Under the pieces are notes generated by a model. That model was not told the DNA's origin, ran no database searches, and was given only the letters and a program-made list of their open reading frames with translations. DNA of 64,000 nt. Source: a virus. The translations under genes and the position numbers were made by a program. Below, in pieces: positions 1 through 64,000 of the stretch (its first letter is position 1; the number at the start of each line of letters is the position of its first letter). Where the stretch lies: positions 62,001-126,000 of the IMG/VR virus record IMGVR_UViG_3300025536_000010; one strand, written 5' to 3'.

Positions 1-342
1 GCGACGTTGCGCCTGATGGTGTTTTGTGAATCTCCCGCCACGGGGACGCAATATCTGATCCCCGCCGACCGTTGGGGCGGCAAGACGCCGAAGTTCAACC
101 TCAACGTCGACAGTACCTGGTGGGACTGCAAACCGCAGCCAGGCACAACCTGGCAGCACTACAAAGGCGGGCGTTACCGCGTCGTGCAGAACGCCCACCA
201 CGTCCTGACAGGCCGGCACTTCGTCATCTACCGTTCCGAGACGGATGGGACGCGCTGGGCCAGGGACGCGGAGTCGTGGTTCAGCCTGGTCAATAACGGC
301 CAGGACAGGAAAACCTACCGCTTCAACCCGGCCAACAAGTAG
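1..342 (+). CDS. DUF1653-like protein, 5'-partial
   Basis: The frame is open from the first base of the window to a TAG at 340-342, so the true start lies upstream; 113 residues are visible. The second half (HYKGGRYRVV, then FVIYRSE and a final YRF) follows the pattern of DUF1653, a small beta-barrel-like domain common in bacteria and phages: a short HYKGxxY strand, a VYR strand and a terminal RF. The DUF has no established biochemical role that I know of. The HNH endonuclease gene follows after 41 bases, which include a possible TATACT box. Confidence 0.5.
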   Translation, partial: ATLRLMVFCESPATGTQYLIPADRWGGKTPKFNLNVDSTWWDCKPQPGTTWQHYKGGRYRVVQNAHHVLTGRHFVIYRSETDGTRWARDAESWFSLVNNGQDRKTYRFNPANK

Positions 343-362
343 CTCGGGGAGCGGCGGCAAGG

Positions 363-368
363 TATACT
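363..368 (+). promoter_or_regulatory. possible -10 box (TATACT)
   Basis: TATACT lies in the gap before the HNH gene and is followed by GTACGGAGG. The gap before 11867 carries a similar arrangement (TATACC, then GTACGG). No convincing -35 hexamer is visible 17 bases upstream, so this is weak. Confidence 0.25.
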
Positions 369-383
369 CTGTACGGAGGCACT

Positions 384-983
384 ATGGTTGCCGCGAAAAG
401 GCGAACGGCAAAGAGCGACGATCTGCGTAAGAAGAAATACGGCAAGCTGAGAGTTCTCTCGCTGCTCCGCACCGAGTCGAACGTAGGTCGAATCTGGCAG
501 TGTCGCTGCAAGTGTGGCAAATTGACAGAGGCGTCCACCGGCAAGCTCGTTTGCGGGCACAAAACCAGTTGCGGCTGTGGACGCAAAGCGAGGGCGGCGG
601 CGCTCGTTCGGAAGGGTACGCGGCACCCGAAGTGGAAAGGTTACGAGGGGATTACCGGATCGCTGTGGCACCGAATCCGAGCCAGTGCCGCAGCGAGAGG
701 TATCTCGTTCGAGATCACGATTGAGGAAGCCTGGGAACTGTACCAGGCGCAGGAAGGCCGCTGTAAGTTGTCCGGCGTGCCGCTTTATATGGTCAAGAAC
801 TCGTTCGCGCTGGCCAACGGCGCAAACACGGCATCGCTCGACCGTATCGACAACGAGAAAGGTTACGTTGTCGGGAACGTGCAGTGGGTGCATACGGTCA
901 TCAATTACATGAAAGGCACGTTACCGCAGCTTGAGTTTCTTAGTTGGTGCCGTATGGTCGCGGAACGCGACCTACCACAGTAG
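384..983 (+). CDS. HNH homing endonuclease with zinc-binding cysteines
   Basis: 199 residues, probably a free-standing homing endonuclease that cleaves double-stranded DNA at a specific site. Cysteines at 40, 42, 44 and 57, 63, 65 make a zinc-knuckle-like N-terminal part. The C-terminal part carries the HNH variant SLDRID (151-156) ... GYVVGNVQWV (160-169) ... N174 and K177, a form typical of phage HNH enzymes in which the first catalytic position is Asp rather than His. ATG at 384 is preceded by TACGGAGG. It is not embedded in an intron or intein that I can recognise. Its target could be a neighbouring gene; the broken polymerase genes downstream make that worth considering, but this is inference. 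Confidence 0.85.
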   Translation: MVAAKRRTAKSDDLRKKKYGKLRVLSLLRTESNVGRIWQCRCKCGKLTEASTGKLVCGHKTSCGCGRKARAAALVRKGTRHPKWKGYEGITGSLWHRIRASAAARGISFEITIEEAWELYQAQEGRCKLSGVPLYMVKNSFALANGANTASLDRIDNEKGYVVGNVQWVHTVINYMKGTLPQLEFLSWCRMVAERDLPQ

Positions 984-1000
984 CTCGTTAGGAGGCAAGG

Positions 1001-2221
1001 ATGCGCTGGGAAGAGATCCCGCTGGTCACGGATGACTGGGCCGTCAAAGTCGCTGCCCCGGCGTACGACATCCGTTGTGCCGTGGCCGGTGTCTACACGG
1101 CAGTTCCTATCGGTGTCTACTACCACCCGGGCCTGGAAAAAGCCGCGCTGTTCCCGCAAGGGACCGACGCTGCCGACCAGGCCCGGGTGCTCGCTGCGAC
1201 TGAGCGCGCGGTTGGACCCTCCGGGGTCCGACCGCTTTTTCTTACCTATCAGGAGGTGGGGGCTCCCGAAACCCAGTGGGTCAAGGTCGCCTACTCGCCC
1301 ACGCTGCGACGTCTCGGCGAGGCCACAAACTTCTTCCCCGGGCAGTACCCAGGCGGGCTGCCCAACCACCCGTCGCCGGTCGCGGCCATGCTGACGTCCG
1401 GCCTGGTCGGGGCGGGCCTCGGCTGGGGCGGCGGCAAGCTCCTCAACAAGTTGCTGCCCGAGCGCTTCGGGGACAACCTGGGGCGGACGGGCCTGATCCT
1501 CGGCGGCTTGCTGGGGGCTGCCCCCGGCGCCGCGTGGGGCGGTGTCAACACGCTGACCGGCAACCGCTTTAACGACTCCTCCCTCACGCAGGGCGACCCA
1601 CTCCAGGCAGACCTGCTGTTTCCGCGAGCGATGGACGGCTCCAACGCCGTACCGCCGGCGCAGGGGGCCGCGCCGCTTGAAGGGATCAAGGACTTCGTCA
1701 CCACGCAGCGCAGCGTGAACCCCAAGAAGCTGCTCAAATTCTCCGAGGATCTGGAGGCCGTACCGTTGGGCAAACGCTACCAGGCGGCCGTCGACCTGGT
1801 CAAAGAAGCCTTCGGGGACTCTTTCGGCGCGGAACCGGACGACCTGGGACCGACGCCGCTGGACGTCAACGTGAACAGCCTGGGGCAGACGCTTTGGCAG
1901 GCTGGAGCTACGCCGCGTCTGGCAGCCTCCACGATGGGCGCCATGTTCGCCGCTCAGCAGTTCCCCGACGCGCGGGCGCAGCCTGGTCTAGTGACGGCTC
2001 ACCAGATGGGGCAGCTGGCCCAGAGCATGGGGCAACCCTACCAGGAAGGCCCGAAGACAAACTACGGGCTCAACGCCGCCAAGGACTTCATCAAGGGCAC
2101 GGCGTTCGGGCTGGGCGCAAACGCCCTGGTCGGTACGCCGTACCGGGCCGGCACGTTTGGCCTGGCCAACGCTGGCCTTGGTGTCATAGGTGCTGTGGTG
2201 TCCAACTTCTTCGGAGGTTAG
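1001..2221 (+). CDS. Glycine-zipper hydrophobic protein, putative virion/ejection protein
   Basis: 406 residues, family not recognised. ATG at 1001 follows a strong Shine-Dalgarno (TTAGGAGGCAAGG). Small-residue-rich hydrophobic stretches occur at about residues 126-150, 164-182 and 366-406, with many GxxxG spacings, as in membrane-inserting phage ejection proteins. The stretches are separated by hydrophilic sequence. The same style recurs in genes at 3231, 4048, 8117, 14627 (its extension), 18726, 23967 and 25356, suggesting a set of internal virion proteins. A perfect terminator-like hairpin with T5 lies inside the reading frame at 1211-1240. Function is inferred only from composition and neighbourhood. 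Confidence 0.65.
   Translation: MRWEEIPLVTDDWAVKVAAPAYDIRCAVAGVYTAVPIGVYYHPGLEKAALFPQGTDAADQARVLAATERAVGPSGVRPLFLTYQEVGAPETQWVKVAYSPTLRRLGEATNFFPGQYPGGLPNHPSPVAAMLTSGLVGAGLGWGGGKLLNKLLPERFGDNLGRTGLILGGLLGAAPGAAWGGVNTLTGNRFNDSSLTQGDPLQADLLFPRAMDGSNAVPPAQGAAPLEGIKDFVTTQRSVNPKKLLKFSEDLEAVPLGKRYQAAVDLVKEAFGDSFGAEPDDLGPTPLDVNVNSLGQTLWQAGATPRLAASTMGAMFAAQQFPDARAQPGLVTAHQMGQLAQSMGQPYQEGPKTNYGLNAAKDFIKGTAFGLGANALVGTPYRAGTFGLANAGLGVIGAVVSNFFGG
1211..1240 (+). terminator. Terminator-like hairpin inside a coding sequence
   Basis: GTTGGACCC (1211-1219), loop TCCG, GGGTCCGAC (1224-1232), then CGC and TTTTT (1236-1240). The nine-base-pair stem contains one G-U pair. It has the form of a rho-independent terminator but lies in frame within the gene at 1001-2221, about 210 bases after its start, so it could attenuate transcription. 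It is followed by an 18-base sequence repeated at 42342. Confidence 0.45.
1235..1252 (+). repeat. 18-bp exact repeat, copy 1
   Basis: CTTTTTCTTACCTATCAG is identical to 42342-42359. Both copies begin with the T-run that follows a hairpin. Both are translated in frame as LFLTYQ if the upstream ATG at 42336 is used. Confidence 0.7.
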
Positions 2222-2265
2222 AATACCGGAAGTTGAAGGGACTCTTTAACACGGAGGTTTTGCTC

Positions 2266-2709
2266 ATGGACGTAGCTACCGAGTTCAAGGCAGCCATCGA
2301 CGCCGTCATCGCCGACTACAAGGCGAAGGCCAAGGATGGGCTGACCATCCCCGAGATCTGGGAACTCTCCAGCAACGCACTCGCCACGTTCGTCAGCCTC
2401 GCCGGCAAGCTCAAGACCCTGAGCGGCGCCGACAAGAAGAAGCTGGTCATGGACGCGGCGGCCGACTTCTACGACAAGGTCATCGCGCCCATCGACATCC
2501 CCAGGGTGCCGAACTTCGTCGAGGTCACGGTGGTCGACCCCGCCGTGCGCCAGCTGTGGCTGATGCTCGCGGACGGGGCCGTCGAGGCCCTGGTCAACAT
2601 CTTCAACAAGTCCGATGGTTGGTTCAAGGAACCGGCCGACGACGGCACCTGGAAGCCGACCACGCCGACTGGCAATCCCGCGCTACCCCCAGGCTTCACA
2701 CCGTACTGA
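2266..2709 (+). CDS. Hypothetical helical protein
   Basis: 147 residues, not recognised. I chose ATG 2266 because ACACGGAGGTTT stands 9 bases upstream; the frame is open further upstream but overlaps the previous gene out of phase. The N-terminal two thirds are predicted helical and charged (FKAAIDAVIADYKAKAKDG). The end is proline-rich (GNPALPPGFTPY). The ACGGAGGT ribosome site recurs before the capsid, sheath, tube and fibre genes, suggesting strong expression and a virion role. A strong terminator follows the gene. Confidence 0.65.
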   Translation: MDVATEFKAAIDAVIADYKAKAKDGLTIPEIWELSSNALATFVSLAGKLKTLSGADKKKLVMDAAADFYDKVIAPIDIPRVPNFVEVTVVDPAVRQLWLMLADGAVEALVNIFNKSDGWFKEPADDGTWKPTTPTGNPALPPGFTPY

Positions 2710-2749
2710 GAGGGACTCCGGGAGTCTGTGGCCTCCCGGGGAGCAACTG

Positions 2750-2783
2750 GCCCTGCCTGGATCGTTTCCGGGCAGGGCTTTCT
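2750..2783 (+). terminator. Rho-independent terminator
   Basis: GCCCTGCCTGGA (2750-2761), a short TCGTT loop and TCCGGGCAGGGC (2767-2778) form a 12-base-pair stem with one G-U pair, followed by TTTCT. It closes the unit ending with the gene at 2266-2709. The AT-rich repeat at 2781 starts in its tail. Confidence 0.85.
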
Positions 2784-2803
2784 CAAAACCGGCTTTTAGG
2801 AAC
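2781..2803. promoter_or_regulatory. AT-rich intergenic motif, copy 1
   Basis: TCTCAAAACCGGCTTTTAGG belongs to the recurring family near TCTAAAAGCCAGTTTTTGA. It lies directly behind a terminator and 8 bases before an ATG. It is a candidate phage promoter or operator; the function is inferred. Confidence 0.5.
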
Positions 2804-2810
2804 GGACTCC

Positions 2811-3212
2811 ATGAACTACAACGGGATGACCTTCCTCGGCAACGGTTCCGTACTCAATCTGCAAGAAGATGTCGTCCGCTTCGGCCCGCTTCGCTTCTGG
2901 GCGGAACGTGGCCTGGTCCACGTTGAAGACGCGACCGACAACAGCTACGAAGTCATGTCAGTGCGGACCTTCCTCAGCCGCGCCCGCGGGCTGTCCGACA
3001 TGATCGGCAACTCGACCCAGCGCGAGATGCACAGCGAGGACCGCTATGACCAGATGGAGCGGACGCGCCACCTCACTTTCCTGGAAGGTGCGGCCAACCT
3101 CGCCCGCAAGGCCCAGATTCAGGGCATGCCCTCGGACCCCAGTGCCCGCCGCGAACTGGTGCGCCGGCGGCCCAAAAGCGTCGTCGTCCCCGCCTACGGC
3201 GGCGGCATGTAA
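2811..3212 (+). CDS. Hypothetical protein
   Basis: 133 residues, not recognised. ATG 2811 is the first in-frame start after the terminator and AT-rich motif; no strong Shine-Dalgarno precedes it. The N-terminal part looks beta-rich (FLGNGSVLNL, VVRFGPLRFWAERGLVHV), followed by a charged helical region and a basic tail (RRELVRRRPKSVVV). It starts a run of closely spaced genes that leads into the RNA polymerase. Probably a small virion or assembly protein, by context only. Confidence 0.6.
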   Translation: MNYNGMTFLGNGSVLNLQEDVVRFGPLRFWAERGLVHVEDATDNSYEVMSVRTFLSRARGLSDMIGNSTQREMHSEDRYDQMERTRHLTFLEGAANLARKAQIQGMPSDPSARRELVRRRPKSVVVPAYGGGM

Positions 3213-3230
3213 CGAGACAAGGAGGCAGGG

Positions 3231-3644
3231 ATGCCACTTAACGCAAGGGAAGCATTCAAGGTTGGTTTCCTGGCCCGCTGCGTCGAGGACGGCTTGAGCC
3301 CCGACGAGATGCTGGACCGTGTCAAGTTCGCTGCTGAACTCCTGGAGAAGCGCGCCGGCATCATTAGCACGCTCGGCGGTAAACTGGCCGACGTCGGCCA
3401 GGGTATCGGCTCAGCGGCGCTCGGCTACGGCTTGCCGCTGGCCCTGGCGGCCCCACCCATTTTGGGCGGAGTCGCGGGCTACGGCTTAGCCAGAGCCACC
3501 GACATCGACGACACCGACATCGACGACGTCAAGGACCGCGAGGTCATGGACGAGTACGTCCGGCAGACAGCCAGGCTCAAACGGCAGCGGGCGGCGCGCG
3601 ACTACCAGAAGGCAAAGCAGCAGACAGGCCGGATCTTCATGTAA
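3231..3644 (+). CDS. Small glycine-zipper protein, putative virion protein
   Basis: 137 residues with ATG 3231 behind ACAAGGAGGCAGGG. The N-terminal helix (REAFKVGFLARCVEDGLS, residues 6-23) is followed by LEKRAG at 38-43, a hydrophobic glycine/alanine stretch at 47-88 and an acidic then basic tail (TDIDDTDIDDVKDRE, KRQRAARDYQKAKQ). The layout of short helix, KxA motif and glycine zipper is shared with other proteins here. It could insert into membrane during DNA ejection; this is inference. Confidence 0.65.
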   Translation: MPLNAREAFKVGFLARCVEDGLSPDEMLDRVKFAAELLEKRAGIISTLGGKLADVGQGIGSAALGYGLPLALAAPPILGGVAGYGLARATDIDDTDIDDVKDREVMDEYVRQTARLKRQRAARDYQKAKQQTGRIFM

Positions 3645-3659
3645 GCAGGGTGAACCCCT

Positions 3660-4094
3660 ATGCCTTCGAGCTTGGTGAAGTTCAGCAACCGGACACGGGC
3701 ATCGGGGGGTCGCCACCTCCACTGGAACCGGCTAGAGTTCGACGGCCTGCCGTTCCGCGGCGACATGGCCCCGATCATGCCGGAGGAGGAGTACGAGGCC
3801 CGAGCCGTTCGCATCTCCGATTTCCGCAACGGCTTTTTCGATGTCCAGGACGCTCAGGAGAACAAGTGGTACTGCGACGTGATGGAGTGCTGCTTCAACG
3901 GCTGGTTCAAACTGTGGTACGAAGAAAAGTTCTGGGTCGGGCCGGACGGCAAGCGCACCACGAAGCATTACCTGGAGTGGGTCGAATACTATATGGAGGA
4001 CGGCACGCGGACGCCGTTCGTCACCAGTGGCATGATGGAGATGGCGCATGGACAGCAAAACCTCCTCGGACATTATCAGCAGGGTCCGGGCTGA
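3660..4094 (+). CDS. Hypothetical protein
   Basis: 144 residues, not recognised, rich in Trp, Tyr and acidic residues (WYCDVMECCFNGWFKLWYEE around residues 69-88, one of the few cysteine clusters in this part). ATG 3660 follows a weak AAGCAGGG site. Its last 47 bases overlap the start of the next gene at 4048 in another frame, as expected for translational coupling. Confidence 0.6.
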   Translation: MPSSLVKFSNRTRASGGRHLHWNRLEFDGLPFRGDMAPIMPEEEYEARAVRISDFRNGFFDVQDAQENKWYCDVMECCFNGWFKLWYEEKFWVGPDGKRTTKHYLEWVEYYMEDGTRTPFVTSGMMEMAHGQQNLLGHYQQGPG

Positions 4095-4965
4095 GAAGCA
4101 GGCGTTTCTGGGTCTGGGCGAGGCACAGCCGGACACGGCTGGGTTCGCTGACGCGATCCAGGACATGGCCTCGGCGCAGCTCAAGGCCGACGCGGGCCGC
4201 GACGTGCGCAACCTGGCCCTAGCTGCCCTGGGTGTGGGCGTCGCCGGGCGCGGGGCCGTGGGCCTCGTCAACGCGCTCAAAGGCGACAAGCCGAAGAAGA
4301 CGCGCAGCGGCCCTACCATGCTGCCCTTGCCGTACCCGGTCGAGCCGGCGGTCATGCCCGGCAACATCAAGGCCGGCGGCTTCCTCAGCGGGGACGCCGC
4401 TTCCACGAAGTCCGGCATCCCCTGGTACACGCCGGCCATGTTCCTCGGCGGCCTGGGTGGGCTGGCGGCCGGCTGGAAAGGCATGGACGCACTGCTGGAC
4501 GCGCGTCGCAAGAAGGAGCGCGAGAACGAACTGATAACCGCCCGCCAGCAGTTCCACGACGCGCTGCTGTCGCAATACGACAAGCCCCTGGCACTCAAGA
4601 AGGCAGCCGAGGCGACGACGATGGAGAAGGTCGGCGCGCTTCTGGACAGCCTGTTCGACAAGTTCACCGGCACCCTGGAGAAAACCTCCATCGACTGGTC
4701 CAACCTGGGCGGGATGGCCACGGGCGGCTACGGGGCCTACGCCGGCCTCTCGGGCCTGCTTGCCGGCGCCCTGGTCTACGACAAGATCCAGAAGCGTTCG
4801 CAGCGTGCGGTCCTGGAGAAGGCCATGCAGCGCCGACAGCGGCGCGAGTTCATGCAGCGGCCGACCGAGATCTACGCGATCCCGGAGCCGGTGTCAGCCG
4901 TGCCCAAGGCCAACTTCAAGGACGAGATGAAGCTCCTGACGGAGTCTCCCGAAGCGGAGGTGTAA
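4048..4965 (+). CDS. Protein with three hydrophobic glycine-rich segments, putative virion protein
   Basis: 305 residues, not recognised. ATG 4048 lies within the end of the previous gene. Hydrophobic small-residue segments occur at about 55-75, 127-147 and 226-250, separated by charged helices, for example around 152-175 (DARRKKERENELITARQQ) and after 250 (QKRSQRAVLEKAMQRRQRRE). The pattern fits a membrane-active internal virion protein. The polymerase beta gene starts one base after its TAA, on a GTG, so the two are coupled. Confidence 0.65.
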   Translation: MDSKTSSDIISRVRAEKQAFLGLGEAQPDTAGFADAIQDMASAQLKADAGRDVRNLALAALGVGVAGRGAVGLVNALKGDKPKKTRSGPTMLPLPYPVEPAVMPGNIKAGGFLSGDAASTKSGIPWYTPAMFLGGLGGLAAGWKGMDALLDARRKKERENELITARQQFHDALLSQYDKPLALKKAAEATTMEKVGALLDSLFDKFTGTLEKTSIDWSNLGGMATGGYGAYAGLSGLLAGALVYDKIQKRSQRAVLEKAMQRRQRREFMQRPTEIYAIPEPVSAVPKANFKDEMKLLTESPEAEV

Positions 4966-4966
4966 G

Positions 4967-7900
4967 GTGGCTGGACTGCTGGCCGATTTCCCCAAGCCGA
5001 AAGCGCCAGCGCTGGACCTGCCCCAGACGAAGGCGCAGTCGATCTTGTCCAGCGGGCCGTTGACGGCCCCGCCTACCCCCGCGCCGCAAATGCGGGAGTT
5101 CGGCGATGCGCGCCTCACGCGCCAATACATCTACGAGGACGCCCTGAACGCCGCCCGCAACATCGAACCCATCGAAGACGAACGCTACCGCCTGCGGCTG
5201 GCCGACGTGGACTGGGCCGACCCGGAACGCTTCACGCGCAAGCAGCGCAAAGCGGCAATCCTGGCCGGCGACACGCTGGCTCGGCGCCTGCGCGGCAGCT
5301 GGGTATTGGAGGACGTTGCCACGGGTAAGGAGATCCAACGGCGCGCCCAGATCGTCGGCCGCATTCCTTACCTGTCCAGCATGGGCACGTTCGTCCACAA
5401 GGGGAACGAATACACCGTCAACCACCAGCAGCGATTGCGGCCCGGCGTCTTCGCCCGCGTCAAAGACAACGGCGAGATCGAGAGCCATGTCAACGTACTG
5501 CCGGGTAAGGGCGTCTCGCACCGCTACTTTCTGGACCCGGAGAAGGAACTGTTCAAGCTGCGGCTCGGACAGGCCGAGATGCCGCTGCTGCCGCTAGTCC
5601 AGGCCCTCGGCGCCACCGACAAGGAAGTCCGCGAGGCGTGGGGCGACCAGCTGTTCGCGGCCAACTACAAGCACCTGGACAGCGGCCAGACTATCAAGAA
5701 GCTGGCCGCGCGCCTGCTGCGCCGCGCCGACCAGGGTTTAGACGAAGGCACGACGCGGCAACGGCTGGCCGATACGATCAACCGTATGGAACTGGACCCG
5801 GAGGTCACCAAGCGCACGCTGGGCCAGCCGTACGCCAACCTAAACAAAGAAGTTATCCTCAACGCCACTAAAAAACTGATCCAGGTCAACCGCCGCGAAG
5901 TTGACCCCGACGACCGCGACAGCCTGGCCTACCAGCAATTCTTCGGCCCCGAAGACCTGTTCGCCGAGCGCCTGCGGCGGGACCACGGTAACCTGCGGAA
6001 ACAGCTGTTCAGGAAGATCGCCCTGGCCGGCAACCTGGACAAGATGCCCAGCGGCGCGCTGACGCCCCAGGTCGAGCAGGTGCTGCTCGGCAGCGGGCTC
6101 GCGCAGGCACTCGAAGAGATCAACCCGGCCGAAGTCTTCGATAAGCAGAGCCGTATCACGCGCATGGGCGAGGGCGGTATCCCAAGCCTAGACGCGATCC
6201 CCGACGAAGCCCGCGCCGTACAGCCGTCGCACATGGGTTTCATGGACCCGCTGCGGACACCGGAGAGCTTCCGCGTCGGCGTCGACCTGCACATGGCGCG
6301 CAGTTCGCGCAAAGGCCGCGACGGCCGCATCTACACGAGCCTCCGCGACCAGCAAGGGAACATGGTTTGGAAGTCCCCGCAGGACGTGGCTGAGGCAAGC
6401 ATCGCTACGCCGGACGTGCTCAAATGGGACACGAAGCGCGTGCCGGTGATGAAGGGAGGCAAGCTGGCCTATGTTCCGAAGAATGAAGTGGATTTTGTCC
6501 TACCTAACTTCGAGGACTCGTTTTCGCCGCTTGGTAACATGGTGCCGCTCAAGAGCATGGTCAAAGGCCAGCGCGTCGCAATGGCCAGTCGCATGCTCAC
6601 CCAGGCCCTCCCCCTCACCGCCGCCGAGGCTCCGCTTGTACAATCCGGCTTGCCTGGCAGTAAGGGCGCCCGGAGCTTCGAGGAAGAATACGGCAAGCAC
6701 ATGGGAGCAGTGGCGGCTGATTCGGACGGACGGGTCGTCGATGTCCGTGACGGAGTTATTAAGCTCAAGTACAACGACGGCCGCACCGACGAGGTCGAAC
6801 TCTACGAGAACCACCCGTTCAACCGGAAGACCTACATCAACCAGACCGCGGTAGTAAAACCAGGCGACGCGATTACGAAAGGACAGCTGCTGGCTCACAG
6901 CAACTACACCGACAAGACCGGGGCGACGGCGCTGGGCACAAACCTGAACGTCGCCTACTGGCCCTACCTGGGTTACAACTTCGAGGACGCGGTGGTGATC
7001 TCGGAGAGCGGGGCCAAGAAGATGTCCTCCGAGCACATGTACCAGCACGACTTGGAGGTCACGGACAAGCACAAGATCGGGAAGCGGCATTACGTCAACC
7101 TCTTCCCCGGTAAGTTCGACAAGAAGGCGTACGAGAACCTGGACGACGACGGCATTGTTCGGCCCGGCACCGTCGTCAACCACGGTGACCCGCTCATCCT
7201 GGCTGCGCGGCAGAAAGAGTTCGCGCAGAACAAGATCCACAAGAAAAAACAGGCAGGGTACGGCGATGAGTCTCTACTGTGGAAGCATCACGATCCTGGG
7301 GTTGTTACCGACGTCGTGTGGGGCAAAAACGGGCCTGTCGTCCTGGTTAAGTCCCAGTCTCAAATGCAAGTCGGCGACAAGCTCTCCGGCCGTTACGGCG
7401 ATAAAGGAGTGGTCGCGGCCATCGTCCCCGACAGCCAGATGCCGCACGGTCGGGACGGTAACCCCTTCGAGCTTCTCCTGAACCCGCTGGGCGTCATCAG
7501 CCGCACCAACCCGGCACAGAAAGTCGAGGCTCAGCTGGGCAAGATCGCGCGCTTGACCGGCAAGCCCGTCAAGGTGCCCGATTTCGAGGACGAGGAAGAC
7601 CTGACGGCCTGGGCACAAATGCAGCTGCGGATGCACGGCCTCAAGGACACCGAAGACATCGTCTGGCCCGAGAAAAACATGAAGGTGCCAGGCATCCACT
7701 CCGGTACGCGCTTCTTCATGAAGCTGCACCACACCGCCGAATCCAAAGGCCAGGGTCGCGGCGGTGGCTCCTATTCGATGGACGACACGCCGGCTAAAGG
7801 TGGCGCACAGGGTTGTTTCCTGGCCGGCACGCACCTGCATACGGCTGAGCACGGTTTTCAGGACATCGCCCGCATCGTCGGCCGGCGCATGCCTGTCAAA

Positions 7901-8113
7901 GTGCTGACTCGGCGGCCGGGCGGCGTACACCAGCAGTGGCTGCCGGTCACGGACTGGTTCCACTACCGGGTCGACGCAAACGCACTGGTGACGCTGCGGC
8001 TTGGTAACGGCCGGGAGATCCACGTCACCAGGAACCACGAGTTCGTCATGGCAGACGGCACGCGGAAACTGGCGGGCGACCTGGTCGCGGGCGACGACCT
8101 GATGGAGGTTTGA
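4967..8113 (+). CDS. RNA polymerase beta subunit, N-terminal part, ending in an N-intein
   Basis: 1048 residues; GTG start at 4967 behind GAAGCGGAGG. Residues 1-949 follow bacterial RpoB in order: GTFVHKGNEYTVNHQQRLRPG near 145, the rifampicin-pocket block NPAEVFDKQSRITRMG (386-401), DPLRTPE for the usual PIETPEG, GYNFEDAVVISE near 670, GDKLSGRYGDKG with both active-site lysines (805 and 813), and LNPLGVISRTNP. From Cys950 (7814) to the stop, 99 residues form an intein N-terminal fragment inserted in the conserved GGxAQ-G segment. Cys950 is the only cysteine of the polypeptide. The rest of beta is encoded from 10150. Unlike the diverged phiKZ-type phage polymerases, this beta is easily aligned by eye to bacterial RpoB. 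It probably acts as a phage, possibly virion-packaged, transcriptase. Confidence 0.95.
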   Translation: MAGLLADFPKPKAPALDLPQTKAQSILSSGPLTAPPTPAPQMREFGDARLTRQYIYEDALNAARNIEPIEDERYRLRLADVDWADPERFTRKQRKAAILAGDTLARRLRGSWVLEDVATGKEIQRRAQIVGRIPYLSSMGTFVHKGNEYTVNHQQRLRPGVFARVKDNGEIESHVNVLPGKGVSHRYFLDPEKELFKLRLGQAEMPLLPLVQALGATDKEVREAWGDQLFAANYKHLDSGQTIKKLAARLLRRADQGLDEGTTRQRLADTINRMELDPEVTKRTLGQPYANLNKEVILNATKKLIQVNRREVDPDDRDSLAYQQFFGPEDLFAERLRRDHGNLRKQLFRKIALAGNLDKMPSGALTPQVEQVLLGSGLAQALEEINPAEVFDKQSRITRMGEGGIPSLDAIPDEARAVQPSHMGFMDPLRTPESFRVGVDLHMARSSRKGRDGRIYTSLRDQQGNMVWKSPQDVAEASIATPDVLKWDTKRVPVMKGGKLAYVPKNEVDFVLPNFEDSFSPLGNMVPLKSMVKGQRVAMASRMLTQALPLTAAEAPLVQSGLPGSKGARSFEEEYGKHMGAVAADSDGRVVDVRDGVIKLKYNDGRTDEVELYENHPFNRKTYINQTAVVKPGDAITKGQLLAHSNYTDKTGATALGTNLNVAYWPYLGYNFEDAVVISESGAKKMSSEHMYQHDLEVTDKHKIGKRHYVNLFPGKFDKKAYENLDDDGIVRPGTVVNHGDPLILAARQKEFAQNKIHKKKQAGYGDESLLWKHHDPGVVTDVVWGKNGPVVLVKSQSQMQVGDKLSGRYGDKGVVAAIVPDSQMPHGRDGNPFELLLNPLGVISRTNPAQKVEAQLGKIARLTGKPVKVPDFEDEEDLTAWAQMQLRMHGLKDTEDIVWPEKNMKVPGIHSGTRFFMKLHHTAESKGQGRGGGSYSMDDTPAKGGAQGCFLAGTHLHTAEHGFQDIARIVGRRMPVKVLTRRPGGVHQQWLPVTDWFHYRVDANALVTLRLGNGREIHVTRNHEFVMADGTRKLAGDLVAGDDLMEV
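7814..8110 (+). other. Split intein, N-terminal half
   Basis: Residues 950-1048 of the beta frame. Block A is CFLAGTHLHTAEHGFQDIAR with Cys1 as the splicing nucleophile. Block B is GREIHVTRNHEFV, containing TRNH with Thr1021 and His1024. It ends with LVAGDDLMEV and then TGA, the usual end of a split N-intein of about 100 residues. The N-extein residue is Gly949. No homing-endonuclease domain is present. The matching C-half is at 10027-10149. Confidence 0.92.
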
Positions 8114-8116
8114 GTC

Positions 8117-10030
8117 ATGGAAGACCTTGGAGTCTTGGCGGCGAAAGCCGCTACGCTGCGCGTGAAACTGGCAAACGTGGCGGCCTTGGCGGCTTCGCCG
8201 GCCGGCGAGAGCGCACTCGCGCGCCTGGGCGGTTGGCTGTCCGGCAAAGCATTCAAGCCGGTATCGCAGATGGCTCGTCCGCAGTTCGGCACGCTTAACG
8301 CGCTTGGTGAAGAAGCGCAGGCGCTGGCGCGCCAGCAGCGCATGAGCCGGCTGACTCTAGGCTTATCCGACAAGCCGTACTTCCATGTTCAAGATCGTGT
8401 TGGTGGCGGCTTAGCCGGTGCCTGGCTCGGTGCGTACGCAGACAGTAAAGTGAACGGCGAGGTCAACGACCTCTCCAGTGCCGGGCGCCGTGCGGCAGCG
8501 GTGCTCGGCGGCGGTTATCTGGGCGGTAAAGGCGCGAACTCGGCTTTGAACGTCGGCCGCAAGTTTACAGCGAACACGTCGCCGCTCATGGGTTACGACA
8601 CGGCTTTGATTCCGAAAGTGTCGCTCAAGTCTATCTGGAACCACGGCGTCATGGACCGCCCAATGGGCGGCATCGCGCGCGGCGGTAGCGGCAGTGAGGC
8701 TAACCCGCGCTACGAACTGCTGCGGCGCTATCTCGGCATTCACAAGAACGACGCGGCCAAAGACATGTTCATCTCGAACGCGGACAAGTCGCTGTCGTTC
8801 AACCCGGCAGTCGTAAAGCCTGGCTCGAAAACATGGCAGCAGTACATTGACCCAGGGCGGCAAGACAGCAGCCTGGGTGTCCGATTCAGCGAGGGCCTCA
8901 AGAACCCACCCAAGCTCGAAGTACCCAATAGCGCCCCGCCCAAGCTCGAAGTATCCGGCAACGCCCCGGCCAAGAGTCTCATTCTTCCGGGCGCTAACCC
9001 GGAACCGCCGCGCAGCGTTTTGCTGGGCGGTGGCCAGCCGACAGGGCCGGCTAAAAAGCTGATCCTGCCGGGACAGGAACCAAACGCACCTGCACCGGCG
9101 CTGGTCATGCCCGGTCAAGGTCAAGCGCCCAGACCTGCGCCGAAGCCAGCGGCCCCGGAGAAAACGTACAGCCTCAACGAGGGCGACCTGGCTAACCCAC
9201 CTGGGTACAGCGTCGACCAGAAGAACAACCCGTTCAACAATCTGTTCGGCTCGCACGACATGCGCCACGTCCAGGGCTCTGTTGAGCGCTTGCCGGGCGG
9301 CAAGTTCCGCACCTCGCACGAGCTAGGTGACACCTGGAACTTCCGTCTCGACCCGCACGAGACGCCAGAAGCCGCTGCTTACCTCAAAGGCATGGCTGGC
9401 ACGTCGCCTAACCGCTGGGGCGAGTTCCTCAAGCAGAAGGCGGACATCGGACACGCCAGTGCCTACGGCGGCCCGGATAAAACAGTGAGCGACCGGCTCA
9501 AGAACTACGGCATGCGCAGTGTCATCGAAGCGGCAGCACAGAAAGAAGCTCCGGTCATTCGGCAACGTATGCGCTTCACTTACGAGGCACCTACCGAAGC
9601 CAACGCGGCTTTCGCCAAGGCGACTGGCGGAGTAGCGCCGAGCGAGATCGAGTTGTTGTCGTCCAACGTCGCCGGGCCTGCCGTGCTTAGCCCCGAACGT
9701 CAGCAAATGCTGCGGCGGCTGCTTGGCGGCAGTGCAGTCGCGGGCACCGGCGGCCTTTACGCGAGCGGCCAGCTACCGAGCAAAGACACGCCCCAGGCTG
9801 CAACGCCACAGCCGCAGCCGCTAACGCCAAAACAAGAGGCACCTGCGTCGAAGACGTGGCGACCACGGGGACGAGAAGCACTATCGGCTTTCTTCCGCAA
9901 GCCGAAGTCTGAGCTATCTACTCGGCAGAAAATGATCCGCGGTGTCACCGACCGCGCGGCCGGCGGCATCCGCAGCTTCTGGGACCGTATGCAGCAGCGT
10001 TATGGCGGCAGTGGAGGGCTCGGAGCGTGA
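8117..10030 (+). CDS. Virion-like protein encoded between the split-intein halves
   Basis: 637 residues, not recognised. ATG 8117 uses GGAGG inside the end of the N-intein (GATGGAGGTTTGAGTC); its TGA overlaps the GTG of the C-intein gene (GTGA, 10027-10030), so all three are coupled. A glycine-rich hydrophobic segment (about 95-140: GGGLAGAWLGAY, AAVLGGGYLGG) is followed by proline-rich degenerate repeats (about 255-345: PKLEV, KSLILPG, KKLILPG, ALVMPG) and a globular-looking region. It has no HNH, LAGLIDADG or GIY-YIG motif, so it is not the homing endonuclease often found between intein halves. Its style matches other putative internal virion proteins here. Confidence 0.75.
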   Translation: MEDLGVLAAKAATLRVKLANVAALAASPAGESALARLGGWLSGKAFKPVSQMARPQFGTLNALGEEAQALARQQRMSRLTLGLSDKPYFHVQDRVGGGLAGAWLGAYADSKVNGEVNDLSSAGRRAAAVLGGGYLGGKGANSALNVGRKFTANTSPLMGYDTALIPKVSLKSIWNHGVMDRPMGGIARGGSGSEANPRYELLRRYLGIHKNDAAKDMFISNADKSLSFNPAVVKPGSKTWQQYIDPGRQDSSLGVRFSEGLKNPPKLEVPNSAPPKLEVSGNAPAKSLILPGANPEPPRSVLLGGGQPTGPAKKLILPGQEPNAPAPALVMPGQGQAPRPAPKPAAPEKTYSLNEGDLANPPGYSVDQKNNPFNNLFGSHDMRHVQGSVERLPGGKFRTSHELGDTWNFRLDPHETPEAAAYLKGMAGTSPNRWGEFLKQKADIGHASAYGGPDKTVSDRLKNYGMRSVIEAAAQKEAPVIRQRMRFTYEAPTEANAAFAKATGGVAPSEIELLSSNVAGPAVLSPERQQMLRRLLGGSAVAGTGGLYASGQLPSKDTPQAATPQPQPLTPKQEAPASKTWRPRGREALSAFFRKPKSELSTRQKMIRGVTDRAAGGIRSFWDRMQQRYGGSGGLGA

Positions 10031-10149
10031 AAATAACTTCGGTAGAACCGTTCGCCGGCACTGCGGATCTGGAGGGGAAGGTGGACGTCTACGACATTAC
10101 CGTCGCGGACCTCCACCTTTACGGCGTCTACGGAGTGCTGGTGTCCAAC
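10027..10149 (+). other. Split intein, C-terminal half
   Basis: 41 residues: a strand region (MKITSVEPF), block F (VYDITVADLHLYG) and block G (VLVSN, then Ser+1 at 10150). The terminal Asn41 and the following Ser are the residues needed for cyclisation and transesterification. The usual penultimate His is Ser here, a variant known in some active inteins. The pairing with 7814-8110 is supported by continuity of the beta sequence across the junction. Confidence 0.9.
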
Positions 10150-11787
10150 AGCAAGCGCGTGGCCATGCTGGACACCAACGCCCTGCTGTCGCACGGGGCC
10201 ACGGAAACGCTGCGTGACGTCCGCCTGATTCGCGGCCAGGGCCGAGCCAGTGAGAACTACTGGCTCCAGTTCATGATGGGTTACACGCCGGTCGACCCCA
10301 AGGTGCCGCAGACGCACGAGAAGTTCGTCAACCAGCTGAAAGCCTCTGGCATCAACGTGGTCCGCGACGGCTACCAGATGAACGTCATGGCCCTGACCAA
10401 CCGGGACGTGGACACCCTGGCGTCCGACCGCATCATCAAGAGCGGGGACACCGTGCGCTTCGACAAGGAACTCAAACCGATCCCGGGTGGCCTGTTCGAT
10501 CCCACGCTCACCGGCGGACACAACGGTAAGCGCTGGGCGGCTATCGAACTGCCCGAACCGATGCCCAACCCGGTCATGGAGGAGCCGATCCGGCGCATGC
10601 TGAACCTGACCCAGAAACAGTTCAGCGCCGTCCTGGCGGGCGAGCACGAACTGCCTAGCTTCGGCAGCGGCCCCAAAGCGATCACCCAGGCCCTGGAGAA
10701 CATCAACCTGGAACGCGAGTTGGCCAAAGCCAAGGCCGAATACACCCACGGACGCGGTACAGCCCGCGACGCTGCGCACCGGCGCTGGCAGTATCTCGAC
10801 GGCGCCCAGAAGCGCGGTCTGCATCCCAAAGATTGGATACTGAACCGCGTGCCAGTGCTGCCGCCGGCCTTCCGCCCGGTCAGCGTCATGGGGGACTCCG
10901 GCGTACCCCTGGTGTCGGACCCCAACTACCTCTACAAGGAGTTGCTCGACGCCAACAAGAATTTCACGGACATGGTCAAGCAGGTGGGGGACAAGAACGT
11001 CGGCAACGAGCGGCTGGCGGTCTACAACTCGTTCAAGGCGGTTACCGGCCTGGGCGAGCCTGTTCACCCCAAGCTGATCGAGAAAAACGTGAAAGGCATT
11101 CTCAAATCCGTTTTTGGAACCTCGCCGAAGTTCGGCACGGTGCAGCGGAAACTGCTGTCCTCGACCGTCGACAACGTGGGCCGCTCGGTCATTACGCCGA
11201 ACCCTGACTACGATATGGACACCATCGGCGTGCCCGAGAACCAGGCGTTCGACGTCTACTCGAAGTTCATCGTCCGCCGCCTGCGCCGCCGGGGCCTACC
11301 GATCCGCGAGGCTCTCAAGCACGTCCGCGACAAATCGGGCCTGGCCCGGGACGTTCTCCAGGAAGAGATGGACAACCGGCCGGTCTATGTCAACCGGGCT
11401 CCGGTGCTGCACAAATTCGGTATCATGGCCTTCCGCCCGCGGTTGATTAAGGGGGACGTCCTCCAGGTCAGCCCGTTGATCGTCAAAGGCTTCAACGCTG
11501 ACTTTGACGGGGACGCCATGCAGTTTCACGTCCCGTCGTCCGATGAAGCGGTCAAGGAAGCCTACGAGCGGATGCTGCCCAGTCGCTCGCTGCTTAGCCC
11601 GGCCGATTTCAAAAGCCCGGTCCACGCTCCTGGCCAGGAGTACCTGGGCGGGCTCTACTACGCGACGCGCCAGCGTGAGGAAGACAAGCAGCGGCGGCCC
11701 CGCGTGTTCCGTTCCGTAGCCGACGCCAAGAAGGCGCACCAGCGCGGCGAGATCACAGCGGACACGCCGATTCAGATCATGGAGTAA
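10027..11787 (+). CDS. C-intein, beta C-terminus and beta' N-terminal half, fused
   Basis: 586 residues; GTG 10027 with GGAGGG upstream. Residues 1-41 are the intein C-half. From Ser42, SKRVAMLDTNALLSHGATETL matches the end of beta (bacterial GEMEVWALEAYGAAYTL). With no visible linker it runs into the start of beta' (GGLFDPTLTGG near 155). Beta' landmarks follow: WILNRVPVLPPAFRPV, GRSVITPNP, NRAPVLHKFGIMAFRP and the metal-binding NADFDGDAM (Asn490 to Asp496; Asp492, 494, 496). The N-terminal zinc ribbon cysteines of bacterial beta' are missing; the protein has no cysteine at all. It stops soon after GLYYATR, at an interdomain point of beta'. After trans-splicing it would form a beta-beta'N chain of about 1490 residues. 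Confidence 0.95.
   Translation: MKITSVEPFAGTADLEGKVDVYDITVADLHLYGVYGVLVSNSKRVAMLDTNALLSHGATETLRDVRLIRGQGRASENYWLQFMMGYTPVDPKVPQTHEKFVNQLKASGINVVRDGYQMNVMALTNRDVDTLASDRIIKSGDTVRFDKELKPIPGGLFDPTLTGGHNGKRWAAIELPEPMPNPVMEEPIRRMLNLTQKQFSAVLAGEHELPSFGSGPKAITQALENINLERELAKAKAEYTHGRGTARDAAHRRWQYLDGAQKRGLHPKDWILNRVPVLPPAFRPVSVMGDSGVPLVSDPNYLYKELLDANKNFTDMVKQVGDKNVGNERLAVYNSFKAVTGLGEPVHPKLIEKNVKGILKSVFGTSPKFGTVQRKLLSSTVDNVGRSVITPNPDYDMDTIGVPENQAFDVYSKFIVRRLRRRGLPIREALKHVRDKSGLARDVLQEEMDNRPVYVNRAPVLHKFGIMAFRPRLIKGDVLQVSPLIVKGFNADFDGDAMQFHVPSSDEAVKEAYERMLPSRSLLSPADFKSPVHAPGQEYLGGLYYATRQREEDKQRRPRVFRSVADAKKAHQRGEITADTPIQIME
11101..11120. promoter_or_regulatory. AT-rich motif, intragenic copy
   Basis: CTCAAATCCGTTTTTGGAAC inside the beta-beta' gene matches the intergenic AT-rich motif family. 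It encodes LKSVFGT in frame, so it may be coincidence or an internal regulatory site. Confidence 0.25.
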
Positions 11788-11824
11788 CACCTGCCTTGTC
11801 CGGCCACGCCGGAGTAGGCTACAC

Positions 11825-11830
11825 TATACC
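11825..11830 (+). promoter_or_regulatory. possible -10 box (TATACC)
   Basis: Lies in the 79-base gap before 11867, preceded by a small perfect hairpin (TCCGGC-CAC-GCCGGA, 11799-11813) and followed by CGCAGTACGG. The gap before the HNH gene at 384 is similar. No clear -35 element; weak. Confidence 0.25.
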
Positions 11831-11866
11831 CGCAGTACGGATACCAACAAGGAAAGGGAGTTCCGC

Positions 11867-12604
11867 ATGAGCACCCCTTCGCACGGCGATCACCTGGTCA
11901 ATCTCGAAGTCATCAGGATGGCACGTCAACAGCTTGGCGGCTTCCAGAAACAAGCCTTCATCCCAGCTAGCGACCCCGGCATGGGAGCCGGCGGTGGCGG
12001 CGGTGGTGGCGGGGGCGGCGCTCCTCCAATGGACCCCGCGATGATGGGCGGCGGCGGGGGCGGCGCTCCTCCGCCCGATCCTGCCGCTGGCGGCGGTGGC
12101 GGTGGCGGCGGTGGTGGGCTCGATCCCATCATGCAAATGATGACGCAGATGCAGCAGCAGATCCAGCAGCTGACCCAGGGCGGCGGCGCGGGCGGCGGCG
12201 CGGGCGGCGCGCTGAAACCCAAAATCGACGTCAACGTCGAGATGATGCAGATCAAGAACATGCTCGCCAAGATCTGCGACCACCTCGGCATTCAGATCCC
12301 GGCCCAGGACATGGTCGCCACGCCTGAGAAGCTCATGGCGATGTCCCAGGGGCAGTCGGCGGCTTCGCCTCCTGGCACGGGGGCCGGCGGCGCAGGGGCT
12401 GGCGGTGCGGGTGCCGGGGCCATCCCGCCGATGGACCCGATGCAGGGCATGCAGCCCGCCGGCTCGCCTGGCGGCGAGAAGATGGGGGCGCACCGTCCCT
12501 ACAGAGCCAACGGGCAAGCCTACGACGGAACTGCTCTGGCGTCGGGCCTGGGCGAAACGCACAATCGGGCCGCGGCAATCATGCGGCTGCGTCAGGCGGC
12601 ATAA
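11867..12604 (+). CDS. Glycine-rich low-complexity protein
   Basis: 245 residues; ATG 11867 after AAGGAAAGGGAG. A short helical N-terminus (NLEVIRMARQQLGGFQ, then KQAFIP) is followed by long glycine runs mixed with PPMDP (about residues 41-90 and 105-115), a central helical segment (LDPIMQMMTQMQQQIQQL; VNVEMMQIKNMLAKICDHLG) and another GAGG/GMQP-rich stretch. Composition closely resembles the scaffold-like protein at 28339-29691. It sits between the two beta' halves. Probably a disordered virion or assembly protein; no family recognised. Confidence 0.65.
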   Translation: MSTPSHGDHLVNLEVIRMARQQLGGFQKQAFIPASDPGMGAGGGGGGGGGGAPPMDPAMMGGGGGGAPPPDPAAGGGGGGGGGGLDPIMQMMTQMQQQIQQLTQGGGAGGGAGGALKPKIDVNVEMMQIKNMLAKICDHLGIQIPAQDMVATPEKLMAMSQGQSAASPPGTGAGGAGAGGAGAGAIPPMDPMQGMQPAGSPGGEKMGAHRPYRANGQAYDGTALASGLGETHNRAAAIMRLRQAA

Positions 12605-12607
12605 CTC

Positions 12608-12934
12608 ATGGCTATGATCGTCGAGATTATCCCGGAAGGCGGTATCGGTCGGCGGGATGCCTTGGTTGTCCCGGCGTCCCAGATCATCATCCGCCAAGAC
12701 GACGGCACTCCGCTCATGGTCGCCGCCGTTTACGGCCCCGAGGGCGCCATCGCCTGCGGGTCAGTCAGCCACGATGAAGAGGAGTTCAACCGCTTCCTGC
12801 GGATGCTCAACATTCACCAAACCGTCATGGTGCAACGGATCAAGATGCCACCACCGCCGCCCGGGGCCAGGCTCGTCGCCGGCCCTAAGAGCCCTAGCCT
12901 CACGCACAAAAAGGAGATCATCCTTGGCAAGTGA
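12608..12934 (+). CDS. Hypothetical small beta-rich protein
   Basis: 108 residues. ATG 12608 follows the previous stop by three bases and ATG 12614 is also possible. Alternating hydrophobic strands (MIVEIIPEGG, ALVVPASQIIIRQDDGTPLMVAAVYG) suggest a small beta-fold; the tail is proline-rich and basic. Its last 11 bases overlap the next gene, whose ribosome site AAAAAGGAG lies within it. No family recognised. Confidence 0.6.
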   Translation: MAMIVEIIPEGGIGRRDALVVPASQIIIRQDDGTPLMVAAVYGPEGAIACGSVSHDEEEFNRFLRMLNIHQTVMVQRIKMPPPPPGARLVAGPKSPSLTHKKEIILGK

Positions 12935-14132
12935 ACTTCCTGGCGGCCAACGCCGCCGACGCCCGGCCGTCGACCGCACGCGCGTCCGTACAGCCGATGA
13001 GTATTACAAGAGCGGCGACGTGTCCGCCGTCCAGGGCGGCAACACCGCGGCCGACAGCACGCTCAAGCCGGGCCAGGCGCCGGTGCCTGCGGCCGCGCGG
13101 CGGAAACCGGCGTCCGACCGCAGCCGCGTCCGTTCGGCCGACGAGTATTACAAGGCACAGGACCAGGCCCCGACTGCCGAACAGATCAGGGCCGGGCAGG
13201 TCCGTGACCCTCGCCGTCTTGGCCCACCACCGCAGCTGGGCGCGCCGCAGGCGCTGCCGGCCAAGCAGCCACGGTTGCCCAAGCCGGGGCGCCAACGGCC
13301 CGAACTGCTCATCACCCAGGCGGACGAGATCAACGGCGTCATGCAGGAAGTCGTCAGCCGCCTAAGCATGGGCGAGCAGCGCGTGATCGTCTACGTCGCC
13401 AAGGGGCAGGTGCCCCTGCTGCGGCGCGCCAGAACCAATCTGGAACTGCTGGTGACCCGCGAGGTCATCACCGAGGACCAGGCGCGTGACGTGACCTTCT
13501 CCTACGAGCAAGGCGAGGAGGCCAAAAAGGCCATCGACGCCAAGCTAGGAGCCGCGCCGACTTTCGAGAGCCAGCCCACAGTCAGTGTCGACGCCAAAAA
13601 GGCGGCTGACACGGAGATCGACCCGCTGGCCTTCCTCAACGGTGAGGGCGACGACCCGGACGACCCGAAGATCGACGTCTCGCCAGTTGCCGAGCAGGAT
13701 CAGGTCGAGGTCGACACGTCGAACGATCCAGACGCCAAACCGGACGTCGATGACGACGACGGCGCGGACAATACTTTCCTCAACCCGGAGAACAAGGAAG
13801 CCGCGGCGTTCTCGATTCCGTTCAACAAGCTGCCCGAGAATCTGATAATCGACCCGAACAAGCCGGGCGTCATGGGCGTTGACCCGGCCGCGCCGGAAGG
13901 CGACCGCACCGTGGTCGAGGTTCAGCAGCCCGAAGAGACGGTCGTGCAGGTCACCTCGGGCAACCTGCAACCCATGCAGCAGATGGAAGGCGCCGGCGAC
14001 AAGGGCGAAGACGTGCCGAACCTGGGCAGCCACATCGAGGCCCCAACCGAGGCGATGGAGGGTGTCGGCGACGCCCCCAAGCCGCAGCAGCAATACCGTC
14101 GCGGCGGTCGACGCTCCGGTCGCGGCTCGTAA
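12924..14132 (+). CDS. Acidic, largely disordered protein with N-terminal duplication
   Basis: 402 residues. I chose TTG 12924 because AAGGAG lies 7 bases upstream and the preceding in-frame sequence is out of phase with the upstream gene. Two imperfect repeats share RxRPAVDRTRVRTADEYYK (about 10-29) and RRKPASDRSRVRSADEYYK. A helical region follows (about 124-190: LLITQADEINGVMQEVVSRL, RVIVYVAKGQVPLLRRARTN), then a long acidic tail rich in Asp, Pro and Gln ending in RRGGRRSGRGS. It lies between the beta' halves. Family unknown. Confidence 0.65.
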   Translation: MASELPGGQRRRRPAVDRTRVRTADEYYKSGDVSAVQGGNTAADSTLKPGQAPVPAAARRKPASDRSRVRSADEYYKAQDQAPTAEQIRAGQVRDPRRLGPPPQLGAPQALPAKQPRLPKPGRQRPELLITQADEINGVMQEVVSRLSMGEQRVIVYVAKGQVPLLRRARTNLELLVTREVITEDQARDVTFSYEQGEEAKKAIDAKLGAAPTFESQPTVSVDAKKAADTEIDPLAFLNGEGDDPDDPKIDVSPVAEQDQVEVDTSNDPDAKPDVDDDDGADNTFLNPENKEAAAFSIPFNKLPENLIIDPNKPGVMGVDPAAPEGDRTVVEVQQPEETVVQVTSGNLQPMQQMEGAGDKGEDVPNLGSHIEAPTEAMEGVGDAPKPQQQYRRGGRRSGRGS

Positions 14133-14146
14133 GAGTCCTCCTTTCG

Positions 14147-14188
14147 GCGGGCGTGGGTTACAAAGGATTGTGGCCCACGTCCGTTTTC
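14147..14188 (+). terminator. Terminator hairpin
   Basis: GCGGGCGTGGG (from about 14148) pairs with CCCACGTCCGT (about 14173-14184), with G-U pairs and a 15-base loop, followed by TTTTC. It runs directly into the AT-rich motif at 14187. Confidence 0.65.
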
Positions 14189-14206
14189 TAAAAGCCAGTT
14201 TTGAGG
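14187..14206. promoter_or_regulatory. AT-rich intergenic motif, copy 2
   Basis: TCTAAAAGCCAGTTTTGAGG starts in the T-tract of a terminator and ends 10 bases before the GTG of the nuclease-like gene. Nearly identical to the copies at 32021 and 47669. Confidence 0.55.
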
Positions 14207-14216
14207 GAGGGAGCCC

Positions 14217-14627
14217 GTGTTCGATACCATCCGCTCTTGGTGGCGAGGCGTCCCCAAACACGAAGTCAAAGAGGTCGAGTGGGGGCGACGGATCGCCAAG
14301 GCGCTCACGACCTACGGCCTGGCCACCCGCGACGAGGTCCGCATCTTCGACGGCACGCGCATCGACCTGCTTACGCCACACCATGCCGTCGAGATCGACT
14401 GGGCGCCGAAGTGGGCTGAGGCCATCGGACAGTCGCTCTACTACGGCGTCCGGTCCAAAAAGCAGGCCGTTGTCCTCCTGCTGCTGTGCGACTCCCGCGA
14501 CGAGGCGTATATCGTCCGCTGCCGCGCGGTCTGCACTACGAATACGCCCAAGATTCCGATTTGGCTGCTCAACACCAAGAGCCGTGTTTTGTACCTCGCG
14601 GACGGACAGACGATCACGGTGGAGTAA
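14217..14627 (+). CDS. PD-(D/E)XK-like nuclease-fold protein
   Basis: 136 residues; GTG 14217 with GAGGGAGGGAGCCC upstream. The core has the order expected of a restriction-endonuclease-like fold: an N-terminal helix with Glu18/Glu21, Asp50 (RIDLLT), then Glu59-Ile-Asp61 and Lys65 (HAVEIDWAPKWAEAIGQSLYY), followed by a strand (AVVLLLLC). Similar small proteins occur in bacteria and phages; their substrates are unknown to me. Its TAA overlaps the ATG of the beta' C-terminal gene (TAATG). Its position at the break in beta' suggests it could be a relic or agent of insertion, which is inference. Confidence 0.6.
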   Translation: MFDTIRSWWRGVPKHEVKEVEWGRRIAKALTTYGLATRDEVRIFDGTRIDLLTPHHAVEIDWAPKWAEAIGQSLYYGVRSKKQAVVLLLLCDSRDEAYIVRCRAVCTTNTPKIPIWLLNTKSRVLYLADGQTITVE

Positions 14628-17600
14628 TGCTCAAAACCACGATGGGGCAGCTGCTTGTCAATGACTCGCTGCCCGAAGACCTGCGCGATTACGGGCGCAT
14701 CCTCGACAAAAAGGGGATGGCGACCTTGCTGCGCACCGTGGCCGAGAAATACCCGGACCAGTACCGCGACGTCTCGAAGAAGCTGGCCGACATCGGCCGC
14801 AACGTCGCCAGCGAGTTTGGTGGCAACAGTTTCGGGCTGGCGCACATGGCCAAGTCCGGCCTGGGGCAGCAGTACCAGAAGAACTTGCAGGCGAAGCTCA
14901 AGCAGATCCTTGACGATGACAACCTGGACGACGCTAAGCGGCAGGAGTTGATCGTCAAAGCGGCGGGCATGGACCGCGAGAAGCAGATGAAGTCGATCCT
15001 GGAAGAGGCCATCAAAAACAAGAACCCGCTGGCCTCCCAGGTGATCTCCGGTTCGCGCGGCAACGAGATGAACCTGGCCTCGCTGCTGGACTCCGACCGG
15101 CTGTACTCCGACCACCGGGATCAGCCGCTGGCCATCCCTATCGTCCACAGCTACAGCCAGGGCCTGCGGCCCATCGAATACTGGGCTGGCACCTACGGCG
15201 CCCGCAAGGGCGTCATGGCGACCAAGTTTGCCACCCAGGACGCCGGCTTTTTGAGCAAGCAGTTAAACCAGGTCGCCCACCGTCTGATGGTGGTGGACGA
15301 GGACGACCCGCGCTACGAAGGCGACCCGACACCGCGCGGCTTGCCGGTAGACACAGACGACCCCGACAACGAAGGGGCGCTGCTGGGCATGGACGTTGGC
15401 CCGTACAAGCGGAACACCGCGCTGACTCCCAAAATTCTCAAGGACTTGAAAAGGAGGGGACATGCTCGCCTTCTTGTCCGAAGCCCGGTGGTGGGCGGCA
15501 GTCCTGATGGTGGTATTTACGCACGGGATGTTGGTGTGCGTGAACGTGGCACTCTTCCTGGTCGCGGTGAGCAGGTTGGACTCACCGCTGCCCAGGCGCT
15601 GTCGGAGCCGCTGTCGCAGGGGCAGCTGTCGGCTAAGCATTCGGGCGGCGTCGCGGGGCAGGAGAAAGCGGTCGGCGGCTTCCAGTACATCAACCAGCTG
15701 ATTCAGGTGCCCAAGGTGTTCAAAGGCGGGGCGGCGCACTCAAACGAGGACGGCAGCGTCGAACGGATCGAGGAAGGTCCGGCCGGTGGCCAGTTCGTCT
15801 GGATCAACGGCAAGCGGCACTACGTCGGCGAGGGTTTTGAGTTGAAGGTGAAACCTGGCGACCAGGTCGAGGCTGGTGACCTGATCTCGGAAGGTCTGCC
15901 CAACCTGAACGTCGTTGTGGACCATAAGGGACGTGGCGAGGGCGCACGCTATTTCGTCAACTCGTTCGTGGACGCGATGCGCGGGGCCGGGCTCAAGGTC
16001 AACCGGCGCAACGTGGAAGTGCTGGCTCGGGGGCTTATCAACCATGTCCGACTCACCGACGAGTTCCAGGGCAACCTGCCCGACGACGTTGTCCCCTACA
16101 GCACCCTTGAGCACCTCTACGAACCACGCGAGGGTCACCAGACTCTACGAACTGAGCGCGCTTTGGGACAATACCTTGAGCGCCCAGTTCTACACTACAG
16201 CATCGGCACGAAGGTCCGCCCTTCGGTCCTTAAAGAGCTTCAACAGTTTGGTATTAAGGAAGTTGCTGTTCACGCAGAGCCGCCTCCGTTCAAGTCCGAG
16301 ATGATCCGTGGTATGTACTCCCTCCAGCACGACCCGGATTGGATGACCCGCATGTACGGCTCCGGCCAGAAGTCGAGCCTGCTGGAGGCGGTTCACCGTG
16401 GCCGCAGTTCCAACGAACTCGGCACCAGTTTCGTGCCCGGTCTGGCTCGCGCCGAAGAGTTCGGGCGCGTGGGCCAGGTACGCCAGCCGCTACCCGGCAC
16501 GAAGCCGCCGCTCATCGAGCCCGTCACGGAGGACGAGGAGATGCCCAAGAAGAAGCCAACGACGCCGCCGACTTCGCCGATCGCGCTGAACCTCCAGCCG
16601 CCCAAGACCCCCGCACCCAAGAGCATGTTCGGCGGCATGGGGTCCATTTTCAAGCTCTCCTGTGACGCCCTAGAACAGCGGCGGGAGGCCGAGATCCTGC
16701 TGGAGAAAGCTGCTAAGCGGATCGAACAGGTTCGCCAGGCCACAGCCAAGACCAAGCAGACGCAGCAGGTGAAAGCCAGCGCACCTTTGCAGCCTGTTCG
16801 ACGCGCGCAGCAGATCAAGACGGCCGAAACGAACATCGGCAGCAGCACCGTCACGGCTGGTGGCACGACGATCAAGCCGAGCAGTCAGGGCAGCGCAGCA
16901 CCGAAACCGCCCACACCGGCAGCACCGCCAGGCGGGGACGCCTGGAGCGGTCCGCGCGGACCCGCCAACCCGACTTTCGGCGTCGGCCGCAATCCGCACG
17001 CGCTGGGCCAGGGTGGCTACAACCCGGGCATGCCGTCCGGCATCGTCAACGACCCGGAAGCGTTCTCCCGCTTCGTTGACAGCAGCCAACGATTCGGCGG
17101 GTTGACCGGCGGGGCTGTTGCTTTCGGCTCTGGCCTCGACCAGAACGCCGTGGCCACGCTGACCAACCAGAGTCCCTACGTCAAAGGGCACTACGGCTAC
17201 AGCGAGTTCGACCGGCCCACGCCGCCAGGTTACCACCCCGGCATCGGGCGCCCCGGCATGCGCGGCGGCCAACCTGGCAGGTACGGAGGCCACCCCGGTA
17301 TGCAGGACGCTGACGGCATGGACTTCGACGGTGGCTACCCCGGTTTTGACCCCTGGCAGGATCAAGGCGGGCAGCAGCAGACTCAACAGCAGGCGCCACC
17401 GCAGCCCGGTTTCGGCGCGGGCGACATGCTCCAGATGGCTCCCGGCATAACGTCTATGGGCTCCACTGGCGCGCAGCTGGGCGGGCTAGCCACACGCGGG
17501 CTGGGAGCCGCAGCGAACGCCACAGGGGCCACGCGCGTCGGCGGCGCGCTGGGACGCACTGGCGGGGCGTTGGGCCGGGCCGGCGGCTTGGTCGGCAAAG

Positions 17601-18658
17601 CCGCTACGCCGCTGGCTGTAGCCGTGGACACCGGCCAGATGATCGGACATTCGATCAACGACATCAGGAACGGACAGTTTTTCGGCGGCAACGGCGAAGT
17701 AGCCCAGGGTACGCGCCGCACGATGGACGAAATGAACAACGCCACGGACCTCTCGCGCTGGACGGACCCGAACGTCAGCAAGTTCGACCAGCTGATGGAC
17801 ACGACGCACCTCATCAACCCGGTGAGCTATGCACGGTCAGCGGGTGGCGTCATCGGCGACGTGGCCAACACAGCCATCTACGACATGCCGGCCATCCTGG
17901 GCGGCGATTTCAAAGACATGACCAGGCTAGAGTCGTCGTCGAACATCGGCAAGCACTTCGAGTCCCAGCAGAAGATCCAGCAGATGCTCTCCGACGACCA
18001 GCACAAAAAGACCCTGGCCGGCAAACAGGACGGTATCAACCCGTTCCAGTTCACGCCGCATTTCGACCCGAACAAGGACGCACTGACCAACACCTACAAC
18101 AGCCTGACGCGCTCGAAGAACCCGCTTGCCAACGTCATCGGCACCGCCCAGGATCTGCACACGTCCGTCTCGACCATGAAAGGCCAGACCGAGGGCCAGG
18201 CTCGCGGTTTCGAGCAGATCATGTCCGACCGCCGAGCCGCGAACGAGCAGCGGGCGACGCAGCTGCGCGACCTCAAGGGTAAAGGTTTCGCCCTGTCGCC
18301 GGAGGAACAGGCCATCGTCGCCAAGGCCGACGCCGACCGCAACAAGACGGAGGCCCAGCTGGTCCTGGAGGCATCCGGGTTCAAGCCAGGCGATACGAAT
18401 ACCGCGCTGTACATGACGATGGGGCACAAGTCGATCAACCCATTCGATGGCGAGCAGCGCGCCAGCGCCCTCAACCCTGTCTCCGGTCGCCGCTTGGCCG
18501 AGGAAGCGCAGACGGCCATCGACCACGGCGACACCGGCCAGCGTGTCGCCGGGCACGCCGTCAAGGACTTCACGAGCCCGGTGGCTAGCTGGGAACAGAT
18601 CCGCAGCGGTGACTTCCGCGTGCCCGGGTGGAACAGCGTTAAGTCGCTGTGGGACTAA
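14627..18658 (+). CDS. RNA polymerase beta' C-terminal half with virion-like extension
   Basis: 1343 residues; ATG 14627 overlaps the upstream stop. Residues 1 to about 625 continue beta' where the 10027 frame ends: KTTMGQLLVND (bacterial TTVGR), SGSRGNEMNL, the trigger-loop region GTYGARKGVMATKFATQDAG (about 188-207), VRSPVVGGSPDGG, GRGEQVGLTAAQALSEP near 312, and the final LLEAVHRGRSSNELGTSFVP near 600. The second zinc-site cysteines are absent. Residues from about 626 onward are not polymerase: Pro/Gly/Gln-rich linkers (GYNPGMPSG, GRPGMRGGQPGRYGG), a glycine-zipper region at about 941-1005 and a helical C-terminus. The extension resembles neighbouring virion proteins, suggesting the enzyme is packaged in the particle. 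Confidence 0.93.
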   Translation: MLKTTMGQLLVNDSLPEDLRDYGRILDKKGMATLLRTVAEKYPDQYRDVSKKLADIGRNVASEFGGNSFGLAHMAKSGLGQQYQKNLQAKLKQILDDDNLDDAKRQELIVKAAGMDREKQMKSILEEAIKNKNPLASQVISGSRGNEMNLASLLDSDRLYSDHRDQPLAIPIVHSYSQGLRPIEYWAGTYGARKGVMATKFATQDAGFLSKQLNQVAHRLMVVDEDDPRYEGDPTPRGLPVDTDDPDNEGALLGMDVGPYKRNTALTPKILKDLKRRGHARLLVRSPVVGGSPDGGIYARDVGVRERGTLPGRGEQVGLTAAQALSEPLSQGQLSAKHSGGVAGQEKAVGGFQYINQLIQVPKVFKGGAAHSNEDGSVERIEEGPAGGQFVWINGKRHYVGEGFELKVKPGDQVEAGDLISEGLPNLNVVVDHKGRGEGARYFVNSFVDAMRGAGLKVNRRNVEVLARGLINHVRLTDEFQGNLPDDVVPYSTLEHLYEPREGHQTLRTERALGQYLERPVLHYSIGTKVRPSVLKELQQFGIKEVAVHAEPPPFKSEMIRGMYSLQHDPDWMTRMYGSGQKSSLLEAVHRGRSSNELGTSFVPGLARAEEFGRVGQVRQPLPGTKPPLIEPVTEDEEMPKKKPTTPPTSPIALNLQPPKTPAPKSMFGGMGSIFKLSCDALEQRREAEILLEKAAKRIEQVRQATAKTKQTQQVKASAPLQPVRRAQQIKTAETNIGSSTVTAGGTTIKPSSQGSAAPKPPTPAAPPGGDAWSGPRGPANPTFGVGRNPHALGQGGYNPGMPSGIVNDPEAFSRFVDSSQRFGGLTGGAVAFGSGLDQNAVATLTNQSPYVKGHYGYSEFDRPTPPGYHPGIGRPGMRGGQPGRYGGHPGMQDADGMDFDGGYPGFDPWQDQGGQQQTQQQAPPQPGFGAGDMLQMAPGITSMGSTGAQLGGLATRGLGAAANATGATRVGGALGRTGGALGRAGGLVGKAATPLAVAVDTGQMIGHSINDIRNGQFFGGNGEVAQGTRRTMDEMNNATDLSRWTDPNVSKFDQLMDTTHLINPVSYARSAGGVIGDVANTAIYDMPAILGGDFKDMTRLESSSNIGKHFESQQKIQQMLSDDQHKKTLAGKQDGINPFQFTPHFDPNKDALTNTYNSLTRSKNPLANVIGTAQDLHTSVSTMKGQTEGQARGFEQIMSDRRAANEQRATQLRDLKGKGFALSPEEQAIVAKADADRNKTEAQLVLEASGFKPGDTNTALYMTMGHKSINPFDGEQRASALNPVSGRRLAEEAQTAIDHGDTGQRVAGHAVKDFTSPVASWEQIRSGDFRVPGWNSVKSLWD

Positions 18659-18690
18659 GCCTAGCCTAGCCTCAGCCCGAACCTGGATTG

Positions 18691-18696
18691 TATAAT
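18691..18696 (+). promoter_or_regulatory. -10-like TATAAT within a small inverted repeat
   Basis: TATAAT in the 67-base gap before 18726, preceded by TTG. It lies within GGATT-GTAT-AATCC (18686-18699), a short perfect inverted repeat that could be an operator. No clear -35 at normal spacing. Confidence 0.35.
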
Positions 18697-18725
18697 CCGG
18701 TTATGTCTTGCAAGGAGTGCAAAGT

Positions 18726-19715
18726 ATGAACAAGGAAGTTATTGCCCAGATCGGGCTCGCGGCCGGGCTTCTCCACAAGAACGCCGGGTTCGATCTGCGT
18801 TCGATGGCAAACCTGTTCGGCCGTGGGGCCAAGGCGGTCGGCCACCAGGCCACCGGCCTGAGCCGCACGGTGACGCCGCAAATCTCGCAGGTCGGCAACC
18901 GCACGGTCGGCACGCTCAAGCCGGGCTGGGGCTTCAACGCCGCCAAGCCCATCCAGACGGCCGCAGGTGTGGGCGCTGCCGGCGTCGGCGGGGCGATGGC
19001 GCACCAGAACCTCTCCGAAAGGGCCTTCTACGAGGGCAAGAGCGGCTTCAACCCCTACACCTGGGGCCAGGACGCTCCCAGCCACGAAGAGTTGTTCCAG
19101 CGCAACCAGAACCGTTTCAACGAGATGGCCCAGCCGCTGGTCGACCAGCAGGAAGCCGCGCGCGGCAAGAACGACATGGGCGAGTACAATCGCCTCCAGG
19201 AGCAACTCGAACGCGGCAACTTCGGTGGCACCTTCCGTTTCGGCTTCGGCCAGAGCAACGCCAGCCGTTTCATGGGCAACGCCCAGGGCGCGCAGAAAGC
19301 TCGCCAGGGCGAGTACAACAAGGAGATGGCCGCAGTCGGCCCCCAGGCCGGCGACGACCAACTGCTCCAGTCGTTGCGGCAGCGACTGTCTTCCGGTAAC
19401 CTGCTGCCGGTGCAGGCCGCGAGCCTCCAGAAGCAAATGGAACACGTCCAGAAGCGGATGTCGCAGACGCCGGGCACCGAGACGGCCGCCGCCACGGCCA
19501 TCGCCCAGAAGATGCGCGGCGCGGGTATGCGGCACACGCCCTACGAAGTACCAGGTGGTAGTCCGTCGCCGTTCCCGATGCCGGCCGCTGGGCATTGGCA
19601 GCTGGGCGGGCGGCCGATGAACCCAGGCTTCGTGCAAGGTTGGAACCTGAACCCGAACGACCACCGGCAGTCCCCCGACATCAACAGCGTCTGGGAGAAT
19701 GTCCTGGCGCGCTAA
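18726..19715 (+). CDS. Putative virion protein with glycine-rich segment
   Basis: 329 residues; ATG 18726 behind AAGGAGTGCAAAGT. Short N-terminal helix (VIAQIGLAAGLLHKNAG), a small-residue-rich stretch near 79-96 (TAAGVGAAGVGGAMAH), Gln-rich helical sequence with Phe/Gly (TFRFGFGQSNASRFMG) and a proline-rich end. No family recognised. It opens a new unit after the polymerase and shares the N-terminal helix plus glycine-zipper plan of other likely internal virion proteins. Confidence 0.65.
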   Translation: MNKEVIAQIGLAAGLLHKNAGFDLRSMANLFGRGAKAVGHQATGLSRTVTPQISQVGNRTVGTLKPGWGFNAAKPIQTAAGVGAAGVGGAMAHQNLSERAFYEGKSGFNPYTWGQDAPSHEELFQRNQNRFNEMAQPLVDQQEAARGKNDMGEYNRLQEQLERGNFGGTFRFGFGQSNASRFMGNAQGAQKARQGEYNKEMAAVGPQAGDDQLLQSLRQRLSSGNLLPVQAASLQKQMEHVQKRMSQTPGTETAAATAIAQKMRGAGMRHTPYEVPGGSPSPFPMPAAGHWQLGGRPMNPGFVQGWNLNPNDHRQSPDINSVWENVLAR

Positions 19716-19743
19716 GTCAAGGACGACAAAAGGGAAGGAACCC

Positions 19744-22383
19744 ATGCAGGCCACCCAAAAGCCGTTTTTTGAAAAGCGGGCCACGGCGTTCGGCACCTAT
19801 TATGTGTCGTCTCTGCCAAAACTGGCCATCGCGCAGTACCTCCGCGAACGGTCGCTGTGTCGCATCAAGGAGGCGTCGCTCGGCGGCGACCAGGAGCAGG
19901 GCTTCGAGCAAGCCTTCTCGTCGCTGGCGTATGCCTACTTGAAAGACAAAAGCCCCCGCTTGCTGGACTTCATTGTGGGCTTTCAGCTGGTCGACCGCAA
20001 CGAAGACAACACGAAGGCGATGGGCGTCTTCGGTTTCAAGGTCGGCGATCAGTGGCTGTACGCGCCCGTTTTCTTCCTCAACGGCGACTTGAAGGGCCAC
20101 GAACTCCTGTACATCAAGAAACAGGATGCTTTCGTGCCCATGAAGGAGAACTGGGTCAACTACCTGATCTCCCGCAAGCCGCACACCCTGGGCGAAGGCA
20201 GCGAGCAGAACACGTTCGAGTTGGGCGGCCTCATGCCCAACATCTCGAAGCTGTCGCGGCTGCCCGGCGGCAGCAAGTACGGCTCGGACGGCGCAGCCAC
20301 CATGCCGGTCCACATCGACGACTGGGCCAAGCCGGCCCTGCCGCTCCTTATGGCCCTGGCCACGAAGAAAGCCCGCGCGCTTTACCCGGACATGGTCAAA
20401 GACGCCACCGACCTGAATTTCAAGTCGTTGGTGGGCAGCCCGGTGCGCGCGGCTCTGGCACCGTTCGCCGAGAACTTCGACCTGAACAAAGCGCTGACGC
20501 ACCCGACGCTGCTCAAGGTCGCCCGGCAGCTGTACGACGCCTACCCGCTCATCAAGGCGGGCTTCGACCGCTTCTACGGAGCAGACTTCTTCCCCAAGAT
20601 GGAGAAGCTGGCCCGCGACACGGCGGACAGCCTGGTCACCAAGGCGGCCGGGTCGTTCGTTGTGCCGCCCAAGCCGTACAAGAAAAAGCGGAAGGCGTCG
20701 CCGTTTCTGATCGAAGACCCCGAGCCCAAAAAGGCGTGGGACAAGAACGCCGAGATCACCGTTATCGCCCTGGACGTCGACAACGACGTGCCCATCACGG
20801 TCAACAAGAAAGAGTTGACCGAGGAGGAGCGGGCGCGGCTGCTGCGCGACACCGTCCTCATCAAGGACGAACGCGACCCGCACGGCGACAAAACCAGCAT
20901 CGCCTACAACACCCAGGTCCGCATGGAACTGGTCAACCCGAGCGAAACCGGCATCTACGAGGTGCTGGAAAAGCCGGGCTCTTTCGACAAGATGCTTATC
21001 ATCGCGGCCCCACACTCCGGGCGCGGGCAAGAGGACCATTGCGTTCTGATCCGCAAGGGTTCTCCCAGGAACTGGATCAACGCACACCGCACGACATTGT
21101 GGGCGAAGCAAACGGACGCCCCGACGCGCAAGGAGTGGGACGATTGGTACGAGTCGCTCAGTGGCACCAGCAGCCTGGAAAAGGGCGGCGTCTATGTTGC
21201 CGTCAACAAGAGCGGCTCGGGCACCTGTCCGTTCCGCGTCCGCGAGAACTACGGCGACGGCGTCTACCGGGTGGAGTGGAAAGACTACTGCTCCTACAAC
21301 CACGGCCGTCCGTCCTCGCTGCCGAAAATCGACCGGCCGCACGACTGGGAGATTGGCTACAGCGGCTGGGACGCCAAGCTGTACATCAACAAGCGCAAGG
21401 GCTCGAAGCTGCGCGTGGTCAACGGCGAGATGACTGTCCCCGAGGACTTCAAAATCATCACGGTGGCCAAGCCGCCGCCACCGCCGAAAAAGGACAAGAG
21501 CCTGGTCGACATGTGCTGTTCGTCGGAGTCGAGCAGCCGCGCCGAGGGCAGCGACGAGCGGCCGATCCAGCCAGGCAACCTGGCTGACGTCCAGATCATG
21601 CTCCAGAAGAACGCCCACGTCGTCAAGCTACACGACACCGGGGCCAGCGAGGTCTGGCTCAAGAGCCGGCGCGGCGACGAGCGTATGTCGAAGAAGGCAG
21701 CGCTCATCAGCCTGGTCCGCGATCACGGTACGAGCGAACACCAGGCCCGCGAGATGCTCAAGCAAGCCACCGTGGCGGCTGTCCACGGGCGGCCGGCGAC
21801 TTTCTACGTCAAGTACGCCCAGGGCTTCGGGCTCCAACCGGGGCCGAACGCCCCGCCGTTCCCTGAGCCCGAAATGGGCATGGAGCAGCACGGCTACAAC
21901 TCCACGCAGGCCATCTACCCGCAGGAGGAGTACCAGCCGGTCGACGAGATGTCGAGTCAGCTGACGGACCAGTCGATCTACGACCCCTTCTACACGCCGG
22001 ACCAGCAGGCGATGCAGGTCGCCCAGCAGGCATCGTCCAGCGGCCAGAAGGAGGTCTTCGACACGGCGATGATCTCGGGCATGCTCAAAGCCGTGCGCCA
22101 GGATAGCCTGGTGGATCGCTACTTGGGCGACCTGATGAAGGCCCTCGATAAGCTGGGCCGCATCCTGTTCATGTTCTACTGGCACTCGGAAGAGTTCGAG
22201 GATCGCTACGGCAAGCAAGACTTGCCCGAACTGGAAGACTCGCTGCGGAACGCCTTCGAGGTGTTGGGCGATGTCTGCCTCTTCCTCCAGGAGAAAACCG
22301 TTAAGGGCGCGACCGGCATGATGTCCGGCGTCGGCAACCCTGGCAAGGGCGAGCCCAGCGTGGAAGAGGCCGCCCGCAACTAA
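19744..22383 (+). CDS. Large putative structural protein
   Basis: 879 residues; ATG 19744 follows AAAGGGAAGGAACCC. The N-terminal third looks globular and beta-rich (DFIVGFQLVDRNEDNTKAMG, DQWLYAPVFFLNGDLKG). The middle carries basic linkers and another globular region with Trp/Tyr (DWEIGYSGWDAKLYINKRKG). The last 250 residues are acidic and Gln/Pro-rich, then helical with an FMFYWHSEEFEDRYG segment. I do not recognise the family. Its size and its place before the capsid module suggest a virion component, possibly portal-proximal or internal. An AT-rich motif copy lies in its first codons. Confidence 0.65.
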   Translation: MQATQKPFFEKRATAFGTYYVSSLPKLAIAQYLRERSLCRIKEASLGGDQEQGFEQAFSSLAYAYLKDKSPRLLDFIVGFQLVDRNEDNTKAMGVFGFKVGDQWLYAPVFFLNGDLKGHELLYIKKQDAFVPMKENWVNYLISRKPHTLGEGSEQNTFELGGLMPNISKLSRLPGGSKYGSDGAATMPVHIDDWAKPALPLLMALATKKARALYPDMVKDATDLNFKSLVGSPVRAALAPFAENFDLNKALTHPTLLKVARQLYDAYPLIKAGFDRFYGADFFPKMEKLARDTADSLVTKAAGSFVVPPKPYKKKRKASPFLIEDPEPKKAWDKNAEITVIALDVDNDVPITVNKKELTEEERARLLRDTVLIKDERDPHGDKTSIAYNTQVRMELVNPSETGIYEVLEKPGSFDKMLIIAAPHSGRGQEDHCVLIRKGSPRNWINAHRTTLWAKQTDAPTRKEWDDWYESLSGTSSLEKGGVYVAVNKSGSGTCPFRVRENYGDGVYRVEWKDYCSYNHGRPSSLPKIDRPHDWEIGYSGWDAKLYINKRKGSKLRVVNGEMTVPEDFKIITVAKPPPPPKKDKSLVDMCCSSESSSRAEGSDERPIQPGNLADVQIMLQKNAHVVKLHDTGASEVWLKSRRGDERMSKKAALISLVRDHGTSEHQAREMLKQATVAAVHGRPATFYVKYAQGFGLQPGPNAPPFPEPEMGMEQHGYNSTQAIYPQEEYQPVDEMSSQLTDQSIYDPFYTPDQQAMQVAQQASSSGQKEVFDTAMISGMLKAVRQDSLVDRYLGDLMKALDKLGRILFMFYWHSEEFEDRYGKQDLPELEDSLRNAFEVLGDVCLFLQEKTVKGATGMMSGVGNPGKGEPSVEEAARN
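19754..19776. promoter_or_regulatory. AT-rich motif, copy in first codons of a gene
   Basis: CCAAAAGCCGTTTTTTGAAA matches the intergenic motif family but lies ten bases into the gene at 19744. It encodes QKPFFEK. Confidence 0.3.
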
Positions 22384-22392
22384 GGAGAAGTC

Positions 22393-22845
22393 ATGCTTCC
22401 GTACACGATGCAGCCGCAGGTGATCGAGGCCACGGGCGGCCAGTCGCAGTGCTTCGAGTTCGACTTCCCGAGCCGGGTGTTTATCCGCACGATCATCATC
22501 CAGCAGATCTCGGGGGTCTTCGAGAATTTCACGGCTGCCCTTTTCAATCACGAGGGCACCTGCGAAGGACTGTCGGAATCGGACAGCGAAGGTCCGGTAA
22601 CCGGCGGCATACCGCCCGACAACTACCGGGTGACCCCGGACCTGGTCGGCACGACCGGCAGCTATCAGTTCTTCTCCGAGAGCCTCAACGGCGGCAACGG
22701 CTACGACTTTTTCAACCTGGACGGCGCCAATCAGCGCGGCAGCCGCCTGGGCAACGCTCGCAAACTCTATCTGCGGCTGACGCCTTCCGGCAGTGGCCCC
22801 AAGCGCTACGCCGTAACCATCGGCGGTTGCACGGCGATGATCTGA
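22393..22845 (+). CDS. Hypothetical beta-rich protein
   Basis: 150 residues; ATG 22393 after TAAGGAGAAGTC. Mostly predicted strands (FEFDFPSRVFIRTIIIQQIS, KLYLRLTPSGSGPKRYAVTI) with few charges, like a small virion decoration or fibre-associated domain. No family recognised. An AT-rich motif in reverse orientation separates it from the next gene. Confidence 0.6.
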   Translation: MLPYTMQPQVIEATGGQSQCFEFDFPSRVFIRTIIIQQISGVFENFTAALFNHEGTCEGLSESDSEGPVTGGIPPDNYRVTPDLVGTTGSYQFFSESLNGGNGYDFFNLDGANQRGSRLGNARKLYLRLTPSGSGPKRYAVTIGGCTAMI

Positions 22846-22868
22846 CCCTAAAAAGTGGATTTTGAAAC
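22846..22868. promoter_or_regulatory. AT-rich intergenic motif, copy 3 (reverse orientation)
   Basis: CCTAAAAAGTGGATTTTGAA abuts the ATG at 22869. Read on the opposite strand it is TTCAAAATCCACTTTTTAGG, matching the CCAC-core copies at 28112 and 32971. Confidence 0.5.
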
Positions 22869-23924
22869 ATGACCATGAAGCTGAACAGCGTCTTCCAGCG
22901 TTATAACTTTTACCGCAAGCCGGAGTGGCGCTGGGACCGCGTGCTGACGATGGTGGACCGCAACGACTCGCCGGGCCGCTGCACCAAGCACGACGACGAG
23001 TTCGTCCGTGAGGCGCGCAAGTTCACCCTGCTGCACCGGGGGGCCGAGGACAATGAGGCCCGTGAGAAGCTGTTCTGGGACAACCCCGGCCTCTACTACG
23101 CCTACGATTTCTACATGAAGCGGGAGAACCCCGCCGAGTGCGAAGGCGCGATGTTCATTGAGGCCCGGCTGCTGGCGCGGCAGAACTACGAGCAGATTGC
23201 CGCGGCCATGACGACGCACCCCGAAGCGGTGCGCTGGTACGAGGCCCTGTTCTTCAACGTGATGCCTTACCTGAACGCACGGGACTGGATCACCAAGCAC
23301 GTTCTGATGCCGGCGTTCGACAAGCATCACAACAACGTCATGGCGCCCGACGACGGTGTGGCCCTGCCGTTCCGCGACAGTACGGTCGCCTACCCGTTCA
23401 AGGACGGCTCGCTCAAGCTGTTCGCGTACTTCGGCGGCCCGTTCATCGTTGACTTCATGATCCAGGGCCTCCAGGCCGGCAAGCCGCTGACCAGCGGCGA
23501 AGATCTGGCATCCTGGCTCGACAAAACCTGGTCCAACACGGTGCGGCGGCGCTCGGCACAGGCGGCCATGCAGTTCGAGATCAACAAGTACAACGTGACC
23601 GAACTCATGGCCATCCACAGCCGTATCATCGAACTGGATAACTCGGAAGAGGCCCAGGACAAACAGAAGACGGCCACAGACCGGCACATCCAGGCGCTTA
23701 TCGACGAGATCCCCTGGGCGGTCGGCGACGAGGGCAAGAAGACGTACGGGAAGACCATCGTCGGCCGGTTCGACGAAATGGCGGCTGAACTCCGCGACGA
23801 CGAGTTGCTCCAGCTGGCCGCGGGCCAGGCGGTGCCCCGGCTCGCCAAGGACTTCCCCGAGCGGCTGCCGCCGCCGCGGAAAAAGATCCAGGAGGTCGGG
23901 GACAGCAAAGAGTTGTTGCAGTAA
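22869..23924 (+). CDS. Helix-turn-helix protein, possible terminase-small-like or regulator
   Basis: 351 residues; ATG 22869, or 22875 two codons on, with no clear Shine-Dalgarno because the AT-rich motif abuts it. Residues 98-130 (EARLLARQNYEQIAAAMTTH, then EAVRWYEALFFNV) form a helix-turn-helix of the kind where a 'LLARxxxxxIA' helix precedes a turn and recognition helix ending in YEALFFNV. I associate this form with planctomycete and phage DNA-binding proteins. The rest contains FAYFGGPFIVDFM and a charged helical C-terminus. It could bind DNA during packaging or regulate late transcription; neither is proven. Confidence 0.6.
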   Translation: MTMKLNSVFQRYNFYRKPEWRWDRVLTMVDRNDSPGRCTKHDDEFVREARKFTLLHRGAEDNEAREKLFWDNPGLYYAYDFYMKRENPAECEGAMFIEARLLARQNYEQIAAAMTTHPEAVRWYEALFFNVMPYLNARDWITKHVLMPAFDKHHNNVMAPDDGVALPFRDSTVAYPFKDGSLKLFAYFGGPFIVDFMIQGLQAGKPLTSGEDLASWLDKTWSNTVRRRSAQAAMQFEINKYNVTELMAIHSRIIELDNSEEAQDKQKTATDRHIQALIDEIPWAVGDEGKKTYGKTIVGRFDEMAAELRDDELLQLAAGQAVPRLAKDFPERLPPPRKKIQEVGDSKELLQ

Positions 23925-23936
23925 GCGCGGCTGCGG

Positions 23937-23942
23937 TAGACT
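23937..23942 (+). promoter_or_regulatory. possible sigma-70-type promoter -10 (TAGACT)
   Basis: TTGTTG (23913-23918) and TAGACT (23937-23942) are separated by 18 bases and lie 25 bases before the ATG at 23967. A plausible but imperfect sigma-70 promoter. Confidence 0.35.
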
Positions 23943-23966
23943 AAGGGAGAGGTTAAGGAGGACCAA

Positions 23967-25346
23967 ATGATGGCCAACACCATCGACAGCACGGAGGAGC
24001 GTCAACTCCTGGAAGCTGTCAAGAAAGCGGTCGACTACGTCGACGGCGCGGGCCTCAGTCCCGATGCGGCCATCGAGAAGGTGGCGCGGGCGGAGCAGTT
24101 CGGCCCCGGCAAGATCAAGCTGATCGCCTACGCCTACAACACCGGCCGGCAAACCGGCCAGTGGGACACCGGCGGCAACGTCCTCGACAAGCTCGCCAGC
24201 TACCCGCTGGCGGACCCGGACAAGATCGTACAAAGCCTCTACAACAGCGCGTCGCCAGCTGAGAAGCAGGCGGCAGCGCGGTTGCCGGAGGAGTACGCCT
24301 TCCCGCCTGGCTGGCTGGAGATGCAGCAGCGCGAGAAGGTCGCCCGCGCGCCACTGCCGATGGAGATGCCGAAGCCGACTGAGTTGCAGCGCGATCCGGT
24401 CGAGGCGTTCCACCGCGCAACCGGCAACATCAAACGGGCGAAGCACGCCGTCGATCAGCTGAACCGCGAAGCTAGCAGCGCCGAGGACGCGGTGCGGCGC
24501 AACGTTTTCCAGCTGGTCAGCTATTTCCGCAAGGCAGCCCACGACCGCATGCCGTTCGAGCATGTTGAGTGCGTGGCGCGAACGTACTTCGGCCCAGCTG
24601 CGCAGCCGCTCATGGACGTGGTCTACGGTCAGGCCAGGCTACGCGAGAAGCGGGCCGGAGCGCTGCCGCCGATTCTCACCAACGCCATCAACCAGCGGGC
24701 CGAACCGTTCTCGATCATCCGCGACTGCGTCAAAGCAGCCGAGAACTGCAACCTGGCCAAGCAGCAGGCCAAACTGGGTACGGAGAAGCTGGCCTCTTTC
24801 GAGAAGGAGCAGTTGCTCCCTTTCTCGGCGGCCGGGGGGTCGAAGCCGCAAGGTCTGGCGTCGTCTGCTCGCATCCAAATCGCAGGTCTGGATTGTGAGA
24901 AGGCCGCCAGCATCCTGGGCTCCCCGGCACTTGGCGCGGCAGTGGGCACCATGCTCGGTCGGACCATCGGCACGGTCGGTAAGAGCAAAGACGATCTGGT
25001 CGAAGACGCCTGGATGAACCTGGAAGATCCGAACCACGCCAACGAGATCCGCAAGATCCGCGCCCACACGATGCTCAACGAGCTAATGACGGACCCGGAC
25101 GACCCGATCTCGGGCTACGAGCCCGACCGGGTGCTCAAGGCGTACAACGAGATCTCCCAGGTCACCCCGCGCGTCGCCGAGAACGCCGCTACGCTCCGTC
25201 CGGCACTGCGGCGGTCGCTGGAAGGCCACACGCAACCGTTCGAGTCCAAGGAACTGACGGACATCGAGAAGGGACTGGCGGCGACGCGCATGAGCACGCC
25301 GAACACCAGTATCCTCAATAACTCCCCGGACTCGCTCTTGGGGTAG
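23967..25346 (+). CDS. Putative virion/assembly protein
   Basis: 459 residues; ATG 23967, or 23970, behind TTAAGGAGGACCAA. Mostly helical. The N-terminus resembles other genes here (LLEAVKKAVDYVDGAGLSPDAAIEK). EKxA-type motifs recur (REKVA, REKRAG, CEKAA), and a short small-residue segment (LGSPALGAAVGTMLG) lies near 317-335. The C-terminus is charged. No family recognised. It sits in the run of putative internal virion proteins upstream of the capsid module. Confidence 0.62.
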   Translation: MMANTIDSTEERQLLEAVKKAVDYVDGAGLSPDAAIEKVARAEQFGPGKIKLIAYAYNTGRQTGQWDTGGNVLDKLASYPLADPDKIVQSLYNSASPAEKQAAARLPEEYAFPPGWLEMQQREKVARAPLPMEMPKPTELQRDPVEAFHRATGNIKRAKHAVDQLNREASSAEDAVRRNVFQLVSYFRKAAHDRMPFEHVECVARTYFGPAAQPLMDVVYGQARLREKRAGALPPILTNAINQRAEPFSIIRDCVKAAENCNLAKQQAKLGTEKLASFEKEQLLPFSAAGGSKPQGLASSARIQIAGLDCEKAASILGSPALGAAVGTMLGRTIGTVGKSKDDLVEDAWMNLEDPNHANEIRKIRAHTMLNELMTDPDDPISGYEPDRVLKAYNEISQVTPRVAENAATLRPALRRSLEGHTQPFESKELTDIEKGLAATRMSTPNTSILNNSPDSLLG

Positions 25347-25355
25347 GAGGCACGG

Positions 25356-26744
25356 ATGCTGCTCGACGGAACGCTGCAAGACGCGGTGGAGGCCCTGGCC
25401 AAGCGGGCTGCGGACCTGCGTACGCGCCCTGTCACGGTAGCGGAGCGAGAAAAGGTCGCTGCGGCAGACTTCCTGGCGGGTCTGGGCGACTGGGTCAAAA
25501 GCAACCCACTCCAGGCTGGTTCGCTGCTCGGTGGCGTGGCCGGCGCCGGCCTGGGCGGTGCCAGCACGGCCTTCGGCAACCGCGGCAAGCCGGAGGAACA
25601 AAAACGAAGCGTCCTCAGTTCGATGCTGACTGGCGGCCTGGCGGGCACGGCCCTGGGTGGCGGTGGTGCCCTGGCGTACAAAGGCTACCAGGGTATGCAG
25701 ACCGGGCAGCAAGGCTTCCAGCCGGGTGACGACCTGCGCCCGGGAGAGTTTGCCAGGGACGGGCAGAAGTTCAAGATCGACCCCAAGGTGCTGCGACAAA
25801 ACCCCGGTTTGCACTCCGAGGTTCGCAAGCTGACGGCGCAAGCAAACCCGCTCGATACGGGGTTGAAAAGCGTCCTCGGCGCCGGCAAGGCGCTGCTGGA
25901 CCGCCAGATCGCACCAGACCAGGGCTTCGGCAACCCCGATGGTAACTTCCTGGATAAGTACCTACCCGCCACCAGTACCTGGCTGCCGCGCCTGGGTTTG
26001 GCCGATGCTGCGCTGCACAGCCAGAAGCTGCGCCTGGGTGAGCGTATGGGTATGGGTTTCGTACGCCCGGAACGATCCACGGACATCAACCACCTGCTGG
26101 AGGGTATCAAGGGCAAGGACAGTGGCATCCCGGAGGCGATCCAAAAGGCGATGCACCAGCAGAACCAACCAGGCGGACCCGGTGGCACACTCATGGGCAT
26201 GCCGGCGAGCCCGACTCCGGGCGACGTGCATGTGCCGTTCTCCGGGCCGAACGACAAGCGTACCGTGGCCAACATCCTTACCGAAGGTAACCGCGGCGCG
26301 GGCTCCTGGAAGGACTGGTTCAAAGACCGCCTCAAGAAGCCAGGTTGGGCCAAAGGGCAAGGGCATGAGAGCGTCCTCGACGTCAAACATCAGCCGATGA
26401 AAGACGTCGTCGAGGAAACGAAAGGCCCCACCGGGTCGTACAAGCAGACGCTCAAGCAGCCAGACGGACCACCTGTGGTGGAGTCCCTTTCGCGGCAGCA
26501 ACTAGAACAGGCTAAGCTGCGAGGCTTCCGCGAACTGAACAAGGACTCGCCGCGCAGCGGGCTCTACAAAGGCATCCTCGGGCAGCGCAACCTCGGTTCG
26601 CCGATGGCGCGCATCGGCGGGCGCATAGCCGGTTACGGTCTGGCGCCGCTCGCTGAGTATGCCGTCCGCTCGCACCTGGAAGACATGAACAAGCAAGACC
26701 GGCTGCGGCAGCTGATGGCTGCCCACGCCCAGCGCACCGAGTAA
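25356..26744 (+). CDS. Glycine-zipper protein, putative virion/ejection protein
   Basis: 462 residues; ATG 25356 follows TAGGAGGCACGG. Two glycine-zipper hydrophobic segments (about 50-72, GSLLGGVAGAGLGG; about 89-111, GGLAGTALGGGGALAYKG) follow an N-terminal helix and the motif REKVAAADFL. The remainder is hydrophilic and Pro/Gly-rich and ends with another hydrophobic patch (GRIAGYGLAPLAEYAV). The double zipper fits a protein that inserts into a membrane during ejection; this is inference. Confidence 0.65.
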   Translation: MLLDGTLQDAVEALAKRAADLRTRPVTVAEREKVAAADFLAGLGDWVKSNPLQAGSLLGGVAGAGLGGASTAFGNRGKPEEQKRSVLSSMLTGGLAGTALGGGGALAYKGYQGMQTGQQGFQPGDDLRPGEFARDGQKFKIDPKVLRQNPGLHSEVRKLTAQANPLDTGLKSVLGAGKALLDRQIAPDQGFGNPDGNFLDKYLPATSTWLPRLGLADAALHSQKLRLGERMGMGFVRPERSTDINHLLEGIKGKDSGIPEAIQKAMHQQNQPGGPGGTLMGMPASPTPGDVHVPFSGPNDKRTVANILTEGNRGAGSWKDWFKDRLKKPGWAKGQGHESVLDVKHQPMKDVVEETKGPTGSYKQTLKQPDGPPVVESLSRQQLEQAKLRGFRELNKDSPRSGLYKGILGQRNLGSPMARIGGRIAGYGLAPLAEYAVRSHLEDMNKQDRLRQLMAAHAQRTE

Positions 26745-26758
26745 GGAGACTCGCAATC

Positions 26759-28282
26759 ATGGCAATGGTGAAAATCGTGAGCCCGTGCGGCTGGGACTTC
26801 GACGGCCCAGTCGTGTCGCTCGTGAAAGTGGCGTCGCGTGGCCTCCGCGGCCACGACCGCGACCTGTTCATCAAGCGCGCCTACGGGTCTGCCAACGTCT
26901 TCCTGCCCTACCTGGACTCGGTGAAATTCGCAGCCGACGAGGAGCCGGTTCACCTGATCGCCCTGGGTGCCAGCGAAGCCTACGGGGCCAACCGCAACGG
27001 CGACGGCTTCAAAGAAGCGACCTGCAAGGCGTGCCACGATACGTTCGTGAAGTTTGCCAGGTTCTACCGCAACCACAAGAACAAAGACACGGCCATCTCC
27101 TACGGCCACGTCAAACTGTCGGCGTACAACCCAGTGATGCGCCGCGTCGAACTGCTGGTAGCCCTCAACAAGGAAAAGTCGGCGGTCGACCGCAACGGCG
27201 GTTTCGTGGCGGACAAGGAACTGGAGAAGCTCGCCAAGGGCCAGGACATTCCCGTCAGCATGGCCTGTCGCGTGCCCTACGACATCTGCTCGGAGTGTGG
27301 CAACAAGGCGCGCACCCGCGACGAATACTGCAAAGCGGCTTCCTGCCCAGGCGGTGGCTGCTCCGAAAACCTGACGAAGCTCGTCAAGAAGGGCAGCGAC
27401 GTACGCCACGTCCACGTCGACAATCCGACACCGCATTGGTTCGACATCAGCGCCGTGTTCCGTCCGGCCGACCGCATCGCCTACGGCAGCAGGGCCGACT
27501 GGCTCCAGAAGGCTGCGGCGGACGCCTGGGACGGCAGCTACGGTACGGACGGTGCGAAAATGGCGACCGACCTCCAGGTCATGGCCCCGCTGGCTGTCGT
27601 GCTGGCGATGGACACCATGCTCCCGGGCGAGTGGACGCCGTACCTGGGCGATCAGGTGAAGATCGCGCACGGCCTGGACCTGATGGAACAGCGGGAGCAC
27701 CTGCACGTCCACGACGAGGTCAAGCGGGCCTTTGCCGCTGACATGCAGCCGGACGTCGACCTGGTCGCCCTCGACCTTATCTCCGACAACCAGCAGAAGG
27801 TGGCCGCTGCCCTGGGGGCGCTGGCCGACCAGAAGATCGTCCTCTCGCTCCGCGATTTCGCCCGCATGACCAAGCGTGCGGATTTCACCGACGACGCCGG
27901 CAGCTGCCTCAAGGGCGTCTACGGACGTATGATTGCGGACGGCAGCCTGGAGAAACGTCTCGCCCAGAACAAGTACGCCCCTGCGGAGAAGCTGGCCAGC
28001 GTGAAACAGCGGCAGCTGGCCGCGACGATGCGGCAGACCTACGCCCTGGAAAAGCACGCCGTCGATCACCGCTGTCAGGTGTCAGCACTGCGGCAGCATC
28101 GGCTGCCGGAGTCCAAATCCACTTTTTGGAACGAGAAGAAAGCCCACGACAACACCACGGCTGAGGAACTCGCCAGGGACTACGCAATCTACAAGGTCGC
28201 TGCCCTGCGGCGTATCTCCCAGTTTGACGACGAGTTCCTCTTGACCGCACGCCTCAGCGCGTGCCAGAATCAGGTGGTCTAG
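26759..28282 (+). CDS. Putative prohead maturation protease
   Basis: 507 residues; ATG 26759 behind AAGGAGACTCGCAATC. Landmarks: EAYGANRNGDGF (73-84), SYGHVKL with His117, and IPVSMACRV with Ser167. A His and a Ser about 50 residues apart, the Ser in a VSMxC/VSxGF-like context, match the catalytic layout of HK97/U35-type prohead proteases. A cysteine-rich insertion follows (CSECGNKARTRDEYC ... CPGGGC), probably zinc-binding. The long C-terminal part is helical and includes EKxA-type motifs. It is immediately upstream of a scaffold-like gene and the capsid genes, the usual place for this enzyme. The catalytic assignment is by eye. Confidence 0.6.
   Translation: MAMVKIVSPCGWDFDGPVVSLVKVASRGLRGHDRDLFIKRAYGSANVFLPYLDSVKFAADEEPVHLIALGASEAYGANRNGDGFKEATCKACHDTFVKFARFYRNHKNKDTAISYGHVKLSAYNPVMRRVELLVALNKEKSAVDRNGGFVADKELEKLAKGQDIPVSMACRVPYDICSECGNKARTRDEYCKAASCPGGGCSENLTKLVKKGSDVRHVHVDNPTPHWFDISAVFRPADRIAYGSRADWLQKAAADAWDGSYGTDGAKMATDLQVMAPLAVVLAMDTMLPGEWTPYLGDQVKIAHGLDLMEQREHLHVHDEVKRAFAADMQPDVDLVALDLISDNQQKVAAALGALADQKIVLSLRDFARMTKRADFTDDAGSCLKGVYGRMIADGSLEKRLAQNKYAPAEKLASVKQRQLAATMRQTYALEKHAVDHRCQVSALRQHRLPESKSTFWNEKKAHDNTTAEELARDYAIYKVAALRRISQFDDEFLLTARLSACQNQVV
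28112..28132. promoter_or_regulatory. AT-rich motif, intragenic copy near gene end
   Basis: TCCAAATCCACTTTTTGGAA lies inside the protease gene about 210 bases upstream of the scaffold-like gene at 28339. It shares the core AAATCCACTTTTT with the reverse strand of 22846-22868. Confidence 0.35.
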
Positions 28283-28338
28283 CGGTTTGACCGCCACGCA
28301 GGGAGCAACAGACCAAGAAAGCAAAGGAGTGCTGTTAG

Positions 28339-29691
28339 ATGGCAGCCAACCCCATTTCGACTATCGCGGACTTCCTGAACGCTGTCGGCGGCGGGCAGAC
28401 CAAGCAAGCGGATGCCCCCCTGAGCGAAGCCGGAAGTATCGGCGGTGCAACCTCTCACCCGGTCAAGAGCGTCGACGACCGCCTCCAGAAAGCCAAGGAA
28501 GGCGAGCGTTCGAGCGAGAACAGCAAAGACGTCAAGGAAGACCAGGGCGCGCCAAGCGTCGAGAACGCTCCCGAGGCCAAGGCCGGGTCCGACCTGATGT
28601 CGTTGGCTCGCGCGTTCGCTCGCACCAGCGGCACGCAGAAGAAGGCCGAGGGCGGCGCGGTCATGCAGGGCGGCTCGGCCGCCGACGACCAACTCCAGAT
28701 CGGCACCAACAAGCAGCCGACCGGCGACGACCCGAAGTCCGAAACCAACTCGGCCAAGTCCGGCAAGGAAGATCCCGGTTCGAGCCACCCGGCGCGCACC
28801 GACAACGATCAGCTGGACGGCCACAAGTACAGCCTCGACGCCAACGCGCCGCTCGAACAGCTGGCCAAGCTGACCAAGGAAGCCGGCGACAACCTCTGCG
28901 CCGCGATCTTCCACGTCAGCAAGAACGGCGGGGCGCAGAAGACCGCCGAACACGCGCAGCAAGTCGGCGGCAGCGTCGTGCAGCAGCAACCGCAGACCAA
29001 GCAGGCCGAGATCGACCCCTACCTGGCCCACCAGGCTGGCTGGGAGATGGCCTCGCTGATCGCCGGCAAGTTCGACAAGCGCGCGGCCGACAGCATGGTC
29101 ACCAACACCATGTACAGCATCGTCAAGCAGGCCAGCGACGACGCCGACCTCTACATCTGGTACGCCAAGAACTTCCTCCAGGGTCAGCAGAAGCAGGCCG
29201 AAGGCGAGATGCCGATGGACCCTGCGGCTGGCGGCGGCGCCCCTCCGGGCGGCGACCCGATGGCCGGCGGCGGCGGTGGTGGCGGGGAAGACGCCATGAT
29301 GGCTGCCCTGGGCGGCGGTGCCCCTCCGGGCGGTGACCCGATGGGCGGCGGCGCTCCTCCGGGTGGCGACCCGATGGGCGGCGGCGGGGGCGGCGGCATG
29401 GACCCCGAAACGATGGCGTTGGCGCAGCTGCTCCAGCAGGCCAACATCAGCCCCGAAGAACTCGAAGCGGCTCTGGCCGAACAGGGCGGCGGCGGTGGCG
29501 GTGACCCGATGGGCGGCATGGGCGGCGACCCGATGGCCGGCGGCGGCGGTGAACCTCCGATGCCGGGCGGCGAGAAGCCGGCCAACGACCGCGGCGGCCG
29601 CGCTGCACAGCAGAGCACCAAGCATGCCGGCGAAATGCACAAGTACATCACCGAACTCGTCGGCCGTTCCCGGGCACGGAGGGCGGCCTAA
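28339..29691 (+). CDS. Scaffold-like glycine-rich protein
   Basis: 450 residues; ATG 28339 behind AAAGGAGTGCTGTTAG. The first half is hydrophilic and disordered. The middle is helical. Residues about 295-435 are dominated by GGGGG, GAPPGGDPMGG and DPETMALAQLLQQ. The end is helical and basic (HKYITELVGRSRARRAA). The motif K-x-A followed by D/E/S occurs seven times (KQADAP, KKAEGG, KTAEHA, KQAEID, KRAADS, KQASDD, KQAEGE). Its position between the putative protease and the capsid protein and its composition suggest a scaffolding or core protein cleaved during maturation. No sequence family recognised. Confidence 0.6.
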   Translation: MAANPISTIADFLNAVGGGQTKQADAPLSEAGSIGGATSHPVKSVDDRLQKAKEGERSSENSKDVKEDQGAPSVENAPEAKAGSDLMSLARAFARTSGTQKKAEGGAVMQGGSAADDQLQIGTNKQPTGDDPKSETNSAKSGKEDPGSSHPARTDNDQLDGHKYSLDANAPLEQLAKLTKEAGDNLCAAIFHVSKNGGAQKTAEHAQQVGGSVVQQQPQTKQAEIDPYLAHQAGWEMASLIAGKFDKRAADSMVTNTMYSIVKQASDDADLYIWYAKNFLQGQQKQAEGEMPMDPAAGGGAPPGGDPMAGGGGGGGEDAMMAALGGGAPPGGDPMGGGAPPGGDPMGGGGGGGMDPETMALAQLLQQANISPEELEAALAEQGGGGGGDPMGGMGGDPMAGGGGEPPMPGGEKPANDRGGRAAQQSTKHAGEMHKYITELVGRSRARRAA

Positions 29692-29700
29692 GCGGACTGT

Positions 29701-29731
29701 CCCGGAGGCTGACCGCCCAGCAGCCTCCGGG
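29701..29731 (+). terminator. Hairpin after scaffold-like gene
   Basis: CCCGGAGGCTG (29701-29711) pairs perfectly with CAGCCTCCGGG (29721-29731) across a nine-base loop. No T-run follows, so it may be an RNA-processing or stability hairpin rather than a terminator. Confidence 0.5.
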
Positions 29732-29782
29732 TCGCTCGCTTGCTGACCAAGCCGACACTACAAGCTCACGGAGGAGTTTACC

Positions 29783-30301
29783 TTGAACCCCACGCAGCAA
29801 ATCTCTGTCCCCTCGGCGCTGCTGGACAACATGATCCAGTACGTCGAGGTTTCGAGTCTGATGGGCAAGCGCGCCCTGGACGAAATCGACGTCCATCGCG
29901 CTGGCCAGCAGAAGGCCGCGGCGCTGCGCAACCCGCTCCTGGACTACATGGTCCAGCAGGGCGTGGTGGCGGAACACCAGAAGGAAGCCGCTCAGGCCAT
30001 GCTGGGCAGTCACGCCGAAACGATGCAGCTGCTCAAGGCAGCCATCGACAAAATCGTCGACCTGCGCAAGAACGGGACGACGAAGACGGCCGGCGCCGAA
30101 CCAGGCGAGGCTGTGGACCCGAACACCCTGGGCGCAACGTCGCCGGTGGGCGGGGCCAACGGGTACACGGCCGGCGACGGTTTCGTGGCCCCGCTGACGA
30201 AGCAGGGCGAGTATGACTCGCTCAACGACGTCATGGTCGGCCGCAAGACCAACCTGGTCAAAGCGTCCGACAAGCCGCTGCTGGCCCTGATCGGCCGGTA
30301 A
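29783..30301 (+). CDS. Small putative virion protein
   Basis: 172 residues; TTG start at 29783 behind CACGGAGGAGTTTACC. A helical N-terminal half (LLDNMIQYVEVSSLMGKRAL; MLGSHAETMQLLKAAIDKIV) is followed by a glycine-rich linker (ATSPVGGANGYTAGDGF) and a short C-terminus. Located between the scaffold-like gene and the decoration-like gene; a head component or assembly factor is likely from position. No family recognised. Confidence 0.6.
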   Translation: MNPTQQISVPSALLDNMIQYVEVSSLMGKRALDEIDVHRAGQQKAAALRNPLLDYMVQQGVVAEHQKEAAQAMLGSHAETMQLLKAAIDKIVDLRKNGTTKTAGAEPGEAVDPNTLGATSPVGGANGYTAGDGFVAPLTKQGEYDSLNDVMVGRKTNLVKASDKPLLALIGR

Positions 30302-30369
30302 CGGTTCCCAAGGAAACGGATTCCGCACAGTCCCGCAGGGACTACTGACCTTCAAGGAGGAAATCCTCA

Positions 30370-30903
30370 ATGGCTGCTCCCCGCCAAATGACGGCGAACA
30401 CCCTGAACGCTCTCAAGGGGTGGCCTCAGCCGGCCGCCGTCGACTACCACACCGAGTTCGACCCGTCGATCACCGACGTCGTCCTGCCCGGCTCCGTGGT
30501 TCACCTGAACAGTGACGGTTTCTACGAACTCGGCGTCGGCGCGGAGCCGGTGATGCCGCTGTTCATGTTCAACGGCAGCGACGACCCGGACGTGCGCAAC
30601 GAGGGCGGCGACCCCGCCACCGAGAAGGGCGTCTGGATTCCGATCAACCCGACCGGCCAGGCGATGGCCTTGGTGGCCGTGGGCGCGTACGAACTCGTTT
30701 CGACCGCCTTCGACAAGACCGGCACCTACAACCCGAACGACCCGCTGACCAGCCCGCTGTCGGGCGGCAACGCCGGCAAGCTCATCGTCGGCACGCTGTA
30801 CACCCACATGATCGTGGGCTTCGTCAGCCGCGGCGTGGTCGACAACGGCTACGGCCACGACGGCCTGGCTTTCTGGCCGTTCCCGGTCTTCCCGACGCCG
30901 TAA
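30370..30903 (+). CDS. Putative head decoration protein
   Basis: 177 residues; ATG 30370 behind TTCAAGGAGGAAATCCTCA. Predicted mainly beta: VVLPGSVVHLNSDGFYEL, PLFMFNGSDDPDV, AMALVAVGAYELVST, LIVGTLYTHMIVGFV. A small beta-barrel protein encoded immediately before the major capsid protein gene is the usual position and fold of head decoration proteins. The family assignment is by context and pattern only. Confidence 0.6.
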   Translation: MAAPRQMTANTLNALKGWPQPAAVDYHTEFDPSITDVVLPGSVVHLNSDGFYELGVGAEPVMPLFMFNGSDDPDVRNEGGDPATEKGVWIPINPTGQAMALVAVGAYELVSTAFDKTGTYNPNDPLTSPLSGGNAGKLIVGTLYTHMIVGFVSRGVVDNGYGHDGLAFWPFPVFPTP

Positions 30904-30988
30904 CGTCAACCCGTTGTAACCAGCAACCGTCGCCAAGCACGCTCGTTTGACCCAAGGAAGAACATAACCCACACGGAGGTTCCATCAC

Positions 30989-31930
30989 ATGCCCCAGATC
31001 CTCACCCAGGAAGAGTCGAAGGCGCTGTCCTATGCGATCTTCGAGAAACTCTCTTCCCGTGATCCGATCCTGGAAAAGCAGGCGGTGGATGCCGTCAACG
31101 AGTTCACGCGCACGAAGATGCGTGAAGACGGCTTCTACCGGCGGATCATGCCGCCACTCCCCATCGGCAACGACGAACTGGATCGGCAGGTCGATACCGA
31201 CAAGCCGGTCAAAGTGGTGGACAAGGAGCCGGATTCGCCGGCTGCCATCTCCATCCCGTTCGCCACGCTGCCGACCAATCTGTACATCCGCGGTCCGCGC
31301 TACCGCGTCATGTTCGACCGCATCGCCACGCCACGGTTCACCAAGGACGTGGACGAGCTGCGCACCTGGATCATGGACATCCGCCAGGTGCTCTCGGACA
31401 ACGCGATCAAGGACATGCTGGCGGAAGAAGATGGGAAGTTCATTCGGGCCGTGAACACCGCTCTGGTGGGCGCGGGCCTGACGGTCCCGACTTCCGGCAC
31501 GGTCCAGCACGAAGTCATCGCTGGCGGCATCACCCGCGACACCCTCTGCGACTCGCTCAAGGTGATGCCCAACACCCCGAGCAACCTGGAGGTCCACCTC
31601 GTTCTGGTGAACAACATCACGATCAAGGAAGTGATGAAGTTCACGCACAACGAAATGGGTGGCACGCTCTCCGAAGACATCATGAAGAACGGCTGGAGCC
31701 TCCAGAAGTTCCTCGGTGTCAACTGGATCGTGACCATCAAGAAGGGCCTGGTTCCGACGAACACGATGTACCAGTTCGCGGACCCCAAGTTCATCGGCAA
31801 GAGTTACGTCCTCGAAGACACGACCATGTACATTCGTCGTGAGGCGTACATGCTGGAATTCTTCGCGTACGAGACAATGGGTGGGACCATCGGTCACACC
31901 TCGGGTCTTGCCCGCATCGACTACCAGTAA
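30989..31930 (+). CDS. Major capsid protein (putative, HK97-fold)
   Basis: 313 residues; ATG 30989 with a strong CACACGGAGGTTCC site. The N-terminal helix (LSYAIFEKLSSRDPILEKQAVDAVNEF) is followed by the segment REDGFYRRIMPPLPI, a feature I associate with myovirus capsid proteins of this size. A long alpha/beta core (TALVGAGLTV, LVLVNNITIKEVMKFTHNE) and a C-terminal beta region (IRREAYMLEFFAYETMGG) follow. It sits downstream of protease, scaffold-like and decoration-like genes and is followed by a perfect 16-base-pair hairpin and a terminator, which suits a strongly expressed gene. A LEKQA motif near residue 29 resembles the recurrent KxA motif and could be a processing site. Confidence 0.75.
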   Translation: MPQILTQEESKALSYAIFEKLSSRDPILEKQAVDAVNEFTRTKMREDGFYRRIMPPLPIGNDELDRQVDTDKPVKVVDKEPDSPAAISIPFATLPTNLYIRGPRYRVMFDRIATPRFTKDVDELRTWIMDIRQVLSDNAIKDMLAEEDGKFIRAVNTALVGAGLTVPTSGTVQHEVIAGGITRDTLCDSLKVMPNTPSNLEVHLVLVNNITIKEVMKFTHNEMGGTLSEDIMKNGWSLQKFLGVNWIVTIKKGLVPTNTMYQFADPKFIGKSYVLEDTTMYIRREAYMLEFFAYETMGGTIGHTSGLARIDYQ

Positions 31931-31938
31931 GGACTGAT

Positions 31939-31975
31939 CGACAACGACGGGACGACCGACGTCCCGTCGTTGTCG
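31939..31975 (+). terminator. Perfect 16-bp hairpin after the capsid gene
   Basis: CGACAACGACGGGACG (31939-31954), loop ACCGA, then the exact complement (31960-31975), eight bases after the capsid gene stop. There is no T-run, so it is more likely an mRNA stabiliser or processing element than a terminator; the terminator proper follows at 31984. Confidence 0.6.
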
Positions 31976-31983
31976 GCAGCAGG

Positions 31984-32021
31984 GGTGCCCGGGGGTTGGG
32001 AGAGGCTCTCGGGCACCTTTT
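31984..32021 (+). terminator. Terminator after the capsid unit
   Basis: GGTGCCCG (31984-31991) pairs with CGGGCACC (32010-32017), followed by TTTT. The T-run is shared with the start of the AT-rich motif at 32021. Confidence 0.7.
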
Positions 32022-32040
32022 CTAAAAGCCAGTTTTTGAC
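32021..32040. promoter_or_regulatory. AT-rich intergenic motif, copy 4
   Basis: TCTAAAAGCCAGTTTTTGAC starts in a terminator tail and ends 17 bases before the ATG at 32058. This is the best match to the consensus. Confidence 0.6.
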
Positions 32041-32057
32041 GCGCAGGGAGGCGTATC

Positions 32058-32429
32058 ATGCCACTGAACGAACACGACCCTCGGCCCCAAGGTGCGGCGA
32101 TCCGCAACCGCGCCACCGCTAACGGAACGGCCCCGGTCGGCACCTACACGGATACGAGCCTGACCAAGGCCAACGTCGACCAGGCCATGCCCAGCGTGCT
32201 GCCGAACCGCTCCGGGGCGCGCACCCTGGGCAACATCCGGCCGGTCTACGCCAGCGACCGCGTGCAGGAGATCGACCAGACGGCGACCAACGAAAGTCCG
32301 CCGCCCACGCCGCACTCGAAGCCGAAATGGGAGATCGAGACGACGGCTGACGACATCAGCCGCGCCAAAGATCCCTATCGGAACGACGGCATGATCTCGC
32401 AGAACGACATGTTCAAAAACCAGGGCTAA
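32058..32429 (+). CDS. Hypothetical hydrophilic protein
   Basis: 123 residues; ATG 32058 behind GCAGGGAGGCGTATC. Rich in Pro, Asn, Arg and Asp with no hydrophobic core ([32 protein letters not shown]), so probably disordered. It opens the unit after the capsid protein. No family recognised. Confidence 0.6.
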
Positions 32430-32491
32430 ATGCCCTGGGTCCGCAACAAGCTCCGACCGTTCAGACCTTGTCGCCCGCAGAAAGGATCGTC

Positions 32492-32950
32492 ATGAAGAAG
32501 CTCAACACCGCCCTTTGTCTAGCGCTCGTGCTGGTGGCCCTGCTGTTCGTGGTGGCGGCCCCGGTGCAGGCGCAGTATTACGGCGGCGGGTACTACCGCT
32601 CGTACAGCAGCTACAGCTACCCAAGCTACTACAGCACGCCGTACTACTACAGCTACCCGAGCTACTACACCTACAGCTACCCGAGCAGCTATACCTACAG
32701 CGCACCTGCGGCGTACACGGCACCGTGTCCGAAGGAAAACGTCAGCGATCAGGTACTCAAGGAACTGCTGATCCGCAAGCTGCTGACCGACCAACCGGCG
32801 CAGCAGAACGGGCAGGCACAGTACCAGACGCAGCCGCAAGGATACACCCAAGGCAGTCAACCGCTGACGACCCAGGAAGTGCAAGTGCTGCGACAGCTGC
32901 TGCAACAGGTGCTGCAACAGCAGCAAGCACAGCAAGCCCCGTCCAAGTGA
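32492..32950 (+). CDS. Exported tyrosine-rich protein
   Basis: 152 residues; ATG 32492 after AGAAAGGATCGTC, chosen because it starts a classic signal peptide: MKK, a hydrophobic core (LALVLVALLFVVAA), then PVQAQ with probable cleavage after AQA. The mature part begins with about 45 residues of Tyr/Ser/Pro repeats (YYGGGYYRSY, YPSYYSTPYYYSYPSYY), then a helical LKELLIRKLL segment and a Gln-rich tail (LLQQVLQQQQAQQ). An exported low-complexity protein is unusual among virion genes. Similar Tyr-rich exported proteins are, to my knowledge, common in planctomycetes, hinting at host acquisition and host identity. Function unknown; it may act at the cell surface. Confidence 0.75.
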   Translation: MKKLNTALCLALVLVALLFVVAAPVQAQYYGGGYYRSYSSYSYPSYYSTPYYYSYPSYYTYSYPSSYTYSAPAAYTAPCPKENVSDQVLKELLIRKLLTDQPAQQNGQAQYQTQPQGYTQGSQPLTTQEVQVLRQLLQQVLQQQQAQQAPSK

Positions 32951-32970
32951 CGGGGACAACCGCAGCGTTC

Positions 32971-32990
32971 TCTAAACCACTTTTTGAAAC
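32971..32990. promoter_or_regulatory. AT-rich intergenic motif, copy 5
   Basis: TCTAAACCACTTTTTGAAAC lies in the gap after the exported-protein gene, 21 bases before the GTG at 33012. A small hairpin (CCCCGTC-CAAGT-GACGGGG) precedes it at 32938-32956. Confidence 0.5.
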
Positions 32991-33011
32991 CAGCAGGATG
33001 GAGGAGATACC

Positions 33012-33464
33012 GTGAGCCAGCAAGCGACTCTGCCCGACCCGCAGACCGCCTATGACAACTTGTTCCAGGCGGTTCACGCGCGGGTGTTCTTCCAGAAGTG
33101 CGCGTCCGCGGGCATCATGCCGCGCAGCCGCCAGGAGGCCCAGTGGATGCTGGAGACGGCCGGCAAGCTCCGCACCGTCGACCAGGCTGGTGGCCTACAG
33201 AAGGACGCCCAGGACGACAACGACAACCCCTACTACCAGATGAACCGGCATCTGGATCAGGTGTTGGCCCAGCACGGGCTCGACGGCGGCATCAAAGCTG
33301 CCGCGGCACAGGAAGAAGAGTCGGCCATCCGGCAGCTGACTGTCGACCTGAGCAACGATCCGCTCCTGTACAACTCGGTGCTGTCCCTCAAGACGGCCGA
33401 GGCCCAGGACATCCAGCAGCAGTACGAGGCGTGGAAGCGGCAGAACCAAGGGGCCGCCGCCTGA
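33012..33464 (+). CDS. Hypothetical helical protein
   Basis: 150 residues; GTG 33012 behind GGATGGAGGAGATACC. Almost entirely helical and charged (AYDNLFQAVHARVFFQKCAS, AAAAQEEESAIRQLTVDLSN, DIQQQYEAWKRQNQG). Internal similarity to other virion-region proteins is limited to composition. No family recognised. Confidence 0.6.
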   Translation: MSQQATLPDPQTAYDNLFQAVHARVFFQKCASAGIMPRSRQEAQWMLETAGKLRTVDQAGGLQKDAQDDNDNPYYQMNRHLDQVLAQHGLDGGIKAAAAQEEESAIRQLTVDLSNDPLLYNSVLSLKTAEAQDIQQQYEAWKRQNQGAAA

Positions 33465-33526
33465 CCCGCGCCTGACCACGGACGGACATCGCGCAAGCGA
33501 AGCCCATACACAAGGAGGTAGCCAGC

Positions 33527-33889
33527 ATGGCTGGACTCGACACCAGTTGCCTCTACTCGACGGTCAAGAACACGTCGGGCGGTCGCAAGAAGTTCGGTTT
33601 CCTGCCGCCGCACGGCAAAGAACTCGCCGCCAACGAGGAAATGACCGTGTTCGGCGACATCAAGCAGGCCATCATCCGCTTCGAGCGGACGGAGGCCCGC
33701 CGCAACATTATCGCGTTCGAGAAGGCGCTCCAGCGGGGTGATTTGGAGATCATCAACACTCCCAACATCATCCTGGAAGACGACTCCAACCCCGGCTCGA
33801 CGAAAATGCTCAACCTGCGTAACGGCACGTTAGGCACGCTCGACCCCTGCTGGAACACGTCGACCTCGCTGACGCCTCCGCTGGGCTAA
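33527..33889 (+). CDS. Hypothetical protein
   Basis: 120 residues; ATG 33527 behind ACAAGGAGGTAGCCAGC, a strong site. The sequence suggests a compact alpha/beta domain (KKFGFLPPHGKELAANEEMT, VFGDIKQAIIRFERTEARRN, GDLEIINTPNIILEDD). It ends the unit before the collagen-like fibre and is followed by a strong terminator. Possibly a head or neck protein; no family recognised. Confidence 0.6.
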   Translation: MAGLDTSCLYSTVKNTSGGRKKFGFLPPHGKELAANEEMTVFGDIKQAIIRFERTEARRNIIAFEKALQRGDLEIINTPNIILEDDSNPGSTKMLNLRNGTLGTLDPCWNTSTSLTPPLG

Positions 33890-33917
33890 CAACCCGCCGG
33901 TTCATGCTTCCCGCGCG

Positions 33918-33958
33918 ACGGCGGGCGCACCCTCCCCCGGGTCGCCCGCCGTTTTTAT
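33918..33958 (+). terminator. Rho-independent terminator
   Basis: ACGGCGGGCG (33918-33927) pairs with CGCCCGCCGT (33943-33952) and is followed by TTTTATT. It separates the gene at 33527 from the fibre gene. Confidence 0.85.
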
Positions 33959-33976
33959 TGGACACGGAGGTCTACC

Positions 33977-36900
33977 ATGTCGGACTTGATTCCCGGCCCG
34001 CGCGGCGAACGCGGCCACCAAGGTTACCAAGGTCACCGTGGCCTGCGCGGACACCAGGGCAGTCTTGGCCTGACCGGCGACCAAGGCAACCAAGGCGTAC
34101 AAGGTAACCAAGGCTTCCAGGGACCGGCAGACGGTTTTCAGGGCAGCCAAGGCGACCAAGGGTTGCAAGGCTTCCAAGGACGGCAAGGCTTCCAGGGCCT
34201 AACCGGCAGCGGCTCCCAGGGGGCGGCAGGCGGCACCGGCCTGCAAGGCAACCAAGGTTTCCAGGGAGCAGCGGGCAGCACCGGCAGCCAAGGCGCGCAG
34301 GGAGCGGCCGGCGCTGGCAGCCAGGGCGCGCAGGGAGCGGCCGGCAGTGGCAGCCAGGGCCTGCAAGGTTTCCAAGGTGCTGTCGGCGTAACCGGCAATC
34401 AGGGTAACCAGGGCCAGGCTGGTGGCGCCGGAAACCAAGGGAATCAAGGAGCGCAAGGACGCCAAGGTATCACTGGCGCACAAGGTGACCAGGGTTTCGG
34501 CCTGCAAGGTTTCCAAGGCCGGCAAGGCTCGACCGGCGTGCAGGGTTTCCAGGGTCCGGCCGGCAGCGGCGCGCAGGGAGCCCAGGGTTCGACTGGCGTC
34601 CAGGGCGCGCAGGGAAATCTCGGCGAGCAGGGCGAGCAAGGTGAACAAGGCGACCAAGGTGACCAGGGGGACACTGGCGTACAGGGTTTGCAAGGTTTTC
34701 AAGGTGCCACGGGTGGCGTCGGTGCGCAGGGTATCCAGGGTGACCAAGGCGACACCGGCGAGCAAGGTGACCAGGGTGACCAAGGCGAACAAGGCGCCCA
34801 AGGCGCAACCGGCCCGCAGGGTTTCCAGGGAAGCATCGGCTTGCAGGGCCAGACGGGCGAGCAAGGCGAGCAAGGTTTCCAGGGCTCCGGCGCGCAGGGC
34901 GCCCAAGGTCTGCAAGGAGCGCAGGGTTTGCAGGGCCGCGAAGGCACCGGGCTCCACTACGTCTACGACGACCAGACAGCCGCCGCCGACCCCGGCACGG
35001 GCGAGTTCCGCCTCAACAACTCGGACGTGACCCAGGTTACCGAGATCTACTTGCACGAGACGGACCAGGACAACAACGACAACCAAAATCTTCTGGCCAT
35101 CTGGGACGACGCAACCAGTGTGAACAGGGGCTTGATTTTCCTGCGCAACCGTACGGCCGGCGGCTACATCGCCTACAAGCTGGTCAGCGACTGGACGGAC
35201 AACACGAACTGGCGGACGGCAACCGTCGAGTTCGTCAACTCGGACGGCACGCATTCCAACGGCGACAGTTTCGACATCACTTTTGCCAAGATTGGCGACC
35301 GCGGCGCCCAGGGTGACGCAGGCGGCAACGCTTTCCCCTACGTCTACTCGACCACTACGACCGACGCAGACCCCGGTTCTGGCTTCATCCGTTTCAACAG
35401 CGGCACGATGGCATCGGTGACCGAGGTCTACATCGACCTGGAGTCGTCGGCAGCGGCCGACCTCACGACCTGGATCGAAAGTTTTGACAACTACGCCACG
35501 TCCACACACCGCGGCGTACTGCAAGTTTTCAAAGCATCGGACCCAACCGTTTTCGTCAACCTGGCTGTCACCGGCTCGGTAACCACCGCCACCGGCTACC
35601 GCAAGCTGACGGTTACCTACATTGCCAGCGACGGCACTTTCACCAACCTCGACGAGGTGGTGGTCGGTTTCGCCTACACCGGGCAGCAAGGCTCCCAGGG
35701 CGCGCAAGGCAATCAAGGTAGCCAAGGTAATCAAGGCGACCCGGCCGGCAACGTGGTCCAGTACCAGTATTCGACCACCACGGCAGACGCCGATCCGGGT
35801 GCTGGTTTCTTCCGTCTCAACAACGCAGCGATGGCCTCCGTCACGGAGATGTACATCGACCTGGTCGACAGCCTGGCGGTCACGCAGACAGCATGGATCG
35901 AGTCGCTTGACGACGTCGGCAGCACGGCCGACCGCGGCGTGCTGCGCATCGCCAACGCCACAGACGGCACCGTGTTTGCCATCTACCGCGTAACAGGCTC
36001 GGTGACGTCCGCGAGTGGCTACCGCAAGCTGACGCTCAGTTACGTCACACACAACGGCACGCTGGCCAACAACGACGACACGATCATCAGTTTTGCCGAC
36101 GCAGGCCAGACAGGAGCCCAGGGCCTGCAAGGAGCCCAGGGCCTGCAAGGAGCCCAGGGCCTGCAAGGAGCCCAGGGCCTGCAAGGTTTGCAAGGTAGTC
36201 AAGGTAATCAAGGTGTACCCGGCTCTGGCGCTCAAGGCGACCAGGGCGACCAAGGCGACACGGGCGATCAGGGCGCACAAGGCGCACAGGGTCTGCAAGG
36301 CTTGCAAGGTTTACAGGGCCTGCAAGGCGCCCAGGGCCTGCAAGGCGCCCAGGGTAACCAGGGGAGCCAGGGTGAGGTCGGTGAACCTGGCGGCTATAGC
36401 GCCGAGTACCAGTGGTCGAACTCTACCACGGACGCCGATCCAGGCGGCGGCTTCCTGCGCTTCAACAACGGCACAGTGTCTTCGGTCACGCAGCTGTACA
36501 TCGACTTGGCCGACCGGCACACCAACGACCAGACACCGTGGATCGAGTCGTTTGACGATTTCGGCGCGACGGCTAACCGCGGGGCGCTCAAAATCTTCAA
36601 GCTGGGCGACCCGACCGTGTTCGCCATCTTCCGCGTCACGGACACGATTGATACGCCTGCGGGCTATCGCAAGATCACCGTGGTCTACGTTGACCACAAC
36701 GGCTCGTTGACCAACAACGACAACATCGTTGTGTCGTTTGCGCATGCCGGCCAGCAAGGCTCCCAGGGCTTGCAAGGCGCATCGGACGGGGATGCCGGAC
36801 ACGAAGGCGGCAGCGTCTACTACAACTGGAACACGGACACAGCCAGCAGCGACCCCGGCAACGGCTACGTTAAGGTCGACAACGCCACGATGTCCTCCGT

Positions 36901-37897
36901 GACAAAGCTGTACATCAGCGACCAGGACTTGAACGCGGTCAACATCGACACCTGGCTCGGCTCTTGGACGGGTTCATCGTCCGTGGTCAAGGGTGCGTTG
37001 AAACTTGCGCAGTACGTCCCGGGCGGCGGCGGGCCGCTCAACTGGGCGATCTTCCTCATTACGACGTACACCGATAACGGCAGCTGGTACGATTTCGATG
37101 TCACCTATCAGGCGCACTCGGGTAGCTTCTCTGCGGACGACGACATCGACATCGCTTTCGACCGCACTGGCGACAAGGGCAGCCAGGGCGACCAGGGCTT
37201 CCAGGGCATTCGTGGCAGCCAGTGGACGTCGAACGGCATGGACCCGAGCGGCGGCAGCCCGCAAACGAACGATCAGTGGTTGAACACCACCAGCGGCAAC
37301 GTCTTCTACTGGGACGGCGACAGCTGGGAACTGACAGGCAACATCAAGGGCGAGCAGGGCCTGCAAGGGTTCCAAGGTAATCAAGGAGAGCAAGGTTTCC
37401 AAGGAAATCAGGGTTTCCAAGGAAATCAAGGCGAGCAAGGTTTCCAAGGAAATCAAGGCGAGCAAGGCTTCCAAGGCTTCCAAGGTGACCAAGGCGCCCC
37501 AGGGGCCAAGGAAGCCATTATGCCGACCCGCGTCGAAGACGCGGAGGAGTATGTCGCGCTCGTCTGCACCGAGGCCCCGCAAGCCACTTTCCAGGACCAC
37601 ATGATTGTGGTCGTGCGACAGGCCCGGGAAGAGTTCGAGATCGACCCGTACTTCGTTCAGGTCTGCGAGCCGGGGTCGATCATGGTGACGGCAAGCCAGC
37701 CCAACCGAGCCGTGCCGGTGGGAGCCTACGTCACGAACGCCGGCAAAGTGGTCGTCGAGGCGGAACATCCCGAGCAGTTCCGCGTCATCCTGACACTGAC
37801 CGGCACGCGCCGCGGCGCCCCGGCGCGGTTCAGCCGCCGTAGCCGCGAAGACATGGAGAAGAACATCCGCTTCTGGGACAGCTGGAAGCAGCTGTAA
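33977..37897 (+). CDS. Collagen-like fibre with five repeated beta domains
   Basis: 1306 residues; ATG 33977 behind GACACGGAGGTCTACC. Long G-x-Q/G-x-x triplet runs (GFQG, GNQG, GAQG, GEQG) cover about 10-325, 440-450, 570-592, 710-807 and 1085-1180, as in collagen-like phage fibres that trimerise. Five homologous domains of about 115 residues interrupt them near 325-441, 451-569, 594-710, 809-926 and 947-1064. Each begins Y-x-Y/W-(S/D)-x-x-T-x-x-(A/S)-D-P-G and includes V-T-(Q/E)-x-Y-I-x-L and T-(V/L)-x-(Y/F)-V-x-x-x-G. The last 120 residues are non-repetitive and could be a trimerisation or attachment tip. Four exact 18-base tandem copies occur at 36113-36184. Likely a host-receptor or surface fibre. 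Confidence 0.88.
36113..36184 (+). repeat. Four exact tandem 18-bp repeats
   Basis: GGAGCCCAGGGCCTGCAA occurs four times without change, encoding repeated GAQGLQ collagen triplets. Identity at the DNA level suggests recent expansion by slippage. Confidence 0.9.
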
Positions 37898-37911
37898 AAC
37901 AAGGAGAGAGC

Positions 37912-38835
37912 ATGGCAGACTTGATCGTCCGGGCCGGCATCCCGGAGATGGACGACTGCAAAGTGCTGACGCGGCTCAAAGCGTTCATCGTCGACCAAGG
38001 CGTGGCCGCGACGCTGGAACATACGTTCCGCGACCGCAAAGGCAGCCCGGTCGACCTGGAAGACTGGTTAAGCACGCCCACCAGTCAGTCGGCTTCGGAG
38101 TCGCTGTCGGCAGAGTCGCCAGCCGGCCTGGTGAAACTGCGCGTCAAGGAGTTCCTCGGCGTCGGCCTCAGCGACCAAAGCAACCCGGTCTGGGAGGTGG
38201 ACGGCGAGGGTTTTGACCCGGCCAAGGGTAAAGTCCGGGCCACGCTTGAAGACAGCATGGTCGAGCGGCCCGGCATCTACGAGATGTCCTGGGCCATCGT
38301 CCGCAATGACAGCGACAAACGGCCGGTGGTCGTCGACCGCGGCCTGCTGTCCGTGGAAAAGAGTCTCTTCCCCAAAGACATCGTCAACGCCTACAAGAAC
38401 CTGGGGCCGCCTACGCTCCAGGAGATCCGCATGCGGATCATGGACAGCAGCGCAGCCGAGAATCAGTACCTGCTGGACGACGTCGAGTTCAGCGACGACC
38501 AGATCATGCTGGCGATCACTGAGCCGGTACGCGAATGGAACGAGACGCCGCCGCCGATTCGCCCGCACTACACCACGCGCACCTTCCCTTTCCGCGGGGC
38601 GTGGATCAAAGGTGTCATGGGCCAGCTGCACCTGATTGCCGCGGCGCATTACCGCCGTAATCGCTACGCCCACCAGGCTGGCGGGACGGGTAACGACGAC
38701 AAGAACCGCGAGAAGGAGTACCTGGTCGAGGGTCAGCGGCTCTGGGGCGAGTACCTGGCGTGGCTAACCAACAAGAAAATTGAGATCAACCTGCGGGGTT
38801 TTGCCGGTTCGTTTGGCTCCGACTATGGTCGATAG
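37912..38835 (+). CDS. Putative neck/head-completion protein
   Basis: 307 residues; ATG 37912 behind AACAAGGAGAGAGC. The N-terminal region may hold an immunoglobulin-like beta domain (LEHTFRDRKGSPVDLEDWLS; GFDPAKGKVRATLEDS; GIYEMSWAIVRN). The C-terminal region is helical (IMLAITEPVREWNETPPP; AWIKGVMGQLHLIAAAHYRR). The helical part resembles myovirus neck or connector proteins that sit between capsid and tail. Gene position after capsid genes and before tail genes agrees. The assignment is tentative. Confidence 0.5.
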   Translation: MADLIVRAGIPEMDDCKVLTRLKAFIVDQGVAATLEHTFRDRKGSPVDLEDWLSTPTSQSASESLSAESPAGLVKLRVKEFLGVGLSDQSNPVWEVDGEGFDPAKGKVRATLEDSMVERPGIYEMSWAIVRNDSDKRPVVVDRGLLSVEKSLFPKDIVNAYKNLGPPTLQEIRMRIMDSSAAENQYLLDDVEFSDDQIMLAITEPVREWNETPPPIRPHYTTRTFPFRGAWIKGVMGQLHLIAAAHYRRNRYAHQAGGTGNDDKNREKEYLVEGQRLWGEYLAWLTNKKIEINLRGFAGSFGSDYGR

Positions 38836-38842
38836 CCGGTGG

Positions 38843-38875
38843 CTAAATAACGACCGTTTGTGCGTCAAGATAGGT
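38843..38875. repeat. 33-bp intergenic repeat, copy 1
   Basis: Starts CTAAATAACG and ends TGCGTCAAGATAGGT. 26 of 33 bases match 39594-39626. Upstream of the RelE-like gene; a candidate promoter or operator shared by two small units. Confidence 0.6.
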
Positions 38876-38947
38876 AGGGTCGAGCGATCCTTCTTAGCTG
38901 CGGCTAGGATTACACAAGTAGGCTCATGCCTATCAAGGAGCACAGCG

Positions 38948-39271
38948 ATGGCAGCGATTATCTTCACGCACGGGTTCGAGACAGACAAAAAGAAGTTGAA
39001 GAAGCGGTATCCTGCGGTAGACACCGGCGTCCAACAAATCGTTGGACAGTTCGTTCGGAACGAAAAGGTGGACGGTGTCCGCGTGCCCGACGCACCAGGC
39101 TGTTTGAAAGTGCGCGTAAAGAACGACGACAACTCGCGCGGTAAAAGCGCCGGCTACCGCGTGCTGTACAGCACGTTGTCCGGCGGTACAGTGTTGCTGT
39201 TCGCCATTTACGAGAAGACGAAAGAAGACAAGAAAGCGGCGGAAGTCCGGGCGTTGCGTAACCGTCCCTAA
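38948..39271 (+). CDS. RelE/ParE-superfamily toxin-like protein
   Basis: 107 residues. I chose ATG 38948 because TCAAGGAGCACAGCG precedes it; upstream in-frame sequence overlaps the promoter-like repeat. The sequence has the RelE pattern: a basic helical region (KKKLKKRYPAVD, 14-25), a strand with Lys54/Arg56 (CLKVRVKND), the signature RGKSAGYRV (64-72) and the final strand LLFAIYEK with Tyr89. RelE-family members cleave mRNA at the ribosome. No recognisable antitoxin is adjacent: the downstream gene is a zinc-ribbon-like protein. It could act against host translation or superinfecting phages; activity is untested. Confidence 0.7.
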   Translation: MAAIIFTHGFETDKKKLKKRYPAVDTGVQQIVGQFVRNEKVDGVRVPDAPGCLKVRVKNDDNSRGKSAGYRVLYSTLSGGTVLLFAIYEKTKEDKKAAEVRALRNRP

Positions 39272-39285
39272 CCAGGAGAGACAAC

Positions 39286-39597
39286 ATGGGTTTGCCGAGC
39301 GAGTTAGAGAAGTTCTTGCAGGACAAGTTCCCCGGTTGCGTTGTCAAGCACATCAACAACGTGGAGCCGGGTGATCTCGATCCCGCCGCGCTGGCAGAGT
39401 TGGACCAGCGGCGTCAGGAGATACTGGATCGGGACCGGCAGTCCCTGCGCAATGGCGTGTGCGGGAACTGCGGCGCAAAGTACCCGGGAGAATGGCCGCC
39501 GCCGGACGAAGTCGGCCTAGCCGAGGGTTGGGGCCTCTACACGGACGAGGAGGACGAGCCGGTACTGCTCGTCTGCCCCTGCGACGACGCTGACTAA
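39286..39597 (+). CDS. Small zinc-ribbon-like protein
   Basis: 103 residues; ATG 39286 behind CAGGAGAGACAAC, 14 bases after the RelE-like gene. Cysteines 59, 62, 97 and 99 (GVCGNCGAKY and VCPCD) could hold zinc. The N-terminal half is helical and acidic. It might be a non-canonical antitoxin because of its coupling to the RelE-like gene, but no helix-turn-helix or ribbon-helix-helix is visible. Otherwise unrecognised. Confidence 0.5.
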   Translation: MGLPSELEKFLQDKFPGCVVKHINNVEPGDLDPAALAELDQRRQEILDRDRQSLRNGVCGNCGAKYPGEWPPPDEVGLAEGWGLYTDEEDEPVLLVCPCDDAD

Positions 39598-39626
39598 ATA
39601 ATGCCCCCTTTTGCGTCAGGATAAGT
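39594..39626. repeat. 33-bp intergenic repeat, copy 2
   Basis: Starts CTAAATAATG and ends TTGCGTCAGGATAAGT. It is followed by the perfect inverted repeat GTGAGAG-GA-CTCTCAC (39625-39640), a candidate operator. Sits before the 60-residue gene at 39668. Confidence 0.6.
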
Positions 39627-39667
39627 GAGAGGACTCTCACCTATCCATCTACCGAAAGGGTGCAATC

Positions 39668-39850
39668 ATGGCTCAGCAGACGCAGTTCGTGACGGTCAAG
39701 GAAGAAGTGGCGGCCTTTGAGGCTAACCTGTACGCTCCGGCGTATCAGAGGGGCGGGTTATGGGGTCGGTTGCCGGCCCAGACGTTCCGGCCGATTAACA
39801 GGACGGCGGCCAAGTCCCAGGGACAGGGCAAGTTGCGGAAGGCAAGCTAG
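39668..39850 (+). CDS. Small basic protein
   Basis: 60 residues; ATG 39668 after CCGAAAGGGTGCAATC. Hydrophilic, with a basic C-terminus (NRTAAKSQGQGKLRKAS). It has its own upstream repeat and operator-like palindrome and its own terminator, so it is a monocistronic unit. Function unknown. Confidence 0.55.
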   Translation: MAQQTQFVTVKEEVAAFEANLYAPAYQRGGLWGRLPAQTFRPINRTAAKSQGQGKLRKAS

Positions 39851-39864
39851 GTCTAGGCAGAAGC

Positions 39865-39900
39865 GGCCCGGACGGCGGACGTCCGGGCCATTCTGTTTTT
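39865..39900 (+). terminator. Rho-independent terminator
   Basis: GGCCCGGACG (39865-39874), loop GCGGA, CGTCCGGGCC (39880-39889), then ATTCTGTTTTT. Confidence 0.88.
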
Positions 39901-39917
39901 ACCCGGGAGGGCCGAAC

Positions 39918-40085
39918 GTGGACGACTTGAAAATTGTCAAAGAAGAGGACAAACTCGTCGAGGAGGCGCTGGCGACAACCGACTTCGCGGCGGTGGTCCG
40001 CGAGAAAGACCAGGGCGAAGAGGATACGAAGGAGTACCACAAAGCCCGCGGTCGCAAACGGGACCGGCTCGTCCAGGCCGGCTAA
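39918..40085 (+). CDS. Very small acidic/basic protein
   Basis: 55 residues from GTG 39918, which follows ACCCGGGAGGGCCGAAC. Highly charged and probably helical (LKIVKEEDKLVEEALATTDF ... YHKARGRKRDRLVQAG). No family recognised. Reality rests on the ribosome site and on lying neatly between a terminator and the next AT-rich motif. Confidence 0.45.
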   Translation: MDDLKIVKEEDKLVEEALATTDFAAVVREKDQGEEDTKEYHKARGRKRDRLVQAG

Positions 40086-40105
40086 TCTAAAAAATGGTTT
40101 TGAAC
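40086..40105. promoter_or_regulatory. AT-rich intergenic motif, copy 6 (reverse orientation)
   Basis: TCTAAAAAATGGTTTTGAAC; read on the minus strand GTTCAAAACCATTTTTTAGA, which resembles copy 1 at 2781. Lies before the small gene at 40144. Confidence 0.5.
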
Positions 40106-40143
40106 GGAGGCTAGCCTCGCACATGCGAAAGGAGAACGAAGGA

Positions 40144-40296
40144 ATGTCGAAGGATACCGTGCAGGACATCCTGATCGTCACACGAGGCGACAACATCGCC
40201 GTCGACGTCGACCACGGGCCGGGGGTCAACACAGGCACCAGGAGGGTGACCGACCCCTACGCCCACATGTGGATCGACGAAGGGGGTGAGGGGTAG
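40144..40296 (+). CDS. Very small hypothetical protein
   Basis: 50 residues from ATG 40144, with AAAGGAG 10 bases upstream; ATG 40123 is an alternative adding seven residues. Contains a strand-like stretch (QDILIVTRGDNIAVDVDHGP). No family recognised. A terminator follows. Confidence 0.45.
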   Translation: MSKDTVQDILIVTRGDNIAVDVDHGPGVNTGTRRVTDPYAHMWIDEGGEG

Positions 40297-40317
40297 CGAA
40301 CCGAGGCAACACAACAG

Positions 40318-40345
40318 GGGCACGCCGCATGGCGTGCCCTTTTTC
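40318..40345 (+). terminator. Rho-independent terminator
   Basis: GGGCACGCC (40318-40326), loop GCAT, GGCGTGCCC (40331-40339), TTTTT. Confidence 0.9.
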
Positions 40346-40371
40346 GTTTACCACACCGAAAGGAATGCACC

Positions 40372-40755
40372 ATGTTCAATTTCTACTGCACGCCGCGTGC
40401 GTTCGACAACGGCACGCTCTACATCACCACCGACTTCCGGCCGCACCGTGTCTACGCCGTGTGGCTCAAAATGGGCCATGTCGAAGACCGCGTCGGCACC
40501 CACGGGTCCATGTGGGGCCGGTTGGAAGACGGCAGCCAGGCTACCCTGATCTTCCGGGCCGTCGAGTGCTGCACGGACGCCGAGTTGGCCGTCAGTGAAT
40601 GCGTCGTCACTGGTAGGAGTGTTTGCCAGCTGGTGCGCCGGTTCGAGCGCTACGCCCAGAAGCACAAGGGCATTCGCGTGCGTCTCTACGCGGAGGGCAA
40701 CAACCTGGCGATCAAGAGCGGCCGGTACAACCTGCCCAAGCGCGCCGCCGTCTAG
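40372..40755 (+). CDS. Hypothetical protein
   Basis: 127 residues; ATG 40372 behind CCGAAAGGAATGCACC. Beta-rich first half (FNFYCTPRAFDNGTLYITTD, HRVYAVWLKMGHVEDRVG), helical second half (SVCQLVRRFERYAQKHKGIR). A monocistronic unit bounded by terminators on both sides, like other small accessory genes here. No family recognised. Confidence 0.6.
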   Translation: MFNFYCTPRAFDNGTLYITTDFRPHRVYAVWLKMGHVEDRVGTHGSMWGRLEDGSQATLIFRAVECCTDAELAVSECVVTGRSVCQLVRRFERYAQKHKGIRVRLYAEGNNLAIKSGRYNLPKRAAV

Positions 40756-40771
40756 TAACAAAGTGTGTTCC

Positions 40772-40798
40772 GAGCGGGCTTTGCCAGCCCGCTCTTTT
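40772..40798 (+). terminator. Rho-independent terminator
   Basis: GAGCGGGCT (40772-40780), loop TTGCC, AGCCCGCTC (40786-40794), TTTT. Confidence 0.9.
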
Positions 40799-40825
40799 CG
40801 TTTTAACCGTGAAAGGAGTTTTATC

Positions 40826-41959
40826 ATGGTGACGGCTCAGACCACTGGGAACGGTATCATCGACGGCAACAACCTGCAACAGGCTCTCACGACTGCCGGG
40901 TTGCGCGCAATCATCGGATTCACGGCGGCGCTGACAGCGCTGCTGCCAAAGATGCGGGCGAACCACTACTGGGTCGCGGACGTGTTCGCGGAGAGCATTC
41001 TCCAGTTCAAGTACGGCGTGGCCTTCACGCTGCAAAAGGCGATCAAGCTGAGCCAGATCGACCTGGCGGCGAGTATGTTCAACGGCGCGCGTCTGGACAT
41101 GCGCCTGGACGGGCTCAGGTCGCTGCGCATTGCAGAGTCGTTCGCGGCGTACAAGCACGGCATGAAGCCGATCATCCTGTGGAAGCGTCCCGACGGTCGC
41201 TACATTGTTCTGGAAGGCAATCACATTCTGTGCGCTTGCCGGGCGATGGGGATCGAGACACTGTGGGCCTACGTCATCGAGTGCGACGAAGCGACCGCAG
41301 GGCTTATCACGCGCAGCTGGAACACCGTGCAAGGGTTCGGCCAAAAAGAAGAGGACAGCTACACCCTGGCGGTGGATGAACTGACCTCGCGCGGCGAAGC
41401 CGCCGTCGTGCTCCAGACGATCAAGGACGTCGCTAAGATTTGGGGCCTGCGGTGGAAGCGGCTCCAGGAGCGCTACCGTCAGCGCCTGTTCCTCAATCAC
41501 ATGTTCAAGGCCAAAATCGACGGGGGGTTGGGCTTGAAGCCGCACGGGCACACGGACTGTTTCAGCGAGCGGACGATTGAGGCCATCATGGGCCTCAACG
41601 ACGCCGAGAAACAGCGTGAACTGTCCGAAGCTATCATGAACCACGGATTCTCGTGGGGTGTGGTCAGCAACATCGTCGCTACCAGCACGGAAGGCATGGC
41701 AGCGTTTAAGGCAGCCATCGTCACATGGACAAACGCGACGTCGGGTACGTCGCTTGATGGTACGGTGGTGCGTGTTCGGCTCACCGAACAACAGCGGATC
41801 AAGAAAGCGATTGATTCGTTTGCAAAGAGCCTCGACAGCATGCCCGACGATCTGGCCAAGGCATGCACCGCCAGCGTTGTCATGTCTCTGCGCCCGAAAC
41901 TCGACAAAATCTTGCAGCGCTGCCCGGTCATTCGGGAGGCTACCTATGGCAAGTATTGA
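40826..41959 (+). CDS. ParB-like domain protein
   Basis: 377 residues; ATG 40826 behind GTGAAAGGAGTTTTATC. Residues about 90-152 match the ParB/Srx fold: a leading RLDGLRSLRIAESFAAYKHG, a PIILWKRPDGRYIVLEGNH strand-turn-strand with the GNH motif (131-133), then ACRAMGIETLWAYVIE. In family members this domain binds nucleotides, and some act as DNA nucleases or CTP-dependent clamps. The remainder is helical and contains a possible helix-turn-helix near 195-215 (LQTIKDVAKIWGLRWKRLQ). No ParA is visible in the window. It could bind DNA or regulate transcription. Confidence 0.6.
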   Translation: MVTAQTTGNGIIDGNNLQQALTTAGLRAIIGFTAALTALLPKMRANHYWVADVFAESILQFKYGVAFTLQKAIKLSQIDLAASMFNGARLDMRLDGLRSLRIAESFAAYKHGMKPIILWKRPDGRYIVLEGNHILCACRAMGIETLWAYVIECDEATAGLITRSWNTVQGFGQKEEDSYTLAVDELTSRGEAAVVLQTIKDVAKIWGLRWKRLQERYRQRLFLNHMFKAKIDGGLGLKPHGHTDCFSERTIEAIMGLNDAEKQRELSEAIMNHGFSWGVVSNIVATSTEGMAAFKAAIVTWTNATSGTSLDGTVVRVRLTEQQRIKKAIDSFAKSLDSMPDDLAKACTASVVMSLRPKLDKILQRCPVIREATYGKY

Positions 41960-42284
41960 CACCGACTACGTCCGCCGGAAATTCGGCGACGGGCACTGGC
42001 GAACGTTCGACGAGATGGCAGCGGCGGCGGCAACGGACGTGCCCGCTGCCGAGGCCATTCGCGTCTGCCTATCGAAGGGGCGGGGGTACGCAAAGAAGAC
42101 GCGCGAAGATCAGTACCGCCTCGGCGTCCGTGCAATGGTCTGCCGCGTTTTCGGACAACTCCAGCGAGACGGCTGGACCGACAGCCGAGCGCGCGACGCG
42201 ACAGACGAACAAGAGTACCGCATCCTGACTGAAACTGAACGGAAACCGACGACGCGCGATCGTTGGACAAAGGCCGGCGACTGA
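41946..42284 (+). CDS. Small basic hypothetical protein
   Basis: 112 residues; ATG 41946 behind CATTCGGGAGGCTACCT, overlapping the ParB-like gene by 14 bases, so the two are translationally coupled. Charged and helical; contains FDEMAAAAATDVPAAEAIRV and a central basic patch (KGRGYAKKTREDQYR). Could be a partner of the ParB-like protein or a small DNA-binding protein; not recognised. A hairpin with T5 follows. Confidence 0.55.
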   Translation: MASIDTDYVRRKFGDGHWRTFDEMAAAAATDVPAAEAIRVCLSKGRGYAKKTREDQYRLGVRAMVCRVFGQLQRDGWTDSRARDATDEQEYRILTETERKPTTRDRWTKAGD

Positions 42285-42307
42285 GCCAGCCTTGACGTCG
42301 AGAACCG

Positions 42308-42348
42308 AAAGACCCATGCTACCCTTATAGGGAGTATGGGCCTTTTTC
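42308..42348 (+). terminator. Terminator-like hairpin
   Basis: GACCCATGCTACCCT and AGGGAGTATGGGCC form an imperfect stem around TAT and are followed by TTTTTC. The T-run begins the 18-base repeat at 42342. Confidence 0.55.
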
Positions 42349-42359
42349 TTACCTATCAG
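42342..42359 (+). repeat. 18-bp exact repeat, copy 2
   Basis: CTTTTTCTTACCTATCAG, identical to 1235-1252, again directly after a hairpin. Confidence 0.7.
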
Positions 42360-42371
42360 CCAGGGACGGCG

Positions 42372-43244
42372 ATGGAAACCAACTGCCAGGTCTGCCCTCC
42401 CCAATGCGCGTCGGTCTTCGACCGCGTTGTGGTTAGCCACCTGATCCGCGGCCAGACCCGCGTCATGTGGGAACTGCTCGACACTTTCACAGACCCAGGC
42501 CCGCTCACCTTCCAGCTGCAAGTTGGCACCACGAACAACTCGGACGCAGACGACTGGGAAGACGTCGGCCTGCCTGTGGTCGATCAGTATTTCGCGTTCG
42601 ACCCGGACCAGCGCGTTTGGGGCAAAACGAACTGGACGCACTACCGCGTCGCGCTGACGACGAGTCTGGGCACCTACACCAGCGCACCAACTGGCGGCAT
42701 GGGCATCTTGCCGCGCCGCTGGTGGCGGCTAGCCCGCAACGTCGTCCGACAGCGACTGGTGGAGTTCAACAAAGGCCCTGGCGGCCAGGAAGGCTACCTG
42801 CTCAAACGGCGCTGGACCGGCGAGAACTGCCCCACTTGCCTCGACTACCAGACCAGAGAAAGTCGCAACCCGGACTGCCCCGACTGCTACGGCACCGGCA
42901 AGAAGTGCGGCTACTTCTACCCGATGGCCTGCGTCTGGGCTGAGTTGTCTCCCAAGGCCCACCACACCGACCTGGACGCCGGCCAGGGCCGCGCCACGGT
43001 CAACGACATCATCGTCAGCGCCAAAATGGCGGCTACCTACCTGATGTCCGAAGGAGACGTTTGGGTCGCCAAGGAATCGGACGACCGTTACTACGTTCAC
43101 GAGGTCCAGCACACCAGCGAGATGAAAGGCGTGCCGTTGGTGGCCGAGGTGAAAATGCGGCCGGTGCCGTTCACGTCAGCTGTCTACAGCATTGCGATCC
43201 CTCAGCAAGACGAGGCCAAAGACACGCCCGAGGAGGACGACTGA
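42372..43244 (+). CDS. Putative neck/head-tail connector protein with zinc-finger-like cysteines
   Basis: 290 residues from ATG 42372; ATG 42336 is in frame but lies inside the terminator hairpin. The N-terminus has CQVCPPQC. Around 152-182 the pattern CPTCLDYQ ... CPDCYGTGKKCGYFYP is like the zinc-binding CxxC pairs seen in some myovirus neck proteins. An Ig-like beta region precedes it (LTFQLQVGTTNNSDADDWED) and a beta domain follows. It begins the neck and tail module. Function inferred from position and the cysteine pattern. Confidence 0.55.
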   Translation: METNCQVCPPQCASVFDRVVVSHLIRGQTRVMWELLDTFTDPGPLTFQLQVGTTNNSDADDWEDVGLPVVDQYFAFDPDQRVWGKTNWTHYRVALTTSLGTYTSAPTGGMGILPRRWWRLARNVVRQRLVEFNKGPGGQEGYLLKRRWTGENCPTCLDYQTRESRNPDCPDCYGTGKKCGYFYPMACVWAELSPKAHHTDLDAGQGRATVNDIIVSAKMAATYLMSEGDVWVAKESDDRYYVHEVQHTSEMKGVPLVAEVKMRPVPFTSAVYSIAIPQQDEAKDTPEEDD

Positions 43245-43573
43245 TGCCGCACACGCCACGACGGTTCGCCTCGACCACGGGTATCTCGCCCGAACTGCTC
43301 CAGCGCCCGGTAGATCACCACCCGCCCATTCCGATCCGCCGCGGCGAGAAGCGCAGCGAGGAACCACAAACACCACAAGGAAAGCGTCGCCGACTCGGAC
43401 TGGGCAAGCTCAACATGCACACCTACGAGCCGGACCCGGTGCAACTTTTGAAAACCTTGTTCGGAAAGGAGCCGACGACCAATGGTTACACCGGCCAACT
43501 GGTGCTTGCCAACAACGCCAGTTTCACAGCCAGACCCGGGACGCAAAACCCTGGTGCCGATAAGCCCAAGTAG
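43244..43573 (+). CDS. Small basic hypothetical protein
   Basis: 109 residues; ATG 43244 overlaps the upstream stop (TGATG). Hydrophilic and Pro/Arg-rich (HHPPIPIRRGEKRSEEPQTP; GKRRRLGLGKLN), probably disordered. Its end overlaps the likely start of the next gene by 92 bases in another frame. No family recognised. Confidence 0.5.
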   Translation: MPHTPRRFASTTGISPELLQRPVDHHPPIPIRRGEKRSEEPQTPQGKRRRLGLGKLNMHTYEPDPVQLLKTLFGKEPTTNGYTGQLVLANNASFTARPGTQNPGADKPK

Positions 43574-44180
43574 CCTGTGCATGATGGGCTGGCGCCCCAT
43601 CATGATTACCGGCCTCCTCCGCGACCTGATGACGCGGAAGTTCAACGGCGAACCGAATAACATCGAGGAGCCAGACCTCAAACACCTGGTCTGGCGTGAG
43701 GATGAACGGACTGGTATCCTAATAGAGAGCATTCACCGTTGGCGCGGGGATCTGGTCGAGAAGCGACCCGCGATTATCGTGAAGCTCAACGCCCGACAAA
43801 ACGTCCGCATGGGTATCGCGGACCTCGTCGGGCCAACCGAACAAGGCAACATGCGCTACTGCACATTCTGGGTGGGTAGCCACACCTTGTTCTGCATCCA
43901 CGGATCGGGTGCGAGTGTGGAAATCCTGGCGACGGAGGTGCAACGCCACCTCACGGGTTTCGGCCCGGTCGTTCGCCAGTACCTGCGCCTGCCCCAGTGG
44001 CAGGTGACAGAAGTCGGCGCCGTCTCTGAGATCGAGGAGGCTCGGGAGTCCTTTGTCATCCCCATCACCGTAGGCTGGGCCTACGATGAACAGTGGGAAC
44101 TGGGGCTGGAGTCGCTCAAGCTCAGAAAGGTGCCTTTGAGTGTCCTGTTGGACGGGGCGCTCGTTCAGGAAACGAAGTGA
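43482..44180 (+). CDS. Putative tail terminator/completion protein
   Basis: 232 residues from ATG 43482, which has GGAAAGGAG 11 bases upstream. ATG 43602 (MITGLLRDLMTRKF) would give a more typical N-terminus but lacks a ribosome site. The core is a mixed alpha/beta domain (AIIVKLNARQNVRMGIADLV, MRYCTFWVGSHTLFCIHG, VEILATEVQRHLTGFGPVVR). This size, fold pattern and placement directly before the sheath gene suit tail terminator or neck proteins such as T4 gp3/gp15-type factors. The assignment is by position. Confidence 0.5.
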   Translation: MVTPANWCLPTTPVSQPDPGRKTLVPISPSSLCMMGWRPIMITGLLRDLMTRKFNGEPNNIEEPDLKHLVWREDERTGILIESIHRWRGDLVEKRPAIIVKLNARQNVRMGIADLVGPTEQGNMRYCTFWVGSHTLFCIHGSGASVEILATEVQRHLTGFGPVVRQYLRLPQWQVTEVGAVSEIEEARESFVIPITVGWAYDEQWELGLESLKLRKVPLSVLLDGALVQETK

Positions 44181-44211
44181 CCACACTCTTTACGCACGGA
44201 GGCATGCCAGG

Positions 44212-47067
44212 ATGGCTACTTACGTTCTGCCGCAAGTTCTGGTGTTCCAGGACTTCCGCATTGTCCCTTCCGCTGTTGCCAACCCCCTGCGGGCGCACAT
44301 CTCCGGCGGCCACGCGAAGCTGATTCGCTATGCCGATGAAGACGAGCGCGAAGACGGGCGGCTTGGCGTCTACGACCGCTTGCTGGCAACCAGCTACCTC
44401 TGGCCCGAACGGCCGGCGGGCGGCAAAGCCAACTTCGAGTACGTCAAGCTCTGGATGAAGGACGCGCTGCTCCTGTACTTCCAGGACACCATCGGTGCCG
44501 GTTCCACCATCACCAAGCTGACCGGCTACAACAACCGCGTGAAGTCGGCCTCCGTGAGCTTCGCCGAGAACGCGGACGATCCCGATACCTACCCGCGCAA
44601 CGCCGCCTTGCTGGACCGCGACGTCAAGGCCGGCGATGTAGTCAAGGTCCGCGGCATCACCGACGACGACGAGTCGGTAACCCTCTGGACCTACGTCAAG
44701 AGCGTCATCGGCGAGGAAGTCGCCTCGACCATCGCGTCGGCGACCAGCGACGCCAGCAACGCCGACACGCAGTCGGCGGACAGCAGCGTCACGCAGATCG
44801 CCGGTGTCGAAAACTGCGTCACGTTGACCCCGGATCATTCGGCCTACGACGGCCTGGAGTCCGGCGACATCAACGAAACCTATGACATCATCGTCATCCA
44901 GGGCTCGGTGAACGGCGACTTCACCACGGCCAAGCTGCGCATCCTGTCCGGCTCTGGCGACGACGACGTCGCCGAAGTCACCCCGGAGGCAGCCGGCGAC
45001 CCCACCGACATCGGCACCCGCGGCCTCACCGTGACCTTCGACAAGGACGCCGGCCCGGCTTGCTCCGACTCTGCGGAAGCCGAAGAAGTCACGGCGGACG
45101 ACCTGCACGTCGGGCAGCGTTGGCAGGTGAGCGTTTCGCAGTCGTTCACGGCCCCCACGCCGACCAGCGGCGGCGATTACGAGGGTGACAACGACACGAC
45201 CTACATCGTCACGGTGTCGCGCGGCGGACTGTACGCGGCCGACGTGCCGCCGCAGATCAAGGTGACCACGACCAACGGCGTCGACATGAGCGGCCCGACC
45301 AGCATCACGGCTGCGTCGACCGAGTTCGAGATCGGCACCAACGCCGTGACCATCGAGTTCACCGGCACCGGCCTGCGCACGGGCGACCGTTACTACGTCG
45401 ACGTGACCGGCATCAAGGAAGGGCCGATGCGGATCATCGAGTTGGGGCACAACCTCAACACCGACATTCCGGCCGGCAGCGAAGTCGACCTGACGCTGTT
45501 CATCCGCAAGCCGCTCCTCCAGATCGAGCAGAACCGCCAGGGTTTTGCCCCGCTGACCAACTGGGACGTCAGCGAGACGGAGATCACCGTCAACGAAGGC
45601 ATCATCGCTTACGACGAGACGTGGACCGACTCGGGCGTGCAGCAGGCGCTGGACGTCTACTCGGAGTCGTCCAAGAGCTACGGCGTCCTCTTCGTCGAGG
45701 TGCGCTACTGGCTCCAGGATCTCTGTCACGAGGTCGGCACGCTCCAGGACGTGGGCCTCATCAACGACCAGATCTCCGGTGCCCTGCACCCGGACAACCC
45801 TTTGAAGTGGGGTGTGTTCAAGGCGCTGGAGAACAGCAACGGCGCGGAGGTGAAGTACACCTCTGTCTGCGACCCCGACGATGACGAGTCGTGGGCGGAC
45901 GTGCTGGAACTGCTGCTCGGGCGTGACGACGTCTACGGCCTCGTGCCGCTGACCCGCCGCCGCGTGCCGCTCGACCTGTACGCCGCGCACGTCAAGGCGA
46001 TGTCCAGCCCCGAGCAGGGCCTGTGGCGCGTCCTGTGGGTCAACCAGGAAGGCATCCCGGAGATCCCGGTGGTGTCGGCCGGTTCGACCGTCCAGGGACA
46101 CGTCGAGGCCACCACCTCGGACGGCGAACACGCCCTGGGTGTCGTCAGCGATGATGCGTTGACCTCGGGCAGCCAGTACACCATTCTGCGCTGCACCAGC
46201 GGCAACGCGGACTTCATCGCCAACGGCGTGCAGGCCGGCGACGTCGTGCGGATGCTCTACACCGGCGACGGCTTCGGCAACGAAGAGTACAGCGAATACC
46301 TGGTGGACGAGGTGCAGGCCGAAGACCAGCTGCGGTTGCTAACCGGCCCCGACGCGCCGATCAGCGTGGCTGCCAAGTTCGAGGTTTGGCGGAACTTGAC
46401 GGCGACCGAAGAGGCCGACGAGATCGCACGCAACTCCGGGGCCTGGGGCGACCGGCGCATCCGGTCCACCTGGCCCGACCGGATCGAGTCGGCCGGCACG
46501 GTGATGGAAGGCTACTTCCTCAACGCCGCGCTCGCCGGGCTGCGTTCCGGCGTGCTGCCACACCAAGGTATGACGCACCTGGAGATCGTCGGCTTCACGG
46601 ACGTTCCGCGGTCGACCAGCAAGTTCAACCGGGCGCAGCTGGACACCCTGGCCCTGGGCGGCACCTGGGTCGTCACGCAGGATCTGCGCGGGCTGGAAAC
46701 GGACCTCGGCCAGATCTTCTCCCGGCACGCGCTGACGACGGGCGGCTACAGCGACATCAACCAGCGGGAAGAAATGCTGACGGCAAACGTCGACAGCATC
46801 AGCTACCGCTTCAAAGACCACTTCAAGCCCTTCATCGGCGTGACGAACGTCACGCCGGTCATCCAGAAGCGGTTGCAAGTGGAAGTGGAAAACCTGGTCG
46901 AGGTGCTCAAGACGGAAGCGGAAACGCAAAACTTGGGCGGCCAGCTGATCTCGGGCACCATCGTCGAGCTTCGTCCGCACCTGACGCTGCTCGACCGCTA
47001 CGTTCTCAAAATGAACATCGTGGTGCCCTATCCGTTCAACAACTTCGAGATCCACCTGATGATCTAA
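44212..47067 (+). CDS. Tail sheath protein
   Basis: 951 residues; ATG 44212 with CACGGAGGCATGCCAGG upstream. Contractile sheath: the C-terminal 300 residues follow sheath proteins, with GYFLNAALAGLRSGVLPHQG, THLEIVGFTDVPRS, an ELRPHLTLLDRYVLKMNIVV strand and a terminal YPFNNFEIHLMI. The N-terminal and middle parts contain beta domains of surface-insertion type, making it longer than the T4 sheath (659 residues). The tube gene follows after a hairpin. It contracts to drive the tube through the host envelope. Confidence 0.88.
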   Translation: MATYVLPQVLVFQDFRIVPSAVANPLRAHISGGHAKLIRYADEDEREDGRLGVYDRLLATSYLWPERPAGGKANFEYVKLWMKDALLLYFQDTIGAGSTITKLTGYNNRVKSASVSFAENADDPDTYPRNAALLDRDVKAGDVVKVRGITDDDESVTLWTYVKSVIGEEVASTIASATSDASNADTQSADSSVTQIAGVENCVTLTPDHSAYDGLESGDINETYDIIVIQGSVNGDFTTAKLRILSGSGDDDVAEVTPEAAGDPTDIGTRGLTVTFDKDAGPACSDSAEAEEVTADDLHVGQRWQVSVSQSFTAPTPTSGGDYEGDNDTTYIVTVSRGGLYAADVPPQIKVTTTNGVDMSGPTSITAASTEFEIGTNAVTIEFTGTGLRTGDRYYVDVTGIKEGPMRIIELGHNLNTDIPAGSEVDLTLFIRKPLLQIEQNRQGFAPLTNWDVSETEITVNEGIIAYDETWTDSGVQQALDVYSESSKSYGVLFVEVRYWLQDLCHEVGTLQDVGLINDQISGALHPDNPLKWGVFKALENSNGAEVKYTSVCDPDDDESWADVLELLLGRDDVYGLVPLTRRRVPLDLYAAHVKAMSSPEQGLWRVLWVNQEGIPEIPVVSAGSTVQGHVEATTSDGEHALGVVSDDALTSGSQYTILRCTSGNADFIANGVQAGDVVRMLYTGDGFGNEEYSEYLVDEVQAEDQLRLLTGPDAPISVAAKFEVWRNLTATEEADEIARNSGAWGDRRIRSTWPDRIESAGTVMEGYFLNAALAGLRSGVLPHQGMTHLEIVGFTDVPRSTSKFNRAQLDTLALGGTWVVTQDLRGLETDLGQIFSRHALTTGGYSDINQREEMLTANVDSISYRFKDHFKPFIGVTNVTPVIQKRLQVEVENLVEVLKTEAETQNLGGQLISGTIVELRPHLTLLDRYVLKMNIVVPYPFNNFEIHLMI

Positions 47068-47089
47068 GCATCAGGTAGCGAAGCACCAG

Positions 47090-47114
47090 CCCCGGGGCCT
47101 GGACGGCCCCGGGG
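47090..47114 (+). terminator. Hairpin after sheath gene
   Basis: CCCCGGGGCC (47090-47099), loop TGGAC, GGCCCCGGGG (47105-47114). There is no T-run (TGTCTCAATCC follows), so termination is uncertain. Confidence 0.5.
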
Positions 47115-47186
47115 TGTCTCAATCCTAACAAGGAAGCCGCTGCGGGCCTGGTAAACCGCGGCTAAACCGCACGGAGGTTTCTCGAA

Positions 47187-47645
47187 ATGGCAGACGTGTA
47201 TACGAAAGCCGAAGTCGATTTCGGCGGGGCCATGACGGCCGAAAAGGGCATCGTCGTGCAGTTCGGTGTGCTGCTCCAGAACATCCAGCTGCAATACAGT
47301 CAGAACGTGACCCGGCTCTACGAGTTGGGCAAGGCCGGCGGGAAGACGAAGGTCTACTACGTCTCCGGCCGGTCGCAGGGACAGGCCACGCTCGCGCACG
47401 TCATCGGGCCGGGCGATCAGGTCAAGCAGTTCTACGAAAAGTACGGTGACGTTTGTCAAGCCGACGTCAACTCGCTCGATCTGGACGTCGAGCCGAACAC
47501 CTGCGCCGCGAAGGGCGGCCCTTCCATCAAGTCGTGGAAGTGCAAGTATTGCGTCCTCATCAACGTCGGCATGTCCGTGGCCGCGCAGGACTTCGTCATC
47601 AACACGCAGGGTACGGTCATGTTCTCCGGCCTGGAAGTCAACTAA
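47187..47645 (+). CDS. Tail tube protein
   Basis: 152 residues; ATG 47187 behind CGCACGGAGGTTTCTCGAA. Small and beta-rich with a central helix: VDFGGAMTAEKGIVVQFGVL, NIQLQYSQNVTRLYELG, the segment KTKVYYVSGRSQGQATLAHV and a C-terminal strand pair. A protein of about 150 residues directly after the sheath gene is the expected tube protein of contractile tails. Four cysteines occur (CQAD, TCAAK, KCKYC). Confidence 0.82.
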   Translation: MADVYTKAEVDFGGAMTAEKGIVVQFGVLLQNIQLQYSQNVTRLYELGKAGGKTKVYYVSGRSQGQATLAHVIGPGDQVKQFYEKYGDVCQADVNSLDLDVEPNTCAAKGGPSIKSWKCKYCVLINVGMSVAAQDFVINTQGTVMFSGLEVN

Positions 47646-47668
47646 CCAGGCACGCCGCGCAGTCATAG

Positions 47669-47689
47669 GCTAAAAGCCAGATTTTGGAT
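47669..47689. promoter_or_regulatory. AT-rich intergenic motif, copy 7
   Basis: GCTAAAAGCCAGATTTTGGA lies 24 bases after the tube gene and before a terminator hairpin, 70 bases upstream of the spike gene. Confidence 0.5.
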
Positions 47690-47690
47690 C

Positions 47691-47717
47691 GGGGCCGGGG
47701 GTGACCCCGGCCCCTTT
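47691..47717 (+). terminator. Rho-independent terminator
   Basis: GGGGCCGGGG (47691-47700), loop GTGA, CCCCGGCCCC (47705-47714), TTT. It ends the sheath-tube unit. Confidence 0.75.
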
Positions 47718-47759
47718 CCCAGGGCCAGCGAGCCCATAACCGTACCGAAAGGTGCTAAC

Positions 47760-50513
47760 ATGTCGTACGAGCACGAACACGAGGGGGCGAGGCCCCCTGG
47801 TGTCTCCGGGCAACCAGCCGACCGCCGCGTCCTCGAACTCGACGAGGCCCTCCGCGGCGTCGAAGCCGGGCTGGCGGGTATCGGCGGCGCTGCGGCGATG
47901 GCTGATCCCACCCGCGCCGTCCACTCCCGCATGCAAAGCCTCGGCTACCCGGGCCACTGGACCCGCGGCATGGTCGTGCAGTCGATCCCCTACCTCAACT
48001 GGTACAAGGTGCAGTGCGGCGACGGCTACGGCTGGGTGTCCTGCTGCAAAGCCGACACCAGTTCGCAGAGCCCGCTGGGCGTCCGCACCACCAGCCCGTT
48101 GCCACCGGGCAGCCTGGTCCTGGTGTTCATCCCCAAGGGCCTGGGCGTCGGTTTCATCGCTGGCTCCATCCCGCCGGTCATCTACAAGGGCCAGATCCTC
48201 TGCCCCGACTGGATCGTCCAGGGCGGCATGTCGGGGATGAAACACGAAGAGATCCATAAGTTCCCCGTCAAGAGTCTCTACAAGATGGGCGGCGTGCTGG
48301 ACTTCTCCCAGCACAAGCCGATGGACGCCACGGCGTTCGAGCACGGCTGGATCACGCCAACCGGCGTGGCCGTTACCGTCGACGATTTCTATGCGCAGTT
48401 CCGCGTCCACGAGATGTGCGGCCTGTTTCTGTCGTGGTTCGACTCCTGGTGTCGCCTGGCCGGCATTAACCTACGGATCGAGTCGTCCGTTCACGAGGAG
48501 GAAGGCTACGACGACGAGATGGAGGCCCGCCATTTCAAGGGGGTGGCCCTCTACCCCTGGGAGGCCCTGGGCCTCTACAAGGAAGGTACGGACTTCACCA
48601 AGGAGAACGACGACAAAGAGGTCCAGTACGACAAGCCGGTGGGCAAGGTCGACCTGCCGCCTGGTGAAGAAGACCTCCAGCCCTGTTACCGCTGGCAGGA
48701 GTTCGGCGGCTACCTGGGCCAGGGGCACACCCGCATCCTCATGAAGCCTGGCCGCGACAGCGGCAAGCGGAAGTACCAGGACAGCGGCAACCCGCCCGAC
48801 GAGGGCCTGTTCCGCGAACACGTCGCCGCAGATGGCAGCTATTCGGCGATCTCAGCCAAGCGCTTCATCATCGGCAAGCGCGGCAAGCAAGTCGTGCCCT
48901 TCCAGGTCAAGCTACCCGAAGACCAGAACGGCGACGACGCCGAGAAGGGCAACTACAAGTTCTCTGGCAAAGAGGGCGGCGGCGAGGAACACAAGATCAA
49001 GGACATCCAGGTCACTGGCGAGTGGAAGCACATGCGGAAGGCCGCGGCGGTCTACGACGTCATGGCCTACGTCGTCAACTGGCAAGCGCTGCACCCGTTC
49101 CATTATCACAAGCTCGACTATGTCACCAAGCAGGAACGCGACCTGACCAGGACGTCACGCATCCAGGAAAACATCAGCTTCGGCGAACTGGCCAGCCAGC
49201 CGTTCATCCGCGACGCGCAGCCGAAGAAGATCAAGATCGACGACCGCTACGGCGACGTCGACTATTTCGAGCGCGAGAGCTTCCTGTGCTTTCACGACGA
49301 CGGCACGGTCCAGCTAGCAGCCGGCTGCGGTGAGCAAATCCTCCTGGGCGGCGGCGATGTCGAGATCAGCGCGCCGGGTAAAGTCAAACTGCTGCCCGGC
49401 ACAGAACTGATCGCCTTTGCCAGCCAGATGTGTTTTCGCTCGAAAGGCTCCATCGACTTCTCCAGCAGCAACGGCGACTTCCGGGCCAAGGCCGACAAAA
49501 ACATGCAGTTCCTGTCAGGCAACGGCGGGCGCGGCGGCATGCTGTTCCACTCCAAAGGCGCGGGGGACCAGCAACAGTACCAACAGCGCTACGGCGAAGA
49601 CGTGCAGTCCGCCGGCATCGTACTCAAGTCCGAGCAAGGCGTGTGTGCCATTGAAGGTAAGAACATCTACCTGCGGACGGGTGGAGCCGACCTGGGCACG
49701 GGCGACATTATCATCGACGCCAACAAAGGCCGCAACAAATGCTACATCTACGCCAGCCCGTTCAACGTGTTCACCAACCAGGCGGTGGAGTTCTTCTTCG
49801 GGCCGCAAGACGAGACGAGTAACGTCCGCAAGCTGTATCATTTCGGCGAACAGAACTGCATCATGGACGAAGTCAAACTGCTGGTCGGCGGCAAAATCAT
49901 CAGCTACAAGGATGGCGGCGTCATCATTGAAGGTGGCTGCTACGGCACCAAGGCGTTCGCTACGGCGGGCGTCATGGCAGACAAGAAGGGCATGTTCCTC
50001 GGCAAAGTGCCTGGTGGTTTCGGGGCGTCGATCTCGACTATCTGCGCGGCTATTGCCGGCATTGTGCCACTGCTGCGCTTCTCTGGCACCATTAAGCACC
50101 AGACGACCTTCCCTCAGAAGTGGTATTTGCCGATGATGCCAGGGAACACGCAAACCATCGAACAGATGGAGTTCTCGTTCCGCGACCCGCCCGGTCAGAA
50201 CGGTAAGCAGTACGGCACGCAGCAGTTGAAGTGGCCCGAGACGCGCTGGCAGACGATGGCGCGCCTGGGCATGGGCTCTGGCGGTTCGCCCTGGAGCGAA
50301 ACACCCGTAGTGACCCAGGGCACCCCGACCTATCCGTACCCGGGCAAGAATAAATGGCTGGAGGACTCACAGGTCTTCCTGCAACTCAGCAGCCTCAGAA
50401 TGTTTGACGCGGGCCAAGGCATCGACCAGGATCGGCCAGGCCCGTACGAAGACCCAAGGATCGGCGACTGGACGAACGTCCCGATGGCGTCCGGTTACAA
50501 ACTCATCCGCTAG
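47760..50513 (+). CDS. Baseplate spike/hub protein, gp5-like
   Basis: 917 residues; ATG 47760 behind ACCGAAAGGTGCTAAC. The N-terminal part holds an OB-like region (GMVVQSIPYLNWYKVQCGDG, SLVLVFIPKGLGVGFIAGSI) as in VgrG/gp5 proteins. Further on, short repeating strands (GDVEISAPGKVKLLPGTELI; RSKGSIDFSSSNGDFRAKAD) look like the triple-stranded beta-helix of membrane-puncturing spikes. The middle contains Trp-rich catalytic-size globular sequence with no recognised lysozyme motif. Placement between tube and tape measure fits a central spike. Confidence 0.7.
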   Translation: MSYEHEHEGARPPGVSGQPADRRVLELDEALRGVEAGLAGIGGAAAMADPTRAVHSRMQSLGYPGHWTRGMVVQSIPYLNWYKVQCGDGYGWVSCCKADTSSQSPLGVRTTSPLPPGSLVLVFIPKGLGVGFIAGSIPPVIYKGQILCPDWIVQGGMSGMKHEEIHKFPVKSLYKMGGVLDFSQHKPMDATAFEHGWITPTGVAVTVDDFYAQFRVHEMCGLFLSWFDSWCRLAGINLRIESSVHEEEGYDDEMEARHFKGVALYPWEALGLYKEGTDFTKENDDKEVQYDKPVGKVDLPPGEEDLQPCYRWQEFGGYLGQGHTRILMKPGRDSGKRKYQDSGNPPDEGLFREHVAADGSYSAISAKRFIIGKRGKQVVPFQVKLPEDQNGDDAEKGNYKFSGKEGGGEEHKIKDIQVTGEWKHMRKAAAVYDVMAYVVNWQALHPFHYHKLDYVTKQERDLTRTSRIQENISFGELASQPFIRDAQPKKIKIDDRYGDVDYFERESFLCFHDDGTVQLAAGCGEQILLGGGDVEISAPGKVKLLPGTELIAFASQMCFRSKGSIDFSSSNGDFRAKADKNMQFLSGNGGRGGMLFHSKGAGDQQQYQQRYGEDVQSAGIVLKSEQGVCAIEGKNIYLRTGGADLGTGDIIIDANKGRNKCYIYASPFNVFTNQAVEFFFGPQDETSNVRKLYHFGEQNCIMDEVKLLVGGKIISYKDGGVIIEGGCYGTKAFATAGVMADKKGMFLGKVPGGFGASISTICAAIAGIVPLLRFSGTIKHQTTFPQKWYLPMMPGNTQTIEQMEFSFRDPPGQNGKQYGTQQLKWPETRWQTMARLGMGSGGSPWSETPVVTQGTPTYPYPGKNKWLEDSQVFLQLSSLRMFDAGQGIDQDRPGPYEDPRIGDWTNVPMASGYKLIR

Positions 50514-50525
50514 AAGGAGCTAGAC

Positions 50526-51899
50526 GTGGCAAAGGACATCGACCTGGCCTCTTTGAGAAAGCAGCAGGCCAAAGAGAAGCAAGAAACCCTTCTGGCTCGC
50601 GCGACGGGCAAGAAGCTCATTCAGCCGCCGCCGCCGGCAAAACCGATGGCCGCAGGTACGACTGGCAGGCCGCCGTTGCCGGAAGGCAAAGTCGTCGGCG
50701 CGATTGCCCCGTCGAGTCTGACGGCAAACGAGCGGCAAGCCCTGGAGAACGTAGGCTGGACCGAGGACATCCCGATCCCGGAAAACATGGCGGAACTATT
50801 CGAGGGGTTGAAGGCGCAGAAAGCGAGCGAGGCCGACCAGGTTACGCTGCCCATCGACCCGCGCACGCCGCCGCTCAAGATACCCGAGCCCGTGCCGCTC
50901 GCCAAACTGTCGCGCAAAGAAGCCGAGGACGCCGGCATTTTCGATGCCATGAAGTCGGCCGTGCAGACGTTCCAGGAGCGCAAGGAAGCCGAAAACGAAG
51001 AGAAGCTAAATGCGATGCGCTTCATGAAGGTAGCCGGGCTCCGCGAGGGCCAAGCCGCTGTCAAACAGGCTCAGGCTTACCGCGAACAGAAAGCAGCCGA
51101 GCAACTGCAAGACCCAGAGATCGTTGACGACCGCCCAGCCCCCAGCGCCAGGCCGCGGCCGGCGATTCAACCCAAGCGGCCGGGGCCAACCGCCCCACTG
51201 CCACCGGCGCGCGAGGCCCCGATTATCCGGGAGGAGGAGCCCGAACCAGAGACGGCGCCCGAACCGCAGGCGGCCCCGGCTGCGGCGCCCTCGGACACCG
51301 GCGCGGACTTGCATCTGTCGCACTGCCCACATTGCGACTGGCCGCTGCACATGCCGGGGATCGAGGAACCACCCTACGCCGACAAGATGTCCTTCCTGCA
51401 CACGCTGCTCGGCCGGCAGTGCTGGGTCAAAGAAGTGCCGCTGCTCGGCGGCAACATTACGGTCACGTTCCGCACGATCACCGTGCGCGAACTCGACGTC
51501 ATCTACGCTCAGGCGTATCGGGACCGTCAGAAGAACCCGGACCTGGAAGAAGTCGACTTCTGGGAGAAAGTCAACCGTTACCGACTGTTCCTCCAGATCG
51601 TGCAGTTCCGCAGCGACGGCCCCAACGGCTTCCTCCAGGACATGCCGGACGGGCTATCCAAAGCCAGCAACGAGGAGGCGTCAGCCTGGTGGTGGAAAGA
51701 TGAAGACGATGCCTTACTGACGGACGGCGAGACGCCGCTGCCCGACGTCGAGCGCTGGATCATCGGCAACATCCTCAAGACCGAAGCAATCTTCCGTATC
51801 GTCAACAACGCCTGCAACAACTTCAACCGCATGGTTGCTAAACTGGAGGCAATGGCGGATAACTCGGATTTTTGGAAACCGACCGAGGGGCAGTCCTAA
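50526..51899 (+). CDS. Tail assembly chaperone, upstream frame
   Basis: 457 residues; GTG 50526 behind AGAAGGAGCTAGAC. The N-terminal half is disordered and Pro/Glu/Ala-rich. From about 265 there is a CPHCDWPL zinc-knuckle, then a helical globular domain (RTITVRELDVIYAQAYRDRQ; VERWIIGNILKTEAIFRIVN). Two overlapping frames directly upstream of the tape-measure gene are the classic arrangement of tail assembly chaperones. The downstream frame (51872-52405) is in the -1 register and overlaps by 28 bases. The disordered N-terminal half is longer than usual for the family. Confidence 0.6.
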   Translation: MAKDIDLASLRKQQAKEKQETLLARATGKKLIQPPPPAKPMAAGTTGRPPLPEGKVVGAIAPSSLTANERQALENVGWTEDIPIPENMAELFEGLKAQKASEADQVTLPIDPRTPPLKIPEPVPLAKLSRKEAEDAGIFDAMKSAVQTFQERKEAENEEKLNAMRFMKVAGLREGQAAVKQAQAYREQKAAEQLQDPEIVDDRPAPSARPRPAIQPKRPGPTAPLPPAREAPIIREEEPEPETAPEPQAAPAAAPSDTGADLHLSHCPHCDWPLHMPGIEEPPYADKMSFLHTLLGRQCWVKEVPLLGGNITVTFRTITVRELDVIYAQAYRDRQKNPDLEEVDFWEKVNRYRLFLQIVQFRSDGPNGFLQDMPDGLSKASNEEASAWWWKDEDDALLTDGETPLPDVERWIIGNILKTEAIFRIVNNACNNFNRMVAKLEAMADNSDFWKPTEGQS

Positions 51900-52405
51900 C
51901 GGTACGGGCTTGCGCACGCGGCGTTGTCGATTTCGCGCGGGCGCGGGTCCGAGACGTTAGCTGGTGGCGGCGGTCGAACGCCTTGATCCGGGCGATGGCT
52001 CGGGACGACGAGCTTCGAGGACTGCGGGCGGCGTTCGACTTCCAATGCGCCTTGGTCGGCAACGGGAACCTCAAGGAAGAAAGTTTCACAGACGCGCAAC
52101 GGCGAGCCAAGGAAGTCTTCAACGACATCCTCAACACGCTGAACCCCTGGGCGGCGAAATCGCTCGAACAGGTGCGCGAGGACGAACTCAACGCGCTCAT
52201 TCGCCTGTATCACGACACCATTGGCGACCCGGACGACCCCGAGCTACGAGCGAAGTGGGAAGCCAATCGTCTCGCTTGTGAAGCCGAACGACGCGAGGCG
52301 CGCAAGCAGAAGGAGACGGAAGAAGAGAGAATCGACCGCCTGCTGCGTCAGCGGGAAGCGGAGCGGGTGCGGGTCAACGAACTGATCCGCGACAACAGCC
52401 GGTAG
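51872..52405 (+). CDS. Tail assembly chaperone, -1-frame extension or separate gene
   Basis: 177 residues counted from the first in-frame TTG at 51872; an independent start at ATG 51995 would give 136 residues but lacks a Shine-Dalgarno. The frame is -1 relative to 50526-51899. The overlap contains GAT-TTT-TGG and GAG-GGG-CAG, where a P-site tRNA could slip back one base on T-TTT or G-GGG, but no canonical X-XXY-YYZ heptamer. Sequence is helical and charged, ending EEERIDRLLRQREAERVRV. Either a frameshift product extending the chaperone, as in lambda gpG-T, or a small separate gene. It stops 9 bases before the tape measure. Confidence 0.55.
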   Translation: METDRGAVLTVRACARGVVDFARARVRDVSWWRRSNALIRAMARDDELRGLRAAFDFQCALVGNGNLKEESFTDAQRRAKEVFNDILNTLNPWAAKSLEQVREDELNALIRLYHDTIGDPDDPELRAKWEANRLACEAERREARKQKETEEERIDRLLRQREAERVRVNELIRDNSR

Positions 52406-52414
52406 GAGGCAGGG

Positions 52415-55400
52415 ATGCCGCAATCGACCGCAATGCTGGCCAACATGGGGGCAGGCTACGTCCCGCTCGCCCAGGGCTCCGAGCACAGCCGCCGCATGCC
52501 GTTCGAGGGGCTCCCCCTTATCGGCGGCCAGGGCGGCCTGTTCGGTCAGGTAGCGAGCATGGCTGCGGCCCCGCCGCTCATGCACATGATGGGCGGCGTC
52601 GGTATGGTGCCAATGGGTGTCGGGCACGACCAAAACGTCTACGACCGCCTGATGAACCAGCGCTACACGGCCATGCAGATGCAGGCCATGCAGAAGGCTG
52701 CCGAGTCTGACCGCGAGGGCTTCTACAAGAGCTTCCGCGGCCTGGCTGCGGTCACCGGCACGCCCTTCGGCGCCCAGCAGCGCGCGGCGGCGAACCAGCT
52801 GGCCCACCTGGGCACGATGGCCGCGCCCATGATGGCCGAGATGATGCCAGACTTCCTCGATCAGATGGGCGGCCTGCGCGGCTCGGCCACGGTCATGTCC
52901 AAGCGCATGATGGACGCCGGGCGTTACCGGCTCGACCCGGTCACAGGCCGCATGGGGATGTCCGGCGAGTCAGTCGGCAGGCAGGCGCAGCAACTCTTTG
53001 GCGATCTCTACTCGCCCGACCAGGCGCACCGCATGCAAGGCGTCTCGGCAGGTCAAGCCGGGGCCTTGTTCCACGAACTCCAGATGCGCGGCATGGTCGG
53101 CACAGCGGCCTCCGAGAGCCGTTTTGCCGGTGTGCGCGGCGACGACCCACGGGCACAGACGCTCCGCGCCCTGGAACAGATGCGCGGCTTCGCTCCCAAC
53201 GATCTCAAGAAAGCGGCCTCTGACGCTAAGGTCGACATCAGCAAGGGCCTGGGGAACCTGAGCCCCGAAGACATCGACAAGCTGAACCTCAACCCGACCG
53301 TGGCAGACAAACTTCGCAGCTTCGACGGCGACCGCATCAAGCGCTCGCTGCGCAGTTACGTCGGCGCCGTCTCGGCCATGCGGGACATCTTCGGGGACAT
53401 GGGCAGGCCCAACGCGCCCATGCAGGAACTGCTTGCCGGACTTGAGGCCCTCACGGGCGGTGCGATGGCGCAGATAGACCCGGCGCGCCTGGGGACGATG
53501 GCCAGGCAGACCTACAACCTGGCCAAGCAAACCGGCGTCTCCCTGGACAACGCCCTGATGGTGCAGCAGCACGCCCAATCCAAGGCACAGTCGATGGGCC
53601 TGGAACCGATCTTTGGCGTCCAGGCTGCTCAGGGTGCCCTGGGTTTTGGTGGGGCCTACCGCGCCCAAGGACACGCGGCGCACACGGCCTGGGGGGCGTT
53701 CAACGCGGACCAGGCCCAGCAGATGGATGCGAACTTGCGCGTCCAGGCGTCCGGCTCGCACCTGGCAAACCGCATGGGGGCGGCGATCCGCATGTCGGAA
53801 ATGGCTGGCGGGTTCGCCGTCGACTCAGATGCGGCCAAATACGTCCAGGCCGTCAAGGGCGGCCTCAATCAGTGGAAAGATGCCAGCGGGCAGATGCGCA
53901 GCGTGGCCATCTCGGATGCCGAGTTCACCAGGATCTTCTCCTCGTCCAAAGGCCAGGACGGCCGTGCTACGGGCCTGTCGCAGGGCGATGCTTTCGCGGC
54001 CCTGGGCCAGCGGCACGAGAACCGCGAGCAGATCGAGCGGCACCGCCTGGGCGACATTGCCCGGCGCGCCCAGGGCGACGAACTGAACAATTTCGTTGGT
54101 CACCGCATGCAGGAGACGATGTTCACCAGGCTGCGCGAGCACCTCGTCAACCAGGGCATGTCGGCCCAGGAAGCGTCGGTCGCCGCGCGCTCGGCGGCTT
54201 CGGCGGTCGGGCAGAGCGTGACACGGCGGGCAATGGGCATGTCCACGTCCGAGTTCGCCGACGCGGCCACACGCAACCGTAACATCGCCGAGATCATGGA
54301 GGAGGAACTGACCGGCCAGGGCATGGGGGACGTGCTGCAAAGTATGGACCCAGCACAGCGGCAGCGCTTCCTGGCGCAGACTGCCGAGCGCTTCTACGGC
54401 TCGGCCAACCGAGCGATCCAGACAAGCTCTTTCCGAGCCTTCGGCAACCTCCAAAACGTCCACCGCCTCAACAACACCGCGACGCTCGACGAGGCTGATC
54501 GGCAACAGATGCAGGCGCGCCACCGGGCCGAGATGCAGGAGGCGCTGGCGCCTCTGGGCCAGGGCACGATCCTGTCGCGGGCCGTTGATGCCCTCCAGCA
54601 TGCACGCCCTGACGACCCGCAGGCCCTCCAGAAGGTGCTGGCGCAAGCAATGGGCGGTGTCCGCAACGAAGACATCAACCGCGCCCTGATCCCGCAGATG
54701 CGCAAAGTGCAAGAACAAAAAGAGCGGGTCGAGAAGCTCCAGGAGGACGTCGCCAAAGAGTCGGACAGCGAGCAGAAACAGAAGCTGATGGAGCAGCTGA
54801 ACACAGCCCGCCGCGAGCTATCGGCGCAGGCAAAGGGCCTGGCGCAGCTGGGCGAGCAGCACGGCATGTACGCCACGGACAGCCTGGGGTCCGAAGATAT
54901 GCGGCGGGTCGACCGCACCACCCGCGACGTCATGACAGCCCAGAACGACATCGTCGGGCTACGCGGCAACTTCGGCGGCCAGGTAGACGAGAAGGACATC
55001 GCGGCAGCCAGGGCCAAGTACGGCGGCAAGGCGGTCAGCGCCACCGAAGCAGCGGCGGTCATCCTGGCCCGCCGGCAGCAAGACGTCGACAAGGCCAAGA
55101 ACTACGCGCTGTCGGAGGAGCGGCTTGCCGGGCTTGAAGCGCAGGGCGCCGCGGCCGACCCGGCAAGCCTGGCCGAAGCCAAGAAGCAGCGCGACGAACT
55201 CAAGAAGGCCCTGGGTGGCGAACTGGCCGGGCTGCTCACTGGCTTAATGGGCCAGGTAAAGGCGCAGGCCACCGGCATGAACGACATGCAGGCTCGCGCG
55301 GCAGCAGTGGGCCTGATGCAGGCTAACGTCGGCAACATCGGCGAGGCCGCTGTCAAAAAGGAGATGGGCGGACTAACACTGCGCGACGACGGCGAGGTCC

Positions 55401-58400
55401 GCGCCCTGATTCGCACGCAGCGGCGCATGACCCCCTACCGAGCGAGCCAGGAGGAAGTTCAGAAGTACCTCGGCGAACACAAAGACATGACCGAGCGCGA
55501 GGCCCGAGACATTCTCAACATGCGGCTGCGCGCCAAGCGGCTCGGCATCCGCGAAGACGAGGTCGATTTCGAGAAGATCAAGAACCCGGAGGAACTGGAG
55601 CGGAAGCTGTCGGACGCTTTCGCGGCTCGTGCCCGCAAGAACTTCGAGGTCACGGACAAAGACCGTGAAGAGTTCCGCAAAGCCAACCCGGCGCTCAAAG
55701 ACCCCACGGGCGAGCAGATTACGCAGTTCATGGAGAACAACCCTGAGTACGCCGGCAAGCCCGATGAGGCCAAGAAGGCCATGCTCGACCGCGTCATCCG
55801 CATGGGTCGGCAGTCCGAACATCGGCAACGGATGGCGGCTTTCTGGGGCTCGGCCGAGGGCGGGGCTTTCCGCGAGACGGTCGACATGGCAGGCCAGGAC
55901 GTCGACAACGTTGCCAGCCGCCTGATTCAGACGCCGCACATGGTCCAGCGCCTAGGCACCCGGGCTATCGAGTACCAGGAGAAACTGTCCGGCGGCCAGC
56001 AGCGGCTGCGGGAACTGGCGCTCTACCACACGTCTGGCGACATGGGCCGGCTCATGGCCGGCGACTACAACATTGACCGCTCCAATAAAGGCGGCCAGGA
56101 GTCCGCCGAGCGCGTGGCAGCAGAGGTCACCCAGATCCAGCGCGACCAGCGGCGGATCATCGAAGAACTCCGCGAGCAGGAGGGACGTTCCGGCCGGCAG
56201 TTCCGCCTGGGCAGCGAGGACGAAGCGCGCAAGGCCCTGGGCCTGCCGGCGTACAACCTGTCTCCAGAGATGCGCAGCCGCGTCCGCGAACGTGCTGGCG
56301 AGTTGGGCACCGAGGAGAACGCCCGCACGCTGCTGGGGATCGACAAGAACGCTACCAACCTCAGTGAGTTCCAGAAAGCCAAGATCGCAGGCGCACGTTT
56401 CGGGGCCGGCAACGAAGAGGAGGTCATTGGCACCTACGGCCGCGAACGCTGGGAGCAGCTGAGCCCAGGTGAGCGGCAGGCGATGATGCAGAAGATGCGC
56501 ACGGGCGTCGCTAGCAAAGAAGAGGCGATGAAGCTGCTGGGCATCACTGACGACCAACTCAAGAACGACCCCACCGGCGAATACGCCCAGCGGCTCCAGG
56601 CAGTCATGGTCGGCCTCCAGACCGACGCGCACGGCCGGCAGCTGGCCGGCATCGACCAGAACGCGCAACTCACGGACAAAGGCAAGGACGCCGTGCGGGC
56701 CATGCGCCAGGGTATCGCCAGCGAAGACTGGGCGCGCAGCCGCATGGGTCTGGCTGCCGACAACCTCTCGCCTGAGCAGCGCGCGAAGGTGTTGGAGTTC
56801 CGGGAGAAAGCGGGCAACGAGGAAGAAGCTCGGCGTCTGCTCAAACTCGGCGACAAGAAAGCGATGACAGACGAGCAGGGCAAGAACGTCACCCGCATCA
56901 TCGAAGGGGCCAAGACCCAGGGCGAGGCCATGCGTGTCCTCGGCCTGAGCGGCAGCTACGCCAACCTCAAAGACGCGGACAAACTTCGCGTAGACGCCGC
57001 GCAGCGCGGCCTGGGTAGCAAGGAGCACGCTGCCAAGATGCTCGGCCTGGCCGACAAACTGTCGGCCGGTACGCTCTCCAAGGACGACGAGGAGCGGATC
57101 GCTGCGGCCCAGAAGCGCCTGGGCACGTCGGCTAACGCCATGATCGTCATGGGCCTCGACCCGGCCCAAACCATGACCAAGGAGGAGAGCGACCGGCTGC
57201 GCCAGGCGACCTACGACGTCAGCGTCGCGCGCCGCCTCAAACCGGAAGACGATACGGCCATCGGCAAGCTGGAGCAAAGCGAGAACCGGCTCAAGCGGAT
57301 CGCCGAATCGCGCGGGTTGAAAGTGGAAGACCTGGAGAAGGCGGCGACTGGCGACAAGAAGTTCGAGCTGTCCAAGGAAGAGGGCGAGCGGCTGGAGAAG
57401 GCCAAGCGCGAACACGGTACGGCCAGTCGGGCACATTCACAGCTGACCGCCCGCGCGGCCAACCTGCGGCGCAGCATTGCCACCCTGGGCGACGACGTTT
57501 CCGACGACGCGAAGAACAAGCGCCGGCAGGCCCTGCGAGACAGTTTGGCCTCGACCGAAAAAGAGATTCAAGACGCCGAGGGGCGCAAGAAAGCTGCCGA
57601 GACGTCCGTGGAAGCCGACGCGAAAGCCCGCGGCGTCTCGGTGCAGGACTACCTGCGCAACAAGGGCTTCGTCAGCGAGTCGGCCCGCGAAGAGGCCAAG
57701 CGCGCTGTCAAGGAGCGCGACGAGAACAAGAAGGCCGTCGACGAACTGGCCAAGTCGCTCGGCGTAAAGCCCGAAGACCTGGCCGGCGCTACCGGGGTCA
57801 CGAAACGGCTCGAAGAGGCCCAGAAGGAAGCGGCCCGCCGCGAGAACATGAACCCGCAGGACGTGGCTAAAGGCGTGCTCGAAGCCTACGGGTTCACCCC
57901 TGGCGCCGAACCAAGCGCAACGCAGAAGGAACTCGGTGCGCTCATGGGCAGCACCCGGGGCAAGGCCCTGGGGCAGCGCATGCTGGACACCAGCAAGACG
58001 CTCAGCGACCGTGCTGGCAAGGTCCACCCCGGCGCCAAAGGCACCGAGGGCGTGGACACAATGGCGCAGCAGTATTTCGACGTCATGGGCACGAAGGACG
58101 AGAAAGCGAAGGCCGAGAAGCTCAAGAAGTTTCAGGAGACGTACGGCTTCGACTCGTCGCACGGTCGGCTTACGGGTCAGGGCGCCGAGGACTGGCGGAA
58201 GTTCGAGCAGGCGATGCAGTTTCAGCAGCAAACGGGCCTGCTCAAGTTCGGCCGCGACCGCAGCAGTCACCGCAGCCTCAACCGCGAGGAAGACCTGCTC
58301 AACATCTACCGCCAAGCGATGCAGGGTGGGCAGGCCGAACAGCGGCAGCTGGACCCGAACTCCGGTCAGCCGCAGCAAATGCAGATCTCCTTCAACAACC

Positions 58401-58489
58401 CGGTACGGATCGACCTGCAAGGTCGGACGATGGACATGCCCGGAGCCACCGGCGGCGGGCGGAACTACGTCCCGCCAGGAGGAACGTAA
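52415..58489 (+). CDS. Tape measure protein
   Basis: 2024 residues; ATG 52415 behind CCGGTAGGAGGCAGGG. A very long helical protein after the chaperone pair. At the 1.5 angstrom per residue rule for tape measures it would specify a tail of about 300 nm. The N-terminus is Met/Gly-rich; coiled-coil regions follow (EQKERVEKLQEDVAKESDSE; ARREAEKK-like runs). Residues about 1270-1610 contain some nine degenerate repeats of roughly 36-38 residues, each with G-x-x-E-x-A-x-x-L/M-L-G-I/L and L-x-x-x-x-x-x-x-V/I. No peptidoglycan hydrolase motif was seen. Confidence 0.85.
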   Translation: MPQSTAMLANMGAGYVPLAQGSEHSRRMPFEGLPLIGGQGGLFGQVASMAAAPPLMHMMGGVGMVPMGVGHDQNVYDRLMNQRYTAMQMQAMQKAAESDREGFYKSFRGLAAVTGTPFGAQQRAAANQLAHLGTMAAPMMAEMMPDFLDQMGGLRGSATVMSKRMMDAGRYRLDPVTGRMGMSGESVGRQAQQLFGDLYSPDQAHRMQGVSAGQAGALFHELQMRGMVGTAASESRFAGVRGDDPRAQTLRALEQMRGFAPNDLKKAASDAKVDISKGLGNLSPEDIDKLNLNPTVADKLRSFDGDRIKRSLRSYVGAVSAMRDIFGDMGRPNAPMQELLAGLEALTGGAMAQIDPARLGTMARQTYNLAKQTGVSLDNALMVQQHAQSKAQSMGLEPIFGVQAAQGALGFGGAYRAQGHAAHTAWGAFNADQAQQMDANLRVQASGSHLANRMGAAIRMSEMAGGFAVDSDAAKYVQAVKGGLNQWKDASGQMRSVAISDAEFTRIFSSSKGQDGRATGLSQGDAFAALGQRHENREQIERHRLGDIARRAQGDELNNFVGHRMQETMFTRLREHLVNQGMSAQEASVAARSAASAVGQSVTRRAMGMSTSEFADAATRNRNIAEIMEEELTGQGMGDVLQSMDPAQRQRFLAQTAERFYGSANRAIQTSSFRAFGNLQNVHRLNNTATLDEADRQQMQARHRAEMQEALAPLGQGTILSRAVDALQHARPDDPQALQKVLAQAMGGVRNEDINRALIPQMRKVQEQKERVEKLQEDVAKESDSEQKQKLMEQLNTARRELSAQAKGLAQLGEQHGMYATDSLGSEDMRRVDRTTRDVMTAQNDIVGLRGNFGGQVDEKDIAAARAKYGGKAVSATEAAAVILARRQQDVDKAKNYALSEERLAGLEAQGAAADPASLAEAKKQRDELKKALGGELAGLLTGLMGQVKAQATGMNDMQARAAAVGLMQANVGNIGEAAVKKEMGGLTLRDDGEVRALIRTQRRMTPYRASQEEVQKYLGEHKDMTEREARDILNMRLRAKRLGIREDEVDFEKIKNPEELERKLSDAFAARARKNFEVTDKDREEFRKANPALKDPTGEQITQFMENNPEYAGKPDEAKKAMLDRVIRMGRQSEHRQRMAAFWGSAEGGAFRETVDMAGQDVDNVASRLIQTPHMVQRLGTRAIEYQEKLSGGQQRLRELALYHTSGDMGRLMAGDYNIDRSNKGGQESAERVAAEVTQIQRDQRRIIEELREQEGRSGRQFRLGSEDEARKALGLPAYNLSPEMRSRVRERAGELGTEENARTLLGIDKNATNLSEFQKAKIAGARFGAGNEEEVIGTYGRERWEQLSPGERQAMMQKMRTGVASKEEAMKLLGITDDQLKNDPTGEYAQRLQAVMVGLQTDAHGRQLAGIDQNAQLTDKGKDAVRAMRQGIASEDWARSRMGLAADNLSPEQRAKVLEFREKAGNEEEARRLLKLGDKKAMTDEQGKNVTRIIEGAKTQGEAMRVLGLSGSYANLKDADKLRVDAAQRGLGSKEHAAKMLGLADKLSAGTLSKDDEERIAAAQKRLGTSANAMIVMGLDPAQTMTKEESDRLRQATYDVSVARRLKPEDDTAIGKLEQSENRLKRIAESRGLKVEDLEKAATGDKKFELSKEEGERLEKAKREHGTASRAHSQLTARAANLRRSIATLGDDVSDDAKNKRRQALRDSLASTEKEIQDAEGRKKAAETSVEADAKARGVSVQDYLRNKGFVSESAREEAKRAVKERDENKKAVDELAKSLGVKPEDLAGATGVTKRLEEAQKEAARRENMNPQDVAKGVLEAYGFTPGAEPSATQKELGALMGSTRGKALGQRMLDTSKTLSDRAGKVHPGAKGTEGVDTMAQQYFDVMGTKDEKAKAEKLKKFQETYGFDSSHGRLTGQGAEDWRKFEQAMQFQQQTGLLKFGRDRSSHRSLNREEDLLNIYRQAMQGGQAEQRQLDPNSGQPQQMQISFNNPVRIDLQGRTMDMPGATGGGRNYVPPGGT

Positions 58490-58944
58490 TGCCGATTGTC
58501 TTCAAGGCCGCACCGGGCTCGGTAGTAGCGCTGGACGACCCGGCGACGCAGTGCCAGGCCAGGTTCGAGACGAACCCCCCGATCACCTTCGATTCGGAGA
58601 TGAGCATCGTCACGCGCTTGACGGTCAATCAGCAGGTCAACGTGCAGTTCCTGCACACCCTTGGCGCGCTCATCTACATCTACGTCTTCGGCGACCGCAT
58701 GGGGCAGATTGGGCTATCGGGCCTGGCTTTCTCCTGCGACTGTACCGGCTCTGACGTCGGGGCCGACAAGATTCTCCAGTGGTACTCCCGGAACCGGGTG
58801 TCCAAGAAGAAAGACCCGGTGCAGATCACGATTGGCTCCACCACGCTCGAAGGTTTTGTGGTCAACTGTACCGAGGACGTAGTGGACCCGTCGCTGCGCC
58901 TGGTGCAGTGGGGCGTCAACATGGCTGCCTTGCCGGAGGACTGA
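58489..58944 (+). CDS. Baseplate protein, tube-initiator-like
   Basis: 151 residues; ATG 58489 overlaps the tape-measure stop (TAATG). Beta-rich with a central helix (TFDSEMSIVTRLTVNQQVNV; HTLGALIYIYVFGDRMGQIG; DPVQITIGSTTLEGFVVNCT), similar in plan to tail-tube-fold baseplate proteins that cap the hub. First gene of the baseplate set. Assignment by position and secondary-structure pattern. Confidence 0.5.
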   Translation: MPIVFKAAPGSVVALDDPATQCQARFETNPPITFDSEMSIVTRLTVNQQVNVQFLHTLGALIYIYVFGDRMGQIGLSGLAFSCDCTGSDVGADKILQWYSRNRVSKKKDPVQITIGSTTLEGFVVNCTEDVVDPSLRLVQWGVNMAALPED

Positions 58945-58945
58945 G

Positions 58946-59743
58946 ATGCTGAACCACGCCAGGACGCTTTTGATGAACGTCGACGGCGACGCGACCCCGC
59001 TCGACGATTACCCGGGCGAGGAGGCCATCGACCCCGGCTTTCGTGCGGTCAACCTGCCGACCGCGCTGGACACGGTACGGTCGGTCATCTTCGGCACCGA
59101 TCCCGACCGGCTCATGCTCAACTACCGCTGCCGGCAGCTGCTGACCCTGCTGCACAGTACGCCGCTGGTCGAGTACGTCTACGCCCTGGACCCGCGAGTG
59201 ACCTACGATTTTGCCGACGACGCCTTCATCGCCGAAGACGCTTTCAAGCCGCGTGTCGTCAAAGTGAGCGGGCCGGAAACCGCCGTGCTGACGTTCACTG
59301 GCAAGCCCGCCAACCCAGACATCACTGGCCGCTGCCGCTATATTTTCAACGTCGACGTACCGACGTCCGAGTCTGTCGCCGTCGATAGGCTCACGCCCAA
59401 GATCCCAAAAGTGGTTTATAACTTGGAGGTGCCCAACGGCCTGTCGAACGCGATACCGCTCATGGGCAGCGGTTACTCCTGCCGGATCAACACGGATGTC
59501 GTCGGGCAGCTGTACCGCGTCGAAGTTGCCAACCGCCCGCAGCGCGACTTGGGGCAGATTGCGGCCAACCTGGGCGTCGTCGGCGAGCCGGTCACGCTGA
59601 CGCTGTTCGGACTGGAACGCACGGAACCCTGGAGAACCTTTCGGAACCTTTGGGAACAGAAGCTCGAACTGCCGCTCAAACTGGGTGGCCTGCTCTGTGC
59701 GCTGATCTATCGCACAGAAGACCGGAGGCTCGGACGTGGGTAA
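58946..59743 (+). CDS. Putative baseplate hub-associated protein
   Basis: 265 residues; ATG 58946 one base after the previous stop. Mixed alpha/beta (YRCRQLLTLLHSTPLVEYVY; AVLTFTGKPANPDITGRCRY; YRVEVANRPQRDLGQIAANL). Overlaps the GTG of the hub gene by 8 bases. Position between the tube-like baseplate protein and the hub suggests a hub adaptor such as a T4 gp48/gp54-type factor. No family recognised. Confidence 0.5.
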   Translation: MLNHARTLLMNVDGDATPLDDYPGEEAIDPGFRAVNLPTALDTVRSVIFGTDPDRLMLNYRCRQLLTLLHSTPLVEYVYALDPRVTYDFADDAFIAEDAFKPRVVKVSGPETAVLTFTGKPANPDITGRCRYIFNVDVPTSESVAVDRLTPKIPKVVYNLEVPNGLSNAIPLMGSGYSCRINTDVVGQLYRVEVANRPQRDLGQIAANLGVVGEPVTLTLFGLERTEPWRTFRNLWEQKLELPLKLGGLLCALIYRTEDRRLGRG

Positions 59744-61367
59744 GAACTACATCTATTCGGACCTGTCGGTCAAAAACGCGCTGGTGCTGGACATCGAAGG
59801 GACGCAGTACGAGGTGTCCCAGATGTCCATGTCCTGGGCGGCGAACGAGGTGCCGACTGCCGTGTGCATGCTGGCCGTGGGCCGCGACGTCCGCACACAA
59901 CAGCCCGCCAAGATCCACAGTGCTGCCAGCCACCAGCACATGAAAAAGGCCAAGATCACTTTCAACCCGCAGAAGGAGTACAGCCTCAGCGCCCAGTGGC
60001 CTGGCCAGGCCACGATCTTTGACGGCTTTTTCGTCGGCTTCGCCTACCGCAAGATCTCCGGCAAGGTCTGCGTCGTCGCCAACCTGATCCACTGGCTGGC
60101 GGCCCTGACCTTTTCCAGCTGCCTCAACAAGGCCAGCCACGTCAGCAACCCGACCTCGCTGGCCGCAGCGGCCGTGACCTCGGCGCTCGGAGCCGGCGGC
60201 GGCGAGGGCTGTTTCGTCAGCGACCTGGTCGGCGCGCAGATAGCGGGCGACGCTGTCGCCGCGGACCTGTGGAAGGCGATCTCGAAGATCTTCTGCGAGT
60301 TCGCCAAGATCGAGACGATGCCGCCGGCCCAGGAAGGTGAGTGCGCCGGTGACGGCGACCTGGCCACCAACCAGGGCGCCTTGGAAGCCCTCCAGAAGAT
60401 CGAGGGCTCTGACTGCGGCGGCGCAGGCAAGTATTACAAACCGCTGGCAATCCAGGACAGCTTCGGCGAACTGACGGACGGTATCGCCAAAGCCCTCGGC
60501 ACCGAGATGGTCGAGTCCTACGCCACCTTCTCTTTCTGGGACAAGCTGATCGGGCAGTTCTGCCCCAGCTACGGCATGGCGGTCGTACCGCGCGTGGACT
60601 CGGCCGTAGTCGTCGCCGATACGCCGGCCTACAACGGCGGTGTGTGGAAAGAACTGGAGCCCGACGAGTACGACTCCTTCGACATGACGGCGGAGTTGAG
60701 CCGGCCCCTCCAGGCGGTGGTCGTCATCGCCGGCTGGGAGAGTCAAACGCTGGAAGGGCAGCAAGAGCCTACGGCCTCGCCGCTGATTGGCGGCTGCTAT
60801 GCCTCCGACGCGGTCAAGCCCGGCGACGGCCTGCGCATGTACATCGCCCCGCCGCCCTGGCTGCGCAACCTGCACATGCTATCCGCGTACGCGGGGCATT
60901 CCTCCGGTGTCAGCCAGAACGCCCCGAGCAAAACCGGCACGACGCCCAACGCGACGCCGCCGGACCCGGATAAGCGCACCCCTGGAGCCTTCGGGCAGCA
61001 AGCCAACGGTTTCTACGACAAGTACGCGCACACGTTCTTCGTCAACCAGATGCTCCGTGGCCGCAGTGGGTCGGTTTCTGGTAAACTACGGTTCGACATT
61101 TGCCCGCTGTCCATTATTGAAGTGCTGCCTAGTTTCGAGCAGCACATCGGCGGCGAGGACCAGTTGGCCGTGACCGTCTACGGCTGCGTGCAGCGCGTGA
61201 GCATCGCCATCAACGCAGAGGCTGCGATGGCCGGGACGACTCTGGTGCTGAGCCACCTGCGGACGAGCGAAGAGAACAGTTCGGCGCGGACCAGCGCAGC
61301 CCAGCACCCACTGTTCGGCGCAGCCGTGTTCGAGGGGGCGCCGCTGGTCGACAAGTACGATCTCTAA
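59736..61367 (+). CDS. Putative baseplate hub protein, gp27-like
   Basis: 543 residues; GTG 59736, overlapping the previous gene. Beta-rich N-terminus (NALVLDIEGTQYEVSQMSMS; VPTAVCMLAVGRDVRTQQPA), a KKAKITFNPQKEYSLSAQWP strand pair, helical middle and a C-terminal domain (DQLAVTVYGCVQRVSIAINA). The early part of the sequence and its position after the tape measure suit phage hub proteins that trimerise around the spike. Assignment tentative. Confidence 0.5.
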   Translation: MGKNYIYSDLSVKNALVLDIEGTQYEVSQMSMSWAANEVPTAVCMLAVGRDVRTQQPAKIHSAASHQHMKKAKITFNPQKEYSLSAQWPGQATIFDGFFVGFAYRKISGKVCVVANLIHWLAALTFSSCLNKASHVSNPTSLAAAAVTSALGAGGGEGCFVSDLVGAQIAGDAVAADLWKAISKIFCEFAKIETMPPAQEGECAGDGDLATNQGALEALQKIEGSDCGGAGKYYKPLAIQDSFGELTDGIAKALGTEMVESYATFSFWDKLIGQFCPSYGMAVVPRVDSAVVVADTPAYNGGVWKELEPDEYDSFDMTAELSRPLQAVVVIAGWESQTLEGQQEPTASPLIGGCYASDAVKPGDGLRMYIAPPPWLRNLHMLSAYAGHSSGVSQNAPSKTGTTPNATPPDPDKRTPGAFGQQANGFYDKYAHTFFVNQMLRGRSGSVSGKLRFDICPLSIIEVLPSFEQHIGGEDQLAVTVYGCVQRVSIAINAEAAMAGTTLVLSHLRTSEENSSARTSAAQHPLFGAAVFEGAPLVDKYDL

Positions 61368-61376
61368 GGAGACAAC

Positions 61377-62105
61377 ATGGACGACTTCTTGGAGCCAGAT
61401 TTCGCGGAACCCTACAAGGCGTGGAAGGCAACGCCAGGCCCCGACACGAACGCTGGCATGCTCAAGGCACTGACGCCCACGATTGAGGGGGCCATCCGCA
61501 CGCACGTCGGCGAGCCCAACCCGCTGCTGACCAGCCGAGCCCGTTTGATGGCTCTGGAGGGCCTCCAGGGCTACGACCCGACGCGGGGCCGCCTCCAGAC
61601 GCACATGTACAACCACTTGCTGGGGCTCAAGCGGGCCAACCGACAGCAGACGACCATCCTCAAGGTGCCGGAGCGGATCTCGTTGGACCGCTACCACCTG
61701 GAGAACGCCACGAATGAACTGTCCAACGAACTCGGCCGCGAGCCCACGGACATGGAGATCGCCGACCGGGTCGGTTTCTCGCCGCGGCGGATCGCCCGCG
61801 TGCGCAGCTACAGCCCAGCCGTCGCCGAGGGCACCATCGACGAGTCCACGGAAGGCGGCGGCGTGATCGGTGGCGTCGAAGACCCGCTGCGAAGACAGCA
61901 GACCGCAGTGTACGATGTCGTCTACGACGAACTCGACACCTACCACCGGCAGATCATGGAGTTGGCCTTGGGCCTCAACGGCCGCCGACCACTCTCGAAC
62001 CAACAGATCGCCCAGAAGATGAACCGCAGCCCCGGGGCCATCAGCCAGGCTAAGCTGCGCATCCAAAAGATGCTCGACGAGGTCAACGAACTCGGACTGA
62101 GGTAA
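61377..62105 (+). CDS. Sigma-70-family transcription factor
   Basis: 242 residues; ATG 61377 behind CTAAGGAGACAAC. A reduced region 2 (about 53-90: SRARLMALEGLQGYDPTRGR, THMYNHLLGLKRANRQ) is followed by region 3 (NELGREPTDMEIADRVGFSP, 117-136, then RRIARVRS) and region 4 (about 183-236: ELDTYHRQIMELALGLNGRR, SNQQIAQKMNRSPGAISQAK), whose final helices form the -35-binding helix-turn-helix. A region 1.1 is absent. Such a factor could direct the phage or host polymerase to late promoters. It sits oddly between a baseplate hub gene and wedge genes, so it is transcribed with them. Confidence 0.82.
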   Translation: MDDFLEPDFAEPYKAWKATPGPDTNAGMLKALTPTIEGAIRTHVGEPNPLLTSRARLMALEGLQGYDPTRGRLQTHMYNHLLGLKRANRQQTTILKVPERISLDRYHLENATNELSNELGREPTDMEIADRVGFSPRRIARVRSYSPAVAEGTIDESTEGGGVIGGVEDPLRRQQTAVYDVVYDELDTYHRQIMELALGLNGRRPLSNQQIAQKMNRSPGAISQAKLRIQKMLDEVNELGLR

Positions 62106-62108
62106 GCA

Positions 62109-62564
62109 ATGCCAGCACCCAACCCGTCGCCCAAAGCCAGTATGGACCCGAACTTCGAGAAGCGCGTCGAGGAACTCAAGGAGGCCGCTAAGCAGGAGGC
62201 CGTGGAGCGCAAGCTGGGCAAGCAAGTGAAGTGGTTCAGGCCCAAAGGCTGGACCGGCGGCGAGTTCGAGTACGAGCCCATGAGCCTGCCGTTCGACAGC
62301 AACAAGGCCAACCAGGACTACAAGAGCGCCGTTCAGAGTCCAGACTCGCCAGGCACCAGCGGTGACATCATCGCCACGCAGACAATGGCTGAGTGCCTGG
62401 CGGTCATGGAGCGCGGCTTCCGGCAGCGGCACACAATGCGGCGCTGTCGCGCGATGGCCCACCACCTGGGGCGGCGCAAGGGCCAGGGCGAGACACAGGG
62501 CGTCTTCGGCAACAACTACCTGGACTACCTGCGCAGCGTGATGAAACAGTCCAGCAAGAAGTGA
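62109..62564 (+). CDS. Small hypothetical protein
   Basis: 151 residues; ATG 62109 after TGAGGTAAGCA, 3 bases after the sigma gene. Charged helical N-terminus (RVEELKEAAKQEAVERKLG), a Trp/Gly turn (WFRPKGWTGGEFEYEPMSLP) and a basic helical C-terminus (RQRHTMRRCRAMAHHLGRRK). The basic part could bind nucleic acid or be a structural patch. It is in the baseplate operon; no family recognised. Confidence 0.55.
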   Translation: MPAPNPSPKASMDPNFEKRVEELKEAAKQEAVERKLGKQVKWFRPKGWTGGEFEYEPMSLPFDSNKANQDYKSAVQSPDSPGTSGDIIATQTMAECLAVMERGFRQRHTMRRCRAMAHHLGRRKGQGETQGVFGNNYLDYLRSVMKQSSKK

Positions 62565-62571
62565 GGACCGC

Positions 62572-63054
62572 ATGGCCACCGTCGTCGACTACGAGAACCG
62601 GACTGCCGACCTGTCCGCCTTCCAGGGCGTGTTCCCGCATCTGCGTGGGCGTGAGCAGCTGCTGGCCCACGAACTGGTGCGGACCACGGACGGCGGCAGC
62701 CTGGTCACCGGCGTCCTCAAGGGTGTCCAGCGCTTCCTCGTCATCCTGCTGACGCCGCGCGGCTCGAAGCTCTACCGACCCTCCGAGGGCACCTTTTTCA
62801 TGACCGAGGCGCGGTTGGGGGCCTGGCGTACCCCGGCAGACGTCTCGACGGCGTTCTACGCCGCCCGCCTGCTAGCGGCCCGCCAGATGCGTGAAGTCGA
62901 ACTGACCACGGACCCGCCCGACGAACGCTATGGTGTGGCGACCCTGAACGGGGTTACCCTGGTGGCCGATAAGGTGTCGATTCGCGTGGACTACGAAAGT
63001 CTGGCCGGCACCAAGGTCACCGTGATAACCCCGATTCAGGTGCCGATCAAATGA
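62572..63054 (+). CDS. Baseplate wedge protein, gp25-like
   Basis: 160 residues; ATG 62572 after AAGTGAGGACCGC. The segment GVLKGVQRFLVILLTPRGSK, then LYRPSEGTFFM matches the gp25/W family pattern (a helix, 'TPxGxx', then 'PxxGT'). The family forms the baseplate wedge and nucleates the sheath. The C-terminus is a strand-rich tail (VTLVADKVSIRVDYESLAGT) normal for the family. Its end overlaps the next gene by 4 bases. Confidence 0.68.
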   Translation: MATVVDYENRTADLSAFQGVFPHLRGREQLLAHELVRTTDGGSLVTGVLKGVQRFLVILLTPRGSKLYRPSEGTFFMTEARLGAWRTPADVSTAFYAARLLAARQMREVELTTDPPDERYGVATLNGVTLVADKVSIRVDYESLAGTKVTVITPIQVPIK

Positions 63055-63524
63055 TTGCGGACCTCCTGACGGACCTGTACCAGCCGGAGGCGAAGATCAT
63101 TAAACAACTGTACCAGCGCCACACGGATACCAGCGACCCAACGAAAGGTGACTGCTTTGCAACCTGCGTGGCGATGATCCTGGGTCTGCAACAAGACGAA
63201 GTACCTAACTTCTGCGGCATTGCGACGGACTGGTGGCCTGGGTTCCAGAAATGGTTAGAGGAGCGACACCTAGTCGCTATCGAGGTCAACCTGCCGCCTC
63301 CTCCCTGGAAAAACCTTGGGGCGCTGACACCAGGCGTGCCCGTCATCCTCACAGGTAAAAGCCCAAGGGGTGATTGGTTGCACTCGATTGTTGGCATGAC
63401 GCGGTGGGATGAAGGGTTTGAGATACTCTACGACCCACACCCGGCTGGTGGCGGGTTTGATGGGCCACTCAAACATGTGCTGTTCTTTGCAGCGCTCAGA
63501 CCAGACAAGGCAGGGAAGCCATGA
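63051..63524 (+). CDS. Papain/C39-like cysteine hydrolase-fold protein
   Basis: 157 residues; ATG 63051 overlaps the upstream stop (ATGA). Residues follow a Cys-His-Asp plan: KGDCFATCVAMILGL with Cys35, WLHSIVG with His111, and LYDPHPAGGG with Asp128. This matches a family of small phage and bacterial proteins related to peptidase C39. The spacing suits a papain-like fold. It lies between baseplate genes, so it may process a tail protein or act on host peptidoglycan or peptide. The codons look less GC-rich than its neighbours', hinting at transfer. Activity is not shown. Confidence 0.6.
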   Translation: MIADLLTDLYQPEAKIIKQLYQRHTDTSDPTKGDCFATCVAMILGLQQDEVPNFCGIATDWWPGFQKWLEERHLVAIEVNLPPPPWKNLGALTPGVPVILTGKSPRGDWLHSIVGMTRWDEGFEILYDPHPAGGGFDGPLKHVLFFAALRPDKAGKP

Positions 63525-64000
63525 TCGAACTCCGGCCGTTCTCGCAGCTGAATCCCGACGACGTGGCCCAGCAGCACGCTGAGGCCCTCCAGCGCGTCCA
63601 GGAGGACAACCCCAAGCTGGACCTGCGTCGAGGCGTATTCGCCGACCTCCTGATATACTACCATTCGATCCTGGCAGGCCAGGGTCAGATGAACATCAAA
63701 GACTACTGGCGGGCGCGCAGCCTCCAGGCGATGGAGGCCGACCCGGACCTGGCCACGGCCGACCCAGACCTGGTCGGCGACGTGATTTCTAACTTCAACG
63801 TCGCCCGGCAACCAGGGGCCAAAGCAACAGGCGAGGTCACCATCGTCGTTACCGACAGCATCACGGTGACCATCGGCATCGGGGCTGTTTTCGAGGCCCA
63901 GGGCCTGCGTTTCATTACCACGCGCGTCTTCACTGGCAAAACCTCCGGCCGGATCGACGACCCCGGCGACCGTTTGCTCACTCAGACGGCAGACGGTAAC
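63521..64000 (+). CDS. Baseplate J/gp6-like protein, 3'-partial
   Basis: ATG 63521 overlaps the previous TGA; the frame stays open to the end of the window, giving 160 residues. After a helical N-terminus (LNPDDVAQQHAEALQRVQED), the region FNVARQPGAKATGEVTIVVT, then VTIGIGAVFEAQGLRFIT matches the conserved baseplate J/gp6 core (an 'R-x-x-G-x-x-A-x-G' turn, then beta strands). It is the expected next wedge gene after a gp25-like protein. Its C-terminus lies outside the window. Confidence 0.65.
   Translation, partial: MIELRPFSQLNPDDVAQQHAEALQRVQEDNPKLDLRRGVFADLLIYYHSILAGQGQMNIKDYWRARSLQAMEADPDLATADPDLVGDVISNFNVARQPGAKATGEVTIVVTDSITVTIGIGAVFEAQGLRFITTRVFTGKTSGRIDDPGDRLLTQTADGN

What the first reader, a model, noticed from the sequence alone, without database searches (positions are those of the whole stretch)
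61377..62105. Sigma-like factor embedded in the baseplate operon
A recognisable region 2-3-4 sigma factor lies between a hub gene and wedge genes, in a phage that also encodes its own bacterial-type polymerase core. A sigma made only when late baseplate genes are expressed could pair with the phage enzyme, be packaged, or give positive feedback on late genes.
Basis: partly seen in the sequence, partly recalled or inferred. Interest (0 to 1): 0.7.

Follow-up and report, generated by a model that had tools for sequence, protein, structure and literature searches.

The report
Packaged sigma for phage RNA polymerase
This giant phage carries, in the middle of its tail-baseplate genes, a small bacterial-type sigma factor that always travels with the phage's own bacterial-type RNA polymerase and, in the one relative whose particles have been analysed, is found in the virus particle together with it, so it is probably the start-site selector the phage injects to begin reading its own genes.

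Summary
ORF 61377-62105 (+, 242 aa) is a genuine sigma-70-family protein: region 3 scores 38 bits (cut-off 25.3), and its AlphaFold model keeps regions 2, 3 and 4, with only bacterial sigma factors among the listed fold matches. It lies 9 nt after a Mu gp44/VgrG-like hub gene and 3 nt before the next baseplate-operon gene.

It belongs to a family (at least 42 members) that I found undescribed. Of 27 contigs ≥150 kb chosen only for this type of phage RNA polymerase, 27 carry the sigma, 26 in the same hub–gp25–baseplate-J slot; phiKZ, AR9, YerA41 and Carin-5 lack it. The family has lost canonical core-binding and promoter-melting residues, and the phage beta lacks the flap-tip helix that docks sigma region 4.

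In relative Salmonella phage Arash, published virion proteomics found the orthologue (Gp10) beside both polymerase subunits, at RNAP-like signal per residue; Arash's second, canonical sigma was not listed.

Best reading: a late-made, packaged specificity subunit of an injected virion RNA polymerase. Not shown: core binding, promoter specificity, packaging in this phage. Reviews state that RNAP-encoding jumbo phages lack recognisable sigmas. New variant of a known kind.

The parts
61377..62105 (+). sigma-70-family gene, 242 aa
   Evidence: Pfam r3 38 bits, PHROG 351, AF2 + Foldseek sigma factors
61366..61371 (+). AAGGAG ribosome-binding site of the sigma gene
   Evidence: sequence
61452..61670 (+). 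region 2 equivalent (residues about 26-98), degenerate: DLIQEG core-binding motif and region 2.3 aromatic residues replaced
   Evidence: 42-member alignment; AF2 helices 22-43, 49-64, 73-80, 83-92; limits approximate
61671..61817 (+). region 3 (residues about 99-147), best conserved domain
   Evidence: Sigma70_r3; limits approximate
61884..62096 (+). region 4 equivalent with helix-turn-helix (residues about 170-240)
   Evidence: AF2; weak Sigma70_r4 E=0.0032
59736..61367 (+). tail hub gene (VgrG / Mu gp44 / T4 gp27 fold), 543 aa
   Evidence: AF2 + Foldseek best 6j0m E=2.9e-11
62109..62564 (+). 151-aa baseplate-operon gene, next downstream, conserved in the slot
   Evidence: synteny
62572..63054 (+). 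gp25-like baseplate gene
   Evidence: alignment pattern read by eye, synteny
63521..64000 (+). Baseplate J / wedge gene, cut by the window end (continues to record position 127173)
   Evidence: Baseplate_J (weak), PHROG 6 2.9e-6
4967..8113 (+). phage RNAP beta; residues from 950 look like the N-half of a split intein
   Evidence: Rpb2_6 4.3e-53, PDB match
10027..11787 (+). phage RNAP beta' N-part with clamp helices and NADFDGD; first 41 residues look like the C-half of a split intein
14486..18658 (+). phage RNAP beta' C-part
   Evidence: Rpb1_5 1.4e-16

Best explanation
The protein is the promoter-specificity (sigma) subunit of the phage's own virion RNA polymerase. It is translated late from the baseplate operon, binds the phage beta-beta' core rather than host core, is packaged with it, and is injected so that the phage can start transcription in the next cell. 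Shown by computation: sigma fold, fixed slot in a virion-gene operon, two-way co-occurrence with the phage RNAP, changed contact surfaces on both putative partners. Shown by a published experiment on an orthologue (Arash Gp10): presence in purified virions with both RNAP subunits. Inferred: late timing, direct core binding, promoter recognition, injection, and that this phage behaves like Arash.
For: All sigma-family contigs of at least 150 kb encode the RNAP, and 27 of 27 large contigs picked by RNAP alone encode the sigma, 26 of them in the same slot. Four other phages with multisubunit RNAPs lack it. Arash virion table: RNAP Gp206 3516 spectra, Gp216 1210, sigma Gp10 467 with 24 unique peptides; second sigma Gp196 not listed. 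Spectra per residue of Gp10 (2.00) equal those of Gp206 (2.31) and Gp216 (2.00) and exceed baseplate Gp13 (0.98). Core-binding residues of region 2.2 replaced in nearly all of 42 members while Arash Gp196 keeps most of them; E. coli beta' R275 position changed in the phage enzymes inspected and flap-tip helix absent. Only one sigma gene of this kind in the window genome.
Against: All members are one lineage, so co-occurrence and congruent trees are also expected of any core gene. The Arash authors allow that abundant enzymes may be carried over into particle preparations, and spectral counts there are noisy. No promoter class could be tied to this sigma: the Arash GGTATAAG promoters co-occur with Gp196. 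Loss of the melting residues and of the flap tip could also mean loss of sigma function. No binding or complex prediction was possible.
Confidence: 0.68

Rival explanations
1. Exaptation: a former sigma that has become a structural or assembly component of the baseplate and no longer acts in transcription.
For: Invariant slot between hub and gp25/J genes; present in Arash virions; canonical core-binding and melting residues lost; region 4 hardly recognisable in the Arash clade.
Against: Region 3 and the conserved DNA-binding folds persist across very divergent members. Arash signal per residue resembles the RNAP subunits, not flanking baseplate proteins. Phages without this RNAP that keep the gene were not found.
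Confidence: 0.15
2. A conventional late sigma that redirects host core RNAP, as T4 gp55 does, with virion presence a carry-over.
For: Many phages use sigmas on host core (review PMC7598289); gene lies in a virion-gene operon; some carry-over is possible.
Against: Core-binding positions D403, Q406, E407, N409 replaced, with reversal to Arg/Lys at two of them in most members. Strict linkage to a phage RNAP. In Arash a second sigma with most of these residues intact exists.
Confidence: 0.1
3. A packaged inhibitor or sequestering factor aimed at host RNAP (anti-sigma-like or decoy sigma), injected to shut down host transcription.
For: Packaged in Arash; degenerate region 2 could bind without opening promoters.
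Against: It does not explain strict linkage with a phage RNAP, and the changed core-binding surface argues against host-core binding.
Confidence: 0.05

Closest known systems
Salmonella phage Arash Gp10 (WGL32461.1; PMC10585845) and Vibrio phages D69/D148/D181
   Same: Orthologous sigma at the same place in the baseplate operon, same RNAP lineage; Gp10 found in virions.
   Different: About 28% or less identical; region 4 degenerate; Arash also has a second, canonical sigma (Gp196) and a beta-beta' fusion encoded by one gene. The authors did not describe a family or the slot.
phiKZ / AR9 virion and non-virion RNAPs with gp68 / gp226
   Same: Phage-encoded multisubunit RNAP needing a phage-encoded specificity subunit; phiKZ packages one RNAP (reviews PMC7598289, PMC13282480).
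   Different: gp68/gp226 have no sequence similarity to sigma; phiKZ and AR9 lack this family. Here the factor is a recognisable sigma-70 protein and a single RNAP was found.
Bacteriophage T4 gp55 and other phage late sigmas
   Same: Small phage sigma, linked to late genes.
   Different: T4 gp55 works on host core (own knowledge); here core-binding residues are replaced and a phage core is always present.
Thermus phage P23-45 tape-measure-fused virion RNAP (PMC10770324)
   Same: Two-barrel RNAP carried in the tail and injected for first transcription.
   Different: Single-chain, fused to the tape measure; no sigma partner is described in the passages read.
Poxvirus virion RNAP with early transcription factor (own knowledge)
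   Same: Virus particle carries a multisubunit RNAP plus its promoter-specificity factor (functional analogy only).
   Different: Unrelated proteins and hosts.

Membership tests
Sigma-70 family | Sequence match to sigma regions | tested here: met
   Region 3 above Pfam cut-off, region 4 weak and below cut-off, region 2 not matched in the window protein; PHROG 351
Sigma-70 family | Sigma domain folds (regions 2, 3, 4) | tested here: met
   AF2 pLDDT 81.8; listed Foldseek PDB matches all sigma factors
Sigma-70 family | Canonical core-binding residues in region 2.2 (D403, Q406, E407, N409) | tested here: not met
   replaced in nearly all of 42 members; lowers the claim of binding cellular core, not of sigma descent
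Sigma-70 family | Aromatic -10 melting residues (Y430, W433, W434) | tested here: not met
   Y430 is His in 36/42; Trp at 433 in 1 and at 434 in 2 of 42
Sigma-70 family | Directs promoter-specific transcription by a core RNAP | not testable with these tools
   needs in vitro transcription
Virion RNA polymerase of jumbo phages (phiKZ type) | Phage encodes multisubunit beta/beta' homologues | tested here: met
Virion RNA polymerase of jumbo phages (phiKZ type) | RNAP present in virions | not testable with these tools
   true for relative Arash by published proteomics; no data for this phage
Virion RNA polymerase of jumbo phages (phiKZ type) | Two RNAPs (virion and non-virion) | tested here: not met
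   one PF00562 match in the window genome and one beta' place in PF00623
Virion RNA polymerase of jumbo phages (phiKZ type) | No recognisable sigma factor encoded (as stated in reviews) | tested here: not met
   this gene; statements in PMC7598289, PMC7824862
Late sigma acting on host core (T4 gp55 type) | Host-core-binding surface retained | tested here: not met
   positions D403, Q406, E407, N409 replaced; T4 gp55 itself not aligned
Late sigma acting on host core (T4 gp55 type) | Late promoters dependent on it | not testable with these tools
   no promoter class could be assigned

The most novel reading that the evidence does not exclude
A large phage lineage carries in its particles a complete bacterial-type RNAP holoenzyme: a beta-beta' core (in this phage joined by protein trans-splicing) plus a private sigma altered on both its core-binding and melting surfaces and working without the flap-tip contact, so that infection starts without the host's transcription machinery.
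Probability: 0.45. Interest if true: 0.85.

Novelty: new variant of a known kind. Interest (0 to 1): 0.72.

Why it matters
Reviews say that jumbo phages with their own multisubunit RNAP lack recognisable sigma factors and that those with sigmas use host RNAP (PMC7598289, PMC7824862, PMC13282480). This lineage breaks that division and offers a naturally isolated sigma-core pair. If true, it makes two questions directly testable: how a packaged multisubunit RNAP finds its first promoters, and whether sigma-dependent initiation can work without the flap-tip/region 4 contact. A culturable representative with a virion proteome, Arash, already exists.

Tried and rejected
Single-sequence scan of viral contigs for close relatives: none; alignments were needed. 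Assigning the Arash GGTATAAG-N5-TGTA promoters to this sigma was dropped as unproven: they occur in the genomes that also carry Gp196 and are absent from the window clade. The window phage's strongest upstream motif (TAAAAGCCAnTTTTGAG) was first taken for a promoter; relatives have palindromic versions with different centres, so it looks more like an operator for a dimeric regulator and was set aside. The annotated 'RNA pol sigma factor' beside the Cobetia phage Carin-5 RNAP gave no Pfam sigma match and no BLASTP alignment to this protein. Literature searches for a described packaged sigma or for this family found only the Arash paper; the library holds open-licence papers only.

Full report
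CHECK OF THE OBSERVATION. ORF 61377-62105 (+, 242 aa) is real: it has an AAGGAG ribosome-binding site, starts 9 nt after the previous stop and ends 3 nt before the next start. It matches Pfam Sigma70_r3 with 38 bits (cut-off 25.3), PHROG 351 RNA polymerase sigma factor at 1.5e-12, several NCBIfam sigma models below their cut-offs, and a cellular SigA chain in the PDB at 5.2e-5. An AlphaFold2 model from 21 family sequences (mean pLDDT 81.8) returned only bacterial sigma factors in the 50 PDB rows listed (best E 7.9e-8, probability 1.00). Global TM-scores are low (about 0.3) with large rmsd, as expected if the domains are placed differently. Region 4 is folded with high confidence; residues 148-169, where the region 3.2 linker would be, are disordered. 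The genome is an IMG/VR record of 234,886 bases of which the window is 62001-126000. It has no other Sigma70_r3 match.

SURROUNDINGS. The upstream gene 59736-61367 has no significant Pfam or PHROG match, but its model (pLDDT 65, pTM 0.72) matches PVC, AFP, VgrG, Mu gp44 and T4 gp27 hubs (best E 2.9e-11). Downstream are a 151-aa gene, a gp25-like gene (by eye), a gene with PHROG 5845 homology, and a Baseplate J/wedge gene. The phage also encodes RNAP beta (4967-8113), beta' N-part (10027-11787, with NADFDGD) and beta' C-part (14486-18658).

A FAMILY IN A FIXED SLOT. tblastn against GenBank phages found, besides weak hits to cyanophage sigmas, only Salmonella phage Arash gp10 and Vibrio phages D69, D148 and D181. 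In Arash and D69 the gene sits among tail/baseplate genes, and the same four phages are the only ones whose RNAP beta matches the window's over at least 80% of its length. Two alignment-based scans of IMG/VR gave many more members. All sigma-family contigs of at least 150 kb carry an RNAP beta, while two large records with canonical sigmas (G035 and cyanophage S-H34) do not. In the reverse test, 27 contigs of at least 150 kb were taken only because they encode a beta' of this type; 27 of 27 contain the sigma, and 26 show the hub upstream and/or gp25/J genes downstream. phiKZ, AR9, YerA41 and Carin-5 have none. Sigma and beta' identities correlate across 15 genomes (Mantel r=0.94, permutation p=0.0002) and the trees agree in their well-supported groups. 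The caveat is that these genomes form one lineage, so linkage alone does not prove interaction.

VIRION EVIDENCE FROM A RELATIVE. The Arash paper (PMC10585845) lists virion proteins by mass spectrometry: RNAP Gp206 with 3516 spectra (the highest), Gp216 with 1210, and sigma Gp10 with 467 spectra, 24 unique peptides and 100% coverage. I normalised 61 of the listed proteins by length: Gp10 has the most unique peptides per residue (10.3 per 100 aa), and its spectra per residue (2.00) match Gp206 (2.31), Gp216 (2.00), helicase Gp217 (2.43) and Gp218 (1.87) and exceed the baseplate protein Gp13 (0.98). Arash's other sigma, Gp196, is absent from the table, an internal control. The authors note that abundant enzymes may be carried over, and some enzymes appear with many spectra but only two unique peptides, so counts are a rough guide.

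MOLECULAR SIGNATURE. In 42 family members aligned with canonical phage sigmas (E. coli numbering by alignment and own knowledge), D403 is never kept, Q406 is mostly Ser or Gly, E407 is Arg in 25, N409 is Lys or Arg in 37, F427 is Leu in 35, Y430 is His in 36, and W433/W434 are almost always lost. Arash Gp196 keeps D403, N409, Y430, W433 and W434. The phage beta' keeps alignable clamp helices, but the position of E. coli R275, reported as important for sigma binding (own knowledge), is Ala, Val or Leu in those inspected; in the phage beta sequences inspected the flap is a short hairpin without the flap-tip helix (read by eye). This looks like a private sigma-core pair, and it predicts that region 4 cannot dock in the standard way.

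MECHANISM. Most likely (0.68): the sigma is made with the virion proteins, packaged with the RNAP, and injected to direct the first transcription. 'Binds phage core', 'is injected' and 'chooses promoters' are inferred. The main rivals are exaptation as a baseplate part, action on host core, and a decoy against host RNAP. In the Arash clade there are 41 GGTATAA sites, 40 on the strand opposite the main virion genes and 34 intergenic, against 1-5 intergenic for scrambled words; they extend to GGTATAAG-N5-TGTA with a weak A-rich element about 17 bases upstream and are conserved on one strand in relatives. That same clade has Gp196, whose gene is preceded by a TTGACT-17-TACTAT sequence typical of host promoters, so Gp196 may equally be the factor that reads them. 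For the window clade no promoter of this sigma was identified.

NOVELTY. Reviews state that jumbo phages with RNAPs lack recognisable sigmas and that phages with sigmas use host RNAP. Apart from the Arash table, no description of a packaged sigma or of this family was found in the held literature. I rate it a new variant of a known kind: a phage multisubunit RNAP, probably packaged, with a recognisable dedicated sigma.

Noticed in passing
7814-8110 and 10027-10149: Apparent split intein in the RNA polymerase: beta ends with an intein N-half (CFLAGT...VTRNHEFVMADG) and beta' N-part starts with an intein C-half (VYDITVADLHLYGVYGVLVSN, then Ser). Relatives encode beta and beta' N-part as one fused protein with Gly-Ser at that junction, so trans-splicing would rebuild the fusion.
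   Followed up: partly
8117-10030: A 637-aa ORF without Pfam match sits between the two split-intein halves; the relative G016 has only about 30 bases there.
   Followed up: partly
L061 and L056 (relatives G016, G001), beta genes: Large in-frame insertions in beta that look like further inteins (start Cys, end GNS or ANS) at other conserved sites.
   Followed up: no
window 14189, 22849, 32023, 47671 and other record positions: Conserved near-palindrome CTAAAAGCCAnTTTTGAG (or CTAAAAAGTGGATTTTG) just upstream of genes, 15 sites of which 14 intergenic, none in random sequence; relatives G016 and G021 have similar AAAA-N5-TTTT sites with other centres.
   Followed up: partly
record positions 40977, 100843, 101594, 150536 (the second and third are window 38843 and 39594): A second repeated upstream element CTAAATA...GTCA...ATA, four intergenic copies, none in random sequence.
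   Followed up: no
Salmonella phage Arash (L016-L019) and relatives G010-G015, G026, D69: Strong promoter-like motif GGTATAAG-N5-TGTA, almost only on one strand, in the genomes that also carry a second sigma (Gp196); virion-strand genes instead often have TAAAATA upstream.
   Followed up: partly
record ends (portal gene, 234027-234886 and 25-1200): The portal gene is split over the two ends of the record and the translated ends overlap, so the contig is probably a complete genome although classed as linear.
   Followed up: partly
Cobetia phage Carin-5 (L107:7077-7664): A gene annotated as RNA pol sigma factor next to a phage RNAP, but with no Pfam sigma match and no alignment to the window sigma.
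   Followed up: partly
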